Shown here: piece after piece, positions 1 to 64,000 of the stretch
Position numbering within the stretch: position 1 is the stretch's first letter
Layout: every line of letters starts with the position of its first letter
Assembly: GCA_002786025.1 (NCBI GenBank)
Contig: NHNW01000011.1
Span: 1 to 64,000 of the forward strand
Length of the DNA stretch: 64,000 bases
Reading direction: 5' to 3'
DNA from: Zasmidium citrigriseum
Lineage: Eukaryota; Ascomycota; Dothideomycetes; Mycosphaerellales; Mycosphaerellaceae
Position numbers and translations under genes: made by a program
Notes under the pieces: model-generated
Databases searched by the model: none
What the model saw: only the letters and a program-made list of their open reading frames with translations
What the model was told of the DNA's origin: nothing

Positions 1-1519
1 TTACTATACCTTACTCGTGTCTTCGCTTTAATAGTATTATATAGGAGTCTTTAATAAGGGAAGGAGTAAGCTACGGCGGGCTAAGGTACTATATAATAGT
101 ATTACTAGTAAACTTAATTCTCTTCCCTTTACCTATACCTCTACTAGCGACTCTAGGTTAGCTCTTCGATATACGTATAGTAGTAGCTAGTATATCGTCG
201 ATATATTCTTACCTACGGTTTAGATATACTAACGATAGCGATAGGTCGCCGCCGCTATACGTTACTATACTAACTATTACGAGCTCGCTATTAATATTTT
301 AATAGTAAGCTCGTCTTTCGTCTAAACCCCTTATATATATAATTTAAAACCGCTATTATCGCTATTATTAATAAGTAAATCGAAGCGATATTATAGCGCG
401 TACTAAGTAGACCGCGAGAAAGGCGCTAAGTAAGAGGCTTACTAGCGCCTATAACCGAGTATAGTAGTAGAAGCGAAAGAGTAGCTCTACTACTACTAGA
501 GCTCTTAGAGTAGCCTATAGTAGTATTACGAGCTACCGTATTAGTCGCTTTAGAGAGAAGATTCGTATTAGAAAGGCTAAGAAAATAATAGTAGCTAGTA
601 AGGCGCGTATATTAAGACTATACTAGTCCCTATACTAGTTAGGATAGAGCTAATACTTTATAGGCGAGGCGAGACGTAAGGTTACGAATATATACGCTCT
701 ACTAGATAGCGATATACGCTTAGGTCGCTTCTTCTCGATCCCTTAGTTAGCGTTCTACCGCGTAGTTTAAGAGCTTATTACTACTAAGAAGAGTAGCCTA
801 TACGTCTTATAGGATACCTTTATCCTCCTTTAGGGTATTACGGAGAGCTTCGGCGTATAATACTTTAATAGTATATCTACTTTTAATCCGACTTTAACCG
901 TCTATTTACTAATAAGCTATAGTAGCGGCCTATAGTATAATCTACCGCGTTAGCCTAAAGAAGGTATACGCTAGTACCTTAATCTAGCGTAATACTACGA
1001 TAGCTAAGAATATAAAGAAGCTTACGACGAAGGGCTTAGAGCTATCGATTCCTAATAAGTACTATTAGCCGTCTCTATATAACGTAATAAGGATAGAGTT
1101 TTCGAGTAGTAGTAGGAAGTCTACGAAAGGTAAGGGTAAGACGGTTATTATAAAGCGGAAGCTAGTCGTCGATAATAACGACGACGACGAGAATATCGAT
1201 AATAAGTAGATAGTTCTTTAGCGCTATACCTTCTTCGCTTCGATCGAGATACCTAGTACTTACCTATATACTAATAGCTAAATAAATTAACCTTTTAGTG
1301 CTTATATTTAAGATCTTTCTAGCTCTACTTTATAATTTTAGCCTATCTATACACCGTACTAGTCGCTATACTAGTCTTCCCTATAATTTCCCTTTCCCCT
1401 TTCCTTCCTAGCGTCCGTAATTTCTAGCTAGACTATATATTATTTTATCTTCCCCTTCCTAATATTAGCGGGAAGGGAAGACGAAGAACCCTTTCCTTCC
1501 CTTCCCTTAGTAAGGTCTA
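1..1519. repeat. Direct repeat copy A (RIP-mutated transposon end), open at window edge
   Basis: This stretch aligns with 34541-36059 at a constant offset of 34540, without any indel I could find, and the differences are C/T or G/A transitions. The alignment breaks abruptly at 1519/36059, so this is a true repeat end, while the other end lies beyond base 1. The last 25 bases form the reverse complement of 7971-7995. A plus-strand frame full of TAG/TAA codons can be followed through about 480-1240, with charged and Gln/Arg-rich stretches, but I do not recognise its family. This copy has lost more CpA/TpG than the copy at 34541, so it is the more heavily RIPed of the two. Confidence 0.85.
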
Positions 1520-2769
1520 ACTATCGCTACTAGAGAGTAGTATTATACGTAAGCCTAAGGTACTAACTACTAGAATACGACTAGTATTTATACTACTATT
1601 ACTAAAGGAGTAGTACTCGAAGAAGGTAGACGAGCGATTCCCTAATATATTTAATAGTCGAGCCTTCGTTATACCCTTAGACTTCTTTATACTAGACGAC
1701 CTACTTTAGGAACTTTACGATATCTTCTATAAGTATTAGAAGTTTAATAACTTTAATCTAGCTTTCTAGTACGAGATAGAGTACCTACTTAGGGAGATCG
1801 AGGCCGCTAAAGCTAAGCGTAGTAAGTAGAAGGATCTAGTACTAATAGGTCTTCGCGAGTAGTACTAGAAGTAAGATTAAGATACCCTTAATAATCTCGT
1901 TACTAAGGTAGATACTATCGGTTTTTATATATATAAGGAGTACGAGGCTAATATCGAAGAGCGTAACTATAAGAATCGTAAGAAGGCTAAGAAGGCCGAA
2001 GCTAAGAAGAAGGCCTATAAGGATACCTATACTACTACCGCCCTTAGTAGTAATATACCTACTATCTAGCTAGTACTACCGCCGCCGCCGCTAGTATTAC
2101 GGTAAGACCGCCTTAACGGAATACGTAAAGATACGGACTACTTAGCGCTCGAAAACGCCGTCCTAGAGAATAACCTCCGTAAGAAGACTATAGCTAAAGT
2201 AGTAGCTTAGACGTACTCTTAGGCTAAGGCTAGCGCTAGTACGAAGCGTAAGGTAGACGATAAAGATAAGTAGCCTATAAAGAAAGGCTCTACCTCTAGT
2301 ACTATAGCCTTTAGTACTATAACCTCCGCTACTTAACCCTCTTCTAATATATACGGCTTATCCTTTAACTTTAAAGATATCGACCTAGAAGCTATTTAGC
2401 GCTAATATAACGCTATCTACTAGAGTATATAGTATATAGTCGGTTTAGAGGAAGAGGACTAATAGGAGGAGGAGGGCGTACGTTAGTCTTCTCGTACGAG
2501 GAGGCTTACGCTAAAGGAATAAGAGCGTTAGAGTAGTCGTACTAGGTAGAGGTAGAGGGTCGATCTAGTATTTAGTATCTAGTATAGGTAGTAGCGTATA
2601 ATTTTCTTAGTAATCGTAGAAGCGTTTAGGTTCTAATAATAAAGTTTATAATTCTCGATTCTTCGTTTTAATAGTTTTAATAGTACTAATAGTATTATTA
2701 ATATAAGGACGTAAAAGGTTACGCGCTAGTAGGAGTATAGCTAGATCCTTCCTTCTATTATAACTTTCT

Positions 2770-2808
2770 ATTCTTCTACGAAGTATATCTCTTACTTTAT
2801 AGAAAAAT
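2770..2808. repeat. 39-bp hairpin element, copy 1
   Basis: Two 16-base arms (ATTCTTCTACGAAGTA and a RIP-changed partner) enclose a 7-base spacer TATCTCT. Total length 39, as in the six other copies. The right arm differs from a perfect complement only by transitions. Confidence 0.8.
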
Positions 2809-2876
2809 TTAGAGTTCGTATATCTACTAGCGCCTATTAATATCCTAGGTAGATTAGATAAGGTATAGGGACATCG

Positions 2877-2915
2877 ATTTTTCTACGAAGTAAGAGCCTT
2901 ACTTTATAGAAAAAT
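2877..2915. repeat. 39-bp hairpin element, copy 2
   Basis: Left arm ATTTTTCTACGAAGTA, spacer AGAGCCT, right arm TACTTTATAGAAAAAT. It lies only 68 bp after copy 1. Mismatches between arms are transitions. Confidence 0.8.
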
Positions 2916-2967
2916 CGCTTTCCTAAAATCCCTATATAATATCCTACCTTCTATTATAAATATTATT

Positions 2968-3037
2968 AATAAATATTAATATTACTATTAATAAACATTA
3001 ATATTACTATTAATAAATATTAATATTACTATTAATA
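2968..3037. repeat. 22-bp AT-rich minisatellite
   Basis: Three units of a 22-base AT-rich sequence (AATAAATATTAATATTACTA plus TT) begin at 2968, 2990 and 3012, followed by a partial fourth. Only one base differs between units (AATATT versus ACATT context), so the array is young or homogenised relative to its surroundings. Confidence 0.8.
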
Positions 3038-4372
3038 ATACTATCTCTACTATCGAAGCGATATATATAACTCTAGCTACTAAGTCCGTCTATTCTCTAC
3101 TACTACGGAGTCCTCTAACCTCTATTACCCTTATTACTACTAAGTCGCTATATTACCTTATTACTACTAAGTCGCTCTATTACTACTAAGTCCCTTCCTC
3201 CTACTACTCCTAGCTATTATAGAAGAGGAGGTTTACGCTTAAAGAGGAGGGTTATTCGTTTACTTAGTAAGATATATACTTCGTAGACGAATTACTCGCC
3301 TCTACTATTATAATATTATACTTATCGCCCTAGGCTAGCCTAGAGAAATATATATAGTACTACTACCTATTATTACTAGGTAATACCGAAGTACTACTAA
3401 AGTAAGTAGATAGGTAGAACGAAGGCCTTATATATAGACGAGGGATATAGGGATCTAAAGTTTAGTATAAGACCCTTTTCTCTACTAGGTAGCCGTATCG
3501 ACTAGCCGAAGCTAGGAAATAACTACCTTTCGCCTAACGAGTTAGTAACTAAAGCTAGAGACTAAGACGGGTAGTATAGATTATTAGTATACTATAGAGG
3601 ATAACGTTTAATAATATTCTTATAAGTAAGTAAAGTACTAACCGCTATAACTAGGGCTATTAGTTCCGTAAGTAAACTATTACCTATATAGTAGACCTTC
3701 GAGTAGCCTAAGGTAGTATATAAAAGGGCTAAGGGATAATAGCGCTAGTTATTAATAACTAGAGCTACTCGAGACTAAAGTCTTAAGATAGTCTAATCTT
3801 ACGAGCCTCTTCTTAAGGGATAAGCCTAAGAGTTAGAACTCTATAACTAATAGTACTAGATAACGACTAGTATAAGCCGCCTCTTTTATAGCCGAGATTA
3901 AGACCGTTTAGTTTAGTAAAGGAGTCTAAGAGCCTACTAAAGTACGCTAAAGGACGTAAGACTAGATACTATACCCTTAATAGCTAAGGGCCGTCGAAGT
4001 AGAGAAGCTAGCCGCTAGTTTAATATCGTAGCTCGATAATATCTAGTTTTACGTCGCGGCTCGACGGCTAGTAGATATATCGTATACCTTACGCTATTAA
4101 GAGCCTCCCTAAGGACGCTTTAAGCTAAACCCCTAAACCCTATACCTCTTAGAAGGCTAGCTAAGCGAGAATACTAGTTAACCCTTATACTCGCCTACTT
4201 AGAGCGACCGCGTAGGTAAGAGAGGTACCTCGCTAAGTACCCTAATAGTAGCTATAAAACTAAAGAAGTAGACCTAGGCGGGTAAAGAAGACTAAATAAT
4301 AAGAAGGATAAGGCGTACCTACTAACTAAGTAGAATCTTATCGATTCTAGATAGATAGTAGGTATACTAAAG

Positions 4373-4480
4373 CTTAGATAACGCCCTTAGCTCGGCGGCT
4401 AGGTTTATTAATACCTAGAAAGACGGCTTAGATAACGCCCTTAGCTCGGTAGCTAGGTTTATTAATACCTAGAAAGACGG
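4373..4480. repeat. 54-bp tandem duplication
   Basis: Two adjacent 54-base units (4373-4426 and 4427-4480) differ only by CGG/TAG-type transitions near their middle. Both end in AAAGACGG. Confidence 0.8.
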
Positions 4481-4887
4481 CTTAGTTTAACGTCGTTAGC
4501 TAGACGAGATAGGCTACTATAGATACTTAGTTATTTAGTAAGGTAGATAGTAGCTAGCCTACTACTCGGTTTTATGTCGTTAAGCTAGATAGATCTCTTC
4601 GTATACCTACTAGTTACTACTACTACGCTAACTTATATACGAAGCGCTATTACGTACTTATAGTAGTAGATTATAGAGGTATAGAGGTAGATAAAAGGAA
4701 GAAGGAAGAGCGCGAGTAATAAAGTTTTAACCTACGCGTAGGTAGTAGCGCGATATAATATTAGCGCTAGTAAGGTAAAGTATTTAATAGTAATAGGTAT
4801 CTATATAAATAGACGAAGTTTACGAAGTTTAGACTTAGGCGTTTATAAGAGGTAAAGGCGGAGGCGTAGGGAGGAGATTATATAGCT

Positions 4888-4926
4888 ATTCTTCTACGAA
4901 GAGGTAGCTTTACTCTATAGAAGAAT
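4888..4926. repeat. 39-bp hairpin element, copy 3
   Basis: Left arm ATTCTTCTACGAAGAG and right arm TACTCTATAGAAGAAT around the spacer GTAGCTT. Outer arm bases pair; the inner three positions of the arms diverge from the other copies. Confidence 0.75.
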
Positions 4927-5019
4927 TAGAGTATAGAGCTCTCCTAGTACGTAAGTAGTTAGAGTATTCTCGGTTTAATCGGTAGTAGTAGGTACTATTA
5001 GTAGTCGCTAAAGTTACTT

Positions 5020-5058
5020 ATTTTTCTACGAAGCTAGGCTAGTACTTCGTAGAAAAAT
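5020..5058. repeat. 39-bp hairpin element, copy 4
   Basis: Left arm ATTTTTCTACGAAGCT, spacer AGGCTAG, right arm TACTTCGTAGAAAAAT. The outer 14 bases of each arm are perfectly complementary. Confidence 0.8.
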
Positions 5059-5279
5059 TCTAAGCTCTAACTACTAGTAAGGACACCTACTAGTAAGGAT
5101 ACCTACTAGTAAGGATACCCGCTAGTAACTAGAGTTAGTAATAGGTACCTTCGATAGTACTACTAGCTAGGCCTACGTTAGTAGTCTTATATAAAGAGGA
5201 GAATAACGGTTAGGTAGAGTAGGCTAAGGAGCGGACTAGCGATACTAAATACGAGAGCTATACCTATTTAATATAAGCA

Positions 5280-5318
5280 ATTCTTCTACGATATATAAGC
5301 GCCGCTTCGTAGAAGAAC
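5280..5318. repeat. 39-bp hairpin element, copy 5
   Basis: Left arm ATTCTTCTACGATATA, spacer TAAGCGC, right arm CGCTTCGTAGAAGAAC. The right arm keeps the consensus CTTCGTAGAAGAAC; the inner left arm is eroded. Confidence 0.75.
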
Positions 5319-6020
5319 TATAGTAATTAGAGGTATACTTTAAGTCGTAAGTTAAGGAGGATCTATACTAATTTAAGAAGGATCTATACTAATTATTTAT
5401 ACTAATTAACTAAGATAAGCGACTAAGACGGGCTAGCGATTTATTTATATACTAAGTAAAAAAGAAGAGGCTATCTACTACTTATAGCGTACGCTATCGC
5501 GTATATAGCGTATATACTTACTACTAGTAGGCGCGACTAAGTAGACGGTCCTCTAGCGAATATAGTTCTAGTAAGGCCTACTAGCGCGCGAAACGCTAAT
5601 CTCCTCTATAATACGGCTAGCCTACGAAATAGTTAGCTTTCGATTTATATATAGCCTAGAGTTAAACTTATAGTCGAGTAGGAGTACTAATAGTTCTTAT
5701 CGCTAGCGCTCTACTCGTCTAGACTACCCTATTTCTAGAGGCTTACTAACTACTACTTATTAGTCTACTAGGGGCGACGAAGGATAACTAACGTTAACCC
5801 CTTTAGCTAACTAATAGAGTAGGGTATAGTAGCGGCGGTAGTAGTAGTAGACTTAGAGGCTACTAGGGCTATAATAGAGGTAGTAGAGGCGGAGAGAGGG
5901 CTAGCGATAGGGCTAGAGCTAGTAGAGAGAATAGCGAAGGGTACGGCGGCGGTAGGTAGTATAAAGTCGTCGTCGTCGTTTATAAAGCTATATCTATATA
6001 TTAGCTACTACTTCGTTCTC

Positions 6021-6058
6021 GCTAGATCGCTAGATCGCTAGATCGCTAGATCGCTAGA
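6021..6058. repeat. 8-bp tandem repeat (GCTAGATC)n
   Basis: Nearly five units of GCTAGATC run head to tail without interruption. Confidence 0.8.
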
Positions 6059-6865
6059 TTAAGGACTATAGGACTAAAGAACTTATAAGTTAGCGCTATC
6101 GTTAATAGACGAGATAGAAGGAGAGGATAAAGGAGCAGTAGTAGCTAGATAGGTAGTAATACGCTCGCGAGCGTAGGCGAGTAGATTAAGGCCTATATCG
6201 ATATTAGTAAGCTACTAGAGGCTAAGTCTAAGTTTAAAGTTTAAATACTTACTAAAGGAGTAGGCGTAGGTACGAGTACAAGTACTAGTAAAAAGCGTAC
6301 GATAAATCTCTAAACGACGAGTAGTAATATAGGCGTAGGCGCGAGCGAGGAAGAGACGGCCTATATTAAAGTTAGTATACTATTGTCTAAAGTCGAATCG
6401 TTAGAAGACGACTTACTAATAGAGCGAGTACGAGTAAAGGCTAAAGCCTAGCGCGTAAAAGTATACTCGTAAGGACTAAGGCTAGGATAATAATCGCTAT
6501 TCTTATTAAACTACGAGTAAAGCTCGCTATAGAAGAGGCTAGAGGTACGACTAAGAGTAATACCCTATACTACTAGTTAGCTACTAAGCTCGCTACTTAA
6601 GAAGTAGAAGATATACTTTATTATCCTTAATAATAGATAAGACGAAACGACGAGCGCGTATAGTAGATAGGCGGCGGTAGTAAGGTAGTAGTAGTAGTAT
6701 AGTAGGTATTATTATTATTATAGTAGTAGTAGTGCTTAGTAAGGCGGCGTAATAGTATTATTAAGGAAGAAGGAAGAAACATTTAGAGCGAAGAGCTACC
6801 TTTTTAATTTCTTACCTACTATTATCCCTATTTATATACTCTCCTTTAATTTACTCCCTATTATT

Positions 6866-6904
6866 ATTTTTCTACGAAGTAAAGCGCTTACTTCGTAGAA
6901 GAAC
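6866..6904. repeat. 39-bp hairpin element, copy 6
   Basis: Left arm ATTTTTCTACGAAGTA, spacer AAGCGCT, right arm TACTTCGTAGAAGAAC. One of the best preserved copies; arm mismatches are consistent with RIP. Confidence 0.85.
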
Positions 6905-7065
6905 TAATTAGGGAATCCTTTACCTAGGCTAGATTCTTAATAGGCGATAATAGTAAGTAGTTAATCGTACCTTCCTTCCTTCTAAAGTCTATCTTCGCCT
7001 TTACCCTAATAAGCTACGTATTAAATTAAGTCCCCGCTTTAGCTTACTAATTACTTCCCTATCTA

Positions 7066-7104
7066 GTTCTTCTATAAAGTAATACCTATACTTCGTAGAA
7101 GAAC
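7066..7104. repeat. 39-bp hairpin element, copy 7
   Basis: Left arm GTTCTTCTATAAAGTA, spacer ATACCTA, right arm TACTTCGTAGAAGAAC. The right arm is the family consensus; the left arm differs from its complement by the CG-to-TA pair at its centre. Confidence 0.85.
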
Positions 7105-7970
7105 TACTATAGGAAGATTTATTAAAGTTAGGAGGTAAGGTTAGAAAAGCGGCTATACCCGATACGCTAACTAGTTCTACTATACCTACCTACCTACCTT
7201 AATATCGCTCTAGTCTTATTAATCTCGTTAATCTTATTACTTCTATCGTTAGCTATCCTATCTACTAAGCCTAGCTAGTAAAATCTATCTCCTAACCTAG
7301 CTAGAGATCGATCTCGACCTCCGTATTAGCCTCTACTCCTTCTATAAGTATATTCGCTAACCGAAGGATCTCTATCTCCTTATCGTCTTCGTCTACGATA
7401 CCCTCTTCGACTAGACTATAATTAGTATCGCTAAAGCGCTACTTAGCCTCCTTAGTATTAAAGTCCTCTAGCTAGATAATAGTCTTACTATAGGTAAGGG
7501 CCTTATTCGCTTTATTTAGCGTATTAACCCTCCTACGTAACGATTCGATACTAGCCTATATAATATCGTCTAATAACGTAGTCTTATCCTCTTCTCCTTC
7601 TCCGATAGTCTACTATTTCGCGAGCCTATTATTAAATAGCTAATCTACGACGTTAAATATATTATTAGAGGTATCTCTAGAAGAGTAGGAGCTTATTCCT
7701 TCGTAGCTAATAGTACCTAAAGTCTTAAACATATTCCTTAATATACGGGTAGCTAGCGTATTAAGCGCTATCTTACGAATAGTCGTAGCGATATCCGTAC
7801 TAGTAGAGTACTTAATAGCCTCTAAGTACTTAAGATTCTATAACTCTAGAGCCTTATTAGTAGCGATAGCTTTGCCTCGCTTACTAGAGAGATTAATTAT
7901 TCTAGAAGATAGTATCGTATCCTAGAGAACCTTATCCGTAGCCTTAGAAAGTAGCTATCGAAGATATACT

Positions 7971-7995
7971 TAGACCTTACTAAGGGAAGGGAAGG
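7971..7995 (+). repeat. 25-bp terminal-inverted-repeat-like end
   Basis: The 25 bases starting TAGACCTTACTAAGGGAAGG are the exact reverse complement of 36035-36059 and of 1495-1519. Further GGAAGGGAAG-type subterminal motifs follow at 8020-8100. If RIP is undone only at the first base, the end would begin CAG, as in many hAT elements. No matching 8-bp target duplication is visible beside 7971 and 36059, so pairing of these ends as one element is unproven. Confidence 0.5.
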
Positions 7996-8250
7996 TTCCC
8001 TTCCCTATAGGGAAGGGAAGTAATATAGTATCCTATAGGAAGGGTAGGAAGGTAGGAAGTAACGGAAATCCCTTCTATCCCTTCCCTTCCTATAGGAAAG
8101 GCTAGAAGTATAGAAAGGCTAGAAAGGCTAGAAGCCGTACTAGTCGCCGTACTAGTTAAAGGCTATAGAAACGACGTAAATTAAACGATTAATAATCTTA
8201 AACAATTAACGATCTTAAACGATTTAAGTACTACTATTTACTATATATAT

Positions 8251-8925
8251 AAACCTAATAACCTCGCCTTCTACTAATAAAAGGACCTAGTAGCCTAATA
8301 TAGTAGGGGGTAGAGTCTTAGAAGGGCGCGTAGCTACTCTAGTACTAGTATCGCTATATAGGTAGTAGTTCTAGGCTAAGTAAGCGTAAACCCCTATAAG
8401 CTTTACGCCTAACTATAGATAAGGGCGAGGAGGGAAAGAAGGGTCGTATCTAAAAGAAGCTCTATAAGTACTATCTTTTTACGCTCTCTTTAGCCTTATC
8501 TATCCTTTTTAATATACTAACTAAGCTAAATATCTATTATTAAACCTAATAACCTCGCCTTCTACTAATCGGAGCTAGCCTAACCTAGCGGTAAGGAGTC
8601 TCTAAGGGCGATATAGCTACTCTAGTACTAGTATTACTATATAGGTAGTAGTTCTAGGCTAAGTAAGCGTAAAGCCTAACAAGTTCTAACCTAATAAGGA
8701 AGATAGCGAGACTCTAGCTTACGACGACCTTCTTTTTGCTATTCTTAGCCTTATCTATCGTTTTAATATTCTCCTAACCTACCTAATACTTATTATTAAA
8801 CCTAATTTACTCGCCTTTATCTAATAAGAGTCGCTAAGAGAAAGATACTATAGTATCCTTTTTTTTTTGCTACTCTTAGCCTTATATAGTAGTTAGATAT
8901 ACTCTATATCTTTTTGTAACGTTAA
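8251..8925. repeat. Three-unit tandem repeat of about 255-290 bp
   Basis: The phrase AAACCTAAT followed by a CTCGCCTT-like block recurs at 8251, 8542 and 8798, and each unit ends with a T-rich stretch leading into TTAGCCTTAT. Units 1 and 2 also share a block around CTAGTACTAGTATYRCTATA. The units are diverged by transitions and small indels. Confidence 0.65.
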
Positions 8926-9059
8926 TAGACTTACGTTTTGTTAAGTAATAATCGTTTAGTAATTAGACTAGTTTTCGTACTAGTTACCGTACTAGTCGTC
9001 GTACTAGTCTACCGTAAAGTACTTTTTTATAGCCCGCGAGCTTCTAGTTAAGAAGACTA

Positions 9060-10344
9060 TACTTAAAGGTAATAGAAAGGTCGGATCGACGTATTATAGT
9101 AATAGCCTCGCTAAAGATCTAGCGGTTAATCTAGCGGTTAATTAAGAGGACTTTAAAGGATATATAGATTAGGCCGTCCGCCTAACCTACGTTAAATAGG
9201 CTATCTAACGGGTCGCTTTTTAAGAGTTCTTAACGATAGTCTATTTAGCGGTAGATTAGACTATACCTAGGGGATTCGCTATACTTTATATAACTAGCTT
9301 TTAAACTCCTCCTAAGCCTTCTCTTCGTTATCGTTAAAGAGTAGATCGTTACTAAGGAGGCTTATAGACTTAGCCTCGAGCTCTCGCTAATCGTTATTAA
9401 GAGTAGTACGGGCTATTATTAACGCGGATAGTAAGGCACTAGTATAGTTATAGTTATAATAGTATTAATATCTAGCTACGCTAAAAAGGCGCTTAATAGC
9501 TACTCTAGCTCTAGGTACCGTAAGGATATCTCGAGCTAATTAAGCTACCCGAGGAAACTTAGGTTTAATAGCTTTCTATTATTTAATCGGATCGCTACTA
9601 TACGTTTAGATAAGGTGCTTTTAATCTATAATCGATATTAGTAAAGATAGACTAGTACGCTAACTAGTACGCTAACTAGTATATACCTAAGCGCCTATAC
9701 TTATTAAACTTATCCTCTACTAATATCTCCTTATTATAAATAGCTTCGTCTTTATTAAATCTAAAGTTACTATCGACTTATTAAGGCTATATCGCTAGTA
9801 ATAGTCTAGCGCGGGGGATAAAGTCGGAGTACTTCTTAACGAAGAGCGTCCTTATTAATAACTAGTATTTCGGTTCCTATAACCTATCTCCCTATACAGC
9901 TAATTTAAAGAAGGTGTTCTTTCGTATAGGTATAAGTAACGTCGCGTACCTATATAAATAGCTAAGTACGAAGGCTATAGCGGAATAATACTTAATTAGC
10001 TTAGCCTTTATAAGCTTAACTATATTAAGTAGGGCGTACTTCTACTAGTTCTACTTCCTACGTAGGTTTAACTCGGCTTTCTCGAGTTAAACGAAGAGGT
10101 TAGAGTAGTATAGGTATATAAGGTATAGAGTTAGGCCTATCGACGAGCTTATTAACGACGTATAGTAAGTAAATAGCTACGCGAGGTAGAGGATTTCCTA
10201 GACTTAGAGTAACTCGGTATTATTAACGCGGAGGTAATCCTAACCTTCCTAATATAGATACTAGTCGATAAAGCGATATAGATTAATATACTAGATAAGT
10301 ATATAGGTAGTAGAATCCTAGCGGGTTTTAATATCTTATACTAG
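9060..10344 (-). pseudogene. hAT transposase relic, C-terminal part
   Basis: Read on the minus strand with RIP stops ignored, one frame shows hAT landmarks in order: a K-T-R-(stop)-D-S-T block at 10309-10330, which corresponds to the RW(N/D)ST motif; a helical middle; then, at about 9480-9597, a P-R-V-A block leading into ARDILTVP and a (V/I)-K-R-L-F-S-V-A-R block, which match the hAT dimerisation domain. Gln and Trp codons read TAG/TAA throughout, so the gene is dead. Its upstream half is not adjacent: it continues at 27587-29150, because the LTR element 10345-27586 sits inside it. Family assignment is from remembered motifs; a profile search against the hAT dimerisation domain would settle it. 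Confidence 0.75.
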
Positions 10345-10704
10345 TATAGGCTAGCTAGCTAGTTTCTGCGGCAAAAGCCGAGGCTACTAGCGCCTACCTT
10401 TAACCTCCGAGCTACGAGCACCTTTATTATTATTACGACACCTGCTTTACATATACACACGACTAGCTTCTTATATATTATGCGATACAGATAGATATAG
10501 TAAAATCCTGTATACTAAACTTCTTCTCTTCTTTTATAGCTTCCTTCGGAAGTACCTCTATATACACGAATACCTCCGTACATCTAAGCCTACTAATAGA
10601 GCTATGTTATACCCTCTATTAAGATCCATCGCCTATAACCCTTCTCCGGCTCTATTACCTACTTAGCGTACGTAGGTAGGTTAGTCTATAGGCGCCGGGT
10701 TATA
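10345..10704 (+). repeat. 5' LTR
   Basis: It begins TATAGG and ends GGGTTATA, compatible with a RIP-changed TG...CA boundary. About 20 differences from the 3' LTR were counted by eye; all are transitions, lying in both directions, with no indel. Divergence therefore reflects RIP and cannot be used to date the insertion. Confidence 0.9.
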
Positions 10705-11849
10705 TTTTTAGTAGTTAGTACGAGGGGAGAAGATATACTCGTCTTCTTCCGACTTCTAACCTTCGAGCATTCGACAATACGTCCTCGCGATACCGCACTC
10801 CGACAGATTCGACATAAGCAAGAGCATTTATAAGAGTAACGCTAGCGTAGCTATATTAAGGGAAAATATAAGAACATAAAAGACACGAGACATACGATAT
10901 TCGGTATATAGGAGCTCCGGCACGAACAACCTAGTAACACGGAACAATAGATACAATAGTTTAGCTACAGAAATAGGCTCGAGTCTATAGTTAGTTAAAC
11001 GAAATAGGCACACACGGAAAACCGGAGAGTATATTATTAGGTGGACGTATCTAATAGGCGAAGCTCGAACATATACTACACGAACACTCGAAACCTTAGG
11101 AAACTAGAAGGGTAACGCTATGCTTTACTACTCGGCGGAAGTAGGTATAGCGGAAACCCTAATAACTAATTCTCGCAAATACGATAACTACCCTCGGCAA
11201 CACGCTCTCCTTTATTAAAATTAGATACTATCTACGAATAGCCGAGATTACGCCCCGACTTAACTACCTTCGGACTATTGAGATTCGAAACCGCTATAGG
11301 ATAAGGCATTTGGAAGAGTCGTTCTAGGTAGAGGCTTAGAAAGGGGTAACTACTCGTAAGGCTACGATCCCTAGAACAAGGTTTGTTACTCTAGATCGAA
11401 GCCGCTAACTAAATCGCAGCTGCCTAACATAGCAATAGCTATTAGGCCTGTGCGTATAGGAAGGAAGCATTAATATACAACCTCACCTCCGGACCTCGCT
11501 AAGAAGAATTACTATTAATTGGCACCTCTTACTTCTAGTAATAGCGAACTCGTTACTAGTACCGTACCTATACTATAACTAGTACTGCCCTTGCACATTA
11601 CTTTGTACTACACATACCTGTATCCCTACTTTCTGTTACACGCTTGCTATTTAAACTGTTTGATTCACGTCTGTCTATCTATATCTACACCCTATTGCTA
11701 AACTCGGCTTAAGGCTATGTCTTATCGTTACTTAAGTTGTGAAACCCTTACAAAAATATTGCTTCTGTTTGTTTTGATTAATAAGGACGCTTTCGTGTCC
11801 AATTTATATCCCTCGTGTTACTAAATAAGTAACAAATCCCTACATCTTA
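10705..11849 (+). other. Untranslated leader of the LTR element
   Basis: No convincing coding frame between the 5' LTR and the first palindrome. A primer-binding site would be expected just after 10704; the TAGTAGTTAGTACGAGG-like stretch at 10709 could be a RIP-altered one (TGG start lost) but I cannot match it to a tRNA. Confidence 0.5.
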
Positions 11850-11876
11850 CTTTTACACCCCGCCGGGGTACGAACG
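11850..11876. repeat. 27-bp palindrome 1, before gag
   Basis: Core ACCCCGCCGGGGT followed by ACGAACG; the left outer arm is changed (CTTTTAC instead of CGTTCGT). It reads Y-T-P-P-G-Y-E-R in the gag frame. Confidence 0.85.
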
Positions 11877-14800
11877 ATCTACTACTAGGATTCCGACTAC
11901 TAGCCCCTAGGACTAACTGCCTTCTGCTACATACTTTACTAGAGGAAGTAGTTTAAGTAGATCCAAGTCACCTCTTATAAGCAGCTCGCCACTATAGGAG
12001 TCTAGGTTAGGAGAAGAGTCTCCGATCGATTAACCTTTAAGATAGGAAGATCCTAACGCTAACCCTAAATTCCGTAACATTCTAGTAGACCTTAGTCCTT
12101 CTAAGCTAAAGGTATCTACTGCCGACAGGTCTTCTAGCTCTAAAGAGGTTAAGACTCCTACCTCGGAATAGTCGCTAACTAGAGCGAGTATAAGTACTAC
12201 TTCTAGAGTCCCTACTCTACGCCCTTTACTTCTTAACCGCGGAAGATCTTATCGTTCCTAGATAGCTACTCCTATTACTACCGCTAACGCTAATAATAGT
12301 AATAGCGGAGGAAGTAGCTAGGCTACTAGGTCTTCTACTAGCGCTACTTAGTAGGCCAATCCTTAGGCTATTATCTAGCAACTAGCTTTAGTTCTCCCCA
12401 ACTTGCGGCCTAAAATGCCTATACTAGGCTCGAGTAAGAATCCTCTCTTCGATAGGAAGAACGTCTCTACCTTTATCGATCGTTTCGACAATTTAATTGC
12501 CGAGTATAACCCTAACTTAACCGATGTTAAGAAGTTGTCTCGCTTCCGACTAAATACCGATCTACTAACTCGCCCGCGTGTTACTCGAGTTCCAGGGTAC
12601 GAAGATAGGGATTATAAAAAGTTCCGTATCGAGGTTGCTCGCGAATTTGCCTAGACCGATACCTTTATACTCCTTAGAACCCGCTAGTATCTAGAACAAC
12701 TTGCCGGTACTAATCGTTCCATAGGAGATAACTTGTCTAGCTACTACCGCTAGTTTATTACTACGAGTAAGAAAATTAAGAAGGTAGACATGGAAGATAA
12801 CTCTCGCACCCGACTGTTCCTCTAAGGACTTCCTAATTAGTTGTAGCGAAAGCTATATTAGAAGTTTAACCTACACCCCTTGCGCGAATATAGCTTCCGG
12901 GAGTTCGGCAAGATCTTCGACGAAGCTATACGCCTAATTAAAGGGAATAAAGGGTACAATCTTGCCTAGAAAGAGACGACGATACAAATAAAGACTCTAT
13001 AGAAGTCTGTCGAAGATAGGTAGCCTATGTTAGATGTTAACTTGTCTTATATTTCGAATGTTACTCCGGCTTCTTATAATACTAAGATTAGCTTACTTAC
13101 CGATCGGCTTTATCGTATAGAAATCGCTATAATGCAACGCTAGTACCTAAGTAGAGTAATACTACTTAACCCTTAAGCTGCGGATTAGATAAGAAATATC
13201 TCCGGTAGGTATAATACTAGAGTCTTTACTATATAGTAGAGGAAAGCTCCCCTAATAGGTCCTACTATAGCCGACAAGTGCTAGAACTACGGTGAGCCTA
13301 GTTACACTAGCGCTACCTATAAGATATTTAAGATGTTCCTTAATACCGGTTACTACTATCTACTAGATAACAAGTAGTACTTAGGACCTAAGGGTAGCTA
13401 CAACCCGAAGTCTATAATATAGCGATAGGACAGAACTAAGCTAAAGCTATATAGTATACTACTAGCTATTCGAATAGAATAGCCTACCGAGAAGATTGCC
13501 TTTACGGGAACTAATGCTAATAAGTTTCTAGCTAAATAGAGAAGTAACGATAGCTCTATTACTAGGAACTCTACTTTAACTCCTATAGCGCTACCTACGT
13601 TATCGTCGGCTAAGGTCTACTTCGCCGGGGTTAGCGAATCTAAGGAACTATATAATCCTACCTTCTAGTATATGTAACGCTCTAAGATTATCGAAGAAGC
13701 TACGGATGCCTTCGATTAGTATAAATATAGATCCTTCTATATTACTCCTAAGTACTTACTAGATAGGGACTATTACTCTAATACTACTACCCGCTCGTAG
13801 GAGAAGGTAAGCTTAACTCCGAAGATACGATTTGTACCTACTAGAATTCTTAAGAACAAGGAACGTAAACAGTCCTTAGTAGCTAAAACTCGGCAACTTC
13901 GTGCTAATAACACTCCTATCGCTAATCTTCCGGAATCCTACGACTAACTTCGCCGCTCGGATCTTTAGCCTAGGGTTAAGGATATAACTAAGGATTCTTA
14001 GACACCGACTTAGACTATAGACTAGAACCGTTCCTAGCGTAAAGAATCTATAACAGACAGGGGTAATAATAAGTTTAAAGACACTACACCTCTTAACGTA
14101 CTAGTTACCGCTCGTCGAGGTAAGCCGAAAAGTAAAGCATTCCTATATTACGTCCGCGCTTATAGTAGTGGAAATAACAAGCTGTTCTAGAGTAAGTAGG
14201 TAATAAATGCTCCTCTTAATGTCACCGTTAGTAATATAATAACTTATAACGCTATCTTTACGAAGTACTAGTTATAAAGAATCCTTAACAACTCCGAGTT
14301 TATAGACGAACTTAAGAAGTATAGGGAGACACCGTAGACGAGCGCTATAGTACAAGTTAATTCACCTAAACAACGTGTGTCTATAGCCGTTTAACTTCCG
14401 TAAGAAGATATAAGGTTCTCCGGACCGCTAGAGGCTAGTAAGCTATATAAAGATAGCGTAAAAATTAATCTTTCCGGTATTACTACGGATTTAGTCTTAG
14501 CTCCTAGCCCCTAGGTAATAGCTATAGTCGGCTATATCGAGTATATAGTTCGTGCTTTAATTGACGAAGGATCTAAAGGTTGCATTATAAGCTACAAACT
14601 AGCTTCCTAGCTCGGGCTTCCTATTATAGGTAATATAAATATTAACATAAGCGGCGCTAGCGGGCTCTACTAGTTTAGTAGAGTTACTCGCGCCCTAAAG
14701 ATTATAGTATACGGCATTACCTTCTTCTAGGATTTCTTAGTCTCGGTTTCCCTATCCACGCTCTTTATTCTAGGACGCCCCTAGTACCGGAAGGTCCGGC

Positions 14801-15107
14801 TAACTAGCGTTAACTATAACAATAGTATATAGGAGGGGACTATTATCGATAGGCGAGGGAACTCCGTTTACTTTACGGGAATCTAAGCTACTATAACTAG
14901 ATGCAAGCGGATAGACGATATCCTTCGTAGTCCTAGGCTAACCCTAAAATTGTAGGGGAATCGATGCCTACGCTAGTCTCCCCTATCTTAGTAGGAATAT
15001 ATACTATCTATTAGGATAGCATTTATAATAAATCTTCGGATTCCTAAGGATCTTAGGATCCTCTAAAGGGCTCGCGCCCCGAGATTAGCGAAGAACTTAG
15101 GTTCTTA
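11854..15107 (+). pseudogene. gag-protease relic of the LTR element
   Basis: A single frame (with TAG/TAA stops) runs from the first palindrome to the second. It contains a Ser/Thr-rich N-terminus, then an open stretch at 12403-12654 with an F-D-R-K-N-V-S-T-F-I-D-R-F pattern typical of fungal Gypsy gag. A CCHC zinc knuckle (C-x2-C-x4-H-x4-C) lies at 13279-13320: the first Cys remains, while the second Cys, His and last Cys are all Tyr codons, as RIP would cause. At about 14551-14600 an A-L-I-D-E-G-S block followed by I-I-S resembles the retropepsin active-site strand. Gag packages the RNA and the protease matures the polyprotein. Its frame differs from pol by one position. Non-functional. Confidence 0.8.
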
Positions 15108-15108
15108 A

Positions 15109-15135
15109 CGTTCGTACCCTACCGGGGTACGAACG
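15109..15135. repeat. 27-bp palindrome 2, gag-pol junction
   Basis: CGTTCGTACCC and GGGTACGAACG arms are complete; only the centre is altered (TACC). It lies exactly where the reading frame changes between gag-protease and pol. Confidence 0.9.
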
Positions 15136-18100
15136 TGGGAATTAACTACTACGCTCCTAGGTTAGACTCTCTACCTTCTAGATCTTTAGCATCCGCGTTC
15201 GCGGTATTTAAAAGAGGGAGGGGAGTTGAAAATTCTTACCCTAACGTTACTACCGCCGCCGAATTACTACCTAATATCGCTAAAGCTAGATTTCTCTATA
15301 TCGAGGATTAGGATAATAATAATGTTAAGGGTATTCTCCTTACCGCAACTATTAACAAAGCGGCTCGAAGGTTAAGGAGATAAGCCTATATACGCCCGCC
15401 TGTTAGTATAACCGCCGATATATATACTATATATAAACGGAAAGCTAAGAAAGTTCGCCCTATTAAGGAAGATAGTTCGAGAACCGACGGCTCGAAACCC
15501 GGTAGATCCCTCACCTAGCGTAACGATTGTCTAGCTTATAAAGCGACACTTCCCCTAGGAACTAGTAAGTTTAATAGGAAATATCTAATTAAGAAGTTTT
15601 CTAATATTCCTAAAGGAAGCTAGCTAACCTAGGAACGTCTAGATACTATCGAGATCGGTATAGACTTACTCCCTCTAGAACTAGAAATAATCCACGAGAT
15701 ACTCTATAATAGAGAGGTAGCTATTGCCTATAGCTTCGAGCATTTGGGACGAATTCGGGAAGAGGTAATTAGGCTACAATATATCTGGACGATACTATAC
15801 ACGCTATAGTAACACCCGCCCTTCCGTTTAAATCTATTACTTCGGTCTATAGTTAAAGGCATAATTCGCGAGAGGCTTAAAGCGTAAACGATCGAGTCTA
15901 GCTACTCGAGCTATCGGAACCCCTACTTCCTAGTTAGGAAGAAGTCTACTAGTCCGGAGAGAACCTATCGGCTTATTAATACTACTATTAAGATTAACAA
16001 GGTTACTATTCGAGATGCTAATTTACCCCTAGATACTAATAGCTTCTCGGAAGACTTTGCTAGGTACAAGATAGCGAGCTTAATCGATATCTTCTCCGGA
16101 TATAATTAGGTTACTCTATATAAATCTTGTAGAGATATTACGGCTTTCGACATACTACTTGGATTGTTCCGATAGACTACTCTTCCGTAAGGAGCTACGA
16201 ACTTAGTTACTTAATTCGTAAGAGCTATTACTTAAGTACTTATAGCCTATATCTCCTATCGGGCTCGGCCTTTTCTAGACGATATTAGTATTAAGGGCCC
16301 GAAGACAGATTATAACGGGGAATATATTAAGCCTAGCCTACGGAGATTCGTAGTTAAACACATTATAGTAATCGATAAAGTCCTTACGGATCTAGAACGT
16401 GCCGGTTATACTATAGCTAGGAAGAAGCTCTAACTTCTTTATAAGAAGGTTAAGATTGTAGGCTATATAACTAATAAGTTTAGTCGCTACCCTAATGTAG
16501 TACGAGTGCGAAAGATACTAGAATAGCCTACCCCTACCTACTAGAAGGATATTAGGATCTAGATAGGACTAGTTGTATACTTCCGGATCTAGGTGCCTAA
16601 ACTAGCTATTCGAGGAAAGCCGCTCTTCCAACTCCTACGGAAGGATACGGAGTTTGTCTAGGAATAGAAGCATTAGGATACTAAGGATACTATTGCCCGT
16701 CTCCTCGTTAAAGCTCTAGCTTTAAAGTTAATCGACTACTCTAAGGAAGGAGGAGGTATCGTGCTTATAGTTAATACTTCTAGCGAAGGTTTTAGAGTAG
16801 TCCTTATGTAATGCGATCCGAAGAACCCTAAAGTTCGACACCTAGTCCGATTCGAATCTAGCCTTTTTAGTCCTCCTAAGTAGAAGCATAATGCTAGGAA
16901 GCGCGAATATCTTAGGGTGCTAAAAGTATTACGGAAGCTAAAGCTATAGCTGTTTAGTATCTACTTTATCTTAGAAGTAGATGCTAATACGCTAATGCAC
17001 TAGCTTAATAAGGCTTTATCGGATCTGCCGAATGTAGCTATTACTAGATAGATCGCTTAGATTCGGCTATTTACTTTTAAAGTTCGATATATGCCTAGAA
17101 CTAAACACTCTACTCCTAACAGCCTATCTCGCAAGCTAGCTACGGACTACGATTACGAGGAGCTAGTAGAAGAAGAGGATATTAAGGCTATAATCGACGA
17201 TAACTTCTGTCTTGTATACCCGGTATAGCGAACTAATCCCCCGTAGGAGGATACTAGTATTCTTAATTACCCGGAGTATTATAACGAGACTTCTTAGCAA
17301 CTAGCTTAGATTATAGCTAAGCGCCGTCGGCCGCGGGGAATAACACGCTAAAGGTATCGTACACTAGCATTACAATTAAGGAAATTCGTAGTCTAAGGCG
17401 GTGTTTTGTTCCGGTAACCTTATAAGTATGCTCCGTTGTAGCGTGTTATAGACTAACCCTATATATAAGACTAGATCCTATATACCTTCTATAAGAAGAA
17501 TAGCTATCGTAGTACCGACATTATGTTTAATATAATTTAGCGAAGGTACTAGTAGGAAGGGCTATATCTGTCTTGCTCTAAGCATTTTAAATTATACGGT
17601 CTATATAACTACTAGAATAGACACCCTCGCCTAGCTAAACTCCGTCTAACTATACAAAACTTCGTTAGCGAAAGATAGGCTATAGATCCTATCTATATTA
17701 ATGCCTATAGGTGCCTACTCGTAGTAAGGGAGGCACTTAGTAGATAGATCGAAGTTAAGTATATTAACTATTCTTTAAAGAAGGTAACTACCCGGATTAT
17801 CGCCGACTAGCTATATACCGATGTCTTCTGCCGATATGGAACCCCTCTAGAGATTATTCTTAATAATACGAAGCAGCACGCTAGTAAAGTAGCTCGTCTA
17901 CTTACTAGCCTAGGTATTAAGAGAGTTCGTATTTCCCTATACAATCCCTATTCGAATACTTAAGTTAAAATTGGACATCGGCTATTACTAGATGCCCTTA
18001 CTAAACTTACGAATAGCACCCTAACTAGGTGGAGGAAATAGGTTCCTACTGTTACCTAGGCGGATCGAACGATAACTAATAGCCGAACTAGCTAATCTCC

Positions 18101-18686
18101 CTATACTATTATGTTTAGGCATAAAGCAGTACTGCCTATCGAAGTCGAATACCCTACTACTACTGTCCGAGATTAGGGTATAGTCTATAATCGTGGAACG
18201 CTTCTATAGTATCGCGCTAAGTAGCTCTAACGTATAGAAGGATTACTTAAAGAACTTTAAGCTCGCTAGAAGCGGATAAAGGCTACTATAAAGTAGTACT
18301 ACGATAGCCGTAACAATGTTAGCTTCGAGGAATTTTAACCTAGCGATACGGTCCTTATATATCGTGCTAAAGATAAATACAACAAATCTAACAAGTTGTC
18401 CTTCCGCTAGAAAGGTCCCTTCCGTATTAGAGAAAGAGACATAACTAGCTTCTCGAAGCTAGAACGGCTGTACTCCTATCTACTAGAGGAACTGGATAGC
18501 ACTAAGATAGATAGGACCTTCGCGTACTATCTTCTTAAGAAGGTTACCTACCTATTCCGTACGATAGAAGAGAATATTAGCGATCCTACCCCTAATGTCG
18601 CTAAAGCTAATTAGCCGCGACTATTTAAGGCTAAAGATAAGGATGAACCGGAAGATAATAATAATCTCGAGGAAGAAGACCTATAA
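15114..18686 (+). pseudogene. pol relic: reverse transcriptase, RNase H, integrase
   Basis: One frame, interrupted by TAG/TAA, shows the Ty3/Gypsy order. RT: a Y-R-L-I-N start at 15966, the T-T-L-P-(Q)-G-A-T block near 16180, and an F-L-D-D box at 16272-16283 in place of Y-x-D-D. RNase H: V-D-A-N-T-L and the R-H-x-P-(G)-T-K-H-like end at about 16970-17110. Integrase: an H2C2-like region near 17400-17600, then the catalytic core from 17685 with a G-I-K-R-V-R-I-S block at 17913, and a C-terminal K-G-P-F-R-I block near 18410. No chromodomain is visible. The order RT-RNase H-integrase distinguishes it from Copia. Product would copy and integrate the element; this copy is dead. Confidence 0.88.
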
Positions 18687-19212
18687 TTTACTAAGCTAGG
18701 TATCGCTTATCCGTAGTTAAGCCTCCCGCGGCTAAGCTCTAAAGAAAGGGAAGGGTACTAGAGGTACGACTAGCTAGATTTTCTATACGACTAGCTAGAT
18801 TTTCTTCGAAATTCTTACTTAATACTCTATTCGACCTATCGGCCTTGTAACTAAGGCCTATGTGCTTTTAGAAACCTATCGCTCCCTAGATCGCGTACAA
18901 GCCGAAGTTGCTAGATTTAAAGTAGTTACCTCCAAGTAGAGCACTACGGATACTTCGTCTTCGAGAAATGTAGGGTCTTTAGGGTAGATAGAGCGGCCGT
19001 CTTGGACGGGGTACTCTTATACGATATAGGCTTTCGCTTCCGCGCTAGCTCGTAGTCCTAGTCGCCGTCGTTATCTTCCTCGATATACTCCTTATAGATA
19101 GACGATAGGCTACACGTACACGCCTTTTATCGCTATCTACGATATCTTTATTATATACTAGACCTCTATATGCCCCTAGTTAATCCTAATATCGACAATT
19201 CCCGTACTTTTA
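18687..19212 (+). other. Spacer after pol in LTR element
   Basis: Between the last pol codon and palindrome 3 I see no domain. A pol-frame extension rich in stops continues into it; nothing else recognisable. Confidence 0.5.
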
Positions 19213-19239
19213 CGTTTATACCCTAGTAGGGTACGAACG
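19213..19239. repeat. 27-bp palindrome 3, between pol and module 3
   Basis: CGTTTATACCCTAGTAGGGT followed by ACGAACG; left-arm and centre changes are transitions from the consensus. Confidence 0.85.
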
Positions 19240-19349
19240 CCTAATAGTAGAGAACCAGCTATAATCCTAGCAATAGATAGATACTAGCCGTCCGCGAGCA
19301 CTCCTAGAATTGCGACTATAGTAATAAGTAAAGGGAAGGAGTAAGGAAC

Positions 19350-20324
19350 ATGAAGCGGTCCTCTAAGGTAGTTATAAGCCGCAACTTCCGTATTAGGAAT
19401 AGCGCTAACCGTATATAACTCCCTATATTCCTCGCAAACTTAGCCTACCTTCTACCGCGCGCGACAACCGACACTTTTAAGCGACAACTTAATCTACGCC
19501 TCCGCCTATTGGTAAAGAACGTCGTTATACTAGCTACTACTTCCGAACCCTACGCTATTAAGCTATTCTATATACCCGCTAAGATGTCGGATCTCGAGGC
19601 TGTCGAGTTAGTTTTGGAAACTAAGTCTAAAGAGCTCTAACTAGAGCGTAACTATATCCTTAGCCTGCCTATAAATAGCGGTTAAGAGTAAGAAGCTCGC
19701 CGATAGCGAGTCCGTAATATCGAGAACCTTATTAAACATCTAGAGTCGGACCGGGATTAGATACGCTCCACGCTAGTCGGCGAAGAGAATAGAATGTCGG
19801 ACATTATAGACGCCTTTGTCCGTAGCTACCTCGCCGCTTACCTAGGAAGGACGGTAGTCCTAACCGCTATTACTAACGATTATATAATCCGGGTAGTAGA
19901 GCCGAGACTACGGGCCGCCCGTCTATAGATTTAGATCTTCCGCCTTCTAGACGTAGGCGCTAGAGGATAGCGCGACGACGATCGAGGTCCTCGCTTTAAC
20001 ATCGCCGAGATCTATACTAATCTAGATTTGCTTTAACGAGATATTGCTCTATAGGAGCGTATCCTTAACGAGCATACTATTATAGGAAATACTCGCCTTC
20101 GCTAGGATGTTAATCTATAGTAAGAACTCGAGAACTACCGTACCTATTACCCTCCTAGCTACTACGACTCTCGCCGCTCTATCTATCGTTTCGGCTATCG
20201 TAACGACACCGCTAGCCGTACTAACGGCACTACTTATAGTCTATAGCTTCCTATTAACACTAACTTTATTACTATTAATATCGATAGCGTTAATAGACTA
20301 TTCCTAAACCCTCCGAACTAGTAA
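19350..20324 (+). pseudogene. Accessory module 3 of the LTR element, unknown protein
   Basis: From an ATG at 19350 one frame (same as pol) runs with only TAG/TAA stops. It has a basic N-terminus, a Leu/Glu-rich predicted helical section (about 19590-19740) beginning near an E-T-K-S block, and a block at about 19937-20106 with the pattern R-L-L-x-x-G-A-R-G...R-F-N-x-x-E-I...E-R-I-L-N. That pattern recurs in the next two modules, so the three are paralogues. No known family is recognised. The end is uncertain, since the frame continues with TAA/TAG only up to palindrome 4. A hydrophobic 66-codon frame inside it is in another phase. Confidence 0.6.
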
Positions 20325-20759
20325 GCTACTTAGATTAATACCTAAGTTCGTCGGCTTAATATGTAAGGAAGGAATACTCGCCGTAGCCGTACTAGTCTAG
20401 ATAGCCTACTTCGACAAGAGAGGCCCGAGAACAATCGGGTTACTAAGGATTAGAGTCGTGCCGTATAGGCTAATCGCCGCCGCCTTAAGCGCCTATAAGA
20501 ATAGTATTATACGATAAGATTGCGTCTTAAGTAAGTAGCATTGAAAGGAGTATATTAGGAATAGAAAAGGGGTTTAGCTAGGGAGAATTAGACGGAAGGA
20601 TTAGGAGTTAGCTTATAGTAATAGCTACTTCTTCTCCGCGAACCTTCTAGTTTAGAGCTCTTTAGTATAAAAACCTTTATCCCTCCTCTTAATCGCTACT
20701 CCTACATCTATTGCCTACGTCTCGTACCTATAGGAGAAGTAATATTAAGAATAGCTAGT

Positions 20760-22050
20760 TACTTTCACGATCGTACCCCGCCGGGGTGTAAAAGGTTAGA
20801 GCCGTCGCTACCTAGTACCTACTCTACCTCTACGCTATTAGGTAATGCTCGTAGATTGTTAGTGTATCTAAAGTCGTTACTAGAGTAACTAGGTCCGGAA
20901 CTATAGGCTTCTAATAGATTATATGTAGTAATTTCCTAATTGGGCCTAGCGGCTGTCGCTAGTATAACTTCCTACTACTACTCGAATATTAACCTTCTCC
21001 ACGTCGTACTACGACTCGCACCTTTTGCGACGGATCTAAGCCTTCTTCCTCTAAAGCCGCGAGAGCTTTATTAAAAGCTAAACGCCTATCGTACGAGGAA
21101 CGCCTACGCCGACACCGCTAATATAAGCGACATCCGCGCTCTAAAAGAAGTCGTCCGCCTTAAGTATACTAAGCTCTATTAAGAGATAGAGTATCTATGC
21201 TCGAACGCCTATACTAGCCGTAGAAATCTTGCCTATATAGAAGCTACCTCGCGCTATATTAGCGACATTTCTCGCACCCGCCGCCTACTAATAGATATAG
21301 ATAAGGAGCTAGACGATCTGCTACACGATAAGACTTAAGATAGTAATCGGATAATAAACGAGTAGTAGTAGACCTTCCTTAGTCGCTAGTATCGTCTACC
21401 CTCTACTACCGAGAGATAGTAGTATTACGCTGATACGGTCGAGCCCCGTATCCTTACTACTCGGCTAAATATCTCCGTCGTCCGCCTACTACGTATAGGC
21501 GTATAGAACTAGAGAAACGGAGAACCTAACCCCGCCTTTAGCCTTAACGAGATCTACCTATCCCTTTAAGCGGGTTATTCTAATACTTATCTATAAGCCT
21601 ATATTATTAATAAGTATCGCGCGAATAGCGACTTCTAAGGACGCTAGACTCTTAGTATGTAGTAAGATCTAGAACGCCGCCGCACCTAGCCTAATCCTCG
21701 CGCCTTCGATAGTCGTTAGTCTATCTTCCGTCTCGGTACCCTACCTCTAGCGATACTAGCGCCTAGCACCTACTCGTTCCCTAGCTAGCCGTAGACGGAT
21801 ATTCGCTAGAGGGTCCGCTATAGTATAGTTATAAACTAGACGGAGTATAAAGCTAATCTCTCTCGTCGCTATACTAATCTATAGCGTCGTCGTAAGGAAG
21901 TCGATCGTATAATAGGCCTATAGCTTATCTAGTATGTTCACATCTACTAATATAATAAAGCAACGCCGAGTTGCTACTATAAGGTTATCCGCCTAGCCCG
22001 GGATAGGTACTCTAACGCTTAAAGCTTAGGGAGGCATAGGTAACTTTAGG
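20760..22050 (+). pseudogene. Accessory module 4 of the LTR element, paralogue of modules 3 and 5
   Basis: The frame passes through palindrome 4 (reading D-R-T-P-P-G) in phase with module 3 and continues to about 22050 with TAG/TAA stops only. A helical Arg/Leu/Glu-rich stretch lies around 21090-21340. At about 21477-21632 a V-R-L-L-R-I-G-V block, then A-F-S-L-N-E-I-Y-L-S-L, aligns with the R-F-N-x-x-E-I block of modules 3 and 5. Divergence among the three is high, so duplication is old or under diversifying change. Function unknown; relation to any viral env, movement or capsid-accessory protein cannot be judged from sequence alone. Confidence 0.6.
20768..20794. repeat. 27-bp palindrome 4, between modules 3 and 4
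   Basis: CGATCGTACCCCGCCGGGGT core intact; right outer arm altered (GTAAAAG). The preceding GTTACTTTCACGATCG is shared with palindrome 6, so homology extends outside the dyad. Confidence 0.85.
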
Positions 22051-22385
22051 CCTAGGAATTAAGGACAGGGGTATAGACGGGATATATAGTAGCGGCTGTT
22101 TGCTACTTATATCGAGCCTCTAACTTCGAGTCTACTAGTAATATAGTTTACTTCTACCTTCTCCTCCTTTCCTTTGTTATATCTATTTATATTCCCGTTA
22201 TCTATGTAATATAGGTAGATTATGTTATATCCTCTCCTTTCCACCCTAGTCTAGCTCTATCGGTTCCCTACCTAGACGAGATAAGTTCCCTACCTTTATC
22301 GGGGATCCTCCGAAGTATGCTATCGATTCCTAAATACAACTTCCGTAATAGCGCTATGTCGCTAGGGTAGCTTAGCACCTTCTAC

Positions 22386-22412
22386 GATTTATACCCTACT
22401 AGGGTACGAACG
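22386..22412. repeat. 27-bp palindrome 5, between modules 4 and 5
   Basis: GATTTATACCCTACTAGGGT followed by ACGAACG; right arm intact, left arm changed by transitions. In phase with module 5 downstream. Confidence 0.85.
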
Positions 22413-23501
22413 TAATTAACGAATCCCTAGACGATCTATAATAACCCCGCTCGGCTAGAAGGCGTGTTCTCTCTATATACGCGCTGCTTATATCTAAACG
22501 ATATAGACTGTACCTTTCGCTATAGCCGTATTCGGGAAATTAATATTAGTTATCGAGACTAAATCTCTAGAGCTCTAGATGGAACGAAACTATATCCTCC
22601 GGTTACCGTCTACCTCTCTTTTAGTATAGGAAACTCGCTAGTAGCGAGTACGCGAAATTAAGGATCTAATTAAATACTTAGAACGTAATCGGACTTAGCT
22701 GCGCTATATTTAAGCTCGGGAAGAAGAAGCTACCTAGCAGTTAGCCTAACTAATTCCTACGGACTTTAGAGAACGATACCGAATCGATATAGTCGAACTA
22801 CGCCTCGCCTAGCGTCGCCCTCGAACGCCTATTATCCGGCTTATATAGAGAGGCGCTAGGGATTAGCGCGATAATAACAGATACCTACGCTTTAACACCG
22901 ATAAGATCGACGCCGAACTATAACTACTATAAGAAGAGATCGAGCTATAGGAGACGATACTTACTAAGTATACTACTATAGGTAATATATAGAGGCGTTA
23001 GATAGTAGATCTATAATAGGAGCTAGAGGATCGGCGAAGATACTCTACCCCTAGATCTCGAGATTCTCGCCGCTTAATCTATCGGCTCGGATATACTAAC
23101 GACTATACTAGACGAACTCCTGGAACCGTTACTAGCCTACCCTTTATCGTCCGAACTAGCTCGCGTATTCGACAAATCGATAGGCGTAAGATACTCCTTA
23201 TTAATTTACCCGACCCGCAATTAGTACTGTTTTAGGCACTAGACTACTAACAGAGGGCTACGTTCTAAATAGCAGCTAGCTTAGATCCTCCTCTCCGACA
23301 ATAACGCCTAGAGTTTAGCGCTATTCTAGATAATTAGATCTAAGTTCTTGTCCCTACTTAACCCCGTAGGTACTCCCGCTATAAATAGGTATGTACTAGG
23401 GGTGTTTAGAGGATTGTAGGGAAGGAGCTTAACAGGGTACCTATTTCGGGCTAAATTAGAACGCCTATAGTTAACTAATTAGCCTACGGATGTTACTTTC
23501 A
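22393..23501 (+). pseudogene. Accessory module 5 of the LTR element, paralogue of module 3
   Basis: The frame shares two blocks with module 3 in the same order: an E-T-K-S-L-E-L...R-N-Y-I-L stretch at about 22555-22610 and an (I)-R-G-A-R-D...R-F-N-T-D-K-I...I-L-T-K-Y block at about 22830-23000. It is one position out of phase with modules 3 and 4 and in phase with module 6. Stops are TAG/TAA only. No family recognised. The repeated block suggests the array 3-4-5 arose by duplication of one captured gene, each copy keeping a palindrome at its upstream edge. Confidence 0.6.
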
Positions 23502-23528
23502 CGATCGCACCCCGCCGGGGTACGAACG
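23502..23528. repeat. 27-bp palindrome 6, between modules 5 and 6
   Basis: CGATCGCACCCCGCCGGGGT followed by ACGAACG; the right 13-base arm is complete. In phase with module 6, reading D-R-T-P-P-G-Y-E-R. Confidence 0.9.
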
Positions 23529-26500
23529 CCTAACCGCCCTACCCGGCTACCTATACGACTCTATAAGCTACGTATATATACGAGGACGATACTACTATCG
23601 CCTATCTCTCTTAAGAACCGAACTGGACCCCTTCGCTTCTAGATTCACGATACTAGCTCTCGATACGCCGCTATCCGATTAACTACTATATATAGTACGT
23701 ATTATAGTATAGCTAGCTAGTTACGAGGTATTAGAACACGTGGAACCTACACGAGTGATTTAGAAGCGCAAATATTTATAGTTTACTAAAGATACCGCGT
23801 GTAACTATAGCGGCTTAGTCCGTAAAGCCGGCTACCGCTATAGGTACTTAAGCCCCCTTCTATTCCGCTAATCTCTTAACTTTAATAACACCGATAATAC
23901 TACCGCCTTTAGTACCTCGAATCTTCCGACCTCTTTAAGCTCTTCCTCTATTAGTAGTTCCACCCTTACCGACTTTACCGAATACCTACCGATACCCCTA
24001 TTACTTTCCGCCCGCTTCGACACTATAGCGAAGTCTAGCGGCAAAGCGCTAATACCTACCGTACTAGCTAGCTCCGATCTAGCTAATAGTCTCGTAAAGC
24101 TAGGTAAGCTTAAGGTATTACAACTCCTCGGATCTATAGACTATATTAGAGACTTCCGCGACCGCTAGTTCCCTTCGGTTACCAACGACTCCCTAAGCGT
24201 GCTTAATAAGAACTTGGATTAGCTCGGCGACTTCCTTAAGACTCTAAGCGACGAGAATAAGACTAACCTTACTAACTTTATCTACGTATGTACTAACTAC
24301 TTTATCGAGGGACGGTTAGTTAGTATACTAGAAATAGTAGACCGTGTTAAGAAGGCTGCGAATATAGCGCCTAATCGTCGCAAATATAAGGCGCTAGACA
24401 AAGCATTAACATAGGGAGAAAAAGCTCGTAATCGGTATATAGCATTAAGGAAGGCTATAGCTTCCTAGCTATCTTTGCCCCTTAAGCGTTACTTTATATA
24501 GTTCTTCCTCGACATTAGCGTACCGCCTTAACGATAGAAGGAATTTACTACCTTTATCCTTAGCTATAAGGATTGGAAGGTAGTCGCTCCTCGTATTAGT
24601 AAGGCCTTTGTTTAGAGACTTATAAATCGCAAAGGTAAGGGTAGCCTAAGCAATAACTATCGGGTCGAGTAGACTAATCTAGATGCTATCGACGATAGTA
24701 AGAAGAAGTATCTTATTAATACTATCGATCTCAACTTAGCGGAAGTGCAAAACTAGCTAACGAAGAACAACCTCGGGCTGTACTTAGAAGATTAGTTCCT
24801 TTACCTAGTCGATCCTCGTGTCCGGGAAGAGTTATAGACACCCGCACCTAATGCTAGCTCCTTAAATTAGAGTAAGTAGCGAGGACCTCCTCCTACTAGC
24901 GGTCGTCCTCGAACTAATACTAACCCTACTCCTCCTTCGATTCAAGAGAAGCCCGCTCTATCTTAATAAGGTCCTACTAGAAATCTACGCCCTCGTACGA
25001 AGCCACCGCCTTTGGACTTAGGAAAGGGTTAGAACCCTCCTCGACCTAGTTACTAGCGCTCTGTATCTAATACCTTACCTAACCGTCCGAAGAGTAACCC
25101 TACTTCTAGCTAAGTTACGCCTATATAACAATCGCCTACTCCTCCTCGCTCCGGTAGCTATAGCCGAACTAACTCTAGTCTTCCTCGCTCTAGATTAGGA
25201 AACCTTCCCCGATCTAGCTCTAGTAACTTCTCTCGTCCTACCTCGGGCACCTTTAGTAACTCCCCTACGCTATCTAATTATAGCGGTACATTACTACCTA
25301 ATAATAAGAAATCTTAGATCTGTAACAAGTGCCTAGGATTCGTAGATACTACCCTAATCGCTTAGATTAATTATACTAACAAGAATAAGCCGAAGTTTAC
25401 TAATAATTAAGTCCGGCAGTACCTTAAGGATTATAACGAGAACGGTAAGCGCTAACACGCGAGCCCGCTCTACTATAATTACTTGCGACTGTTTATAAGT
25501 AGAATCCTAGGAATACTAAACTAACAAGGTAACTACGCTACCTTAACGAGTAAGGTTAGAGCTATAGTTACTACTAAAGACAACCTTAATAGGTTCCGCC
25601 GCTAGAATCCTAACTAGTTTGATGCACTCTACCGCCCTAACGTCCCTTCCAATGCCCTCGGTCCCTATCGCTTTACGGCCTAAACATATAATATACCTAT
25701 AAGCTAGAAGACTCCTTTTCTAAACTTGGCCCTAGCTATATTATATGTAGTAGGCGACCTAAGTAAGGACAACTAGGAGAAGAACGGTAACCTTACCTTA
25801 AAAGGCCTCTTTAACTAGTAGGAGAGTCCCTTCTACGCTAAGAACCCTAGAAATAATCTAGCCTTAGCTAGGAATACTATCTACGATGTTACTATAGATA
25901 AGGTGCGGATGTATCGATAGTACTAGCGCTTAATTCGAGAGAAGCACAACCTAGGATAGGGACGCACTATAGTTCATAGATTGATTTAGTAGTTAATAAG
26001 GACTAACCTTATCTACTACCTCCTCTATATACTACTACGCCCGGACTCTTACCCTACCCTTATGTTATACTCCTACTACATTAAGGATTAATATAGGGCT
26101 AGTAGTGCTAAGGAGAGTAACATAGGAGCTTAAGCCTTCCGCTACTTAGACTTTAATATCGAGTATATACATACGCCTAAGGGTAGGTAGAATATAATAT
26201 AGGGCTCGCTTACTCTTCTAGCCGAAGATACTAGTAACTGCACTATTATTATTCCCGGTATGTATAAGCGTAAGAAGTAGGACCCTTAGGTAAAGTTACT
26301 TAAGGACCGCCGAGGACTACAATCTAAAGCTAAGATCGAAACTATCGATAAGAAGATATAGACACCTAAAGACGCTAAGAAGTACGATACTAACTAGAAG
26401 CCTGTTCTATGCGGCAAGCTCGATATTCGAATTTCCATACCTTCTTTGCTACACGGTGCCTAAAAGCAAACTAAGGAGCGAATTAACTTGTTCCCCTAGC

Positions 26501-27066
26501 TCGTTAAGGTAGACCCCTAGGGAGAAGTACTTAAGATTCCCGGTAGTAGTAGCTGGACTAATCTAAATGCGTCTTACCGCGATCTCGTAGCTCTAAAGGC
26601 AACACCTTCTAGATTCGCTAATATCTTCGGCAAGATCCCCTTCCGCTTTCCGGCTACGATTAAGATAGATTCAACTTAGCCTATTAGGGATACGTTAATT
26701 GCTTAGCGTCGGTAGTCCGATCCGATAGTTATTAATAACTAGTATAAGATATGCCGCATATTACAGGAGTACTATAAAGCTAGACCGAATAACGCTAACT
26801 CTAGGTAGTTAATCTAGCTCCGTAAGTATCGTACTACGGCCGCGAACGAATTCTATAAGAAGTAGGCGGTCGTTCAAGGAATAGAGAAGAAGGCCTTCGG
26901 CAATAACTCCTACTTTAACAATAACAGGGACTTTAGTAGGTTGCCGTCTACTTTCGAGGCACCTATTCCTAAACTCCTAGAAGGCGAGGAGTTATCTATC
27001 TTAGAAGGCAATTTTATTAACGACGACGGTGTAGCTGTAGATAAGGACGGGAATGTGCTAGAGTAA
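23521..27066 (+). pseudogene. Accessory module 6: large protein with putative 2OG-Fe(II) oxygenase-like C-terminus
   Basis: One frame of about 1,180 codons, closed only by TAG/TAA, ends at TAA 27064-27066. The N-terminal 440 codons look helical and charged; about 24850-25310 is a Pro/Ser/Arg-rich linker; a lone C-N-K-C follows at 25320. The C-terminal third has (H>Y)-L-D-F-N at 26143-26154, an I-I-I-P-G-M-(H>Y) block ending at 26265, and R-I-S-I-P...L-H-G at 26428-26457, followed by an H/Y-R-D-L-V-like block at about 26580. This H-x-D...H...R order and the C-T-x-I-x-P-G-M-H phrase resemble fungal 2-oxoglutarate/Fe(II) dioxygenase-like proteins I remember; both metal His codons are TAC/TAT, as RIP of CAC/CAT gives. 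TET/JBP membership is possible but not shown. Confidence 0.55.
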
Positions 27067-27075
27067 GCTCTTTGT

Positions 27076-27102
27076 CGTTCGTACCCCGCTAGGGTGTTAA
27101 CG
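27076..27102. repeat. 27-bp palindrome 7, after module 6
   Basis: CGTTCGTACCCCGCTAGGGT followed by GTTAACG. It lies 9 bp after the module 6 stop and is therefore not coding in that frame. Confidence 0.85.
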
Positions 27103-27213
27103 CTATAGATAGTACTATAGGTTAAGGCTTCTAACTAATGTTTTCCTTTATTCTATAATGGATTGCGTTTGATTTCTAGGCATAAAGGTGTAAGTCTACG
27201 GGTTAGACTTATA

Positions 27214-27226
27214 GTAAGGGAGGGAA
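27214..27226 (+). promoter_or_regulatory. Polypurine tract of the LTR element
   Basis: The purine-rich run AGTAAGGGAGGGAA sits immediately before the 3' LTR, the position where plus-strand DNA synthesis is primed. It fixes the element's orientation as plus. Confidence 0.7.
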
Positions 27227-27586
27227 TATAGGCTAGCTAGCTAGTTTCTACGGTAAAAGCCGAGGCTACTAGCGCCTACCTTTAACCTCCGAGCTACGAG
27301 TACCTTTATTATTATTACGACACCTACTTTACATACACATACGACTAGCTTCTTGTACATTATGCGACATAGATAGATATAGTAAAATCCTATATACCAA
27401 ACTTCTTCTCTTCTTTTATAGCTTCCTTCGGAAGTACCTCCGTATATACGAATACCTCTACACATCTAAGCCTACTAATAGAGCTATGTTATACCCTCTA
27501 TTAAGATCTATCGCCTATAACCCTTCTCCGGCTCTATTACCTACTTAGCGTACGTAGGTGGGTTAGTCTATAGGCGCCGGGTTATA
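27227..27586 (+). repeat. 3' LTR
   Basis: Same length and ends as the 5' LTR; all differences are transitions. It is followed by CTAG, which repeats the four bases before the 5' LTR. Confidence 0.9.
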
Positions 27587-29150
27587 CTAGTACTAATAGT
27601 CTTATTTATTAACGTTTCGTATTAAATACACCCTAGCTATAATACTTATCGCTAAACGTTTCCTCTATACGTAGCGTATCTTCTTAGAGTTTTAGGAACT
27701 TCTTAAGTCGCTACGTACTAGCGAGAATCTATAAAATAGAGGCTTAGAGCTAGGCGACGTAAGCTTAACTAGTATAACTAGTACGGCTTAGAATTATACT
27801 TACCTTAGCGAGAATATATAGATATCTATATTCTTCGTTAGTAGTCCTAGCGTCTTTAATAAATTACTTCTACTCCTTTTTATTATAGTTCCGTTTAAAC
27901 TTATCGTTCGATAGACGAATCTTAAGGGTAGTATATAGATTACTAATAGCGAGCTAAATAACGTATATAAGGTATAGTACTAGTTACGGCTATTTCTTTA
28001 ACTCCTCTTCGGTTAGTTCTAAGCCTATAATAGTTATAGTTAAGCTCTACCTATCTAGAGTCGTAACCTATACTACTAGTAGCGCTACCTAGCCGTCCCT
28101 AGTACCTATACTACTATTTAGGTAGGTGTTATTAGTATACGCTCGAAGATAAGAGAGGCTATAGTAATATTAGATAGGAAATAGGGGTAGTAGGCTTTTC
28201 GAGCTTATATAGTAGTATAAAGCGTCTTATTATTCGAAGCGTTATTAGTCGTAAACGCCGAGATCCGCTCCTTTAGGTTAAAGTTTATTATTATCTAATC
28301 TACGTATTAATAGAGGTTTACGCTAGTATACTACCCCTTAATCTTAGCGAAGGATAGGAGCTCCTTATAGTACGTCTAGTCTTAATCGATCTAAAAGCCC
28401 TTAATACCGAGAAAGGCTAGTTAACGATTAGAGGTACTCTAGGCGTTAAGGGTAATAGCTACCTTCGAATCGATACTCTTAGGATAATATAGTTTGTTAC
28501 GAATCTTCTTAATAATATTACTAGTAGTATCCTTAATCTAGTAGTAGACCGTTAATAGTAATAGTATCTTTACGTCCTTATATAGGTACTTAAGGCTCCT
28601 CTATATATAGATATTCTTAAAAAACGTTACTAGTACGCTAGTACTAATATAAGCGTTTACCTAATAGATTCTAAAGTCGTAAGGGCTATTAGCTTCGAAT
28701 CCGTCTTTATATACCGCGTTTTCGGCTAGCTTCTACCTCTATAAATCGTTAGCGTACTAGTCGGCGTACTAGTTAGCGTACTAATTAGCGTACCTAAACT
28801 CGAAATCCCTTATTAAGGTTAAGCTAGCGTTTCCTTCTACTTATAGTTAATACCCGTAAGTCCTTATAAGATTTCTTCTCTAGGTACCGCTTTAATCTAG
28901 AGTTCCCTATATTATTAATACTCGGGTACTTTAGTACGGTACGATAGACCTTATAGATAACCTTAGGCTCGCCGTTAGAGATCTATATACCCTCTTCGAA
29001 TACTATCTATTCCGTAGCCTTTTTCGTAGAGCCCTATTATATAAATCGCTTCTTCGCTTTCTCTTCTCTAACTCGTAAACGTATTAGATTAGTATAGGGG
29101 ATATAGCTATAGAAGTCGATAAACTACTTCTTATATTCTCGATTAAAGAC
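27587..29150 (-). pseudogene. hAT transposase relic, N-terminal part
   Basis: Minus-strand frame with RIP stops. At about 28880-29060 a K-(H>Y)-P-S...S-R-L-K-R-(H>Y)-L pattern fits a BED zinc finger. At about 28440-28500 a D-S-K-V-A-I-T-L-(D/N)-A block matches the start of the hAT catalytic domain, and at 28222-28254 T-N-N-A-S-N-N corresponds to the conserved D-N-A-S-N-N motif. The frame runs leftward to the LTR element and, if one copy of CTAG is removed, joins in phase with the relic at 10344. Together the parts give a normal BED-RNase H-like-dimerisation order. Confidence 0.75.
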
Positions 29151-29641
29151 ATAGTAGTCCTCTCTCTTCGTAAATATTATAGCTACTTAGGCATTGTCTT
29201 TATTAGTATTATATATAGGCGTATACTAGCTATCGAGAGAGTTAGAGACTCGTAAACGCGTCCTTAATAAAGGACTATTATTCGTAGGCTCCTATAACGA
29301 AGCTACTACTTAATATCGTAAGGAATACTATAGTATATTCGTTAGCGATATAGTAAATAATAAATTGTCGTTAGAGTCGAGGTAGGTAGTAGAAAAGGCT
29401 CGACTAGTACTACGAGTAGATATAAGAGGGAGTATTAACTATAATATAGTATAGAAACGCGCTAGATAGTATACGTAAATAATAGTATAGGAAGAGAGAA
29501 GGAAATAGTTATAAATTTCCTACTAGAAGTTTAGGAAGCTACGGGAACGCTCCTACTACTACTTTAATACTTAGTAGGCCGCCTACTAGAGCTACTTGCT
29601 ACTCGCTACGCTAGCTATACTATACGAGCTCCTTATAATAA

Positions 29642-30167
29642 AGATTATTATACGCTTAACTATAAAAAGATAAGCGAGCGTTAATAGTAAGATAGCGTTA
29701 AAGTATAGAGTAGATACCTCGTCTAATAATTTCGAAATCGCGGGTCGTTATCGCTAAGCCTACTATATTAAGCCTAGTCTACTATAGCTAGCTTAACGCT
29801 CGACTCTTAGCTACCTATACTATTCGTACTTTAGAAATAAAGGCGATCGTTCCTTAATCGATCTAGCGTTAGGGTTATAACTTAAGGGTTACTCGATTAT
29901 AGCTTAGGGTTAATAGAAAGACGGCGACGATAAAGTAAGAAGATAATTAATAAGCTTAAGATTAAGCCGTACTAGTCTATACTAGTTAGAGAAAATACTA
30001 TTTTAATTTAAAGCGAATACCTTAGTATTTACGGCTACTATAGAGGAATATTATAAAATAGTATTTTTCTAAGGCTTAGATATTTACTAATTTTAAAGTA
30101 AACAAACGCGTTCTATATAGAATCCTCTTAACCTTCGTTAAGAAACTATATAATAGAAGTTAAGAAT
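29642..30167. repeat. 526-bp repeat, left of N
   Basis: Identical in length and alignable without gaps (offset 527) to 30169-30694. About 15 differences by eye, all transitions. It ends exactly at the base before the N. Confidence 0.9.
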
Positions 30168-30168
30168 N
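30168..30168. other. Single N, probable contig join
   Basis: The only ambiguous base. The same 526-bp sequence abuts it on both sides, which is what a scaffold join of two overlapping or repeat-ended contigs would leave. Confidence 0.8.
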
Positions 30169-30694
30169 AGATTATTATACGCTTAACTATAAAAAGATAA
30201 GTAAGTGTTAATAGTAAGATAGCGTTAAAGTATAGAGTAGATACCTCGTCTAATAATTTCGAAATCGCGGGTCGTTATCGCTAAGCCTACTATATTAAGC
30301 CTAGTCTACTATAGCTAGCTTAACGCCCGACTCTTAGCCGCCTATACTATTCGCACTTCGGAAATAAAGGCGATCGTTCCTTAATCGATCTAGCGTTAGG
30401 GTTATAACTTAAGGGTTACTCGATTATAGCTTAGGGTTAATAGAAAGACGGCGACGATAAGGTAAGAAGATAATTAATAAGCTTAAGATTAAGCCGTACT
30501 AGTCTGTACTAGTTAGAGAAAATGCTATTTTAATTTAAAGCGAATACCTCGGCATTTGCGGCTACTATAGAGGAATGTTATAAAATAGTATTTTTCTAAG
30601 GCTTAGATATTTACTAATTTTAAAGTAAACAAACGCGTTCTATATAGAATCCTCTTAACCTTCGTTAAGAAACTATATAATAGAAGTTAAGAAT
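30169..30694. repeat. 526-bp repeat, right of N
   Basis: Second copy, slightly less RIPed than the first (it keeps CpA/TpG at sites where the left copy has TpA). Confidence 0.9.
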
Positions 30695-33600
30695 CGAGAG
30701 AACGAGTAAACGTAGTCTAAGATGTTTATTTACGGTATCTAAAAGACGAAAGCTTATGCCTACGATAGTTTGTCGGGGTCTAAAGAGACCTAGCGCTTCT
30801 TAGGAAGCGCGTTAAGATCTACCTTATTATCCGCGAGGGCCTCGTAATACTTAAATAACGCCCTCGCTTCCTTAGGATCCTTCGTAGTAATAAAGCTAAA
30901 CCTCTCTAGATAATTATTATTATTAGGCTAGACCTTAGCTAGACTAGGTAGCGTAAACTTATCTTTATCCTTAGCCTCCTTATCCTCTCTAACGCTATAC
31001 TAGCGGCGTATTAACTACTAAGGGTACTAAGCCTCTACGTCCTACGATACTAAGTTGCTCTATAACGATATCTCGGCCTTCGTAAAGACCTTATATAGCC
31101 GAGGCATCGGACAGCTAGCGTTTATCTACTCGATAGATATATTATACGTATCCTACGAATACGTTAGCTATATTTATTAAGAGAGTAAAGGAATGCTTAT
31201 AATATTCTTAATCGAGATCTAACAAGTCTTACGGAAAGACCGATACTTACTAATAACCTTAACGATAAAGAGAAGTCCCTTAGGGTCGACTAGCATCGCT
31301 ACGTTATAGGTATTTAGCTAGCTATAGGCGCGAGGGCGGACGCGCTATAATCGGACGACTATATCGTAGAGGCGCTATTTCCGTATTAAAGTCCGGCGCA
31401 TACGTATCTAGTACCTACTAGGGCTACGTTCGAGACTATCTTCTATCTCGATAGTATACTACTTCTTACGAATAATACGATTAACCTACTAGAAAAGGAC
31501 TAGACTAGTCTCTATAAACTTATCGAACTCCTTATTATCTAGCTCCTCGATAGGATCCTACTATCCCTTATTATTAGGCTCTCCGAAGAGCTCGTTATCG
31601 TTATCGTTATCGGCCTAGTAGTCTTACAAGCTATGTATTTCGTTAGCTTAAGTATAGACTAGTATAGACTAGTACGCCGCTAATAGAGACTTTAAACTTA
31701 TAGCTTCTATCTAACGGCCGACTATCCTTCCTTCTTAACTATCTTAAGCATCTTACTATATATATAGTTAGCTATATTTAAGACTATAATAGAATATACT
31801 ACTACCGGAAATATACTCTTCCTCGCTCTCTAGCTTATTATTAACATCTATTAGCTTAGAGTAGGTAGCCTACTAGGCCGTACTATATACACTATTAGTC
31901 TAGATCCTAACTAGCACGACTACTACGCCGCTAAAGGAGTCTTAACATATAGGATCTTCTAGTTATAAAACGCTTCTTTCTCGCTTAGCTTAGTAGCCTA
32001 CTTAGTAGGGGATAGCGCGAGGTAGTCTTTATTCCTCTCGAGACGACGGATAGCTTTACGCTTACTCGTACGCGCTTTCTCGATAGCCTCCTATCTCGGA
32101 GCTCGATTTATACGGCGCTTGTTCTCTCTTATAGTATTTAGCTTCTTAGACTTCTCTTCTAGGGCCTTTCGCTACTATAGCGTAGTACGGAAAGGCGTCT
32201 TATCCTCGGATTTCGTACGCTTCTATAGCGTTGCTAGCGAATTAGATCTCTATCGCTTTATTCTCGCTAGTAAGTCGTACTCTATAATAGCTTTCGGGTA
32301 TATAGGTAGCGATACGATTAATATACGACTTATATGTAAACGAGCGGCTAGATATTAGTATAAATAGCGAGAGAAGGCGTAGGAAAGGCGTATTGTTGCT
32401 TAAACTCGCTAGCGTCGCTATATTAATGTCGCTATTACTAGGTAATAGACCCCTAGTAACGACGACACCTCTTCGATAGCGATATCGAGGTTGTCGGTAA
32501 TAAGGAAGAAGAAGACGATCGGAAGCGACGAGAAGGTACTAATATAGTATTAGGAAGCTTATAATCGCGAGTAGTTAATACCCTAAGTAAGCTAGTAACT
32601 AACCGAAGGAACGACTTCCTTAGCTATTACGAGAACCTAAGCTAGTATATTAGAATATACTAATCTCCTTCGAAGGAGAAGGCACGACTAACTCGGACGC
32701 TCGAAGTAAAGGCTTATAGCTAGCTCTATATATTAAGACGATACTAATCCCCGTCGTAGCTAGGATAGGTAGGACATAGCCTAGGCTACCTAAATAGCTC
32801 TCTTACCGAATATAACGATCGAATCGACTATAATATAAGGAGGGGCTTCTTATTTCTCGTAGCTCGGTAAGTGTTCGAAAGTCTAGCCTAAACGATTTAA
32901 AAACTAATAGCCGTAGTAGTCGTAGTAGTCGTACTAGTCTCCGGCCTTAGCTAGATTTTCCGCGCTAGCTTCGAGCTTAAACTATGTCTAAGTAGTACTA
33001 ATTTCGTCGTTAATTAGATCGGTTATACGATAGTTCGATAGGTACGGCACACGGTATATCGACTTCTATATAGACCTGGCCGTATTATTATAATAGAGCT
33101 CGTCGACGCGTCTTCTCTTTACATCCTTAGCATTAATCCCCTATACGGCTAGGTCTTTATTTAGTACTATACCGACACGATTATAACGTTTTCTTTAGGC
33201 CTAGCCGTAGACTATACTTTCTCTACTATCTAAATACTACTACTAGTTCTATAACTAGGCGACGGTCCTATAATACTACTACTAAACCTATCCTTAGCGA
33301 GGAAAACGACTAAGCCGAAGGCTAAACGTACGCTAACGAAAGGTCGATATACGGTGCCGATTTAGAGTAATACTCTAAAACGAAGGAGGCGATTTAGAAA
33401 GCTACTTAAGAATAAGATATCGTCGACTAGCTACAAAATAGTACTAGGTAGAGTAGTAACCGGCTATCGTAAATAGAAGCTAGGTATAGTTACTCTACGT
33501 AAGATTCGATAGATATAGAAGACTTACGACCTTATTATCCCTCGGATATTATTTATACGACTCGTTCGCGAGGTGGCCGCTACATTTAAGTATAACCTAC

Positions 33601-34540
33601 GTTTCTAGTCTAACGTATTATTCGCTCTATAAGAAGCCGCTAAGGCATACCTCGTCCGTAAGTTTAAATATAGTCTTAATCTTACATTACATATAAAAAG
33701 AGTAACGATTTAGCAAAGAGATATAAGGCTTATATAAATACTACGAGACAAGATTCTTCTAATAGATAAGTTGCTAGTACAGACGTAAGTAGATAAGTCT
33801 ACTATACGCTTAAGATCTTATTTCTCCGGACTAGTACGACTAGTACGAACTTCTTCCCCTACGAGGGCCTAGCTCTAGTATTAACAACACCTCTACTAAT
33901 AGACTCTTCTCTAACAATATACGTCGATAGTACATTTGCGGCATAGCGAAGACTAGCTACCTCTTTAATATCTATTACCTAGATATTTACCTACTATAAA
34001 GTCTCTCTTCGCTTCTTACTAAGTCTGTCTTTAATATCGTTAGCCTACTAGATCGCTTTCTCGATGTGTATTCGAAGATCTATATACTAGACTAGCTTAG
34101 AATATACTACTACTAATGTCGACGGATTCCTTAGGCTAAGTTACGAGAAGACGACCTCCTTTCTTATCGCCTATTACTACGATCCCTATTCGTATATAAA
34201 GAGCTAGTACGAGGACTGTCTCGGAATACACTACTACTAGAGGCTACTATTAACGTCTATGCCTATACATTAATTAAATCCTCTTACTTAGGCCCTTATA
34301 CCTATACCGTCGCTACGGATATACTACGAGCTCTAGTCCTAACTATACTACCTACCTACCTACTAAAGGACTCTTCGATTACACAATCCGCTAGTTAAAA
34401 GCTTACACTTTCGGTAAGAGCTTCTCGTATTACGTCGCTAGGGACTTCTAATAGTATCGGCTTTTCGGCTTTAGACTATTACGACTAGTACGCTCGCTCT
34501 TACATACTTTAATCCTAGCCTTTATATTCTTAGATCGGCT
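30695..34540. other. RIP-mutated transposon relic, family not identified
   Basis: A minus-strand frame can be followed from about 32150 down to 30700, with only TAG/TAA stops. It is Lys/Arg-rich at its start, has a V-D-P-K-G-L-L-F-I-V block near 31290, and ends with a K-D-P-K-E-A-R-A-L-F section. I do not recognise it. From about 33500 to 34540 only short degenerate frames are seen. RIP is strong but CpA/TpG survive more often than in 1-10344. A 79-codon plus-strand ATG frame at 32119 has no support. Confidence 0.5.
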
Positions 34541-36059
34541 TTGCTATACCTTACTCGTGTCTTCGCTTTAATAGTATTATATAGGAGTCTTCGATAAGGG
34601 AAGGAGTAAGCTACGGCGGGCTAAGGTACTATATAATAGTATTACTAGTAAACTTAATTCTCTTCCTTTTACCTATACCCCTACTAGCGACTCTAGGTTA
34701 GCTCTTCGATATACGTATAGTAGTAGCTAGTATATCGTCGATGTGTTCTTACCTACGGTTTAGATATACTAACGATAGCGATAGGTCGCCGCTACTATAC
34801 GTTACTATACTAACTATTACGAGCTCGCTATTAATGTTTTAATAGCGAGCTCGCCTTTCGTCCAAACCCCTTATATACATAATTCGAAACCGCTATTATC
34901 GCCGTTATTAATAAGCAAATCGAAGCGATATTATAGCGCGTACTAAGTAGACCGCGAGAAAGGCGCTAAGTAAGAGGCTTACTAGCGCCTATAACCGAGT
35001 ATAGTAGTAGAAGCGAAAGAGTAGCTCTACTACTACTAGAGCTCTTAGAGTAGCCTATAGCGGTATTACGGGCTACCGTATTAGTCGCTTTAGAGAGAAG
35101 ATTCGTATTAGAAAGGCTAAGAAAGTAACGATAGCTAGTAAGGCGCGTATATTAAGACCGTACTAGTCCTCGTACTAGTTAGGATAGAGCTAATACTTTA
35201 TAGGCGAGGCGAGACGTAAGGTTACGGATGTGTACGCTCTACTAGATAGCGATATACGCCTAGGTCGCTTCTTCTCGATCCCTTAGTTAGCGTTCTACTA
35301 CGTAGTTCGAGAGCTTATCGCTACTAAGAAGAGTAGCCTACACGTCTCGTAGGATACCTCTATCCTCCTTTAGGGCATTACGGAGGGCTTCGGCGTATAA
35401 CACTTTAATAGTATATCTACTTTTAATCCGACTTTAACTATCTATTTACTAATAAGCTATAGTAGTAGCCTATAGTATAATCTACTACGTTAGCCCGAAG
35501 AAGGTATATACTAGTACCTTAATCTAGCGTAACACTACGATAGCTAAGAATATAAAGAAGCTTACGGCGAAGAGCTTAGAGCTATCGATTCCTAACAAGT
35601 ACTATCGGCCGTCTCTATATAATATAACGAGGGTGGAGTTTTCGAGTAGTAGTAGGAAGTCTATAAAGGGTAAGGGCAAGACGGTCGTTATAAAGCGGAA
35701 GCTAGTTGTCGATAATAACGACGACGACGAGAATGTCGATAATAAGTAGATAGTTCTTTAGCGCTATACCTTCTTCGCTTCGATCGAGATACTTAGTACT
35801 TGCCTATATGCTAATAGCTAAATAAATTAACCTTTTAGTACTTGCATTTAAGATCTTTCTAGCTCTACTTTATAATTTTAGCCTATCTATATACTATGCT
35901 AGTCGCTATACTAGTCTTCCCTATAATTTCCCTTTCCCCTTTCCTTCCTAGCGTCCGTAATTTCTAGCTAGACTATATATTATTTTATCTTCCCCTTCCT
36001 AATATTAGCGGGAAGGAAAGACGAAGAACCCTTTCCTTCCCTTCCCTTAGTAAGGTCTA
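34541..36059. repeat. Direct repeat copy B
   Basis: Partner of 1-1519, without indels. It ends in the inverted form of the 7971-7995 motif and keeps more CpA/TpG than copy A. The degenerate plus-strand frame at about 35020-35780 parallels that in copy A. Confidence 0.85.
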
Positions 36060-36089
36060 CTCGGGTTATTAATAATATAAACGTTACTA

Positions 36090-37408
36090 CTACTATTAAG
36101 GAGCTAGTCTCGCGTAAACTAATAGCGAGTAGCTAATATTCTTAATATAGTAATAGTATTCGCCCTTATAGTATCTACGATATTACTAAGTTAGTAGCGA
36201 GGCTTATTATCGGTTAATATATACTAGCCTAAGATATCTTCTAAGATTTAGATAGTAGTAGGATCCTAGAATTTCTCGGCCTAAAGTTTATAGAAGCCTT
36301 AATTCTATCTTAAGTACTTCTTATATAAGGTATACTACTTCTACTAGTCTAGCGTTATATTATTTAATTTAGGGCGTTTCTAATAATTAACTATCTTATA
36401 TATTCCTAGGTTAGAGTAGGCCTTATTAGCGGGTTTACTAGTAATATAGCCGTACCCCTAACGAGGACGCTAAGATCTAGGTAGTTATATACGTTCCTAA
36501 GGTTACGCTTATTAAGTATCGCTAGTTCTTAGTTACTTACTAAGAGTAGTATTAGCTTCTAAAGTAGCATTAGCCTAATACTACTTAATCTTTATAGGTT
36601 TACGTATAAGAAATCGTTAGACTTTCTTAATATATTCTAAGAGATTATTATATATATCTACTACTAATCTTCCTTCTATTATATCGATAGTTTCTTCTAC
36701 TATCCTATAGAAGTCGTTTATAAGATAGTTAGTTAACGGGTAGCTAGTATTTTTAAGCTTAAGTTTATACTAAGCCTATCTTATTAGGAAATCGTAAAAG
36801 TCCTAAGATTTAGGCCCTCTTATAAGCTCGTCGTATTTAACTTAGAGAAGATATCGTCGAATATTAGCTAATAGTTCTATAGTTCTCTAAATATAGTCCT
36901 ACTATCTAGCGATAGTCGTAATATTTATCTAGTTTATTAACTCTACGTATATTTAAGGGATTATTCTATTAATATACGCCTTCTATTCTATCTTAACCTT
37001 ATAGAAAGCGTCGTATACCGCCTTTTAAGACTAATATATGCTCTAGTAGCTTAAGAAGTAGGTTATTCTCGTCTTATAGATATCGAGTAGTTCTTAAGAT
37101 ACGTTCTAAGGTAGAGGATTAGGTAGAGTTAGTATAATAGGTTCCTAAGGCTTAGCTATATAAGGATTAACGTTAGGTATCTTAATATCTTCTTTGGATT
37201 CCGCTAGAGTATTAGTATTGCCGGCGGTTGTCGTTTAAGAGGTATTAGTTAGCTTAGCCTATTTTATATACTTCTAGACTCTAACTCTAATAGCTCGATC
37301 TTTCGTCTATTAAGCGTAATTATCGAACTTCGTCTAGTTAGAGTAGATAATCTCCTTCTACTACTTCGTAGTAGCGAGAAGTGTAGTAAGAGCATCGGTA
37401 GCGGACAT
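36090..37408 (-). pseudogene. Gag-like retrotransposon relic, possibly Copia type
   Basis: From ATG at 37408 (M-S-A-T-D-A-L) a minus-strand frame continues to about 36090 with TAG/TAA stops only. It has a Ser/Thr/Pro linker, then a helical region with an E-L-L-D-I-Y-K...Y-I-N-R-I-I-P...L-R-G-P-K-S arrangement like the helical capsid part of Copia gag, and an Arg/Pro/Gly stretch near 36440. No zinc knuckle or protease follows before the repeat at 36059, so the element is truncated there. Assignment is by general layout only. Confidence 0.4.
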
Positions 37409-37870
37409 AATAGGTAGTGTATTATAGGGAAATAAAGATTAGAGTTAATAAGCTAGCCTACTATTCGTAAACTAGGCTTATAACTATTAGTTAATAACGA
37501 GAGCGAGCAAAACCATACTTAATTTCATAGGGTATCTAAAGCTAATTTTATGTACAACTTATTACCGAGGATCTCGGTTAACCCCTAATAATTAGTGACA
37601 AATATTGTCTCAAGCCGAGACCGTATCCACTTGCTAGTGCTGCAGATCACCATCCAACAATCAACCTCCACACGCGAGAGAGCCCAGATCTCTCTCGGCA
37701 GGCCATCCCCCAGGCCGCTGTCCTCATTCCATACGTCCAGCAGCGATGAATGCCATGTCTGTAGCGGGAGCCGTGTCTGGGCGGCGGCCACAATAGAGCG
37801 GCACACGACCAACAATGCGCCATGATGCCGGCCATCTAGGAAACTCTGCCACCTTCAATGAATCGCGACC
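37409..37870 (+). promoter_or_regulatory. Boundary of RIPed block and RGP1 upstream region
   Basis: Composition changes within about 100 bp around 37500-37600: CpA, TpG and ATG return at normal frequency to the right. The rest is the probable promoter and 5' UTR of RGP1; no clear TATA box. Confidence 0.5.
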
Positions 37871-40486
37871 ATGCCGCCCGCGCCCCTCGCCTCCAACATC
37901 CGCGCCTTTGTGCACTGGAAGGAGCCGACTGTCTACGCGGGAGAAGAGATCGAGTGCATCATCACCTTTCGAAACATCGCCCGGCCGCCGGGTGAGCGAG
38001 ACGACGAGGAGCTGCCCACGCCCAATGGGGGCTTGAATACCAGACGGTCGTCCATTGCGCCGATATCTGCACCGCACAGTCGAAAGAGCTCTGTGGCACA
38101 CATTCGACCTCCGCCCTTGTCGAGACAGCATTCGCATGCCAGCGCCAAAGGAGGACCGCCGGGTAGAGGGCATCGTCCTACGCTATCATTGAATGTTGTC
38201 AGCTCGCCGTCAAGAGGGGGAAATGGCATTCAGACTGCTCCCTTGCAGCAGAATGCCGCTCCATACAGTGCCAGAGCAGGCAAAGGTCATGCCAGATCAC
38301 TATCGATCATGTCACTGGGAAGCGAGCCGGCGAGTGAGAGTCGGACGCCTACAACAGCTGGGGGGCAAGCAAATGGGAAGAGACCCGGGAAGATGCACGC
38401 CCGTAGTGCGAGTCTGCAGCATCCACCAAAGCTCATGGCACATTCACCAGCAGGCCTGAGCTTGCCTTCACCGAGACAGCCCTCGCCGCTTTACGAAACG
38501 ACGACGACGCCTCCAGCTCTACAAGATGGACAACCAATGTCTCTACGACCAGCGCGGCGAAGGCCAGGGACAGTCTCGGCGGATAACACACCACAGCTTG
38601 GGAGACAACCCAGCTTGAAGAAGAAGGCAGGGCATGATGGACACCACACAAGTCTTAACAACTTCAAGTTTCCGCCTGATGAAACTACAGACAAGCGGGC
38701 AGTGTCTGCCGCAGAGCCTGGGCCTAAGCCGGTACGGACTCCATCGACAATGCACTCTGGCCAAAAACGATCATATTCTCCTCGCCCTCAGGAAGGGTGG
38801 TCAAACAACCTCAATCCCATAAGCCGAGTAATGTCTGAGACTTCCCAAGATGGTACTCCACGAACGAGCAGCGAATTCTATTCCATGAGCAATCATAGCG
38901 ACGAAACATTGACCTCCGAGATACCCCTACATCAACAATTTGGACGCCTACTACCAAAGATCCCACATTCGAGAAACCCATCACGATCACCTCAGAACCG
39001 ACCTGCTGAGCCAGAAACCTTAATGATGGCGTATGCTCAGACCATGGGAACCTTCACTTTAGATGGCGGACTGGTCAACGCTGCACCATTTGAAGAAGTC
39101 AAACGGAAAGGTGTACAAGGAGGCGGTGGCGTCGTGGGTGTTGAGCGATCCAAAAGATCTTCTGGATTGTTTGGCGCTCTGAGTTGGGGCAATATTGGCG
39201 AGTCCCTGGGCGGCTTGCTTGGAGGAGACGAGATGAGCTCCATGGCCCAGATGAAAGCCAGCGCCGGCTCAAAGACGATACCGCTGCTATCCACACCACA
39301 GACATTACTCTTCGTCGACCTGAGACTTGCGCCCGGGGAAAGCAAAGGCTACAGCTATCGATTCTCCCTTCCTCGAGGACTTCCACCCAGCCATCGAGGG
39401 AGAGCGATGAAGGTGTCATACCACCTTTCATTAGGTGTGCAGCGACCGGAAGGACAGGTTGTCAAACGTGTTGAGGCTCCATTCCGAGTACTTGGAAGTT
39501 ACGACTCCCGTGGCGACACGTTAGGTCACGATCTCATGTCTCCCTACGTGCTACTTCAAGATGCAGCGCGCACCGCCGTTATTGCACCCGATCCTGTCAG
39601 TCCTAACCGTCTTCCTAAATTCCAGAGCAAAAAGGACACAAAGATGAAGGCAACACCGAAACAAGGACTGGAAGACTTTTTACGCTACACCGAAAGACTA
39701 TTGGAATCGCCAAAGGATGCGAATGGGGTTCTTTTGTCTCCCATCTCGCCCACGTCCCCGGTCTCGTTACATCAAACGTTGTCGAGACAAGGCAGTCTGG
39801 CCGATCAACCGCCTGCCAACACGAGGGAAGCCATCGACTTCGCCATCCTACGATCTAACCAAGTCAATGGTAGTGGTAAAAAGGCAGAATCACAAAGCGC
39901 CAATCGCTTCAATATTGCCCGTTCAGGACAGCCAGTGGCGGTCTTGACTGTGCTGCGACCAGCATACAGGTTGGGCGAAGCCGTAATAGGGACCATTGAC
40001 CTGACTGCTCCTCCGCCAGTCCCTGGCACATCATCACCAGCACCTACATATTCTGTGCTGATCGAGCTGGAGTCCGCCGAGCACGTCGATCCGTCCCTGG
40101 CCCTTCGAAGCAGCCATTCCATCAATCGAGTCACACGGAAGGTGTACGCATCAGTCCGAGAGAATGCGTTATTCGCGCGGCAGATCAGCTTCAATCTAGC
40201 CATCCCATCAAATGCGGCACCGTCTTTCGAGACCACAGGTGTCAGCTTGGCGTGGCGGTTGAAGGTGGAATTCATGACTCAACGACAGGTGCGAGGACTC
40301 GGGATAGAAGGTAACGGCCAAGGCGACGAACTGCTGGAAGAACTTGCATCGGATGAGAGGGGGACCACACTGATTGCAAAGGAGAGACTGCCAGCTGATA
40401 CCTTTGAGATTGCGGTCCCGTTGAAGGTCTACGGGGCTATTGGCATCGGTTCTGTCAGCGCTGAGAGCGAGGCATTACTTGTATAG
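37871..40486 (+). CDS. RGP1: Rgp1-like subunit of the Ric1-Rgp1 guanine nucleotide exchange factor
   Basis: Intronless, 871 codons. In yeast Ric1-Rgp1 activates the Rab GTPase Ypt6 on the Golgi for retrograde transport. The N-terminus has the arrestin-like opening seen in Rgp1 proteins (residues 8-36, I-R-A-F-V-H-W-K-E-P-T-V-Y-A-G-E), followed by a long Ser/Pro-rich disordered section (about 60-440) typical of filamentous fungi. Conserved Rgp1 strands resume at about 465-570 (L-R-L-A-P-G-E-S...Y-R-F-S-L-P-R-G-L-P-P) and 640-865 (V-L-R-P-A-Y-R-L-G-E). The ATG at 37871 is chosen because the conserved strand starts nine residues later. It is the first gene next to the RIPed block yet shows no RIP itself. 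Confidence 0.88.
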   Translation: MPPAPLASNIRAFVHWKEPTVYAGEEIECIITFRNIARPPGERDDEELPTPNGGLNTRRSSIAPISAPHSRKSSVAHIRPPPLSRQHSHASAKGGPPGRGHRPTLSLNVVSSPSRGGNGIQTAPLQQNAAPYSARAGKGHARSLSIMSLGSEPASESRTPTTAGGQANGKRPGKMHARSASLQHPPKLMAHSPAGLSLPSPRQPSPLYETTTTPPALQDGQPMSLRPARRRPGTVSADNTPQLGRQPSLKKKAGHDGHHTSLNNFKFPPDETTDKRAVSAAEPGPKPVRTPSTMHSGQKRSYSPRPQEGWSNNLNPISRVMSETSQDGTPRTSSEFYSMSNHSDETLTSEIPLHQQFGRLLPKIPHSRNPSRSPQNRPAEPETLMMAYAQTMGTFTLDGGLVNAAPFEEVKRKGVQGGGGVVGVERSKRSSGLFGALSWGNIGESLGGLLGGDEMSSMAQMKASAGSKTIPLLSTPQTLLFVDLRLAPGESKGYSYRFSLPRGLPPSHRGRAMKVSYHLSLGVQRPEGQVVKRVEAPFRVLGSYDSRGDTLGHDLMSPYVLLQDAARTAVIAPDPVSPNRLPKFQSKKDTKMKATPKQGLEDFLRYTERLLESPKDANGVLLSPISPTSPVSLHQTLSRQGSLADQPPANTREAIDFAILRSNQVNGSGKKAESQSANRFNIARSGQPVAVLTVLRPAYRLGEAVIGTIDLTAPPPVPGTSSPAPTYSVLIELESAEHVDPSLALRSSHSINRVTRKVYASVRENALFARQISFNLAIPSNAAPSFETTGVSLAWRLKVEFMTQRQVRGLGIEGNGQGDELLEELASDERGTTLIAKERLPADTFEIAVPLKVYGAIGIGSVSAESEALLV

Positions 40487-40833
40487 ATTATGTTCACGAC
40501 CGCGGTAGAAACTACAAGACAATGTATCAATGTCTCCTGATGTGCAGACTTGATCGCTCATATCTCAACCAGTTTCCAGTCTCCAGGAGAAGCCGAGCAC
40601 GTGATGCGCACCTCGGAGCGGCCCGATAAATCTTGGCGTCGGCGGACACATCGATTTTGAGCGGGAGTCGACTTGGACAAACTCGACTTCACACGCTCGC
40701 AGCAGCCAACACACCCAGCGCCCCGGTGAAGACTCCGTCAATCTGTACGTCGGCCATATCAGAGGAACCCCTCTTCGCAATGAGGTTCATATGCTAACTG
40801 TCACTTCTGCAGCACACTTCACCAATCGCAAAC
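40487..40833 (+). promoter_or_regulatory. RGP1 3' end and RPS8 promoter
   Basis: 347 bp between stop and next start. A CACGTG box lies at 40598-40603. No gene seen. Confidence 0.5.
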
Positions 40834-41557
40834 ATGGGGTACAGTCCATACCATCCTCCAACTCCTCCATTGAGCCGCCTGCTAACACTCGCACAGTATC
40901 TCTCGTGACTCGCGTCACAAGCGCAGCGCCTCTGGTGCCAAGCGCGCATACTATCGCAAGAAGAGGTATGCATAACCCGAATGTCTCGTCCCAGCCATAT
41001 CGTTCTGACGATGTGCCTGCAGAGCTTTCGAGAAGGGCCGCCAGCCCGCCAACACCCGTATCGGTGCCAAGCGCGTCCACCTCGTCCGCACCCGTGGCGG
41101 CAACCGCAAGTTCCGCGCCCTGCGTCTCGATGCCGGCAACTTCTCCTGGGGCAGCGAGGGCATCACCCGCAAGGTCCGCGTGATCGTCGTCGCCTACCAC
41201 CCTTCGAACAACGAGCTGGTCCGAACCAACACCCTCACCAAGTCCGCCGTCGTCCAGATTGACGCCACCCCATTCCGTCAATGGTACGAGGCACACTACG
41301 GCGCCTCGCTCGGCCGTAGACGCCAGCAGAAGACCGCCGAGACTGCGGAGGAGGTCAAGAAGAGCAAGAGCGTCGAGAAGAAGCAGGCAGAGCGCACCAA
41401 GGCCTCCGGCAAGGTCGAGCCAGCCCTTGAGCGTCAGTTCGAGGCTGGTCGTCTCTACGCCGTCGTCGCCAGCCGGCCCGGCCAGAGCGGCCGTGTCGAC
41501 GGCTACGTCTTGGAGGGTGAGGAGCTGGCTTTCTACCAGCGTGCTATCAGGAAGTAG
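40834..41557 (+). CDS. RPS8: 40S ribosomal protein S8 (eS8)
   Basis: Three exons: 40834-40838, 40897-40965, 41023-41557, giving 202 residues, the usual length. Introns are 58 bp (branch CTAAC at about 40882) and 57 bp. The first exon holds only ATG GG, a micro-exon layout common in ribosomal protein genes. The product begins M-G-I-S-R-D-S-R-H-K-R-S-A-S-G and contains K-K-R-A-F-E-K-G-R-Q-P-A-N-T and the G-N-F-S-W-G-S-E block characteristic of eS8, a component of the small subunit that binds 18S rRNA. Codon use is strongly C-ending, as expected for a highly expressed gene. Confidence 0.95.
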
Positions 41558-42088
41558 AGCACCACATCACTTTCTGCGAGGCGTTCTGGCATGGCTGGGT
41601 GTTGCATTCCGGCAAGGATGGGCAAGGACCGCACCGTTCTGCGAGAGGGAAAAGCAGCGCTGTGCGATGGGAGGGTTACTCCTGCATAGGGTACTATAGC
41701 AATGCAAAATGCTCTGATGGAATACCATTTTAACGATATCATGATGCAAGTTGCTGTTCTTTCAAGTCTTTCTTCAGCACGCACCTACTAGTCCATGTAC
41801 TCCATGATGCCTCTTCATGCCCACTGCTACTATTGTTGCTAATGTCCATCGTGACTTCTGGCACTACAATCCTCACACGGCATGGCAGCTCTGGCCTACG
41901 ACAGTCTTTCGAGAATAAGGAGAGTCGTGCGGCGATGAAGTTGATGTTTAAATTTCAAGTCTCGCCCACCAAACATTATATACATAAGTATCTTGCCAGA
42001 TAAGGCAGCCAACACATTTCCCAACACCTTCGCTATAGCTTAATCACATAACATCATTGCGGTATCAAAACATTAGACTGAACGTCCC
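41558..42088. other. Convergent intergenic region
   Basis: 3' ends of RPS8 (+) and the GPI-protein gene (-) face each other; AT-rich stretches at 41940-42080 may hold polyadenylation signals. No gene seen. Confidence 0.5.
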
Positions 42089-43825
42089 TTAGAGCAACAG
42101 AGCCATGGCTCCGAAAACAACACCCAAAGCACCGAACAGACAACTCTGGAGATTCGTCCTCGATGCAGAGCCTTGCAGACTGGCAGTGCTCGAAGGCGCA
42201 GATTCAACACCAGAGATCCCCGTGGGTTCTGCAGCGAGCGTTGCAGCACCGACAGGAACTGTGTGGCCATTGACCGTCACGACGTGGTCGATGACGGATG
42301 TCGAAGGGAGCACAGGCGAGACTGTGAGAGTCTTGCCGTTAAGAACCATCTCGTTGCTCTTGAGAGTAGGTTCCGGGTTCGTGGAGACGGTGTGGCCATT
42401 AATGACAATTACGTTGGAAGGCAGGACGGGTTGGCCTGATGCGGTGACTGTGTGGCCGTTCAGAGTGAAGACCGTGGCCTCGGTATGTGCGGTGAAAGCG
42501 GGAGACTCGATGGCAACGGAGTGACCGTTCAGGACAGCGATTTGCGAGGAGACTTGCGTCTCGAGGGTTGAAGGAGCGGCGCCGCTGGGAACAGCCTGCG
42601 TTGCAGTTCCAGAGGCGTTTTCGACGATGAGCTGTGTCGACCCTGCGCTGTTCGTGCTCAGGCCCATGACTTGGGTTGCTTCGCCGGAGCCTTGCGTGAT
42701 GGAGCTGCCAGGTGCGAGGGTCAAGGAGCCGATCATGTAGTCTCCGGCGGAGTTTTGCGTCACGCTAGGTTGGGCGGTGGCGTGTGTGACTTCGTGGTTG
42801 GCGGGTGCGCTGATTTCAACTTCGGAGGATGGGTAGGCGATCATGGATGGGGTGCCTGTGGCGCCGACTTGGATTTCGGTGTTGCCCATGGAGTTCGTCT
42901 GGATGATCACGGGTTGGGAGCCTACGGTGGCTGTCTCGCCGAGGCCGATCGTGTCTGTGCCGACGGCGAAAGAGGCGGAGCTGCCGACTGGGACTGGAAC
43001 AGGTGCCACGGTGGGAGTTGAGCTCTCATCGCTTGTGGGTGCATAGGTGAACTGATGCGTCTCTTTTGGCTGCTCGCTGGCTGGCGTGTTGTCGGCGGTC
43101 GTTGGTGCGAAAGTATATTCAGGGCTGGATGCAGCCTCGTTGGCAGTCGTTGTTGGGGCGAACGAGTATTCTGGACTGGTAGCGGCCGGGGTATCACTAG
43201 GCGATGGCGTAGGAGTATCCAGTTGGCTATTGGACTGCTCAGTCTGTGCCACGCGCAAGGTTGGCGATTCAGTGGTGTCGGCAACATGCGTAGGACTTTG
43301 CAGGGAGTCCTCAGAACTGGCAGTCACAGGGACGGGCGCAACGGGGGTTGTGTTGTCGGTAGTAGTAGGTGCGAATGTGTACTCGGGAGAGCTGCTTGCG
43401 GGAGCATCGTCTGTAGTCGTTGGTGCGAATGTATATTGGGGCGATGCGCTCGAAGATGGGGTGGCAAGGACAGCTTCTGAGGTCTCAGTTGCGGGCGACT
43501 CGAGGGACATGGAGTCCTCCGATGCAGCTGGACTCGGTACGGCAGATTGTTGTTGGACATTCGTGGATACGGCTGCCTCCGATGTTGCTACCGGTGTTGA
43601 TGTAGGGGTATCCAACGCGGCTTCGCTGCTCTCAGAAACTGGAATCATGGCCACGGGGCCTGACGAGCCCATCGCTGTAGTGGTTGCGTCGATGGATGCT
43701 GAGGACGAAGCTGGTGCGCTGGCCGCGACAGATGCCGATGTATCGGTGGCATTATTGCTGTCGGGTTGTTGTGCTGCTGCGATGGCAAAGCAAAGAGCGA
43801 CTGAAGTAAGTATTCTATTCATCAT
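42089..43825 (-). CDS. GPI-anchored Ser/Thr-rich cell-wall protein with two repeat families
   Basis: 578 residues from ATG at 43825 (a second ATG at 43822 is equivalent). The start is chosen because it opens a clear signal peptide (M-N-R-I-L-T-S-V-A-L-C-F-A-I-A-A-A-Q); the frame is open for 111 codons further upstream without such a feature. The body is Ser/Thr/Ala/Pro-rich and likely O-mannosylated. About five copies of a Y/F-T-F-A-P-T-T-like unit lie in the middle (42990-43440), and about five N-G-H-T-V units with hydrophobic lead-in lie near the C-terminus (42230-42530). The protein ends with a hydrophobic tail (L-F-G-A-L-G-V-V-F-G-A-M-A-L-L-L) fitting GPI attachment. Exact role unknown; wall structure or adhesion is inferred. 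Confidence 0.8.
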   Translation of the reverse strand: MMNRILTSVALCFAIAAAQQPDSNNATDTSASVAASAPASSSASIDATTTAMGSSGPVAMIPVSESSEAALDTPTSTPVATSEAAVSTNVQQQSAVPSPAASEDSMSLESPATETSEAVLATPSSSASPQYTFAPTTTDDAPASSSPEYTFAPTTTDNTTPVAPVPVTASSEDSLQSPTHVADTTESPTLRVAQTEQSNSQLDTPTPSPSDTPAATSPEYSFAPTTTANEAASSPEYTFAPTTADNTPASEQPKETHQFTYAPTSDESSTPTVAPVPVPVGSSASFAVGTDTIGLGETATVGSQPVIIQTNSMGNTEIQVGATGTPSMIAYPSSEVEISAPANHEVTHATAQPSVTQNSAGDYMIGSLTLAPGSSITQGSGEATQVMGLSTNSAGSTQLIVENASGTATQAVPSGAAPSTLETQVSSQIAVLNGHSVAIESPAFTAHTEATVFTLNGHTVTASGQPVLPSNVIVINGHTVSTNPEPTLKSNEMVLNGKTLTVSPVLPSTSVIDHVVTVNGHTVPVGAATLAAEPTGISGVESAPSSTASLQGSASRTNLQSCLFGALGVVFGAMALLL

Positions 43826-44889
43826 GGCGTAACGACTGGACGTGGCACGAATGCCACTTGGCGAAGGCAAATCGCAAGGATTAGTGAGGGCGTGGGTATA
43901 GTAGTTCCTGCAGCGTGTGAAAGAGAGGACGAGGATCTGTGACAGGGTATATCGGTTCGCTGAGCCGTTCGGCCTCCTGCCTTCGTCACCCGCGCTGCGA
44001 GATGGGATCTGTTTTGCCAGCGCCACAGCAGAACAGAGTCCCGTGTCCACGCGAGAAGTAGTCGAGCTAGGCCTGAAGAGATGGCCAGCATGAAGGCACT
44101 TACTGCGATTGGACTCTGCATGTTGCTCTTTGGATGTTTTGGGATGCTTCAGCGCCACCAGGACGTTTTGACTCCTGAACGTTTTTCAACTTTGCTGTTA
44201 AGCCTAATTCCACCATCAGCCTCATCGAAGGTCGGTCGAACAAAAATCGATCGCATAGGCGGATTCATCCAAGGAGTGTTCCACCGCTGCGGCTGTTCTC
44301 GACGGACTGACGCGTATTGGCGGTGTTGGAGAAGTCGAAGATGGGCTGAATTCTTGGAGTGAGGTCGAGAAAGACTCGGCCCAGCTTGCCGGGAAGGAGC
44401 TATTTCTGGACTAGCGCCTGCCTTGAAATGAGCCGACTTGCGTGGTGCAACGTCTTTCTGACTCTCACAATCTCATCGTCACAACATTTGTGCAAGGCGT
44501 CGACAAGACGATGAATGCGTTGATCCTGGTGGCAGCAAGGCTTGCACAATGAGCTCTCATGTGCCGAATCTAGCCTGGAGCACTACAGTCTACTACCACG
44601 CCGCCACATGGATGCGAATGCCAAAAACAACATTCTGACGAGCACGAGCGAGATGGGCGCAGCTGCGAGTCCACCTGCCATGGGAGGCGTACAGAACATC
44701 GACTGCCAGGAATTTGAGCAAGGATCCGACAGATGGCACCGTCCAGACTCCAATGCCTGAGTTGTAACCATGGTTCTATCATCAATGGCTCAGGAGGGAC
44801 TCTACTCCTTGCGAACCAGCAAGTCCAGCATGTCTTCATCCGCTATCCTACACGGTGAGAACTATACATCCTGCCATTGTACATGGCGC
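43826..44889. promoter_or_regulatory. Upstream region of the GPI-protein gene
   Basis: 1.06 kb between two minus-strand genes. Open frames here on both strands are short and resemble nothing known. It presumably carries the promoter of the GPI-protein gene and the 3' UTR of the MFS gene. Confidence 0.45.
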
Positions 44890-47122
44890 TCACAGCTTCC
44901 TCTTTGGATACCCTTCTGTCGGCGAACTGCCTGAGCCAGGAGGTAGCTTAGGAGTCCATTTGCTCATCGCTCGGAACTTGACTCCGTACCGGAAGAGCAC
45001 CATAGGTATGAGCAGGAAGACCATGGCTAGTATTGCGAGCACTGTCCCTGCCCATTGTGCTTCAAGCCCAAGGTACATGCTTCTGGCAAAGGCAGAGAAG
45101 GCCACGGCAGCCAGCGAGCGAACTGATGTGCTGATTGCAATCGCCGAGCTGGCGTGCGTTGCTGTTGAATGTCAGCAAAGTATTGAGCCATATTATATCA
45201 AAAGGTACGCACAGTAAACTTCGATAATGTATACATTTCCTTGCAGGAATATGAGCAGAAAGCCTGTCGCGCTTGTCAGCTCCTCATCTCTCATCTTCAG
45301 TCACCACACATACCAATTCCGAGAGGGACACCGGCGATAACCTGTGGTATCGGGTTGATATTAGAGGCAGTTGTCCACGCAGAGAGGAAGAGCCCAATAG
45401 GGAGAGCTACACCACCGACCAGCATTGGCAGAAGCCGATCTTCAGGGCATAGCCTGCCGTACTTGCGAACCATCTCCCGGAATCTCAGCTTGGTAAACGC
45501 AAGATCGATCAGGCATCCGATGCAAACTCCAACTATGACCGCGGCGAAGGGCAGCCCACTGAGACGCAGCGGCCAATACCTCTGATCCACAAATGAGATA
45601 GGGTACGTCTCTAGGATGAGATACATGATGCCATATGCAAATGACATGTACGCCGTCATTGACAAGAGTATCCCATCCGAGGCTAGCATCAGGAAAGGCA
45701 CCAGCAGATGTTTGACGAGGACCTCTCGAGCGCTGGAGTCCGCTTCTTCGATCGGCGAGTGCAACGCCCAATTATTCGTCGATCGGCGGAGAATTCTTGC
45801 TCGGCGTTGGAGCAGCACCGCTGCAGATGACTCTCGGTAGACCATCCAGCAAGCCATACCGAACGGGAAGCAGAGGATCAATACTATCCAACTGTTCCAT
45901 TTCCAGCCCAGAACAGCACTGTCGGTCACTGGGGCTCCGACAAGTGCACCTGAGGACGTCCCGATGAACATGGCAGCTGAGAATACCGAAAGAGCTATTC
46001 CTCGATCCAGCGAAGTCCAAAGATCCATAATCGACGACACGACGGCAATAAGAGGCGAGCATCCAAACAAGCCCTGGAAGAATCGGGACACCAAAATGGT
46101 CTCCACGTTCTGTGCGACTGCAGCTGGGATTTGGAAAATGGCAAACCCAGCCAACCCAAAGAAGAGGTTCTTCTTTCGACCGCACATCTCATTCAATGGG
46201 CTCCAAAGGAATGGCCCAATGGAAAGGCCAAGCATGAAGAGGGTTGTCGCCAGCGTCATGACCTGCAAGGCTGTCAGCACAGACACCTCACAGCATTACG
46301 ACAACTCACCTCTGACGCCACGCCATATTCCGTTGCTGCTGTCTTTACCGCAGGGCTGATACAAGAGGAAGCAAAAGTCACACAAAAAGTGACAAACCCT
46401 AGGGCCAATGTACTGGACCATTTCCTGCTTCTGCTCCAATTCAATGCATTTCCTGGATCCTGTGGTCCATCCCAAGAGACCAGATTGTCGTTGCGACTTT
46501 CAGCTACGGATGCTCTCGGAGTCTTAGGTGGTACTGGAGGCCGAATCGTTATTCTCTTCTCAGGCAGTGCTGTGATTTGGTCGACCTTGGCTTGCTCCAA
46601 GATCTTGACGTGTTTCGATCGAATAGATCGAAAGTGAGGCGGGAGCGCTGGGAGTTCTGCCAAGTGCTCCGTATCTCTTGATTCTGGTCTTCGGGTCGAA
46701 CGGCTGCTAATGCTGGATCTGGATGGCATGCGATTGTACACTGCTCTCGCTGGTCTTTGAGGGGCAGCAGCAATGATTGCTTTTTGAGGTCCATCGATCG
46801 GCGTGATCTCGTCGACGTCCTCTTTCGCTGATTCAAATATACTTCCTCCATCTGAGGGAGTCTTTTCTGGAGCGCCGACCTCTGGATAGTTCGCCTCCAC
46901 GTCATCATCGTGTGTTAGCAGAACTGCTTGATCTGGCTCAGGAATGATGCTGCCAGCCCGACCGAAGATCGACGGTATCGATAATGAGAATGGAGGGAAA
47001 ACGTCCTGGAAGCTTCGGTTGCTTGTTCGATTGCTGCGTGGCAGACTCAGCTGCGACACGGGTCGAAATAGAGTCGTAAGTTTCCAGGATGCGCTCCCTT
47101 CGCTGGCTCGCTTTTCCGACAT
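44890..47122 (-). CDS. MFS transporter, DHA1-like (drug/polyamine antiporter type)
   Basis: Four exons on the minus strand: 47122-46310, 46262-45314, 45263-45213, 45161-44890, giving 694 residues; introns are 47, 50 and 51 bp with GT-AG ends, and phases agree. A cytosolic N-terminus of about 210 residues, Ser/Arg-rich, precedes W-D-G-P-Q-D-P-G-N-A-L-N-W, the usual lead-in to helix 1 of fungal DHA1 transporters. After helix 2 comes W-S-P-L-N-E-M-C-G-R-K, the DHA1 motif A variant. The remaining helices follow, with the central loop after about residue 400 and the last helices encoded by exons 3-4. Such proteins export drugs or polyamines by proton antiport at the plasma membrane; substrate here unknown. 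The long N-terminal extension is unusual but seen in some fungal members. Confidence 0.88.
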
Positions 47123-48016
47123 CTCGCAGACCCGGTGCGAAAGTCTCGTGCCTTCAGATCCGCATTCTTCTCGACGCCTTGGAAAGCAAACGAAGGGGAT
47201 TGGTGAAAGGAATTTGAAGGAAGATCATGACCACCCCAAACCACTGGTCCCGTGAGCTTTTCCTTGTACTCTGCTCAACTGAAACGGCGCACACACCACC
47301 GACTCCCTAACAGCACGCCTCAATGGCGTTCAATCGATCTGAAGCCCTTGCGATGTCATCCCGAGTTCTGCTTCTGTCGCAAGATACCACGTCGGACAAG
47401 GTTATGCTTACGAGACTTCGAACTGCACACTGACTCGTAAAACAGAAAGAGGCTTAGGGGACCACGCGAGTGTTTTGCATCGATCTACTAGTCGCTCGAC
47501 TTCCTCCCGCGTGGGATGCGAATATGTTTCTCAACTTCCTCGCTACCGGTCATGGCCCTGGAGGCGATCGTTTCATCGTTGCATCTACTTCAAAACCTTC
47601 TCATGCTGCCGCATCGACTCGACCATGGACGAAATTGCCTTCAATGGCATCTAGCTCTGACGGGCACATGAACTTTGATCGTGGGAGAAGCATGAGAAAC
47701 TTGGAAGTGCTACCTGACATCTGAAGCCATCGCGTGCATACTCTCAAGCGCGAGGGTGTCGATCCGAAACGCACTGCGCTTGGGGAGGACCCAAAGAGGC
47801 AAATCTTTCGATGGTCAATGCAAGGTACGAGTAATGAAATACATCTGTATAGCGGTGTCAACGAGGCTGACGCGAGATGCGACACCTGGCTTGCCTCAAG
47901 TTACGATCTCGACTCCGCACCCGTAATAGCTCTCAACATCGCCAAAATTTCAATACGTTGAGACCCTAATAGAACTCTAGAGCACCTGCAGAGCATCTGG
48001 CAAGCGAGCAGGAGAT
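47123..48016. promoter_or_regulatory. MFS promoter and GNAT 3' region
   Basis: 0.9 kb between minus-strand genes. No protein with recognisable features in either strand. Confidence 0.45.
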
Positions 48017-48929
48017 TCACGTTGGCCGCAACGCTCCAAACATCAACAGGTCGTGGAACTCGCCATTCTTGTAGGAACCTCGAGGTCTGCGCCCCTCGAA
48101 CTCGAATCCAGCCTTCTTCAACACCGAGGCAGAGCCCTTGTTGCCCTCATTGACCTCTGCGTTGATGCGGGCCAGTATGCCGAACGTGTCCCAAGCCCAC
48201 TGCACGAACGGGGGCACGATCTTGGACATGATACTTTTGAGCAAGAGGAATTAGCGCCATGAGGTGGTGCTGTTTCGAGTTCCCTTACCCTTTGCCCCAA
48301 TGGTCCTCGCCAAGCCAGTATCCGATCTCTGCTGTCCTGAAATAGACGTCTGTAAGGAGGCGAAGAGAGTTGTCAGGAGCGTCGAGTCGTGGAGCGGTCC
48401 AAGGTTGAACGCACCTTTTCCGAATTCGAGACCGATCGTACCAACAGCCTCGTCGTTGACTGTGATTGCATAGTTCGTAAAAACAAGAGGACCTTCGCTA
48501 CCACTCTCTGCCGTCCATTTGCCAGACCGCACCATGCTCTCTTCTTTGGCAGTAATCTCGAACCATGTCTTGGCAGTCTCTTCGGTGTATGGGTTTGGCT
48601 GCACCTTCTCAGTCTAGTGATTGATGTCGAGGGTCTAGGCGATGGTACAAAGCGGTTCCTCATATACTTGACCACGTTCTGGTTGTTGGCATTGCGGGAG
48701 ATCGATGAGGCATCGCTGCCTTGCTGTGTTAAACTACTATCAGTCGAGTCTCGACATATCAATATGAAGCCTCTTGGATGAAGCCACATCGATCTGATGT
48801 TGTGCGAAGATAGTGGAACACTGTGTGAGCGAATGGGTCATTGGCATCACTCACGTAGGGCCTGACACCAATGCCGCCAGGAAGGTCGAGCTTCAAGTGC
48901 GGGGCTTTGGACTCCGAGCTGGTAGCCAT
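48017..48929 (-). CDS. GNAT-family N-acetyltransferase (RimJ/RimL-like)
   Basis: Five exons on the minus strand: 48929-48855, 48723-48649, 48598-48415, 48349-48289, 48233-48017; 203 residues. Introns are 131, 50, 65 and 55 bp. The joined frame reads as a complete Acetyltransf_3-type domain: M-R-N-R-F-P-N-P-Y-T after strand 1, G-T-I-G-L at strand 4, E-I-G-Y-W-L-G-E-D-H-W-G-K-G for the acetyl-CoA-binding motif A turn, then N-E-G-N-K-G-S-A-S-V-L-K-K-A-G-F-E-F-E-G and R-G-S-Y-K-N-G-E-F-H-D near the end. The family acetylates protein N-termini or small amines; the substrate is not evident. The acceptor of the 50-bp intron was chosen because it restores F-P-N-P-Y-T; an alternative 35-bp intron would add five residues. 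Confidence 0.88.
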
Positions 48930-49526
48930 TCTAGAAAGGAAGAGGAAGATTGGTAGGCGAAGTGGAGAGAGATATCCGTCTATAAAATGCGAGATGCGGC
49001 TGATGACTGTTCGGCAGTCACACTTGCTAGCTCGATGAGGCGCAGATGCTCATATCGCGCAAGGTACAACTTCGACTGCAGAATGCAGCAGAGGAAAGAG
49101 GTCTGTAAGCACTATGGTTTTACCCAACCTTCAGCGCCCGACGGGCTCAGGAACGTTTTGGAATATAGTGCCCGGACGGCCGAGCTCACGAAGAACTGCG
49201 AGGCCGCCGCGGTTGCTCTGAGATCTGTCGACCGGATTCGCTCCATCGAGGTAAGTGAAGTTCCCATGGGTCGTCGAACTGTCGCAGCAGTCAACCGACA
49301 GCACCCGGAGGCGCGCCAGGACCGCTGGACACAAATCTCTGTGGTATCAGAAGGAGGAAGCGCAGCGCGCGAAAATGAAGTTTTTGATGTCCGCCCGCCA
49401 AGCTTTCGCTAGAGCCGCTAGCGCCCGGAGTGGGGCGGTGACTGCATCTTCAACTTGCGCACCTCGTCTCTCTTTCTCTACAACTACTTCCGCACAATCA
49501 CTACCCTCGCCATCACCACCGTCACC
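48930..49526. promoter_or_regulatory. Divergent promoter, GNAT (-) and SNU66 (+)
   Basis: About 600 bp separate the two starts. The last 70 bp before SNU66 are rich in CT and CA, like fungal 5' UTRs. No other gene seen. Confidence 0.5.
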
Positions 49527-51515
49527 ATGGCGTCTGCAATGTCGGCCGAGCAGATCGAGCAGATGAACAAGGTCCGAGTGTCCATGGGCCTTGCGCCGCT
49601 GCCGGTTCCCGGCCAAGGACCGCAGTTCAAGGAAAGCGGCGATGGCAGCGACAGCGAGGAGAGCGATGACATGAGCACATTGGACAAGCGCCAGGCCGCA
49701 GCAGGAAGTAACTGGCAGAAGCATGAGGCGGAAAGAAAGGAGAAAGAAGAGCGTCAAAAGCGGAAGGATGCGGCGAAGAGAGCGCGAGACGCTGCGGCGC
49801 GCAATGAAAAGCTCGTTGGAAAGGGTCTTGGCGACGAAGACGAAGGCGATCAACTTGACACCAAAACCTGGCTACGTCAGCAAAAGAAGCGCCAAAAGCA
49901 GATCGAGAAGGCACGCAAGCTGGAAGAAGAATTGGCAGCTCGCGAACAGCAGGCCGAGTACACGTCGAAGGACCTCGCCGGAGTCAGAGTTGCACATGAA
50001 GCCGACGACTTCGATGAGTTCACCGGCGAGCAAGTACTTACTTTGAAAGATACCGAGATTGGAGAAGAAAGCGAGGACGACGAGCTGGAGAATGCCGAAC
50101 TGAAAGCCAAAGAGAAGCTGGACGAGAAGCTGAAGCTCAAGAAAAAGCGACCTGACTACGACCCAACAGAACAAGGCGAGAAGCAGAACCTGCTATCGAA
50201 GTATGATGAAGAAATCGACGGCAAGAAGCAGAAGCGCTTCACGCTCGATGGTCAGGGCAGCAGTGTCGAGGCTGCCAAGAAGCGCGTCAACGATGATGGA
50301 GAAGTCAAAGCGAAGGGTGTCAAGATCAGCTTGGACATGCTCAAGGACGATGCACCCGTATCTGACTACGTTGATCCGTCTACTATCAAAGTAAAGAAGC
50401 CCAAGAAGAGTAAGAAAGAGAAGAAGTCGAGGCAAAAAGCGGCAGACGAGGACGACATTTTCCCTGTCCCACCGCAACCCGCGATGAGCAACGGAGATGC
50501 CATGGAAGTAGATGGCACCAGTGATGCTAAAGGAAAGAAGCGAGGCTACGAATTCGACGATGACGATCTCCAAGCGAAACTTGCCGAGCAGCGGCGGCAG
50601 GCCCTGAAGAAACGCAAGAAACTTGATGCTGCCGAACTGGCTCGCCAGATGCGTGAAGAGATGCCCGTCGATGACCCTGAGCCAGAAGAAGGCGGTCTCA
50701 TCATCGATGAGACTACTGAATTTGTTGCAAATCTGAAGAAACCCGAGGATGATGAAGATCTGCCGAGAAAGAGTAGAACTCCACAGCCGGGCACTTCTGG
50801 CTCGCCTGATATCAAAGACGAAGACGAAGACGGTGACACGAATATGGCTCAGTCGTACGCCGAAGTCGAAGACGAAGAGGACCGCGAGGCTCGAGCCAAG
50901 CGAGAGGCATCAGCTTCTGCGAACCTGACCAACACCGGTCTAGACGACGAAGAGACAATGGTGGACCAAGGTATCGGGGCTTCCTTGTCAATGCTTCGCA
51001 AACGCGGCTTGATATCCGATCCAGCCTCTCAAGACTTGTCCGAGAAAGAACGCCGACGTGCCAAGTTCCTGGCTGATAAGCAGCACTTGATTGACGAATA
51101 TGACATGAAGGCTCGTGAACAGCGTGAGGCTGACCGACGAAGCGGACGCTTCGACAAGATGAGCAACAAAGAACGAGACGCCCTCGCGAGACAGCAGAAC
51201 GAGCAGAGAGAGCACTATATCTCTCGCCTCCTCGCGGACAAGTTTAACAAGGAATACAAGCCTGAAGTCAAGCTCCAGTACCACGACGACTTCGGCCGCG
51301 AAATGAACCAAAAGGAGGCCTTCAAGCACCTCAGCCACATGTTCCACGGGAAGGGATCCGGCAAGCAGAAGACGGAGAAGCGTCTCAAGAAGATCGAAGA
51401 CGAAAAGAAGAACGCTGCCAAGGGTATGCTCAACGTGGGCGACGAAGGCGGCTTCTCCAACGTCCAGGGCAGAGAAGGAAAGCGGCAGAAGACTGCTGGA
51501 GTTCGTCTTCAGTGA
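49527..51515 (+). CDS. SNU66: Snu66/SART1-family U4/U6.U5 tri-snRNP protein
   Basis: 662 residues, no intron. The ATG at 49527 has a good context (CACC before it) and is preferred over an in-frame ATG at 49455, since only the former precedes the conserved N-terminus. Residues about 5-25 (E-Q-I-E-Q-M-N-K-V-R-V-S-M-G-L-A-P-L) match the HIND element by which Snu66 binds the ubiquitin-like protein Hub1. A long Lys/Glu-rich, coiled-coil SART-1 body follows, with W-L-R-Q-Q-K-K-R (about residue 115), a D-Y-D-P block, and a conserved C-terminus with E-Y-K-P-E-V-K-L...H-M-F-H-G-K-G-S-G-K-Q-K-T-E-K-R. It acts in the nucleus in spliceosome activation; Hub1 binding influences use of weak 5' splice sites. 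Confidence 0.9.
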   Translation: MASAMSAEQIEQMNKVRVSMGLAPLPVPGQGPQFKESGDGSDSEESDDMSTLDKRQAAAGSNWQKHEAERKEKEERQKRKDAAKRARDAAARNEKLVGKGLGDEDEGDQLDTKTWLRQQKKRQKQIEKARKLEEELAAREQQAEYTSKDLAGVRVAHEADDFDEFTGEQVLTLKDTEIGEESEDDELENAELKAKEKLDEKLKLKKKRPDYDPTEQGEKQNLLSKYDEEIDGKKQKRFTLDGQGSSVEAAKKRVNDDGEVKAKGVKISLDMLKDDAPVSDYVDPSTIKVKKPKKSKKEKKSRQKAADEDDIFPVPPQPAMSNGDAMEVDGTSDAKGKKRGYEFDDDDLQAKLAEQRRQALKKRKKLDAAELARQMREEMPVDDPEPEEGGLIIDETTEFVANLKKPEDDEDLPRKSRTPQPGTSGSPDIKDEDEDGDTNMAQSYAEVEDEEDREARAKREASASANLTNTGLDDEETMVDQGIGASLSMLRKRGLISDPASQDLSEKERRRAKFLADKQHLIDEYDMKAREQREADRRSGRFDKMSNKERDALARQQNEQREHYISRLLADKFNKEYKPEVKLQYHDDFGREMNQKEAFKHLSHMFHGKGSGKQKTEKRLKKIEDEKKNAAKGMLNVGDEGGFSNVQGREGKRQKTAGVRLQ

Positions 51516-52370
51516 GCGAGGAAATCATCAAGGTTAGTAAGCTCCTGATATTGAGAAACTTGAATCAATGTTCATATCGCCATCCAGAAACCTGAGCAGG
51601 ACCGCGAAAAGCGTGCGCGAGGTGAGTCGTTCCTCTTGTCCCCATGCGTGTCAGTACAATGTCTTGTCCAGATAAGCAAGTGAGGCCAACATTTTAGCAT
51701 GAACTGTCCATTCTTGGTGACACAGCTTCGTCGCATTCATGAAGTCGATGGTAGCAGAAATTTTCTCGCCTCGGAGCGGATTGGCGAAGGTACACCTATC
51801 AATCCTTCGCGATCGCTTCGGCCTGCCTCGTCGTGGCGGTACTATCACCAGCAGATGTATGTGACTTGTCCAAGCAATCGCCCTGGAGTCTGATGAGTCA
51901 CGTCCACGCTATGCGTTTCGTCTCGTCCATCCACAATAAGGTCATTGAAGGCGCGTTGGCATCGGGAGTGAGCTCGGGCTGCTGAGGTGGCCCACAACGG
52001 CCTGTACATAGACAGCGAAGTAGAATGTTGAGTACGAGAATAGTCTGTCCATTAATTACGCCCCTTCCCTCCACTCAGTATTCGCTGTCCTTCGATGTTC
52101 TAGACTGGTATTGTCGATTGTTGTGCTCAAACGCGTAAAACGCCAGCCGTGCACGGGCCCCATTTCACCTGCAACCTCTCTTCGTCCGTCTCAGGCTTTC
52201 CCTTCCACCACACCCTGCACCCACCTCCACACTTTGAAAATCAAGTCCAAGACCCGTCAGACAGAACGTATCTCCCGATATCCACGAGACCAACGAATTC
52301 TCCAGCATCAGTAAACTTGCCATCCGCCACATCCACGTCTCCCGATCAAACGCCTCCTGCCGTCCTCGAC
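51516..52370 (+). promoter_or_regulatory. SNU66 3' region and EAF3 promoter
   Basis: 0.85 kb. A CT/CA-rich 5' UTR-like stretch lies at 52160-52370. No coding frame with recognisable features. Confidence 0.5.
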
Positions 52371-54058
52371 ATGGCACCAGCAGGGAGCCAGCCCATGTAC
52401 GCGAAAGACGAGCGCGTCCTGTGCTTGTAAGTGCCACTCTTGATGATTCACCTGCTGAAAACACGCTTTGCTAATTTTGACCTTTCGGTGTCAGCCACGG
52501 AGAGCTGCTCTACGAAGCCAAGATCCTCGACCACAAGGTCAAGGACCCCAACGACAAGAAGGACGGCTACGTCTACCGCGTGCACTACAAGGGCTGGAAG
52601 AACACGTGAGTCTCTGCTTGATTTTCTCCGTCCACTCCTCTGCATTCTTCATCTTCTCCACCGAAAGATCTTTCCCACTCTGCGCTTCGAGGACTCTACC
52701 CTCGCTCGGCAATCGCGGTCCGCCCGTGCTCCATCACCCATTCACCCTCCTTCATCAGACGAGCTACCCACATCTCAAAACCCTCGCGGTTGTGGCGATT
52801 ATGCAGTCATCCAAGCGCCGGTGCACGGCAGGCGATCGCAAACGGATCACTGACTTGAATCACAGCTGGGACGACTGGGTTCCACAAGAACGCATCCGAA
52901 AACTCACGGAGGAGCACAAGGAGCTCGCCACCAACCTCAAGAAAGACATGGACGCTCAGCGACGAGCAGCATCTGGCAAGCCCTCATCCACCTCCACCAA
53001 GAAGCGGCCCTTTGGCTCCGACCTGACTGGTTCCTCAGCTCGCGGCAGCGAGGACAGGAGCTCTGCGGCACCACAACCACCTCGAGGCACGAAGCGGGGC
53101 CGCGAGATCGAAGGCATTGACAAGGTAAGACTTTCATTTTCATTATCCGGCGGGACAAAGGGGTTTGCTAGTGTCGTGTAAGGGCGTGGGCGGCGACTAC
53201 ACGCACACCGAGGCATCTCAAAGAGCGAAGGCTTCCCCAATATCCCGCTCATGGAGCATCACGACGCCTGACTTGGCTCGTCGGGCCAGTCTCGCGGTGC
53301 TGCTGCGTGCCCATTGGAATTTGATGCCACGCGCGCTGAGATCCGGGGTGCCACGTCGCCCGTGCCCCAACTGTCCTCCGGCGGATTTGCACAGCGATCC
53401 GCATATCCACACCAAACTGGCACCAAATGCTGACACCATGCTCAGGAGGAAGAATTCGTTCGCCGACCAGCAGTCCGACTCTTCATACCCGACACTCTCA
53501 AGTCGATCCTGGTAGATGACTGGGAGAAGGTCACGAAGGAACAGAAGCTCGTACCCATGCCCGCACCCACGCCCATCACCCAATTCCTCGAAGACTACTA
53601 CCGCGCTGAGGCCGCCAACCGCCGGCCAGGGTCCGCCGATGCCGATCTGCTTGAAGAGGTCATCGCCGGCATCAAGGAGTACTTCAACCGAGCCCTCGGT
53701 CGCATTCTACTCTACCGATTCGAGCGCCCTCAGTTCTACGACGTCCACAAGTGGATTGAGTCCGGTCACGGCGAGCATGCTGGCAAAACACTCTCTGATC
53801 TGTACGGATGCGAGCATCTCCTTCGTCTCTTCGGTAAGCCCACGGCTTCGCACCCACGAGAATTCTTGCTAATGTTTCCCAGTCTCGATGCCTGACCTCA
53901 TTGCCCACACCAATATGGACAGCCAGGGCGTCGCGCGCCTTCGTGAGGAGCTCGCCAAGATGACCCAGTGGCTGGCAAAGCGGATTGAGAAGTACCTTTC
54001 AGCAGAATACGAACACGCTGGTCAAGACTATCTTGACAAGGCGAAGAACGGCGCATGA
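52371..54058 (+). CDS. EAF3: MRG15/Eaf3-type chromatin protein
   Basis: Five exons: 52371-52426, 52495-52605, 52866-53124, 53446-53833, 53883-54058; 329 residues, normal for the family. Introns are 68, 260, 321 and 49 bp. The N-terminus is a chromo barrel domain (about 10-75: [32 protein letters not shown]), which in Eaf3 recognises methylated H3K36. A basic Ser-rich linker follows. The MRG domain occupies about 145-325 ([35 protein letters not shown]). The protein works in NuA4 histone acetyltransferase and Rpd3S deacetylase. The two long introns are unusual for this locus and deserve RNA support. Confidence 0.92.
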
Positions 54059-54550
54059 ACGGGCGTTTCGGTTGAGCTTGGTTAGGAAGACAGGCGCCTT
54101 CTTCATATCATTCCTCTAATGCATAGCGCGGAAAGGATGGAGAAGCGTTGGCGTACAGGCGCATCTGGCTGGTGATGGAGTTGACTTGCGACTCCGTACT
54201 CGTCACCAGAAGGACATCGAGTGCTCTGGGATTCGGCTTGGAGTTTGACAAAGAACGGCGAGCAGCGACTTTGCGCTTCGATCTTGTACTCTGGTGCAGG
54301 ACCGCGAGGCCCAGGCGTTTTGGCGTGCAAAGGCGCTCGCTGGACTTTTGAAATTGATTGAGATTGATCATCTGCATAGGACAGGGCATTCAGGCAGGAA
54401 GCTTTTTGTGATTGAGATTCATCAGTTTGAGAATACATGTTCCGTGTTACCATGACACGGTTTACTGTGATCGCCTCCTCCGCTCCCGGTCCACTATTCC
54501 CTCCCTTTGCACTCCATACCATCTGTCTGTGAGATCGTTTCCTTCACCTC
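54059..54550. other. Convergent intergenic region
   Basis: 492 bp between the 3' ends of EAF3 (+) and the cysteine-rich gene (-). Nothing recognised. Confidence 0.5.
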
Positions 54551-56623
54551 CTACACGCCTTGCATATGTCTGAGGAACCGCATCAGAGCCCCACGCCTCT
54601 TGTTGAGCAACTCCGCATCTGCACGTAGTCCGATGGGCGCGCTCTCCGTGGGCTCCGTATTGACCCTCGACAGCATGTCCTGCAAATTGGACTCATGATC
54701 CTCCTCAAGAGTAATAGCACAGCCCTCGCAGAGTCGAAGCCCACAGCCGTCATCACTGGCCTGACACTCATACTGCGCCAAGTTGGCACACAGAGCACAG
54801 TAGTAATGCAGCGCCAGCATGTTGCCCTTGCACAGCTCGTTCATTGCATGGTCCAGTTCTTCGTCAGTGTACTGGGCATCTGGAAGTTCCACCATGGCGT
54901 GACTGGGACACAAAAGGATCTCGAGTCTTTCAGTCGTGCATTGCGTGCAGATACGAGTGCTCTCTACGCCCATGGATTTGTGGCCGCCGCGAAGTTCTTC
55001 GTACGGACTTCCGTCTTCCCAGTCGATGACTTCGGCTCGAGCACGGCCGAGACCGAAGACGGCGATGTGTCTGGTCGACTCGTCGCAGAAGTGGCAGTGG
55101 TGTGGTGGTTGACCGGAGCTGCGCTTGTCGCAGTTGAATTGAATGGGGTGGCAGAAATTGGTGTTGATCCTTCGTCGGATTCCTTGGCCTCTGTACGGGC
55201 GTGGAGGTGGCTGTTGTGGTTGAGCAACTCGTTGCTGTGGTGGAGGTCTGATTGGTAAGTTCTGAGTCGTTTGGGGTGCCCGTGGAGGCTCTGTACGTTG
55301 CTTCTTCCTCGCATGGTTGGCATGTGGGTTGCATGAGTACGGGATTTCCTTCACCTTGGGTCCGACGATGGGCTTTTCTTTCTGAATGGTGGTCTGCTCT
55401 TGCTTGGGAACGAGGTCTTCAGATCTTTTCCTCTCTTCGACGGATTCGTTTCCTGTTGGCTCTGACGTGGCAACCGCCCTCGCCTTCTCAACAGCCTTAG
55501 CTTCGTCTTCCCTGGGTCTCTTTCTCTTTTTGCCTTTGGGCTGGGGAATCGCTTGTGGCGGTGGTCCTTGACCGATGCCACAAGGTTCGCCCGTGGTCTG
55601 GCAAGCCTTGCATGGACTGCCATCATTGCATGGGCGACCCTCATCATCCAAGTTGTACTCGCATGCTCTGCCTGCCTGCGTACACTCAAAGCAGTCCTCA
55701 AGGGCCCGATGCTTAGCCTTCTTCTTCGATGAAGGCTGGTCTGGATGTGGATCGATTTCGTAGTCTCTGTCGAGTCTTTTGCGTTGCTTAATGTACTGAG
55801 GGGCCGGTCCAGCTTCGCATTCCTGCCCGGCTTGCTTGCACTGGGTGCAGCAATGGCCATGATTTCTGGTGTAGCTGTAAGAGCATGCCAGTCGTCGCCG
55901 CTTGCACGACGCACAGGCAAGTTTGCGGATTGGCGGTTGAATAAGATGGCAGGGAACATCGTCCTCGGCGCACGACTGGCACGGCCATTGGCGCTCATCG
56001 TGGACCAGAGAACATTCGGATCCCAAAGTGGCGCACGCCTGGCATCCGCGTGCGAAGGGCTTGCCCGTGACGTCTGCGCCTTGGAAGTGAATCTCGATTC
56101 CGTTGTCTCGTGCGCGAGCCCGAAGTTTGTATCCTGTTTGATCAGCTGCTTCCTGGGCTTTCATGTGAGAATCGATGTCGGTGAACGCCTGCTTTCCTTC
56201 TGAAGTCTTAAAAGACACGGACACAATCAACTTCGGCTTTTCGATGGGAGCTCTTTCTTTCTCCTGATTACATGAGGGTCGAGCTCGTTGTGGACGTGGC
56301 CGGGCACGCATTCGCTTTAGTCGCATTTCTTCACGTGGGTCGTAATTCCCGGATTCGTCATGGTCGAGCCAGGTTGTATGCTTGATAGGTCCATCCCTGG
56401 GGCGAAGCTCGCGAGGAGTGTAGTTGTCAGGATCTTCACGAATGGCAAGTTGCTCTTCGGGAATTCCAAACTCCGGGGGACTGGATGATGCCATGTCCAG
56501 GGCGTCATCTTCGGGGTTACCAGAGTCATAACGCTTGTCGTGGTTGGGAGAATCCTGACCCAAACCAGCATCCTGGGCTTGTCGAGGGTCGTAGAGAGCC
56601 TCATGATCGGGTGGAGCCTCCAT
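54551..56623 (-). CDS. Cysteine-rich protein with three tandem Zn2Cys6-like clusters
   Basis: 690 residues from ATG at 56623, which has a good context (GGCC before it); the frame is open another 118 codons upstream, so a longer form is possible. Six C-x2-C-x6-C units sit at residues 194-204, 215-225, 237-247, 259-269, 311-321 and 338-348. They pair into three modules with the spacing of GAL4-type Zn(II)2Cys6 clusters. Only the third unit (C-A-S-C-K-R-R-R-L-A-C) has the basic residues typical of DNA contact. Lys/Arg-rich and Pro/Gln-rich stretches follow (360-500). The C-terminal 190 residues carry more Cys/His pairs (C-H-F-C, C-T-Q-C, C-A-L-C, C-E-G-C) like a RING- or B-box-type fold. A nuclear zinc protein is inferred; no named family recognised. 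Confidence 0.75.
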   Translation of the reverse strand: MEAPPDHEALYDPRQAQDAGLGQDSPNHDKRYDSGNPEDDALDMASSSPPEFGIPEEQLAIREDPDNYTPRELRPRDGPIKHTTWLDHDESGNYDPREEMRLKRMRARPRPQRARPSCNQEKERAPIEKPKLIVSVSFKTSEGKQAFTDIDSHMKAQEAADQTGYKLRARARDNGIEIHFQGADVTGKPFARGCQACATLGSECSLVHDERQWPCQSCAEDDVPCHLIQPPIRKLACASCKRRRLACSYSYTRNHGHCCTQCKQAGQECEAGPAPQYIKQRKRLDRDYEIDPHPDQPSSKKKAKHRALEDCFECTQAGRACEYNLDDEGRPCNDGSPCKACQTTGEPCGIGQGPPPQAIPQPKGKKRKRPREDEAKAVEKARAVATSEPTGNESVEERKRSEDLVPKQEQTTIQKEKPIVGPKVKEIPYSCNPHANHARKKQRTEPPRAPQTTQNLPIRPPPQQRVAQPQQPPPRPYRGQGIRRRINTNFCHPIQFNCDKRSSGQPPHHCHFCDESTRHIAVFGLGRARAEVIDWEDGSPYEELRGGHKSMGVESTRICTQCTTERLEILLCPSHAMVELPDAQYTDEELDHAMNELCKGNMLALHYYCALCANLAQYECQASDDGCGLRLCEGCAITLEEDHESNLQDMLSRVNTEPTESAPIGLRADAELLNKRRGALMRFLRHMQGV

Positions 56624-57554
56624 GGCCAGGAGGAAAAGAGCCTGATGTCGAAGGTCAGTATGATGTTGATGTTGGCTGAGGACGAAAGAAGAGAGACTTC
56701 GGACGAAAGGGAGAGTTGAAGTAGGCGTCGACTGAAGCCGAAGTCTGTGCGCGCACGCTACGCTTTCTGCAAACCTTAAGAGATCTTCATGTGACGGCGG
56801 CCAGAGTGAGATGGAAGGCGCGAGACCAGGCGAAGGTGCCGGAGAGCGGCAGGAGCGGCGGGAGCGATCAGGGGTGAAATCTTCGACAGGAGAAGAACCA
56901 GGACATGGAAAGATCGCCGAAGTCTCAGATGTCGAATGGGTGTTGTGGTCGATTGTGCAACACGGAGGAGTGCTCAAGAATAGGATTGTCGTGGCACAGC
57001 GGGTTGTCTATCAGTAGCCGTGCTCTCAGTGAAACTATCTGGTGTGATGTGAAGGACTGCGGAAACTTGGACCAATTCCGATACAGTTGATGCGAGGAGA
57101 ACTTCTACATTGGATGAGAGCGTTCGCCTCGCAGAAAAGATTGTCGGGGAATCGCCCCTCGCCGTCGCTGGCACAGAGGGTCTGGCTTGTTTTGCGGTCT
57201 TTCCGCGAAATATGGCGAGTGGATTGATATCGACTTCATTGGTCTTCTAGGATTCATATCGACAGACGATGTTTCTCTTTCCGCACTTGGTCAGACACGT
57301 GCAGACCGGATCGGTGGGTGAATGAAAGACGAAGATGCAGGAGTGGTGCCAAGGCGTGAGCAGGTGACGTCTGTTTGGATTTCAGGCGATTCCAGGGACC
57401 GACGCCGACCTGGCCAGATATCCACAACCCGCCAAAACACCACCTTGCTTTCCCCCTTTCGCTGCGCCTGCTGCTGTTGCGCTCTCTTTTCATATGCGCG
57501 GCCATTGAATCCGGCGTTCGCTTCCTGCTTCGACCTCCACCCTAATCGTCGACA
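56624..57554. promoter_or_regulatory. Divergent promoter, cysteine-rich gene (-) and SEC31 (+)
   Basis: 0.93 kb. A CT-rich stretch (57440-57550) precedes SEC31. No gene seen. Confidence 0.5.
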
Positions 57555-60500
57555 ATGGTCCGCTTACGAGAAATCCCTCGCACCGCCGTCTTCGCCTGGT
57601 CGCCCGGAGCCGGTGCTCCTTTGATCGTTACCGGCACACGAGCCGGCGCTGTGAACGATGACTTCTCCAGCGAGACGAAGCTAGAACTGTGGGACTTGGG
57701 CCTGGACAAGCTCAACCACGAAAGCGATCTGACGCCAGCTGGCAAGCCCATAACCACCGACTCAGGCTTCAACGACATTGCCTGGAGCGAACCGACGGAC
57801 GACCATCCGCTGGGTGTGATTGCGGGAGCACTTGAGAATGGATCGATTGATCTATGGGACGCCCAGAAGCTCCGCAATGGCTCCTCAGACGCCTTTATTT
57901 CGCGAACGACCAAGCACAGCGGCAGCGCAAAGGCGTTGCAATGGAATCCATACAGACACAACCTGCTTGCTTCGGTTGGTGCCAAGGGCGAGATCTTCAT
58001 CTACGACCTGAACAATATGGCCAACCCTTTCCGACTGGGTGCTTCGGTAGCAAGAGCAGACGATATTGAATGTTTGGATTGGAACAAGCAGGAGAAGACC
58101 GCACACATCTTGGCTACAGGAAGCAGTGGTGGCTTTGTGACGGTTTGGGATGTCAAGCAGAAGAAGGATATCTTGACTCTGAACAATCAGGGCCGTAAAG
58201 CTGTCAGTGCTGTTGCCTGGGACCCAGAAGAGAGCACAAAACTGGCAACAGCGACTCCAAACGATCAGGATCCGCTGATCTTCTTGTGGAGCTTGAGGAA
58301 TAGCAGTGCTCCAGAGCGGACGCTCAAGGGCCACGAGCTGGGAGTTCTGGGCCTGGCATGGTGTGTGCAGGATCCGGATTTGCTTCTGTCATGTGGTAAA
58401 GACAATCGGACTATCTGCTGGAATCCAAAGACTGGCGAGCGGTACAGCGATTTTGCTGCTGGATCGAATTGGGCTTTCCAGACGAGATGGAACCCACATA
58501 ATCCAAACATCATCGCGAGTGCATCATTTGACGGCAAGATTCTCGTTACCTCGACCCAGAGCACGAACGCGAAGGCAGAAGAGCAGACTGCGGCGAACCA
58601 GGCATTGGACAGCGAGGACTTCTTCGCGAAGGCGCAGACACAACCACAGGGCATCTCATTCAGCATCCCGAAAACGCCAAAGTGGGCAGCCCGGCCAGCA
58701 AGTGTTTCCTTTGGCTTCGGCGGGAAGCTCATTCGCGTGACTTCAGATGCATCACGAAAGAGCAAGGTTGCTATTGAGACATTCTCTGCGGATACTTCTA
58801 TCGGCGAATCCACTGCTGAGTTCGAGCAGAAGCTTGGCAGCGGCGACCTGACTGGCATCTGCGAGAACAAGATACAGAGCGCGAAGAGTGACGAGGAGAA
58901 GGCCGACTGGCAAGTCATTGAGACGCTCAATGCTGGCAAATCGAGGAAGAAGCTCAGGCAGTACCTTGGTTTCGAAGACGAGGCGGATGCCGACCTGGCG
59001 AAAGAGACCGAGAAGCTTGGCATCAATGGTGATGCTGCTGCGGACAGTAAAGTGAACGGCGAGAAAGACGACTTTTTCGGTGGTGGGGACGATGGCGACA
59101 ACTTCCTTGCCGATCTTGCAGCGACGAAGGGCGCCAAGACGAACAACCCATTCAGCATCTACACCGGGTCAGAATCTGAAGCAGACAAGGGCATCACGCG
59201 GGCGTTGATGCTGGGTGATTTTGAGAAGGCACTTGACATTTGTCTGAAGGAGGATCGAATGTCAGACGCATTCATGATTGCTGTGTGCGGTGGTCAGAAA
59301 TGCATTGACAAGGCGCAGAACGCCTATCTCAAGAAGAAGTCGGATGGCCCCAACTACTTGCGTCTACTTGCCAGCATTGTTGGTAGCAACCTGTGGGATG
59401 TCGTCCACAATGCGGATCTGAATAATTGGAAGGAAGTAATGGCAACTCTCTGCACGTATGCGGATGAGAAGGAGTTTCCAGATCTCTGCGAGGCTCTAGG
59501 TGATCGACTCGAGGAAGCATACCAGTCAGGAGACAGCTCCAAGACGCTCCGAAGAGACGCTTCTTTCTGCTATCTGGCCGGCGCCAAGCTGGAGAAAGTA
59601 GTGAACAACTGGGTCGAAGAGTTGCAAGAACATGAGAAGACCGCGCTGGACAAATCGGAAGACGACAACAGCTTCTCTGTGCATGCTAAGTGCCTGCAGG
59701 AGTTCATTGAGAAAGTGTCAGTCTTCCGAAAGGTCACCAACTTCCGCGACTCTGAGCTGCAGTCTGCTGCCGATTGGAAACTCGCGCCACTCTACAACCT
59801 CTACGCCGAATACGCAGAGATTCTTGCTGCCCATGGACAGCTCAGCAACGCCGAACGCTACCTCGACCTGCTGCCGAGCAAGTTTGAAGGAGCTGAGTCT
59901 GCACAGCAGCGCATCAAGCAGGCTACAAGGAGAGCAACGGCAGCTTCTCACACTAGGACTGCTACCGCCCAGAGGACCGCAACGAGGGCACAGCCAGCAG
60001 TGTCTACTTTCCAACCACCAGTCCAGCCGGCGACTCAGCCCTTGGTCAATCAAGCACGAAATGCGCCATCCCCGTATCCCGCTGGCCCATATCCCACTGG
60101 CGTCACCACGCCTGGGCCGGCTGCTTCTAACCCATATGCACCGACTTCAAACGCCTACGCACCAACAGGATACCAACCTCCTCAGCCTTCGGCACCTTAC
60201 GGACAACCAGCGATGTATGGGGGATACCAGGCTCCTCAGCAGCAAGCGCCACTTCCACCTCCACCGCGAGCTGGCACAACCTCACCTTCGGTGCCTCCGC
60301 CATCCGCTGCGAAGAACATGACCAACTGGAACGACATGCCTGACAACTTCCTCAACCAGCGGGCACCCAACTCACGTCGTGGTACACCGGGTCCTGCTCC
60401 CGTCAGCTCGCCGTTCCCCAACGCCGCACCCAATGTGATGTCTCCACCGCCGCCGCAAGGCTTCCAGAAGCCAACTCCACCTCTGCCACCTCCTCCAAAG

Positions 60501-61480
60501 GCTGGAGAAGCGCCGCCCAGAGTCATGTCGCCTGCAACCGCACCTCCTCAAGGGATCCCTCGGCCGTCATCAGCTGCAAATGCTTACGCTCCACCCCCCA
60601 GCGCTCAGCCTGTTGGCTCAACATTACCCGCTCCTTCTGGGCCACCTCCTGTCCAACGCGGCCCTTCGCCATACCAACCGCCCCCCTCAACCTCTAATGC
60701 AGCGCCGTCAAACAGATACGCTCCTGCGCCAGGCTCACAACCATCCCCAGCTCCTGGAGCCATGCCTCCACAGAGGAACGTTGCGCCCAACCCATACCAA
60801 GCGCAACAACCAAGCCCATACGCGCCGCAACAGGCACCTCAGCAACCTGGCTTTGGCCAACCCCCACAGTCGCAAGGTCCACCGCCACGAGCAGGTCCGC
60901 CACCAGGAGGTCCACCGCGAGGGCCTCCGCCAGCGCAATCGACGACGGGGCCACCACCTCAAGGTCCTCCCATCCGTGGCGGCCCTGCACCTCCAGTCCA
61001 GCAACTTCCACAGACTGCTAGCGATAGCCCCGCGCCTGCTGAACCTCCGGCTGCTCCAGCAAAGCCCAAGTACCCACGAGGCGACCGGTCACACATCCCG
61101 TCTTCCGCACAGCCGATTGTTGACCTCCTGGCTCCAGAAATGGCGCGCATCAAGTCTGTCGCGCCGCAAGCTTTCAAGCCGCAAGTCGACGACATGGACA
61201 AGCGCATTAACATCCTGTTCGACCATCTTAACAATGAGGATCTACTGCAGCCGGACACCGTCCAGCAAATGGTGCAGATCTCGCAACTCGTACAGCAGAA
61301 GCAGTGGGATCAGGCGCAATCCCTGTTCACCGAGATGCAGTCGGCTAAGCTCGACACCGAAGGAACGCATTGGATGGTAAGTTTGATATAGTCTTTGTGC
61401 TAGTATTCGGACTATAGTGCTAATCGTTATAGGTCGGCGTCAAGCGCCTCATCAACATTGGACGAGCTACCAAGGCGTAG
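57555..61480 (+). CDS. SEC31: Sec31, outer-coat subunit of COPII vesicles
   Basis: Two exons, 57555-61376 and 61433-61480, split by a 56-bp intron; 1,289 residues. Sec31 with Sec13 forms the outer cage of COPII vesicles at ER exit sites and boosts Sar1 GTP hydrolysis. Residues 1-340 form the WD40 propeller (M-V-R-L-R-E-I-P-R-T-A-V-F-A-W-S-P, A-L-Q-W-N-P-Y, W-N-P-H-N-P-N). Residues about 400-760 are the ACE1 alpha-solenoid (A-L-M-L-G-D-F-E-K-A-L-D-I-C). About 830-1180 is Pro/Gln-rich, the segment that contacts Sec23-Sar1. The last 110 residues are the helical C-terminal domain, and the short second exon adds V-G-V-K-R-L-I-N-I-G-R, a typical Sec31 ending that confirms the intron. Confidence 0.95.
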
Positions 61481-63818
61481 TAGTCAGGGTTCAATTACAT
61501 ATTACCCGGAACGCATCCAGGGGTTAGACGAACCTTTTTGATGCGTTCATCGCTGCCGACTCCTCCGGGACGACAGCATAGAGCTAAAAGCGGATCACTT
61601 TCTCACCATCGTCATCATCCTGATGAAGAACTAGTCGTAGAAACGTTTTATAGGCCCAGAAACAAAAAGCAGATTTCGAAATAATGTGGCGTTTTCCACG
61701 TGTGCGCCTGCCGCTGTAGTCGAGATCGGTGATGTTGAGGTGGCTTGCTGCTAGTGGTGCCCGTTGCAAATACGTGGCGAAGTCTATGCGGAGAGGGTGT
61801 CGTGAGAGTTGTGTCTACAAACTGCATCAACTGTGTTGTTATTATCGGTCGTGTCGCATGATGATCGCCAGGTCGGAAAATATGCGAGGAGCCAGTGCCG
61901 TGTGCGGATGACGGTTGACAATCCATGCCTATTCGTGGCTGGGGTTATGGGGCAAAGTTGGTCGAGAGAAGGCGCCGTTGTTCTGCGTGGCAGAAGCTTG
62001 TCTTGTTTCACAGCGCCGTGCTGCGACGTGGCGAGTCATCCAAAGAGGCCGTTGGCAAGCGTAAGATTGCCCGTTCAACGGCCCGGCGAAAGGAAGACAG
62101 ATCCTGAGGGATGATCACGCCGCACGGTTGCAGGCTGCTTTTTCACGAGCAAGCTGCAAGCCATGGCGTCGAGAGAGGAAAGGCTGTCTATCGTCCACAC
62201 CACCCACGGTCCGCAGCCATTCCTCGCGAAGGCTTCATTTGGTTTGTGCAACACAGGCAGAGCCCAAGCGAGCGCGTGCGCGCCTGTTTGAAAGGGTTAC
62301 GCAGCATTGATGAAGCGAACGGTTAATTGGTATCCAACGAGCGGATTCTTGGGAAATCGCCGGGGGGCTGGCGGTGGTTCGTCTCCACAGTCGGCAGGAA
62401 TGCTCGAAACGGCCTAGACGGCTCGGCTGATGATGAGCATGCATTAGCGCGTTGGATCTGGTGAGTGCGTCGTTGCGCACGTTGGCTCGTGGATTTGTTT
62501 CTGGTGTGGGTGGTGGCTTTTCTCCACTGCTGCTGGCCGCCCGCTCGGCAACGGCTGCGGTGGAGCGCCCGCCTGGCCAGCCACGGCCCACGGGTCTTGG
62601 AGTCGCCAGCCAGGGGTGTGCTGGACGGCGGCGGCGGCGGCGGCGATTTCGGGGGGCGACACAGCGTCGCCATCTGCGACAAGCCCTGTCACCTGCGCAC
62701 TTGGTTGTTGATGCCACGTCGCACGTCCATGACGGCGGGCGGACGCGCATCCCGGTAGAGGCGGCGAGCAAGACAGGCTGAGTGAAGACATGCGGCACTG
62801 GGACGGATTGGAGGGTGGATGGCGACAGCACGGCGCGTCTGTCGCAGTGTTTGAGCGAGAGCGTGTTGCCGATGTTGCATCATCTGGAAGGTCGGACGGG
62901 CGCCTGGTTGGTCGCCAAGAGAACCTGCGTTGACTTTGCTAGCTGCAGTTGATCGGGCGGGATCCCGTCGACATGCAGGCAGCCTTGACGTGTGAGCCAC
63001 TGAAGGGGGATGCCGCTTGATGATCGATGGTCCGCTGCACACTGGACAAGCATGCCGTGCGTCCAGCCTCGGTTGCGTCGTGGCGGGTGAGTTTGGTGGT
63101 GCCGCTGGCATGCTGCGTCTATATGAAGCCTGCTCCCAGATTATTCGCGATCTGGCGGGCACGCTTCTCCCGCAAAAGAACTAGCGACCGCGCCGACGCC
63201 AGACTGCCGAAGCCCCGAGCGATGGGCATTGGGACTGGAGATGAACTTAATGAAGTGCTCGGCAAGTGATGTAGTAGATTTAGAGTGTGAGAAGTGCAAG
63301 AAGTAATGAAGGAAGGAGCAAGAACGCTATGGCAGACAGAAGCTTGGCGTCTGGTATAAGCCGCTACCACGGCGGTTTAAACATGATGACACCAGCCCTC
63401 CAGAGAGCCGGCCGTGTGGAGCTGCCAGGATCAGACGGTTATTTGGGAATAGCCCTTCCATTAGCTGTACTAAACCTCTCTCCGCGTCTTGCACGGAGGA
63501 CACCCAGCGAGAGGAGGTTCGGAGAGTCTGCTGCTGCTCTTTTCGCGCTCTCTCTCTGATTTCCTCTGCTGAGCTCCGTCTCTGCTTCCAAGACCTCACT
63601 CCCCATCGCCACGGCCGCGCTCTCCCTCCGCCGTCCCACTGTCCCTTTCTACTCTTGCCTTTTATTTTCGATTCGCTGATTGGATGACGCTCGTCGCTCC
63701 GCGCATCGACAGATAGGTACGGTCGTGCTCGCTGTCCGTCAGTGTCGGCGTACGCCAGCCTCACAGTCAGCTAACGCGTGATATCCTTTCACAGTGGCCA
63801 TCCAGTACTTACCTCACC
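61481..63818. promoter_or_regulatory. Long upstream region of the CYC8-like gene
   Basis: 2.3 kb without a credible gene; frames on both strands are low-complexity Arg/Pro/Ser. A (CGG)n run lies at 62626-62645 and a CT-rich tract at 63536-63660, directly before the presumed transcription start. Long promoters and 5' UTRs are common for global regulators. Confidence 0.5.
63717..63794 (+). other. Probable 5' UTR intron of the CYC8-like gene
   Basis: GTACGG donor, GCTAAC branch site at 63770, and TTTCACAG acceptor give a 78-bp intron ending 24 bp before the start codon. Confidence 0.6.
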
Positions 63819-64000
63819 ATGGCCGCCCAATCGCCTTCCGGTCCCCTGGCACACCACCATTCCTACGCCGCCCCTGGTCGTCCGCCGCCGACTGCTGGCA
63901 TGCCCATCCAGCAGCCGCAGCAGCCAGCCAAGTCCGTGTCTCAGTACCTCGCCGCGACGAACGAGTCGGTATGGCTACAGCTCGGCAACCTCTCAGAGGT
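63819..64000 (+). CDS. CYC8: General transcriptional corepressor Cyc8/Ssn6-like, 5' part
   Basis: The first 60 codons only; the gene runs off the window. The start has a good context (TCACC before ATG). After a His/Pro/Gln-rich opening (M-A-A-Q-S-P-S-G-P-L-A-H-H-H) the sequence A-A-T-N-E-S-V-W-L-Q-L-G-N-L-S-E-V matches the start of the first TPR in Cyc8/Ssn6 proteins of filamentous fungi. Cyc8 with Tup1 represses many genes in the nucleus by TPR-mediated contact with DNA-bound regulators. Only one TPR helix is visible, so another TPR protein cannot be excluded. Confidence 0.7.
   Translation, partial: MAAQSPSGPLAHHHSYAAPGRPPPTAGMPIQQPQQPAKSVSQYLAATNESVWLQLGNLSE

Follow-up and report, generated by a model that had tools for sequence, protein, structure and literature searches.

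A palindrome repeated at the gene borders of a giant Ty3/gypsy-type retrotransposon in Zasmidium citrigriseum

Retroelements with long terminal repeats (LTRs) usually express all of their products from a single RNA, by means of a polyprotein, a frameshift or splicing. The non-segmented negative-strand RNA viruses carry start and stop signals for the viral RNA polymerase at their gene junctions, and these signals are non-palindromic and belong to an RNA genome. Short palindromic sequences are also found in fungal mitochondria, where the GC clusters are scattered mobile repeats. As described in the passages of PMC3248453 used here, LTR elements usually encode two open reading frames. Palindromes within LTR elements are described in the corresponding passages on the plant Sireviruses (Ty1/copia), which carry 8 to 32 palindromic motifs per element, with clusters in the LTRs and ahead of ENV (PMC2829016). 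The Sirevirus palindromes are element-specific and dyad-symmetric, and 12 of 13 elements share a CGG-CCG core; nearly all copies in the linker are located upstream of the additional gene ENV, and the four elements that lack this gene have none there (PMC2829016).

Here, we analyze a stretch of 64 kb from the fungus Zasmidium citrigriseum (the window), which contains a full-length retrotransposon with the parts listed below. The limits of the modules are approximate throughout, and RIP-broken marks modules interrupted by this kind of damage.

10341-10344 and 27587-27590: CTAG target duplication, flanking both LTRs
10345..27586, + strand: retrotransposon, full length, 17.2 kb, bounded at both ends by 360-bp LTRs
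10345..10704, + strand: 5' LTR, 360 bp, partner of the 3' LTR
10705..11849, + strand: leader, 1.1 kb, with a candidate primer binding site near its 5' end
11978..15108, + strand: module 1, gag and aspartic protease; start approximate, RIP-broken
15201..18740, + strand: module 2, Ty3/gypsy-type pol (reverse transcriptase, RNase H, integrase region); limits approximate, RIP-broken
19584..20660, + strand: module 3, X1; ATG at 19584, end approximate, RIP-broken
20925..22300, + strand: module 4, X2; limits approximate, RIP-broken
22507..23376, + strand: module 5, X3 core; limits approximate, RIP-broken
23950..27066, + strand: module 6, Y; start approximate, final TAA at 27064-27066, RIP-broken
27216..27226, + strand: polypurine tract AAGGGAGGGAA, adjoining the 3' LTR
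27227..27586, + strand: 3' LTR, 360 bp, partner of the 5' LTR

The paired LTRs with their target duplication, and reverse transcriptase, RNase H and integrase in the gypsy order, mark this as an LTR retrotransposon of the Ty3/gypsy type; the integrase is unmatched in the damaged window copy and present in relatives of its pol. The LTRs are 94.4% identical, and all 20 differences between them are transitions, with 0 transversions. Indeed, the element is heavily RIPed, every frame of each module being interrupted by stops, and the window DNA has a RIP-like depletion of CA/TG dinucleotides. A second copy, called C6 below, has termini like those of the window copy, with 358-bp LTRs and a CTAG duplication. 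Its 5' LTR is followed by a site starting TGG, which is repeated in the genome (36 matches); ARAGORN found no tRNA at the two of these matches that were examined.

The first two modules resemble those of other retroelements. The protease in module 1 is a weak match to PF13650, under the cut-off. Module 2 matches the RVT_1 profile above its cut-off (30.9 bits versus 29.6), and it matches two RNase H families below theirs (23.6 versus 24.8 and 20.5 versus 29.8); the relatives of this pol contain RVT_1, RNase H and integrase domains. The best 35 of 57 pol matches are 28-40% identical to it, and the closer ones, few of which are named, include fungal names (P0012, P0036). In the four remaining modules, X1 and X3 share 39% amino acid identity across about 250 amino acids, and a core of 105 amino acids (about 33%) is common to both of them and to X2. 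Judged from their sequences, X1, X2 and X3 are paralogs, generated by duplication of modules. Searches for X and Y in Pfam, the PDB and a large protein set returned no relatives, with RIP-damaged queries that may have missed some; the search of the large set needs shared exact words and scored the best candidates alone. No relatives were found in viral contigs. Structure models of Y and X are unusable (mean pLDDT 28.8 and 48.8), and a DNA-binding fold was seen in neither.

Seven palindromes of 27 bp are placed around and between these modules:

11850..11876: palindrome J1, before gag
15109..15135: palindrome J2, gag/pol border
19213..19239: palindrome J3, pol/X1 border
20768..20794: palindrome J4, X1/X2 border
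22386..22412: palindrome J5, X2/X3 border
23502..23528: palindrome J6, X3/Y border
27076..27102: palindrome J7, 9 bases past the Y stop codon

A scan of the 64-kb window that tolerates transitions recovered exactly seven sites at the threshold used, and at the same threshold neither LTR contains a palindrome. An initial annotation of this DNA had proposed 27-bp palindromes at these seven positions, laid out before gag, at every module junction and after the last stop; all seven are present, and the layout recurs in other copies. The perfect 13-bp arms that it described are found in none of the seven window sites and in 2 of the 72 sites collected in all (54 from family A, 13 from family B and 5 from family C; see below). 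Its consensus survives in part: two of the seven sites differ from it at 3 positions or fewer, a match for which shuffles predict 0 cases, and the other five differ by more. The mismatches are partly RIP damage and partly consistent per junction across copies, namely in the left arm of J1, the left arm of J5 and the right arm of J4 (all A copies except C90). What is conserved is a dyad of the form T...ACCCC-centre-GGGGT...A. The pairs 4/24, 8/20 and 9/19 are intact in 72 of 72 sites and the pair 11/17 in 71, a constancy that is partly built in by the collection of sites through motif scans. Positions 5-6 often read CG on one arm and TA on the other, in an orientation that varies by site. A peptide motif or protease site encoded by the palindrome was rejected, because the reading frame of the palindrome differs between modules and J7 lies beyond the last stop.

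The assembly of this one genome (44.4 Mb in 148 contigs) was searched with degenerate forms of the core. A strict 15-mer core occurs at 64 places, versus 0 for the reversed control, and a looser core gives 87 matches, versus 3 for its reversed control. Of these 87, 45 lie inside the arrays examined and 42 elsewhere, the latter comprising 40 at ordinary borders (one recognized by its left side alone) and two (L044 and L046) at none. Among single places, L004 is a family B border and L005 a family C border; of ten further places, nine of them from among the matches listed in a search with 63 in total, seven are borders of family C and three of family A. Overall, 85 of the 87 matches fall on gene borders in these elements, so the motif is not randomly scattered in the genome, and those sampled copies that have less RIP damage (L001, L002 and C6) carry it as well; random scatter and absence from such copies were the two outcomes named in advance as telling against it. 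Could the sites nonetheless be chance palindromes, or a product of RIP bias? Heavy RIP makes simple AT-rich palindromes common, and 2 of the 87 matches are chance-like, but the reversed controls, the conserved spacing and the GC-rich core leave such an artefact a negligible probability.

The elements with palindromes fall into three families. Family A includes the window copy and seven further copies (eight in all), whose sites have nearly constant spacing. Complete seven-site arrays are present in C57, C90, C96 and C76; C73a and C75 have six sites each, with the seventh outside the stretch read or past the contig end; and C62 has five sites in the stretch read, with its J1 in L045, while no J5 was found, in a region where the spacing is shortened. 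The idea that C90 has another LTR was dropped, since a primer-site match lies ~9 kb further out than expected and an insertion in the leader is likelier. The diverged family B has two full arrays of six sites each. Its module 3 resembles X2 of A (58% amino acid identity over 325 amino acids), its module 4 resembles X3 of A (45% over 284) and its module 5 resembles the C-terminal half of Y of A (35%), and X1 of A has no separate counterpart in family B. Family C is represented by the five sites of C6; the border between its two X genes lacks a palindrome, which indicates that some borders can do without one. In a second C copy, C64, the J2 palindrome is of the same type, and two further C sites are present. 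Eight small stretches were checked for more C borders, which are present in three of them (L029, L035 and L036); the other five are devoid of sites and, by blastn, of element sequence, the match in L031 being a weak chance match. Genes beyond gag-pol are present in all three palindrome-bearing families, which are the ones compared here.

Families A, B and C have kept the core, while a large part of the border sequence around it shows no recognisable similarity. In a conservation test with one copy per family, in which the flanks were given the best of 13 offsets, mean purine/pyrimidine identity over 14 cross-family comparisons is 0.87 for the palindrome, 0.70 for the flanks and 0.62 for unrelated sequence. 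In 12 of the 14, the palindrome scores higher than either flank; the exceptions are A versus C at J1 and at J2, where the left flank beats it. The outer arms, on the other hand, are mostly family-specific: CGTT..AACG in A, AGTT..AACT in B and ATTT..AAAT in C. Counted by half-sites, the outer two bases are CG in 83 of 108 in A, AG in 17 of 26 in B and AT in 9 of 10 in C. The half-sites that depart from these rules (25 of 108 in A, 13 being CT and 12 others; 9 of 26 in B, with 5 CG, 2 GG and 2 TA; and 1 of 10 in C, TT) weaken any strict code, and some of them are RIP damage.

The copy C6 allows palindrome type to be separated from the rest of the element, for it has five sites of the same type alongside an A-like gag and pol. 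At the protein level, C6 is 79% identical to A in gag, 81% in pol and 69% in X1; its Y is 40% identical to Y of B and 32% identical to Y of A, the latter across the C-terminal half. Transversions relative to the window copy, measured on automatic pairwise alignments of the single C copy read over its length and with stretch limits chosen after viewing the mosaic scan, number 8/358 in the 5' LTR, 22/1143 in the leader, 45/3013 in gag and 46/3497 in pol, so that these A-like parts differ by 1.3-2.2%. The J1, J2 and J3 borders are foreign (11/128, 40/205 and 169/674; 8.6, 19.5 and 25.1%), X1 has 59/1006, the region from the X1 end to J7 is foreign (1027 of 4575 aligned positions, 22.4%), and the 3' LTR end is A-like again (8/380). 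On these alignments, the palindrome type travels with the accessory X2/Y part and not with the LTR, leader, gag or pol. The association of C-type borders with the X2/Y part may reflect selection for a match between site and factor, or the foreign borders may reflect recombination confined to homologous (coding) sequence. With either reading, palindrome type is independent of the LTR, gag and pol.

These data also bear on two explanations that do not involve gene expression. In one, which we consider improbable, the palindromes are recombination or conversion sites, that is, breakage or template-switch points for the exchange and duplication of modules. Modules were indeed duplicated (X1, X2 and X3), the family C copy is a mosaic, and its foreign tracts contain palindromes, as does a diverged stretch around J4 of the family A copy C90. 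However, the switch points in C6 fall mostly at intergenic edges and are separated from the palindromes by tens to hundreds of bases, with one exception at the left edge of J1, which coincides; in this one mosaic copy, crossovers are not found inside the site as expected for site-specific recombination. Moreover, among the 42 outlying places there are no palindromes or leader-to-body fusions that join modules out of order. The initial annotation had raised the possibility of recombination joints, which is not supported in its simple form given that the C6 switches are mostly off the palindromes; its related argument that palindromes were duplicated together with the modules gains partial support from the paralogy of X1, X2 and X3, which shows that modules were duplicated. 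The other explanation is that the palindrome is an RNA dimer or packaging signal, or a DNA cruciform, repeated along the genome. The core is self-complementary and is present along all ten arrays first examined as well as in C6, but neither the strict placement at gene borders nor family-specific arms that do not follow gag would be expected, and we judge this explanation very improbable.

Is each module then a separate gene? Codon periodicity is absent near the starts of modules 2, 3, 4 and 6, which fits genes with their own leaders, and its loss near several module starts gives no support to a polyprotein that runs across all of the borders. In module 1 the periodicity extends up to J1, and so a separate gag leader is not supported. 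Given the layout of the sites and the version of the signal that each of the three families favours, the palindrome probably delimits separate genes of the element.

If so, the palindrome could be read in RNA or in DNA. One model has palindrome hairpins in a long transcript cut or bound by a host RNase III-like enzyme or by an element-encoded nuclease, yielding one mRNA per gene. This model accounts for sites at both ends of the coding part, including the site after the last gene, which are arranged like cutting sites, and for arms that differ between families on both sides (pairs 1/27 and 2/26). Strong hairpins (z of -4.1 to -5.6 relative to shuffles) are predicted at window J2, the L001/L002 form, L004 and the last C6 site, the last three being less damaged sites from other copies. 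However, z is below -2 at only three of the seven window sites (J2, J3 and J5), while J1, J4, J6 and J7 (z of -1.2 to 0.2) fold little or no better than shuffles and the remaining four C6 sites reach -0.5 to -2.1. A stable hairpin at every site, as anticipated for RNA processing, is therefore not seen, in a test that is weakened by RIP damage. Nor are wobble pairs enriched: sense-strand mispairs are G-T in 107 of 936 cells versus A-C in 116 of 936, which gives no sign of wobble selection, a weak result because RIP damage after insertion masks the signal. No Rfam family matched the palindrome sites at gathering scores. We consider RNA cutting of this kind unlikely. The imperfect arms and the weak folds at J1, J4, J6 and J7 fit recognition of half-sites better than a hairpin, and recognition at the DNA level, for transcription start and/or stop, is slightly favoured over cutting of RNA, with little confidence.

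The reading that we prefer, tentatively and with somewhat less than even confidence, is that the palindrome serves as a recognition site with dyad symmetry, acting as punctuation for the genes of this giant Ty3/gypsy-type element and setting them apart as separately expressed units. Every palindrome would be read by a factor that the element itself specifies, with a dimer of an X or Y product as the leading candidate, or else by a host factor. Recognition would more probably occur on DNA and would govern the start and/or stop of transcription, and every gene would form an expression unit of its own, extending between successive palindromes. The location of J7 after the last gene counts against a pure promoter site. 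In two of the five C6 sites CCCC and GGGG are 2 bases apart, as against 3 in all other sites, a variation that is awkward for a rigid dimer. A bolder version of the proposal, possible but doubtful in our view, is a virus-like gene-junction code, in which a factor encoded by the accessory part has its own palindrome specificity, reads a site at either end of a transcription unit and so yields one mRNA per unit. Families would then differ in their code, and code and accessory part would move jointly and could be joined to a different gag-pol.

If the preferred reading is correct, an LTR element whose six genes are all delimited by one dyad would have a different means of expressing many genes, and a trans-acting factor becomes a testable prediction through the family-specific arms. 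In addition, X and Y are protein families without detected relatives in Pfam, the PDB or the large protein set. No description of such an element was found in the open-licence literature, as judged by titles and the beginnings of abstracts, and an earlier publication is possible.

How does the element compare with the systems outlined at the start? Like the fungal Ty3/gypsy elements, as far as the passages used from PMC3248453 describe them, it has LTRs, a polypurine tract, gag, protease, reverse transcriptase, RNase H and an integrase region; unlike them, it is 17.2 kb long and has four more genes (X1-X3 and Y) and palindromes at its borders. The likeness to Sireviruses, within what the passages from PMC2829016 cover, lies in palindromes that are element-specific, have dyad symmetry and a common core, and occur in LTR elements. 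The core here, however, is CCCC and GGGG separated by 2-3 bases rather than CGG-CCG, and the many LTR copies typical of Sirevirus motifs are not seen. Unlike the situation in Sireviruses (PMC2829016), the palindromes here occur as one site per gene border and one after the last gene, the LTRs have no site at the scan threshold, the host is a fungus and the element is of the Ty3/gypsy type. The GC clusters and palindromic repeats of fungal mitochondria are likewise short intergenic palindromes, but those described here are fixed in position and order within an element. With the junctions of negative-strand RNA viruses the element shares a short conserved signal that precedes the first gene, recurs at each border and follows the last gene, a likeness of layout only.

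The 17-kb element of the window, a Ty3/gypsy-type LTR retrotransposon of family A, has one copy of a 1519-bp direct repeat on each side (window 1-1519 and 34541-36059; 94% identity), with the first copy starting at window position 1, where it may be truncated by the window edge. The two copies may be the LTRs of a larger element, inside which the 17-kb element would be nested. A 12-bp motif resembling GTTAGCGTACTA is tandemly repeated on either side of the 17-kb element, at window 9651-9681 and, in inverted orientation, at 28748-28793, and two adjoining 526-bp direct repeats with 96.8% identity lie downstream (window 29642-30167 and 30169-30694).

A CTAG target duplication is present at both insertions examined (n=2), namely the 17-kb element (window 10345-27586) and C6, a copy of the related family C, a possible target preference of these elements. 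In another family A copy, that at 319556-334808 of C90, a primer-site match falls some 9 kb farther out than expected, which suggests an insertion within the leader, the stretch between the 5' LTR and the first palindrome site (J1).

In family C, a single palindrome-bounded unit holds two of the X genes, the accessory paralogs that follow pol, and a palindrome between these two genes was not found (C6:8314-10585).

The sequence next to two of the palindrome sites was compared by eye. Upstream of J1, which precedes gag, lies AAGGACGCTTTCGTGTC (window 11784-11840), with counterparts in C6 and at two further loci, C73b and C94; this stretch shows almost no change across the A, B and C families. 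It might fold into a small hairpin, after which comes another possible stem. At the end of gag, a possible hairpin sits immediately 5' of J2, the site at the gag/pol border (window 15060-15108), and the arms of this candidate differ among the three families.
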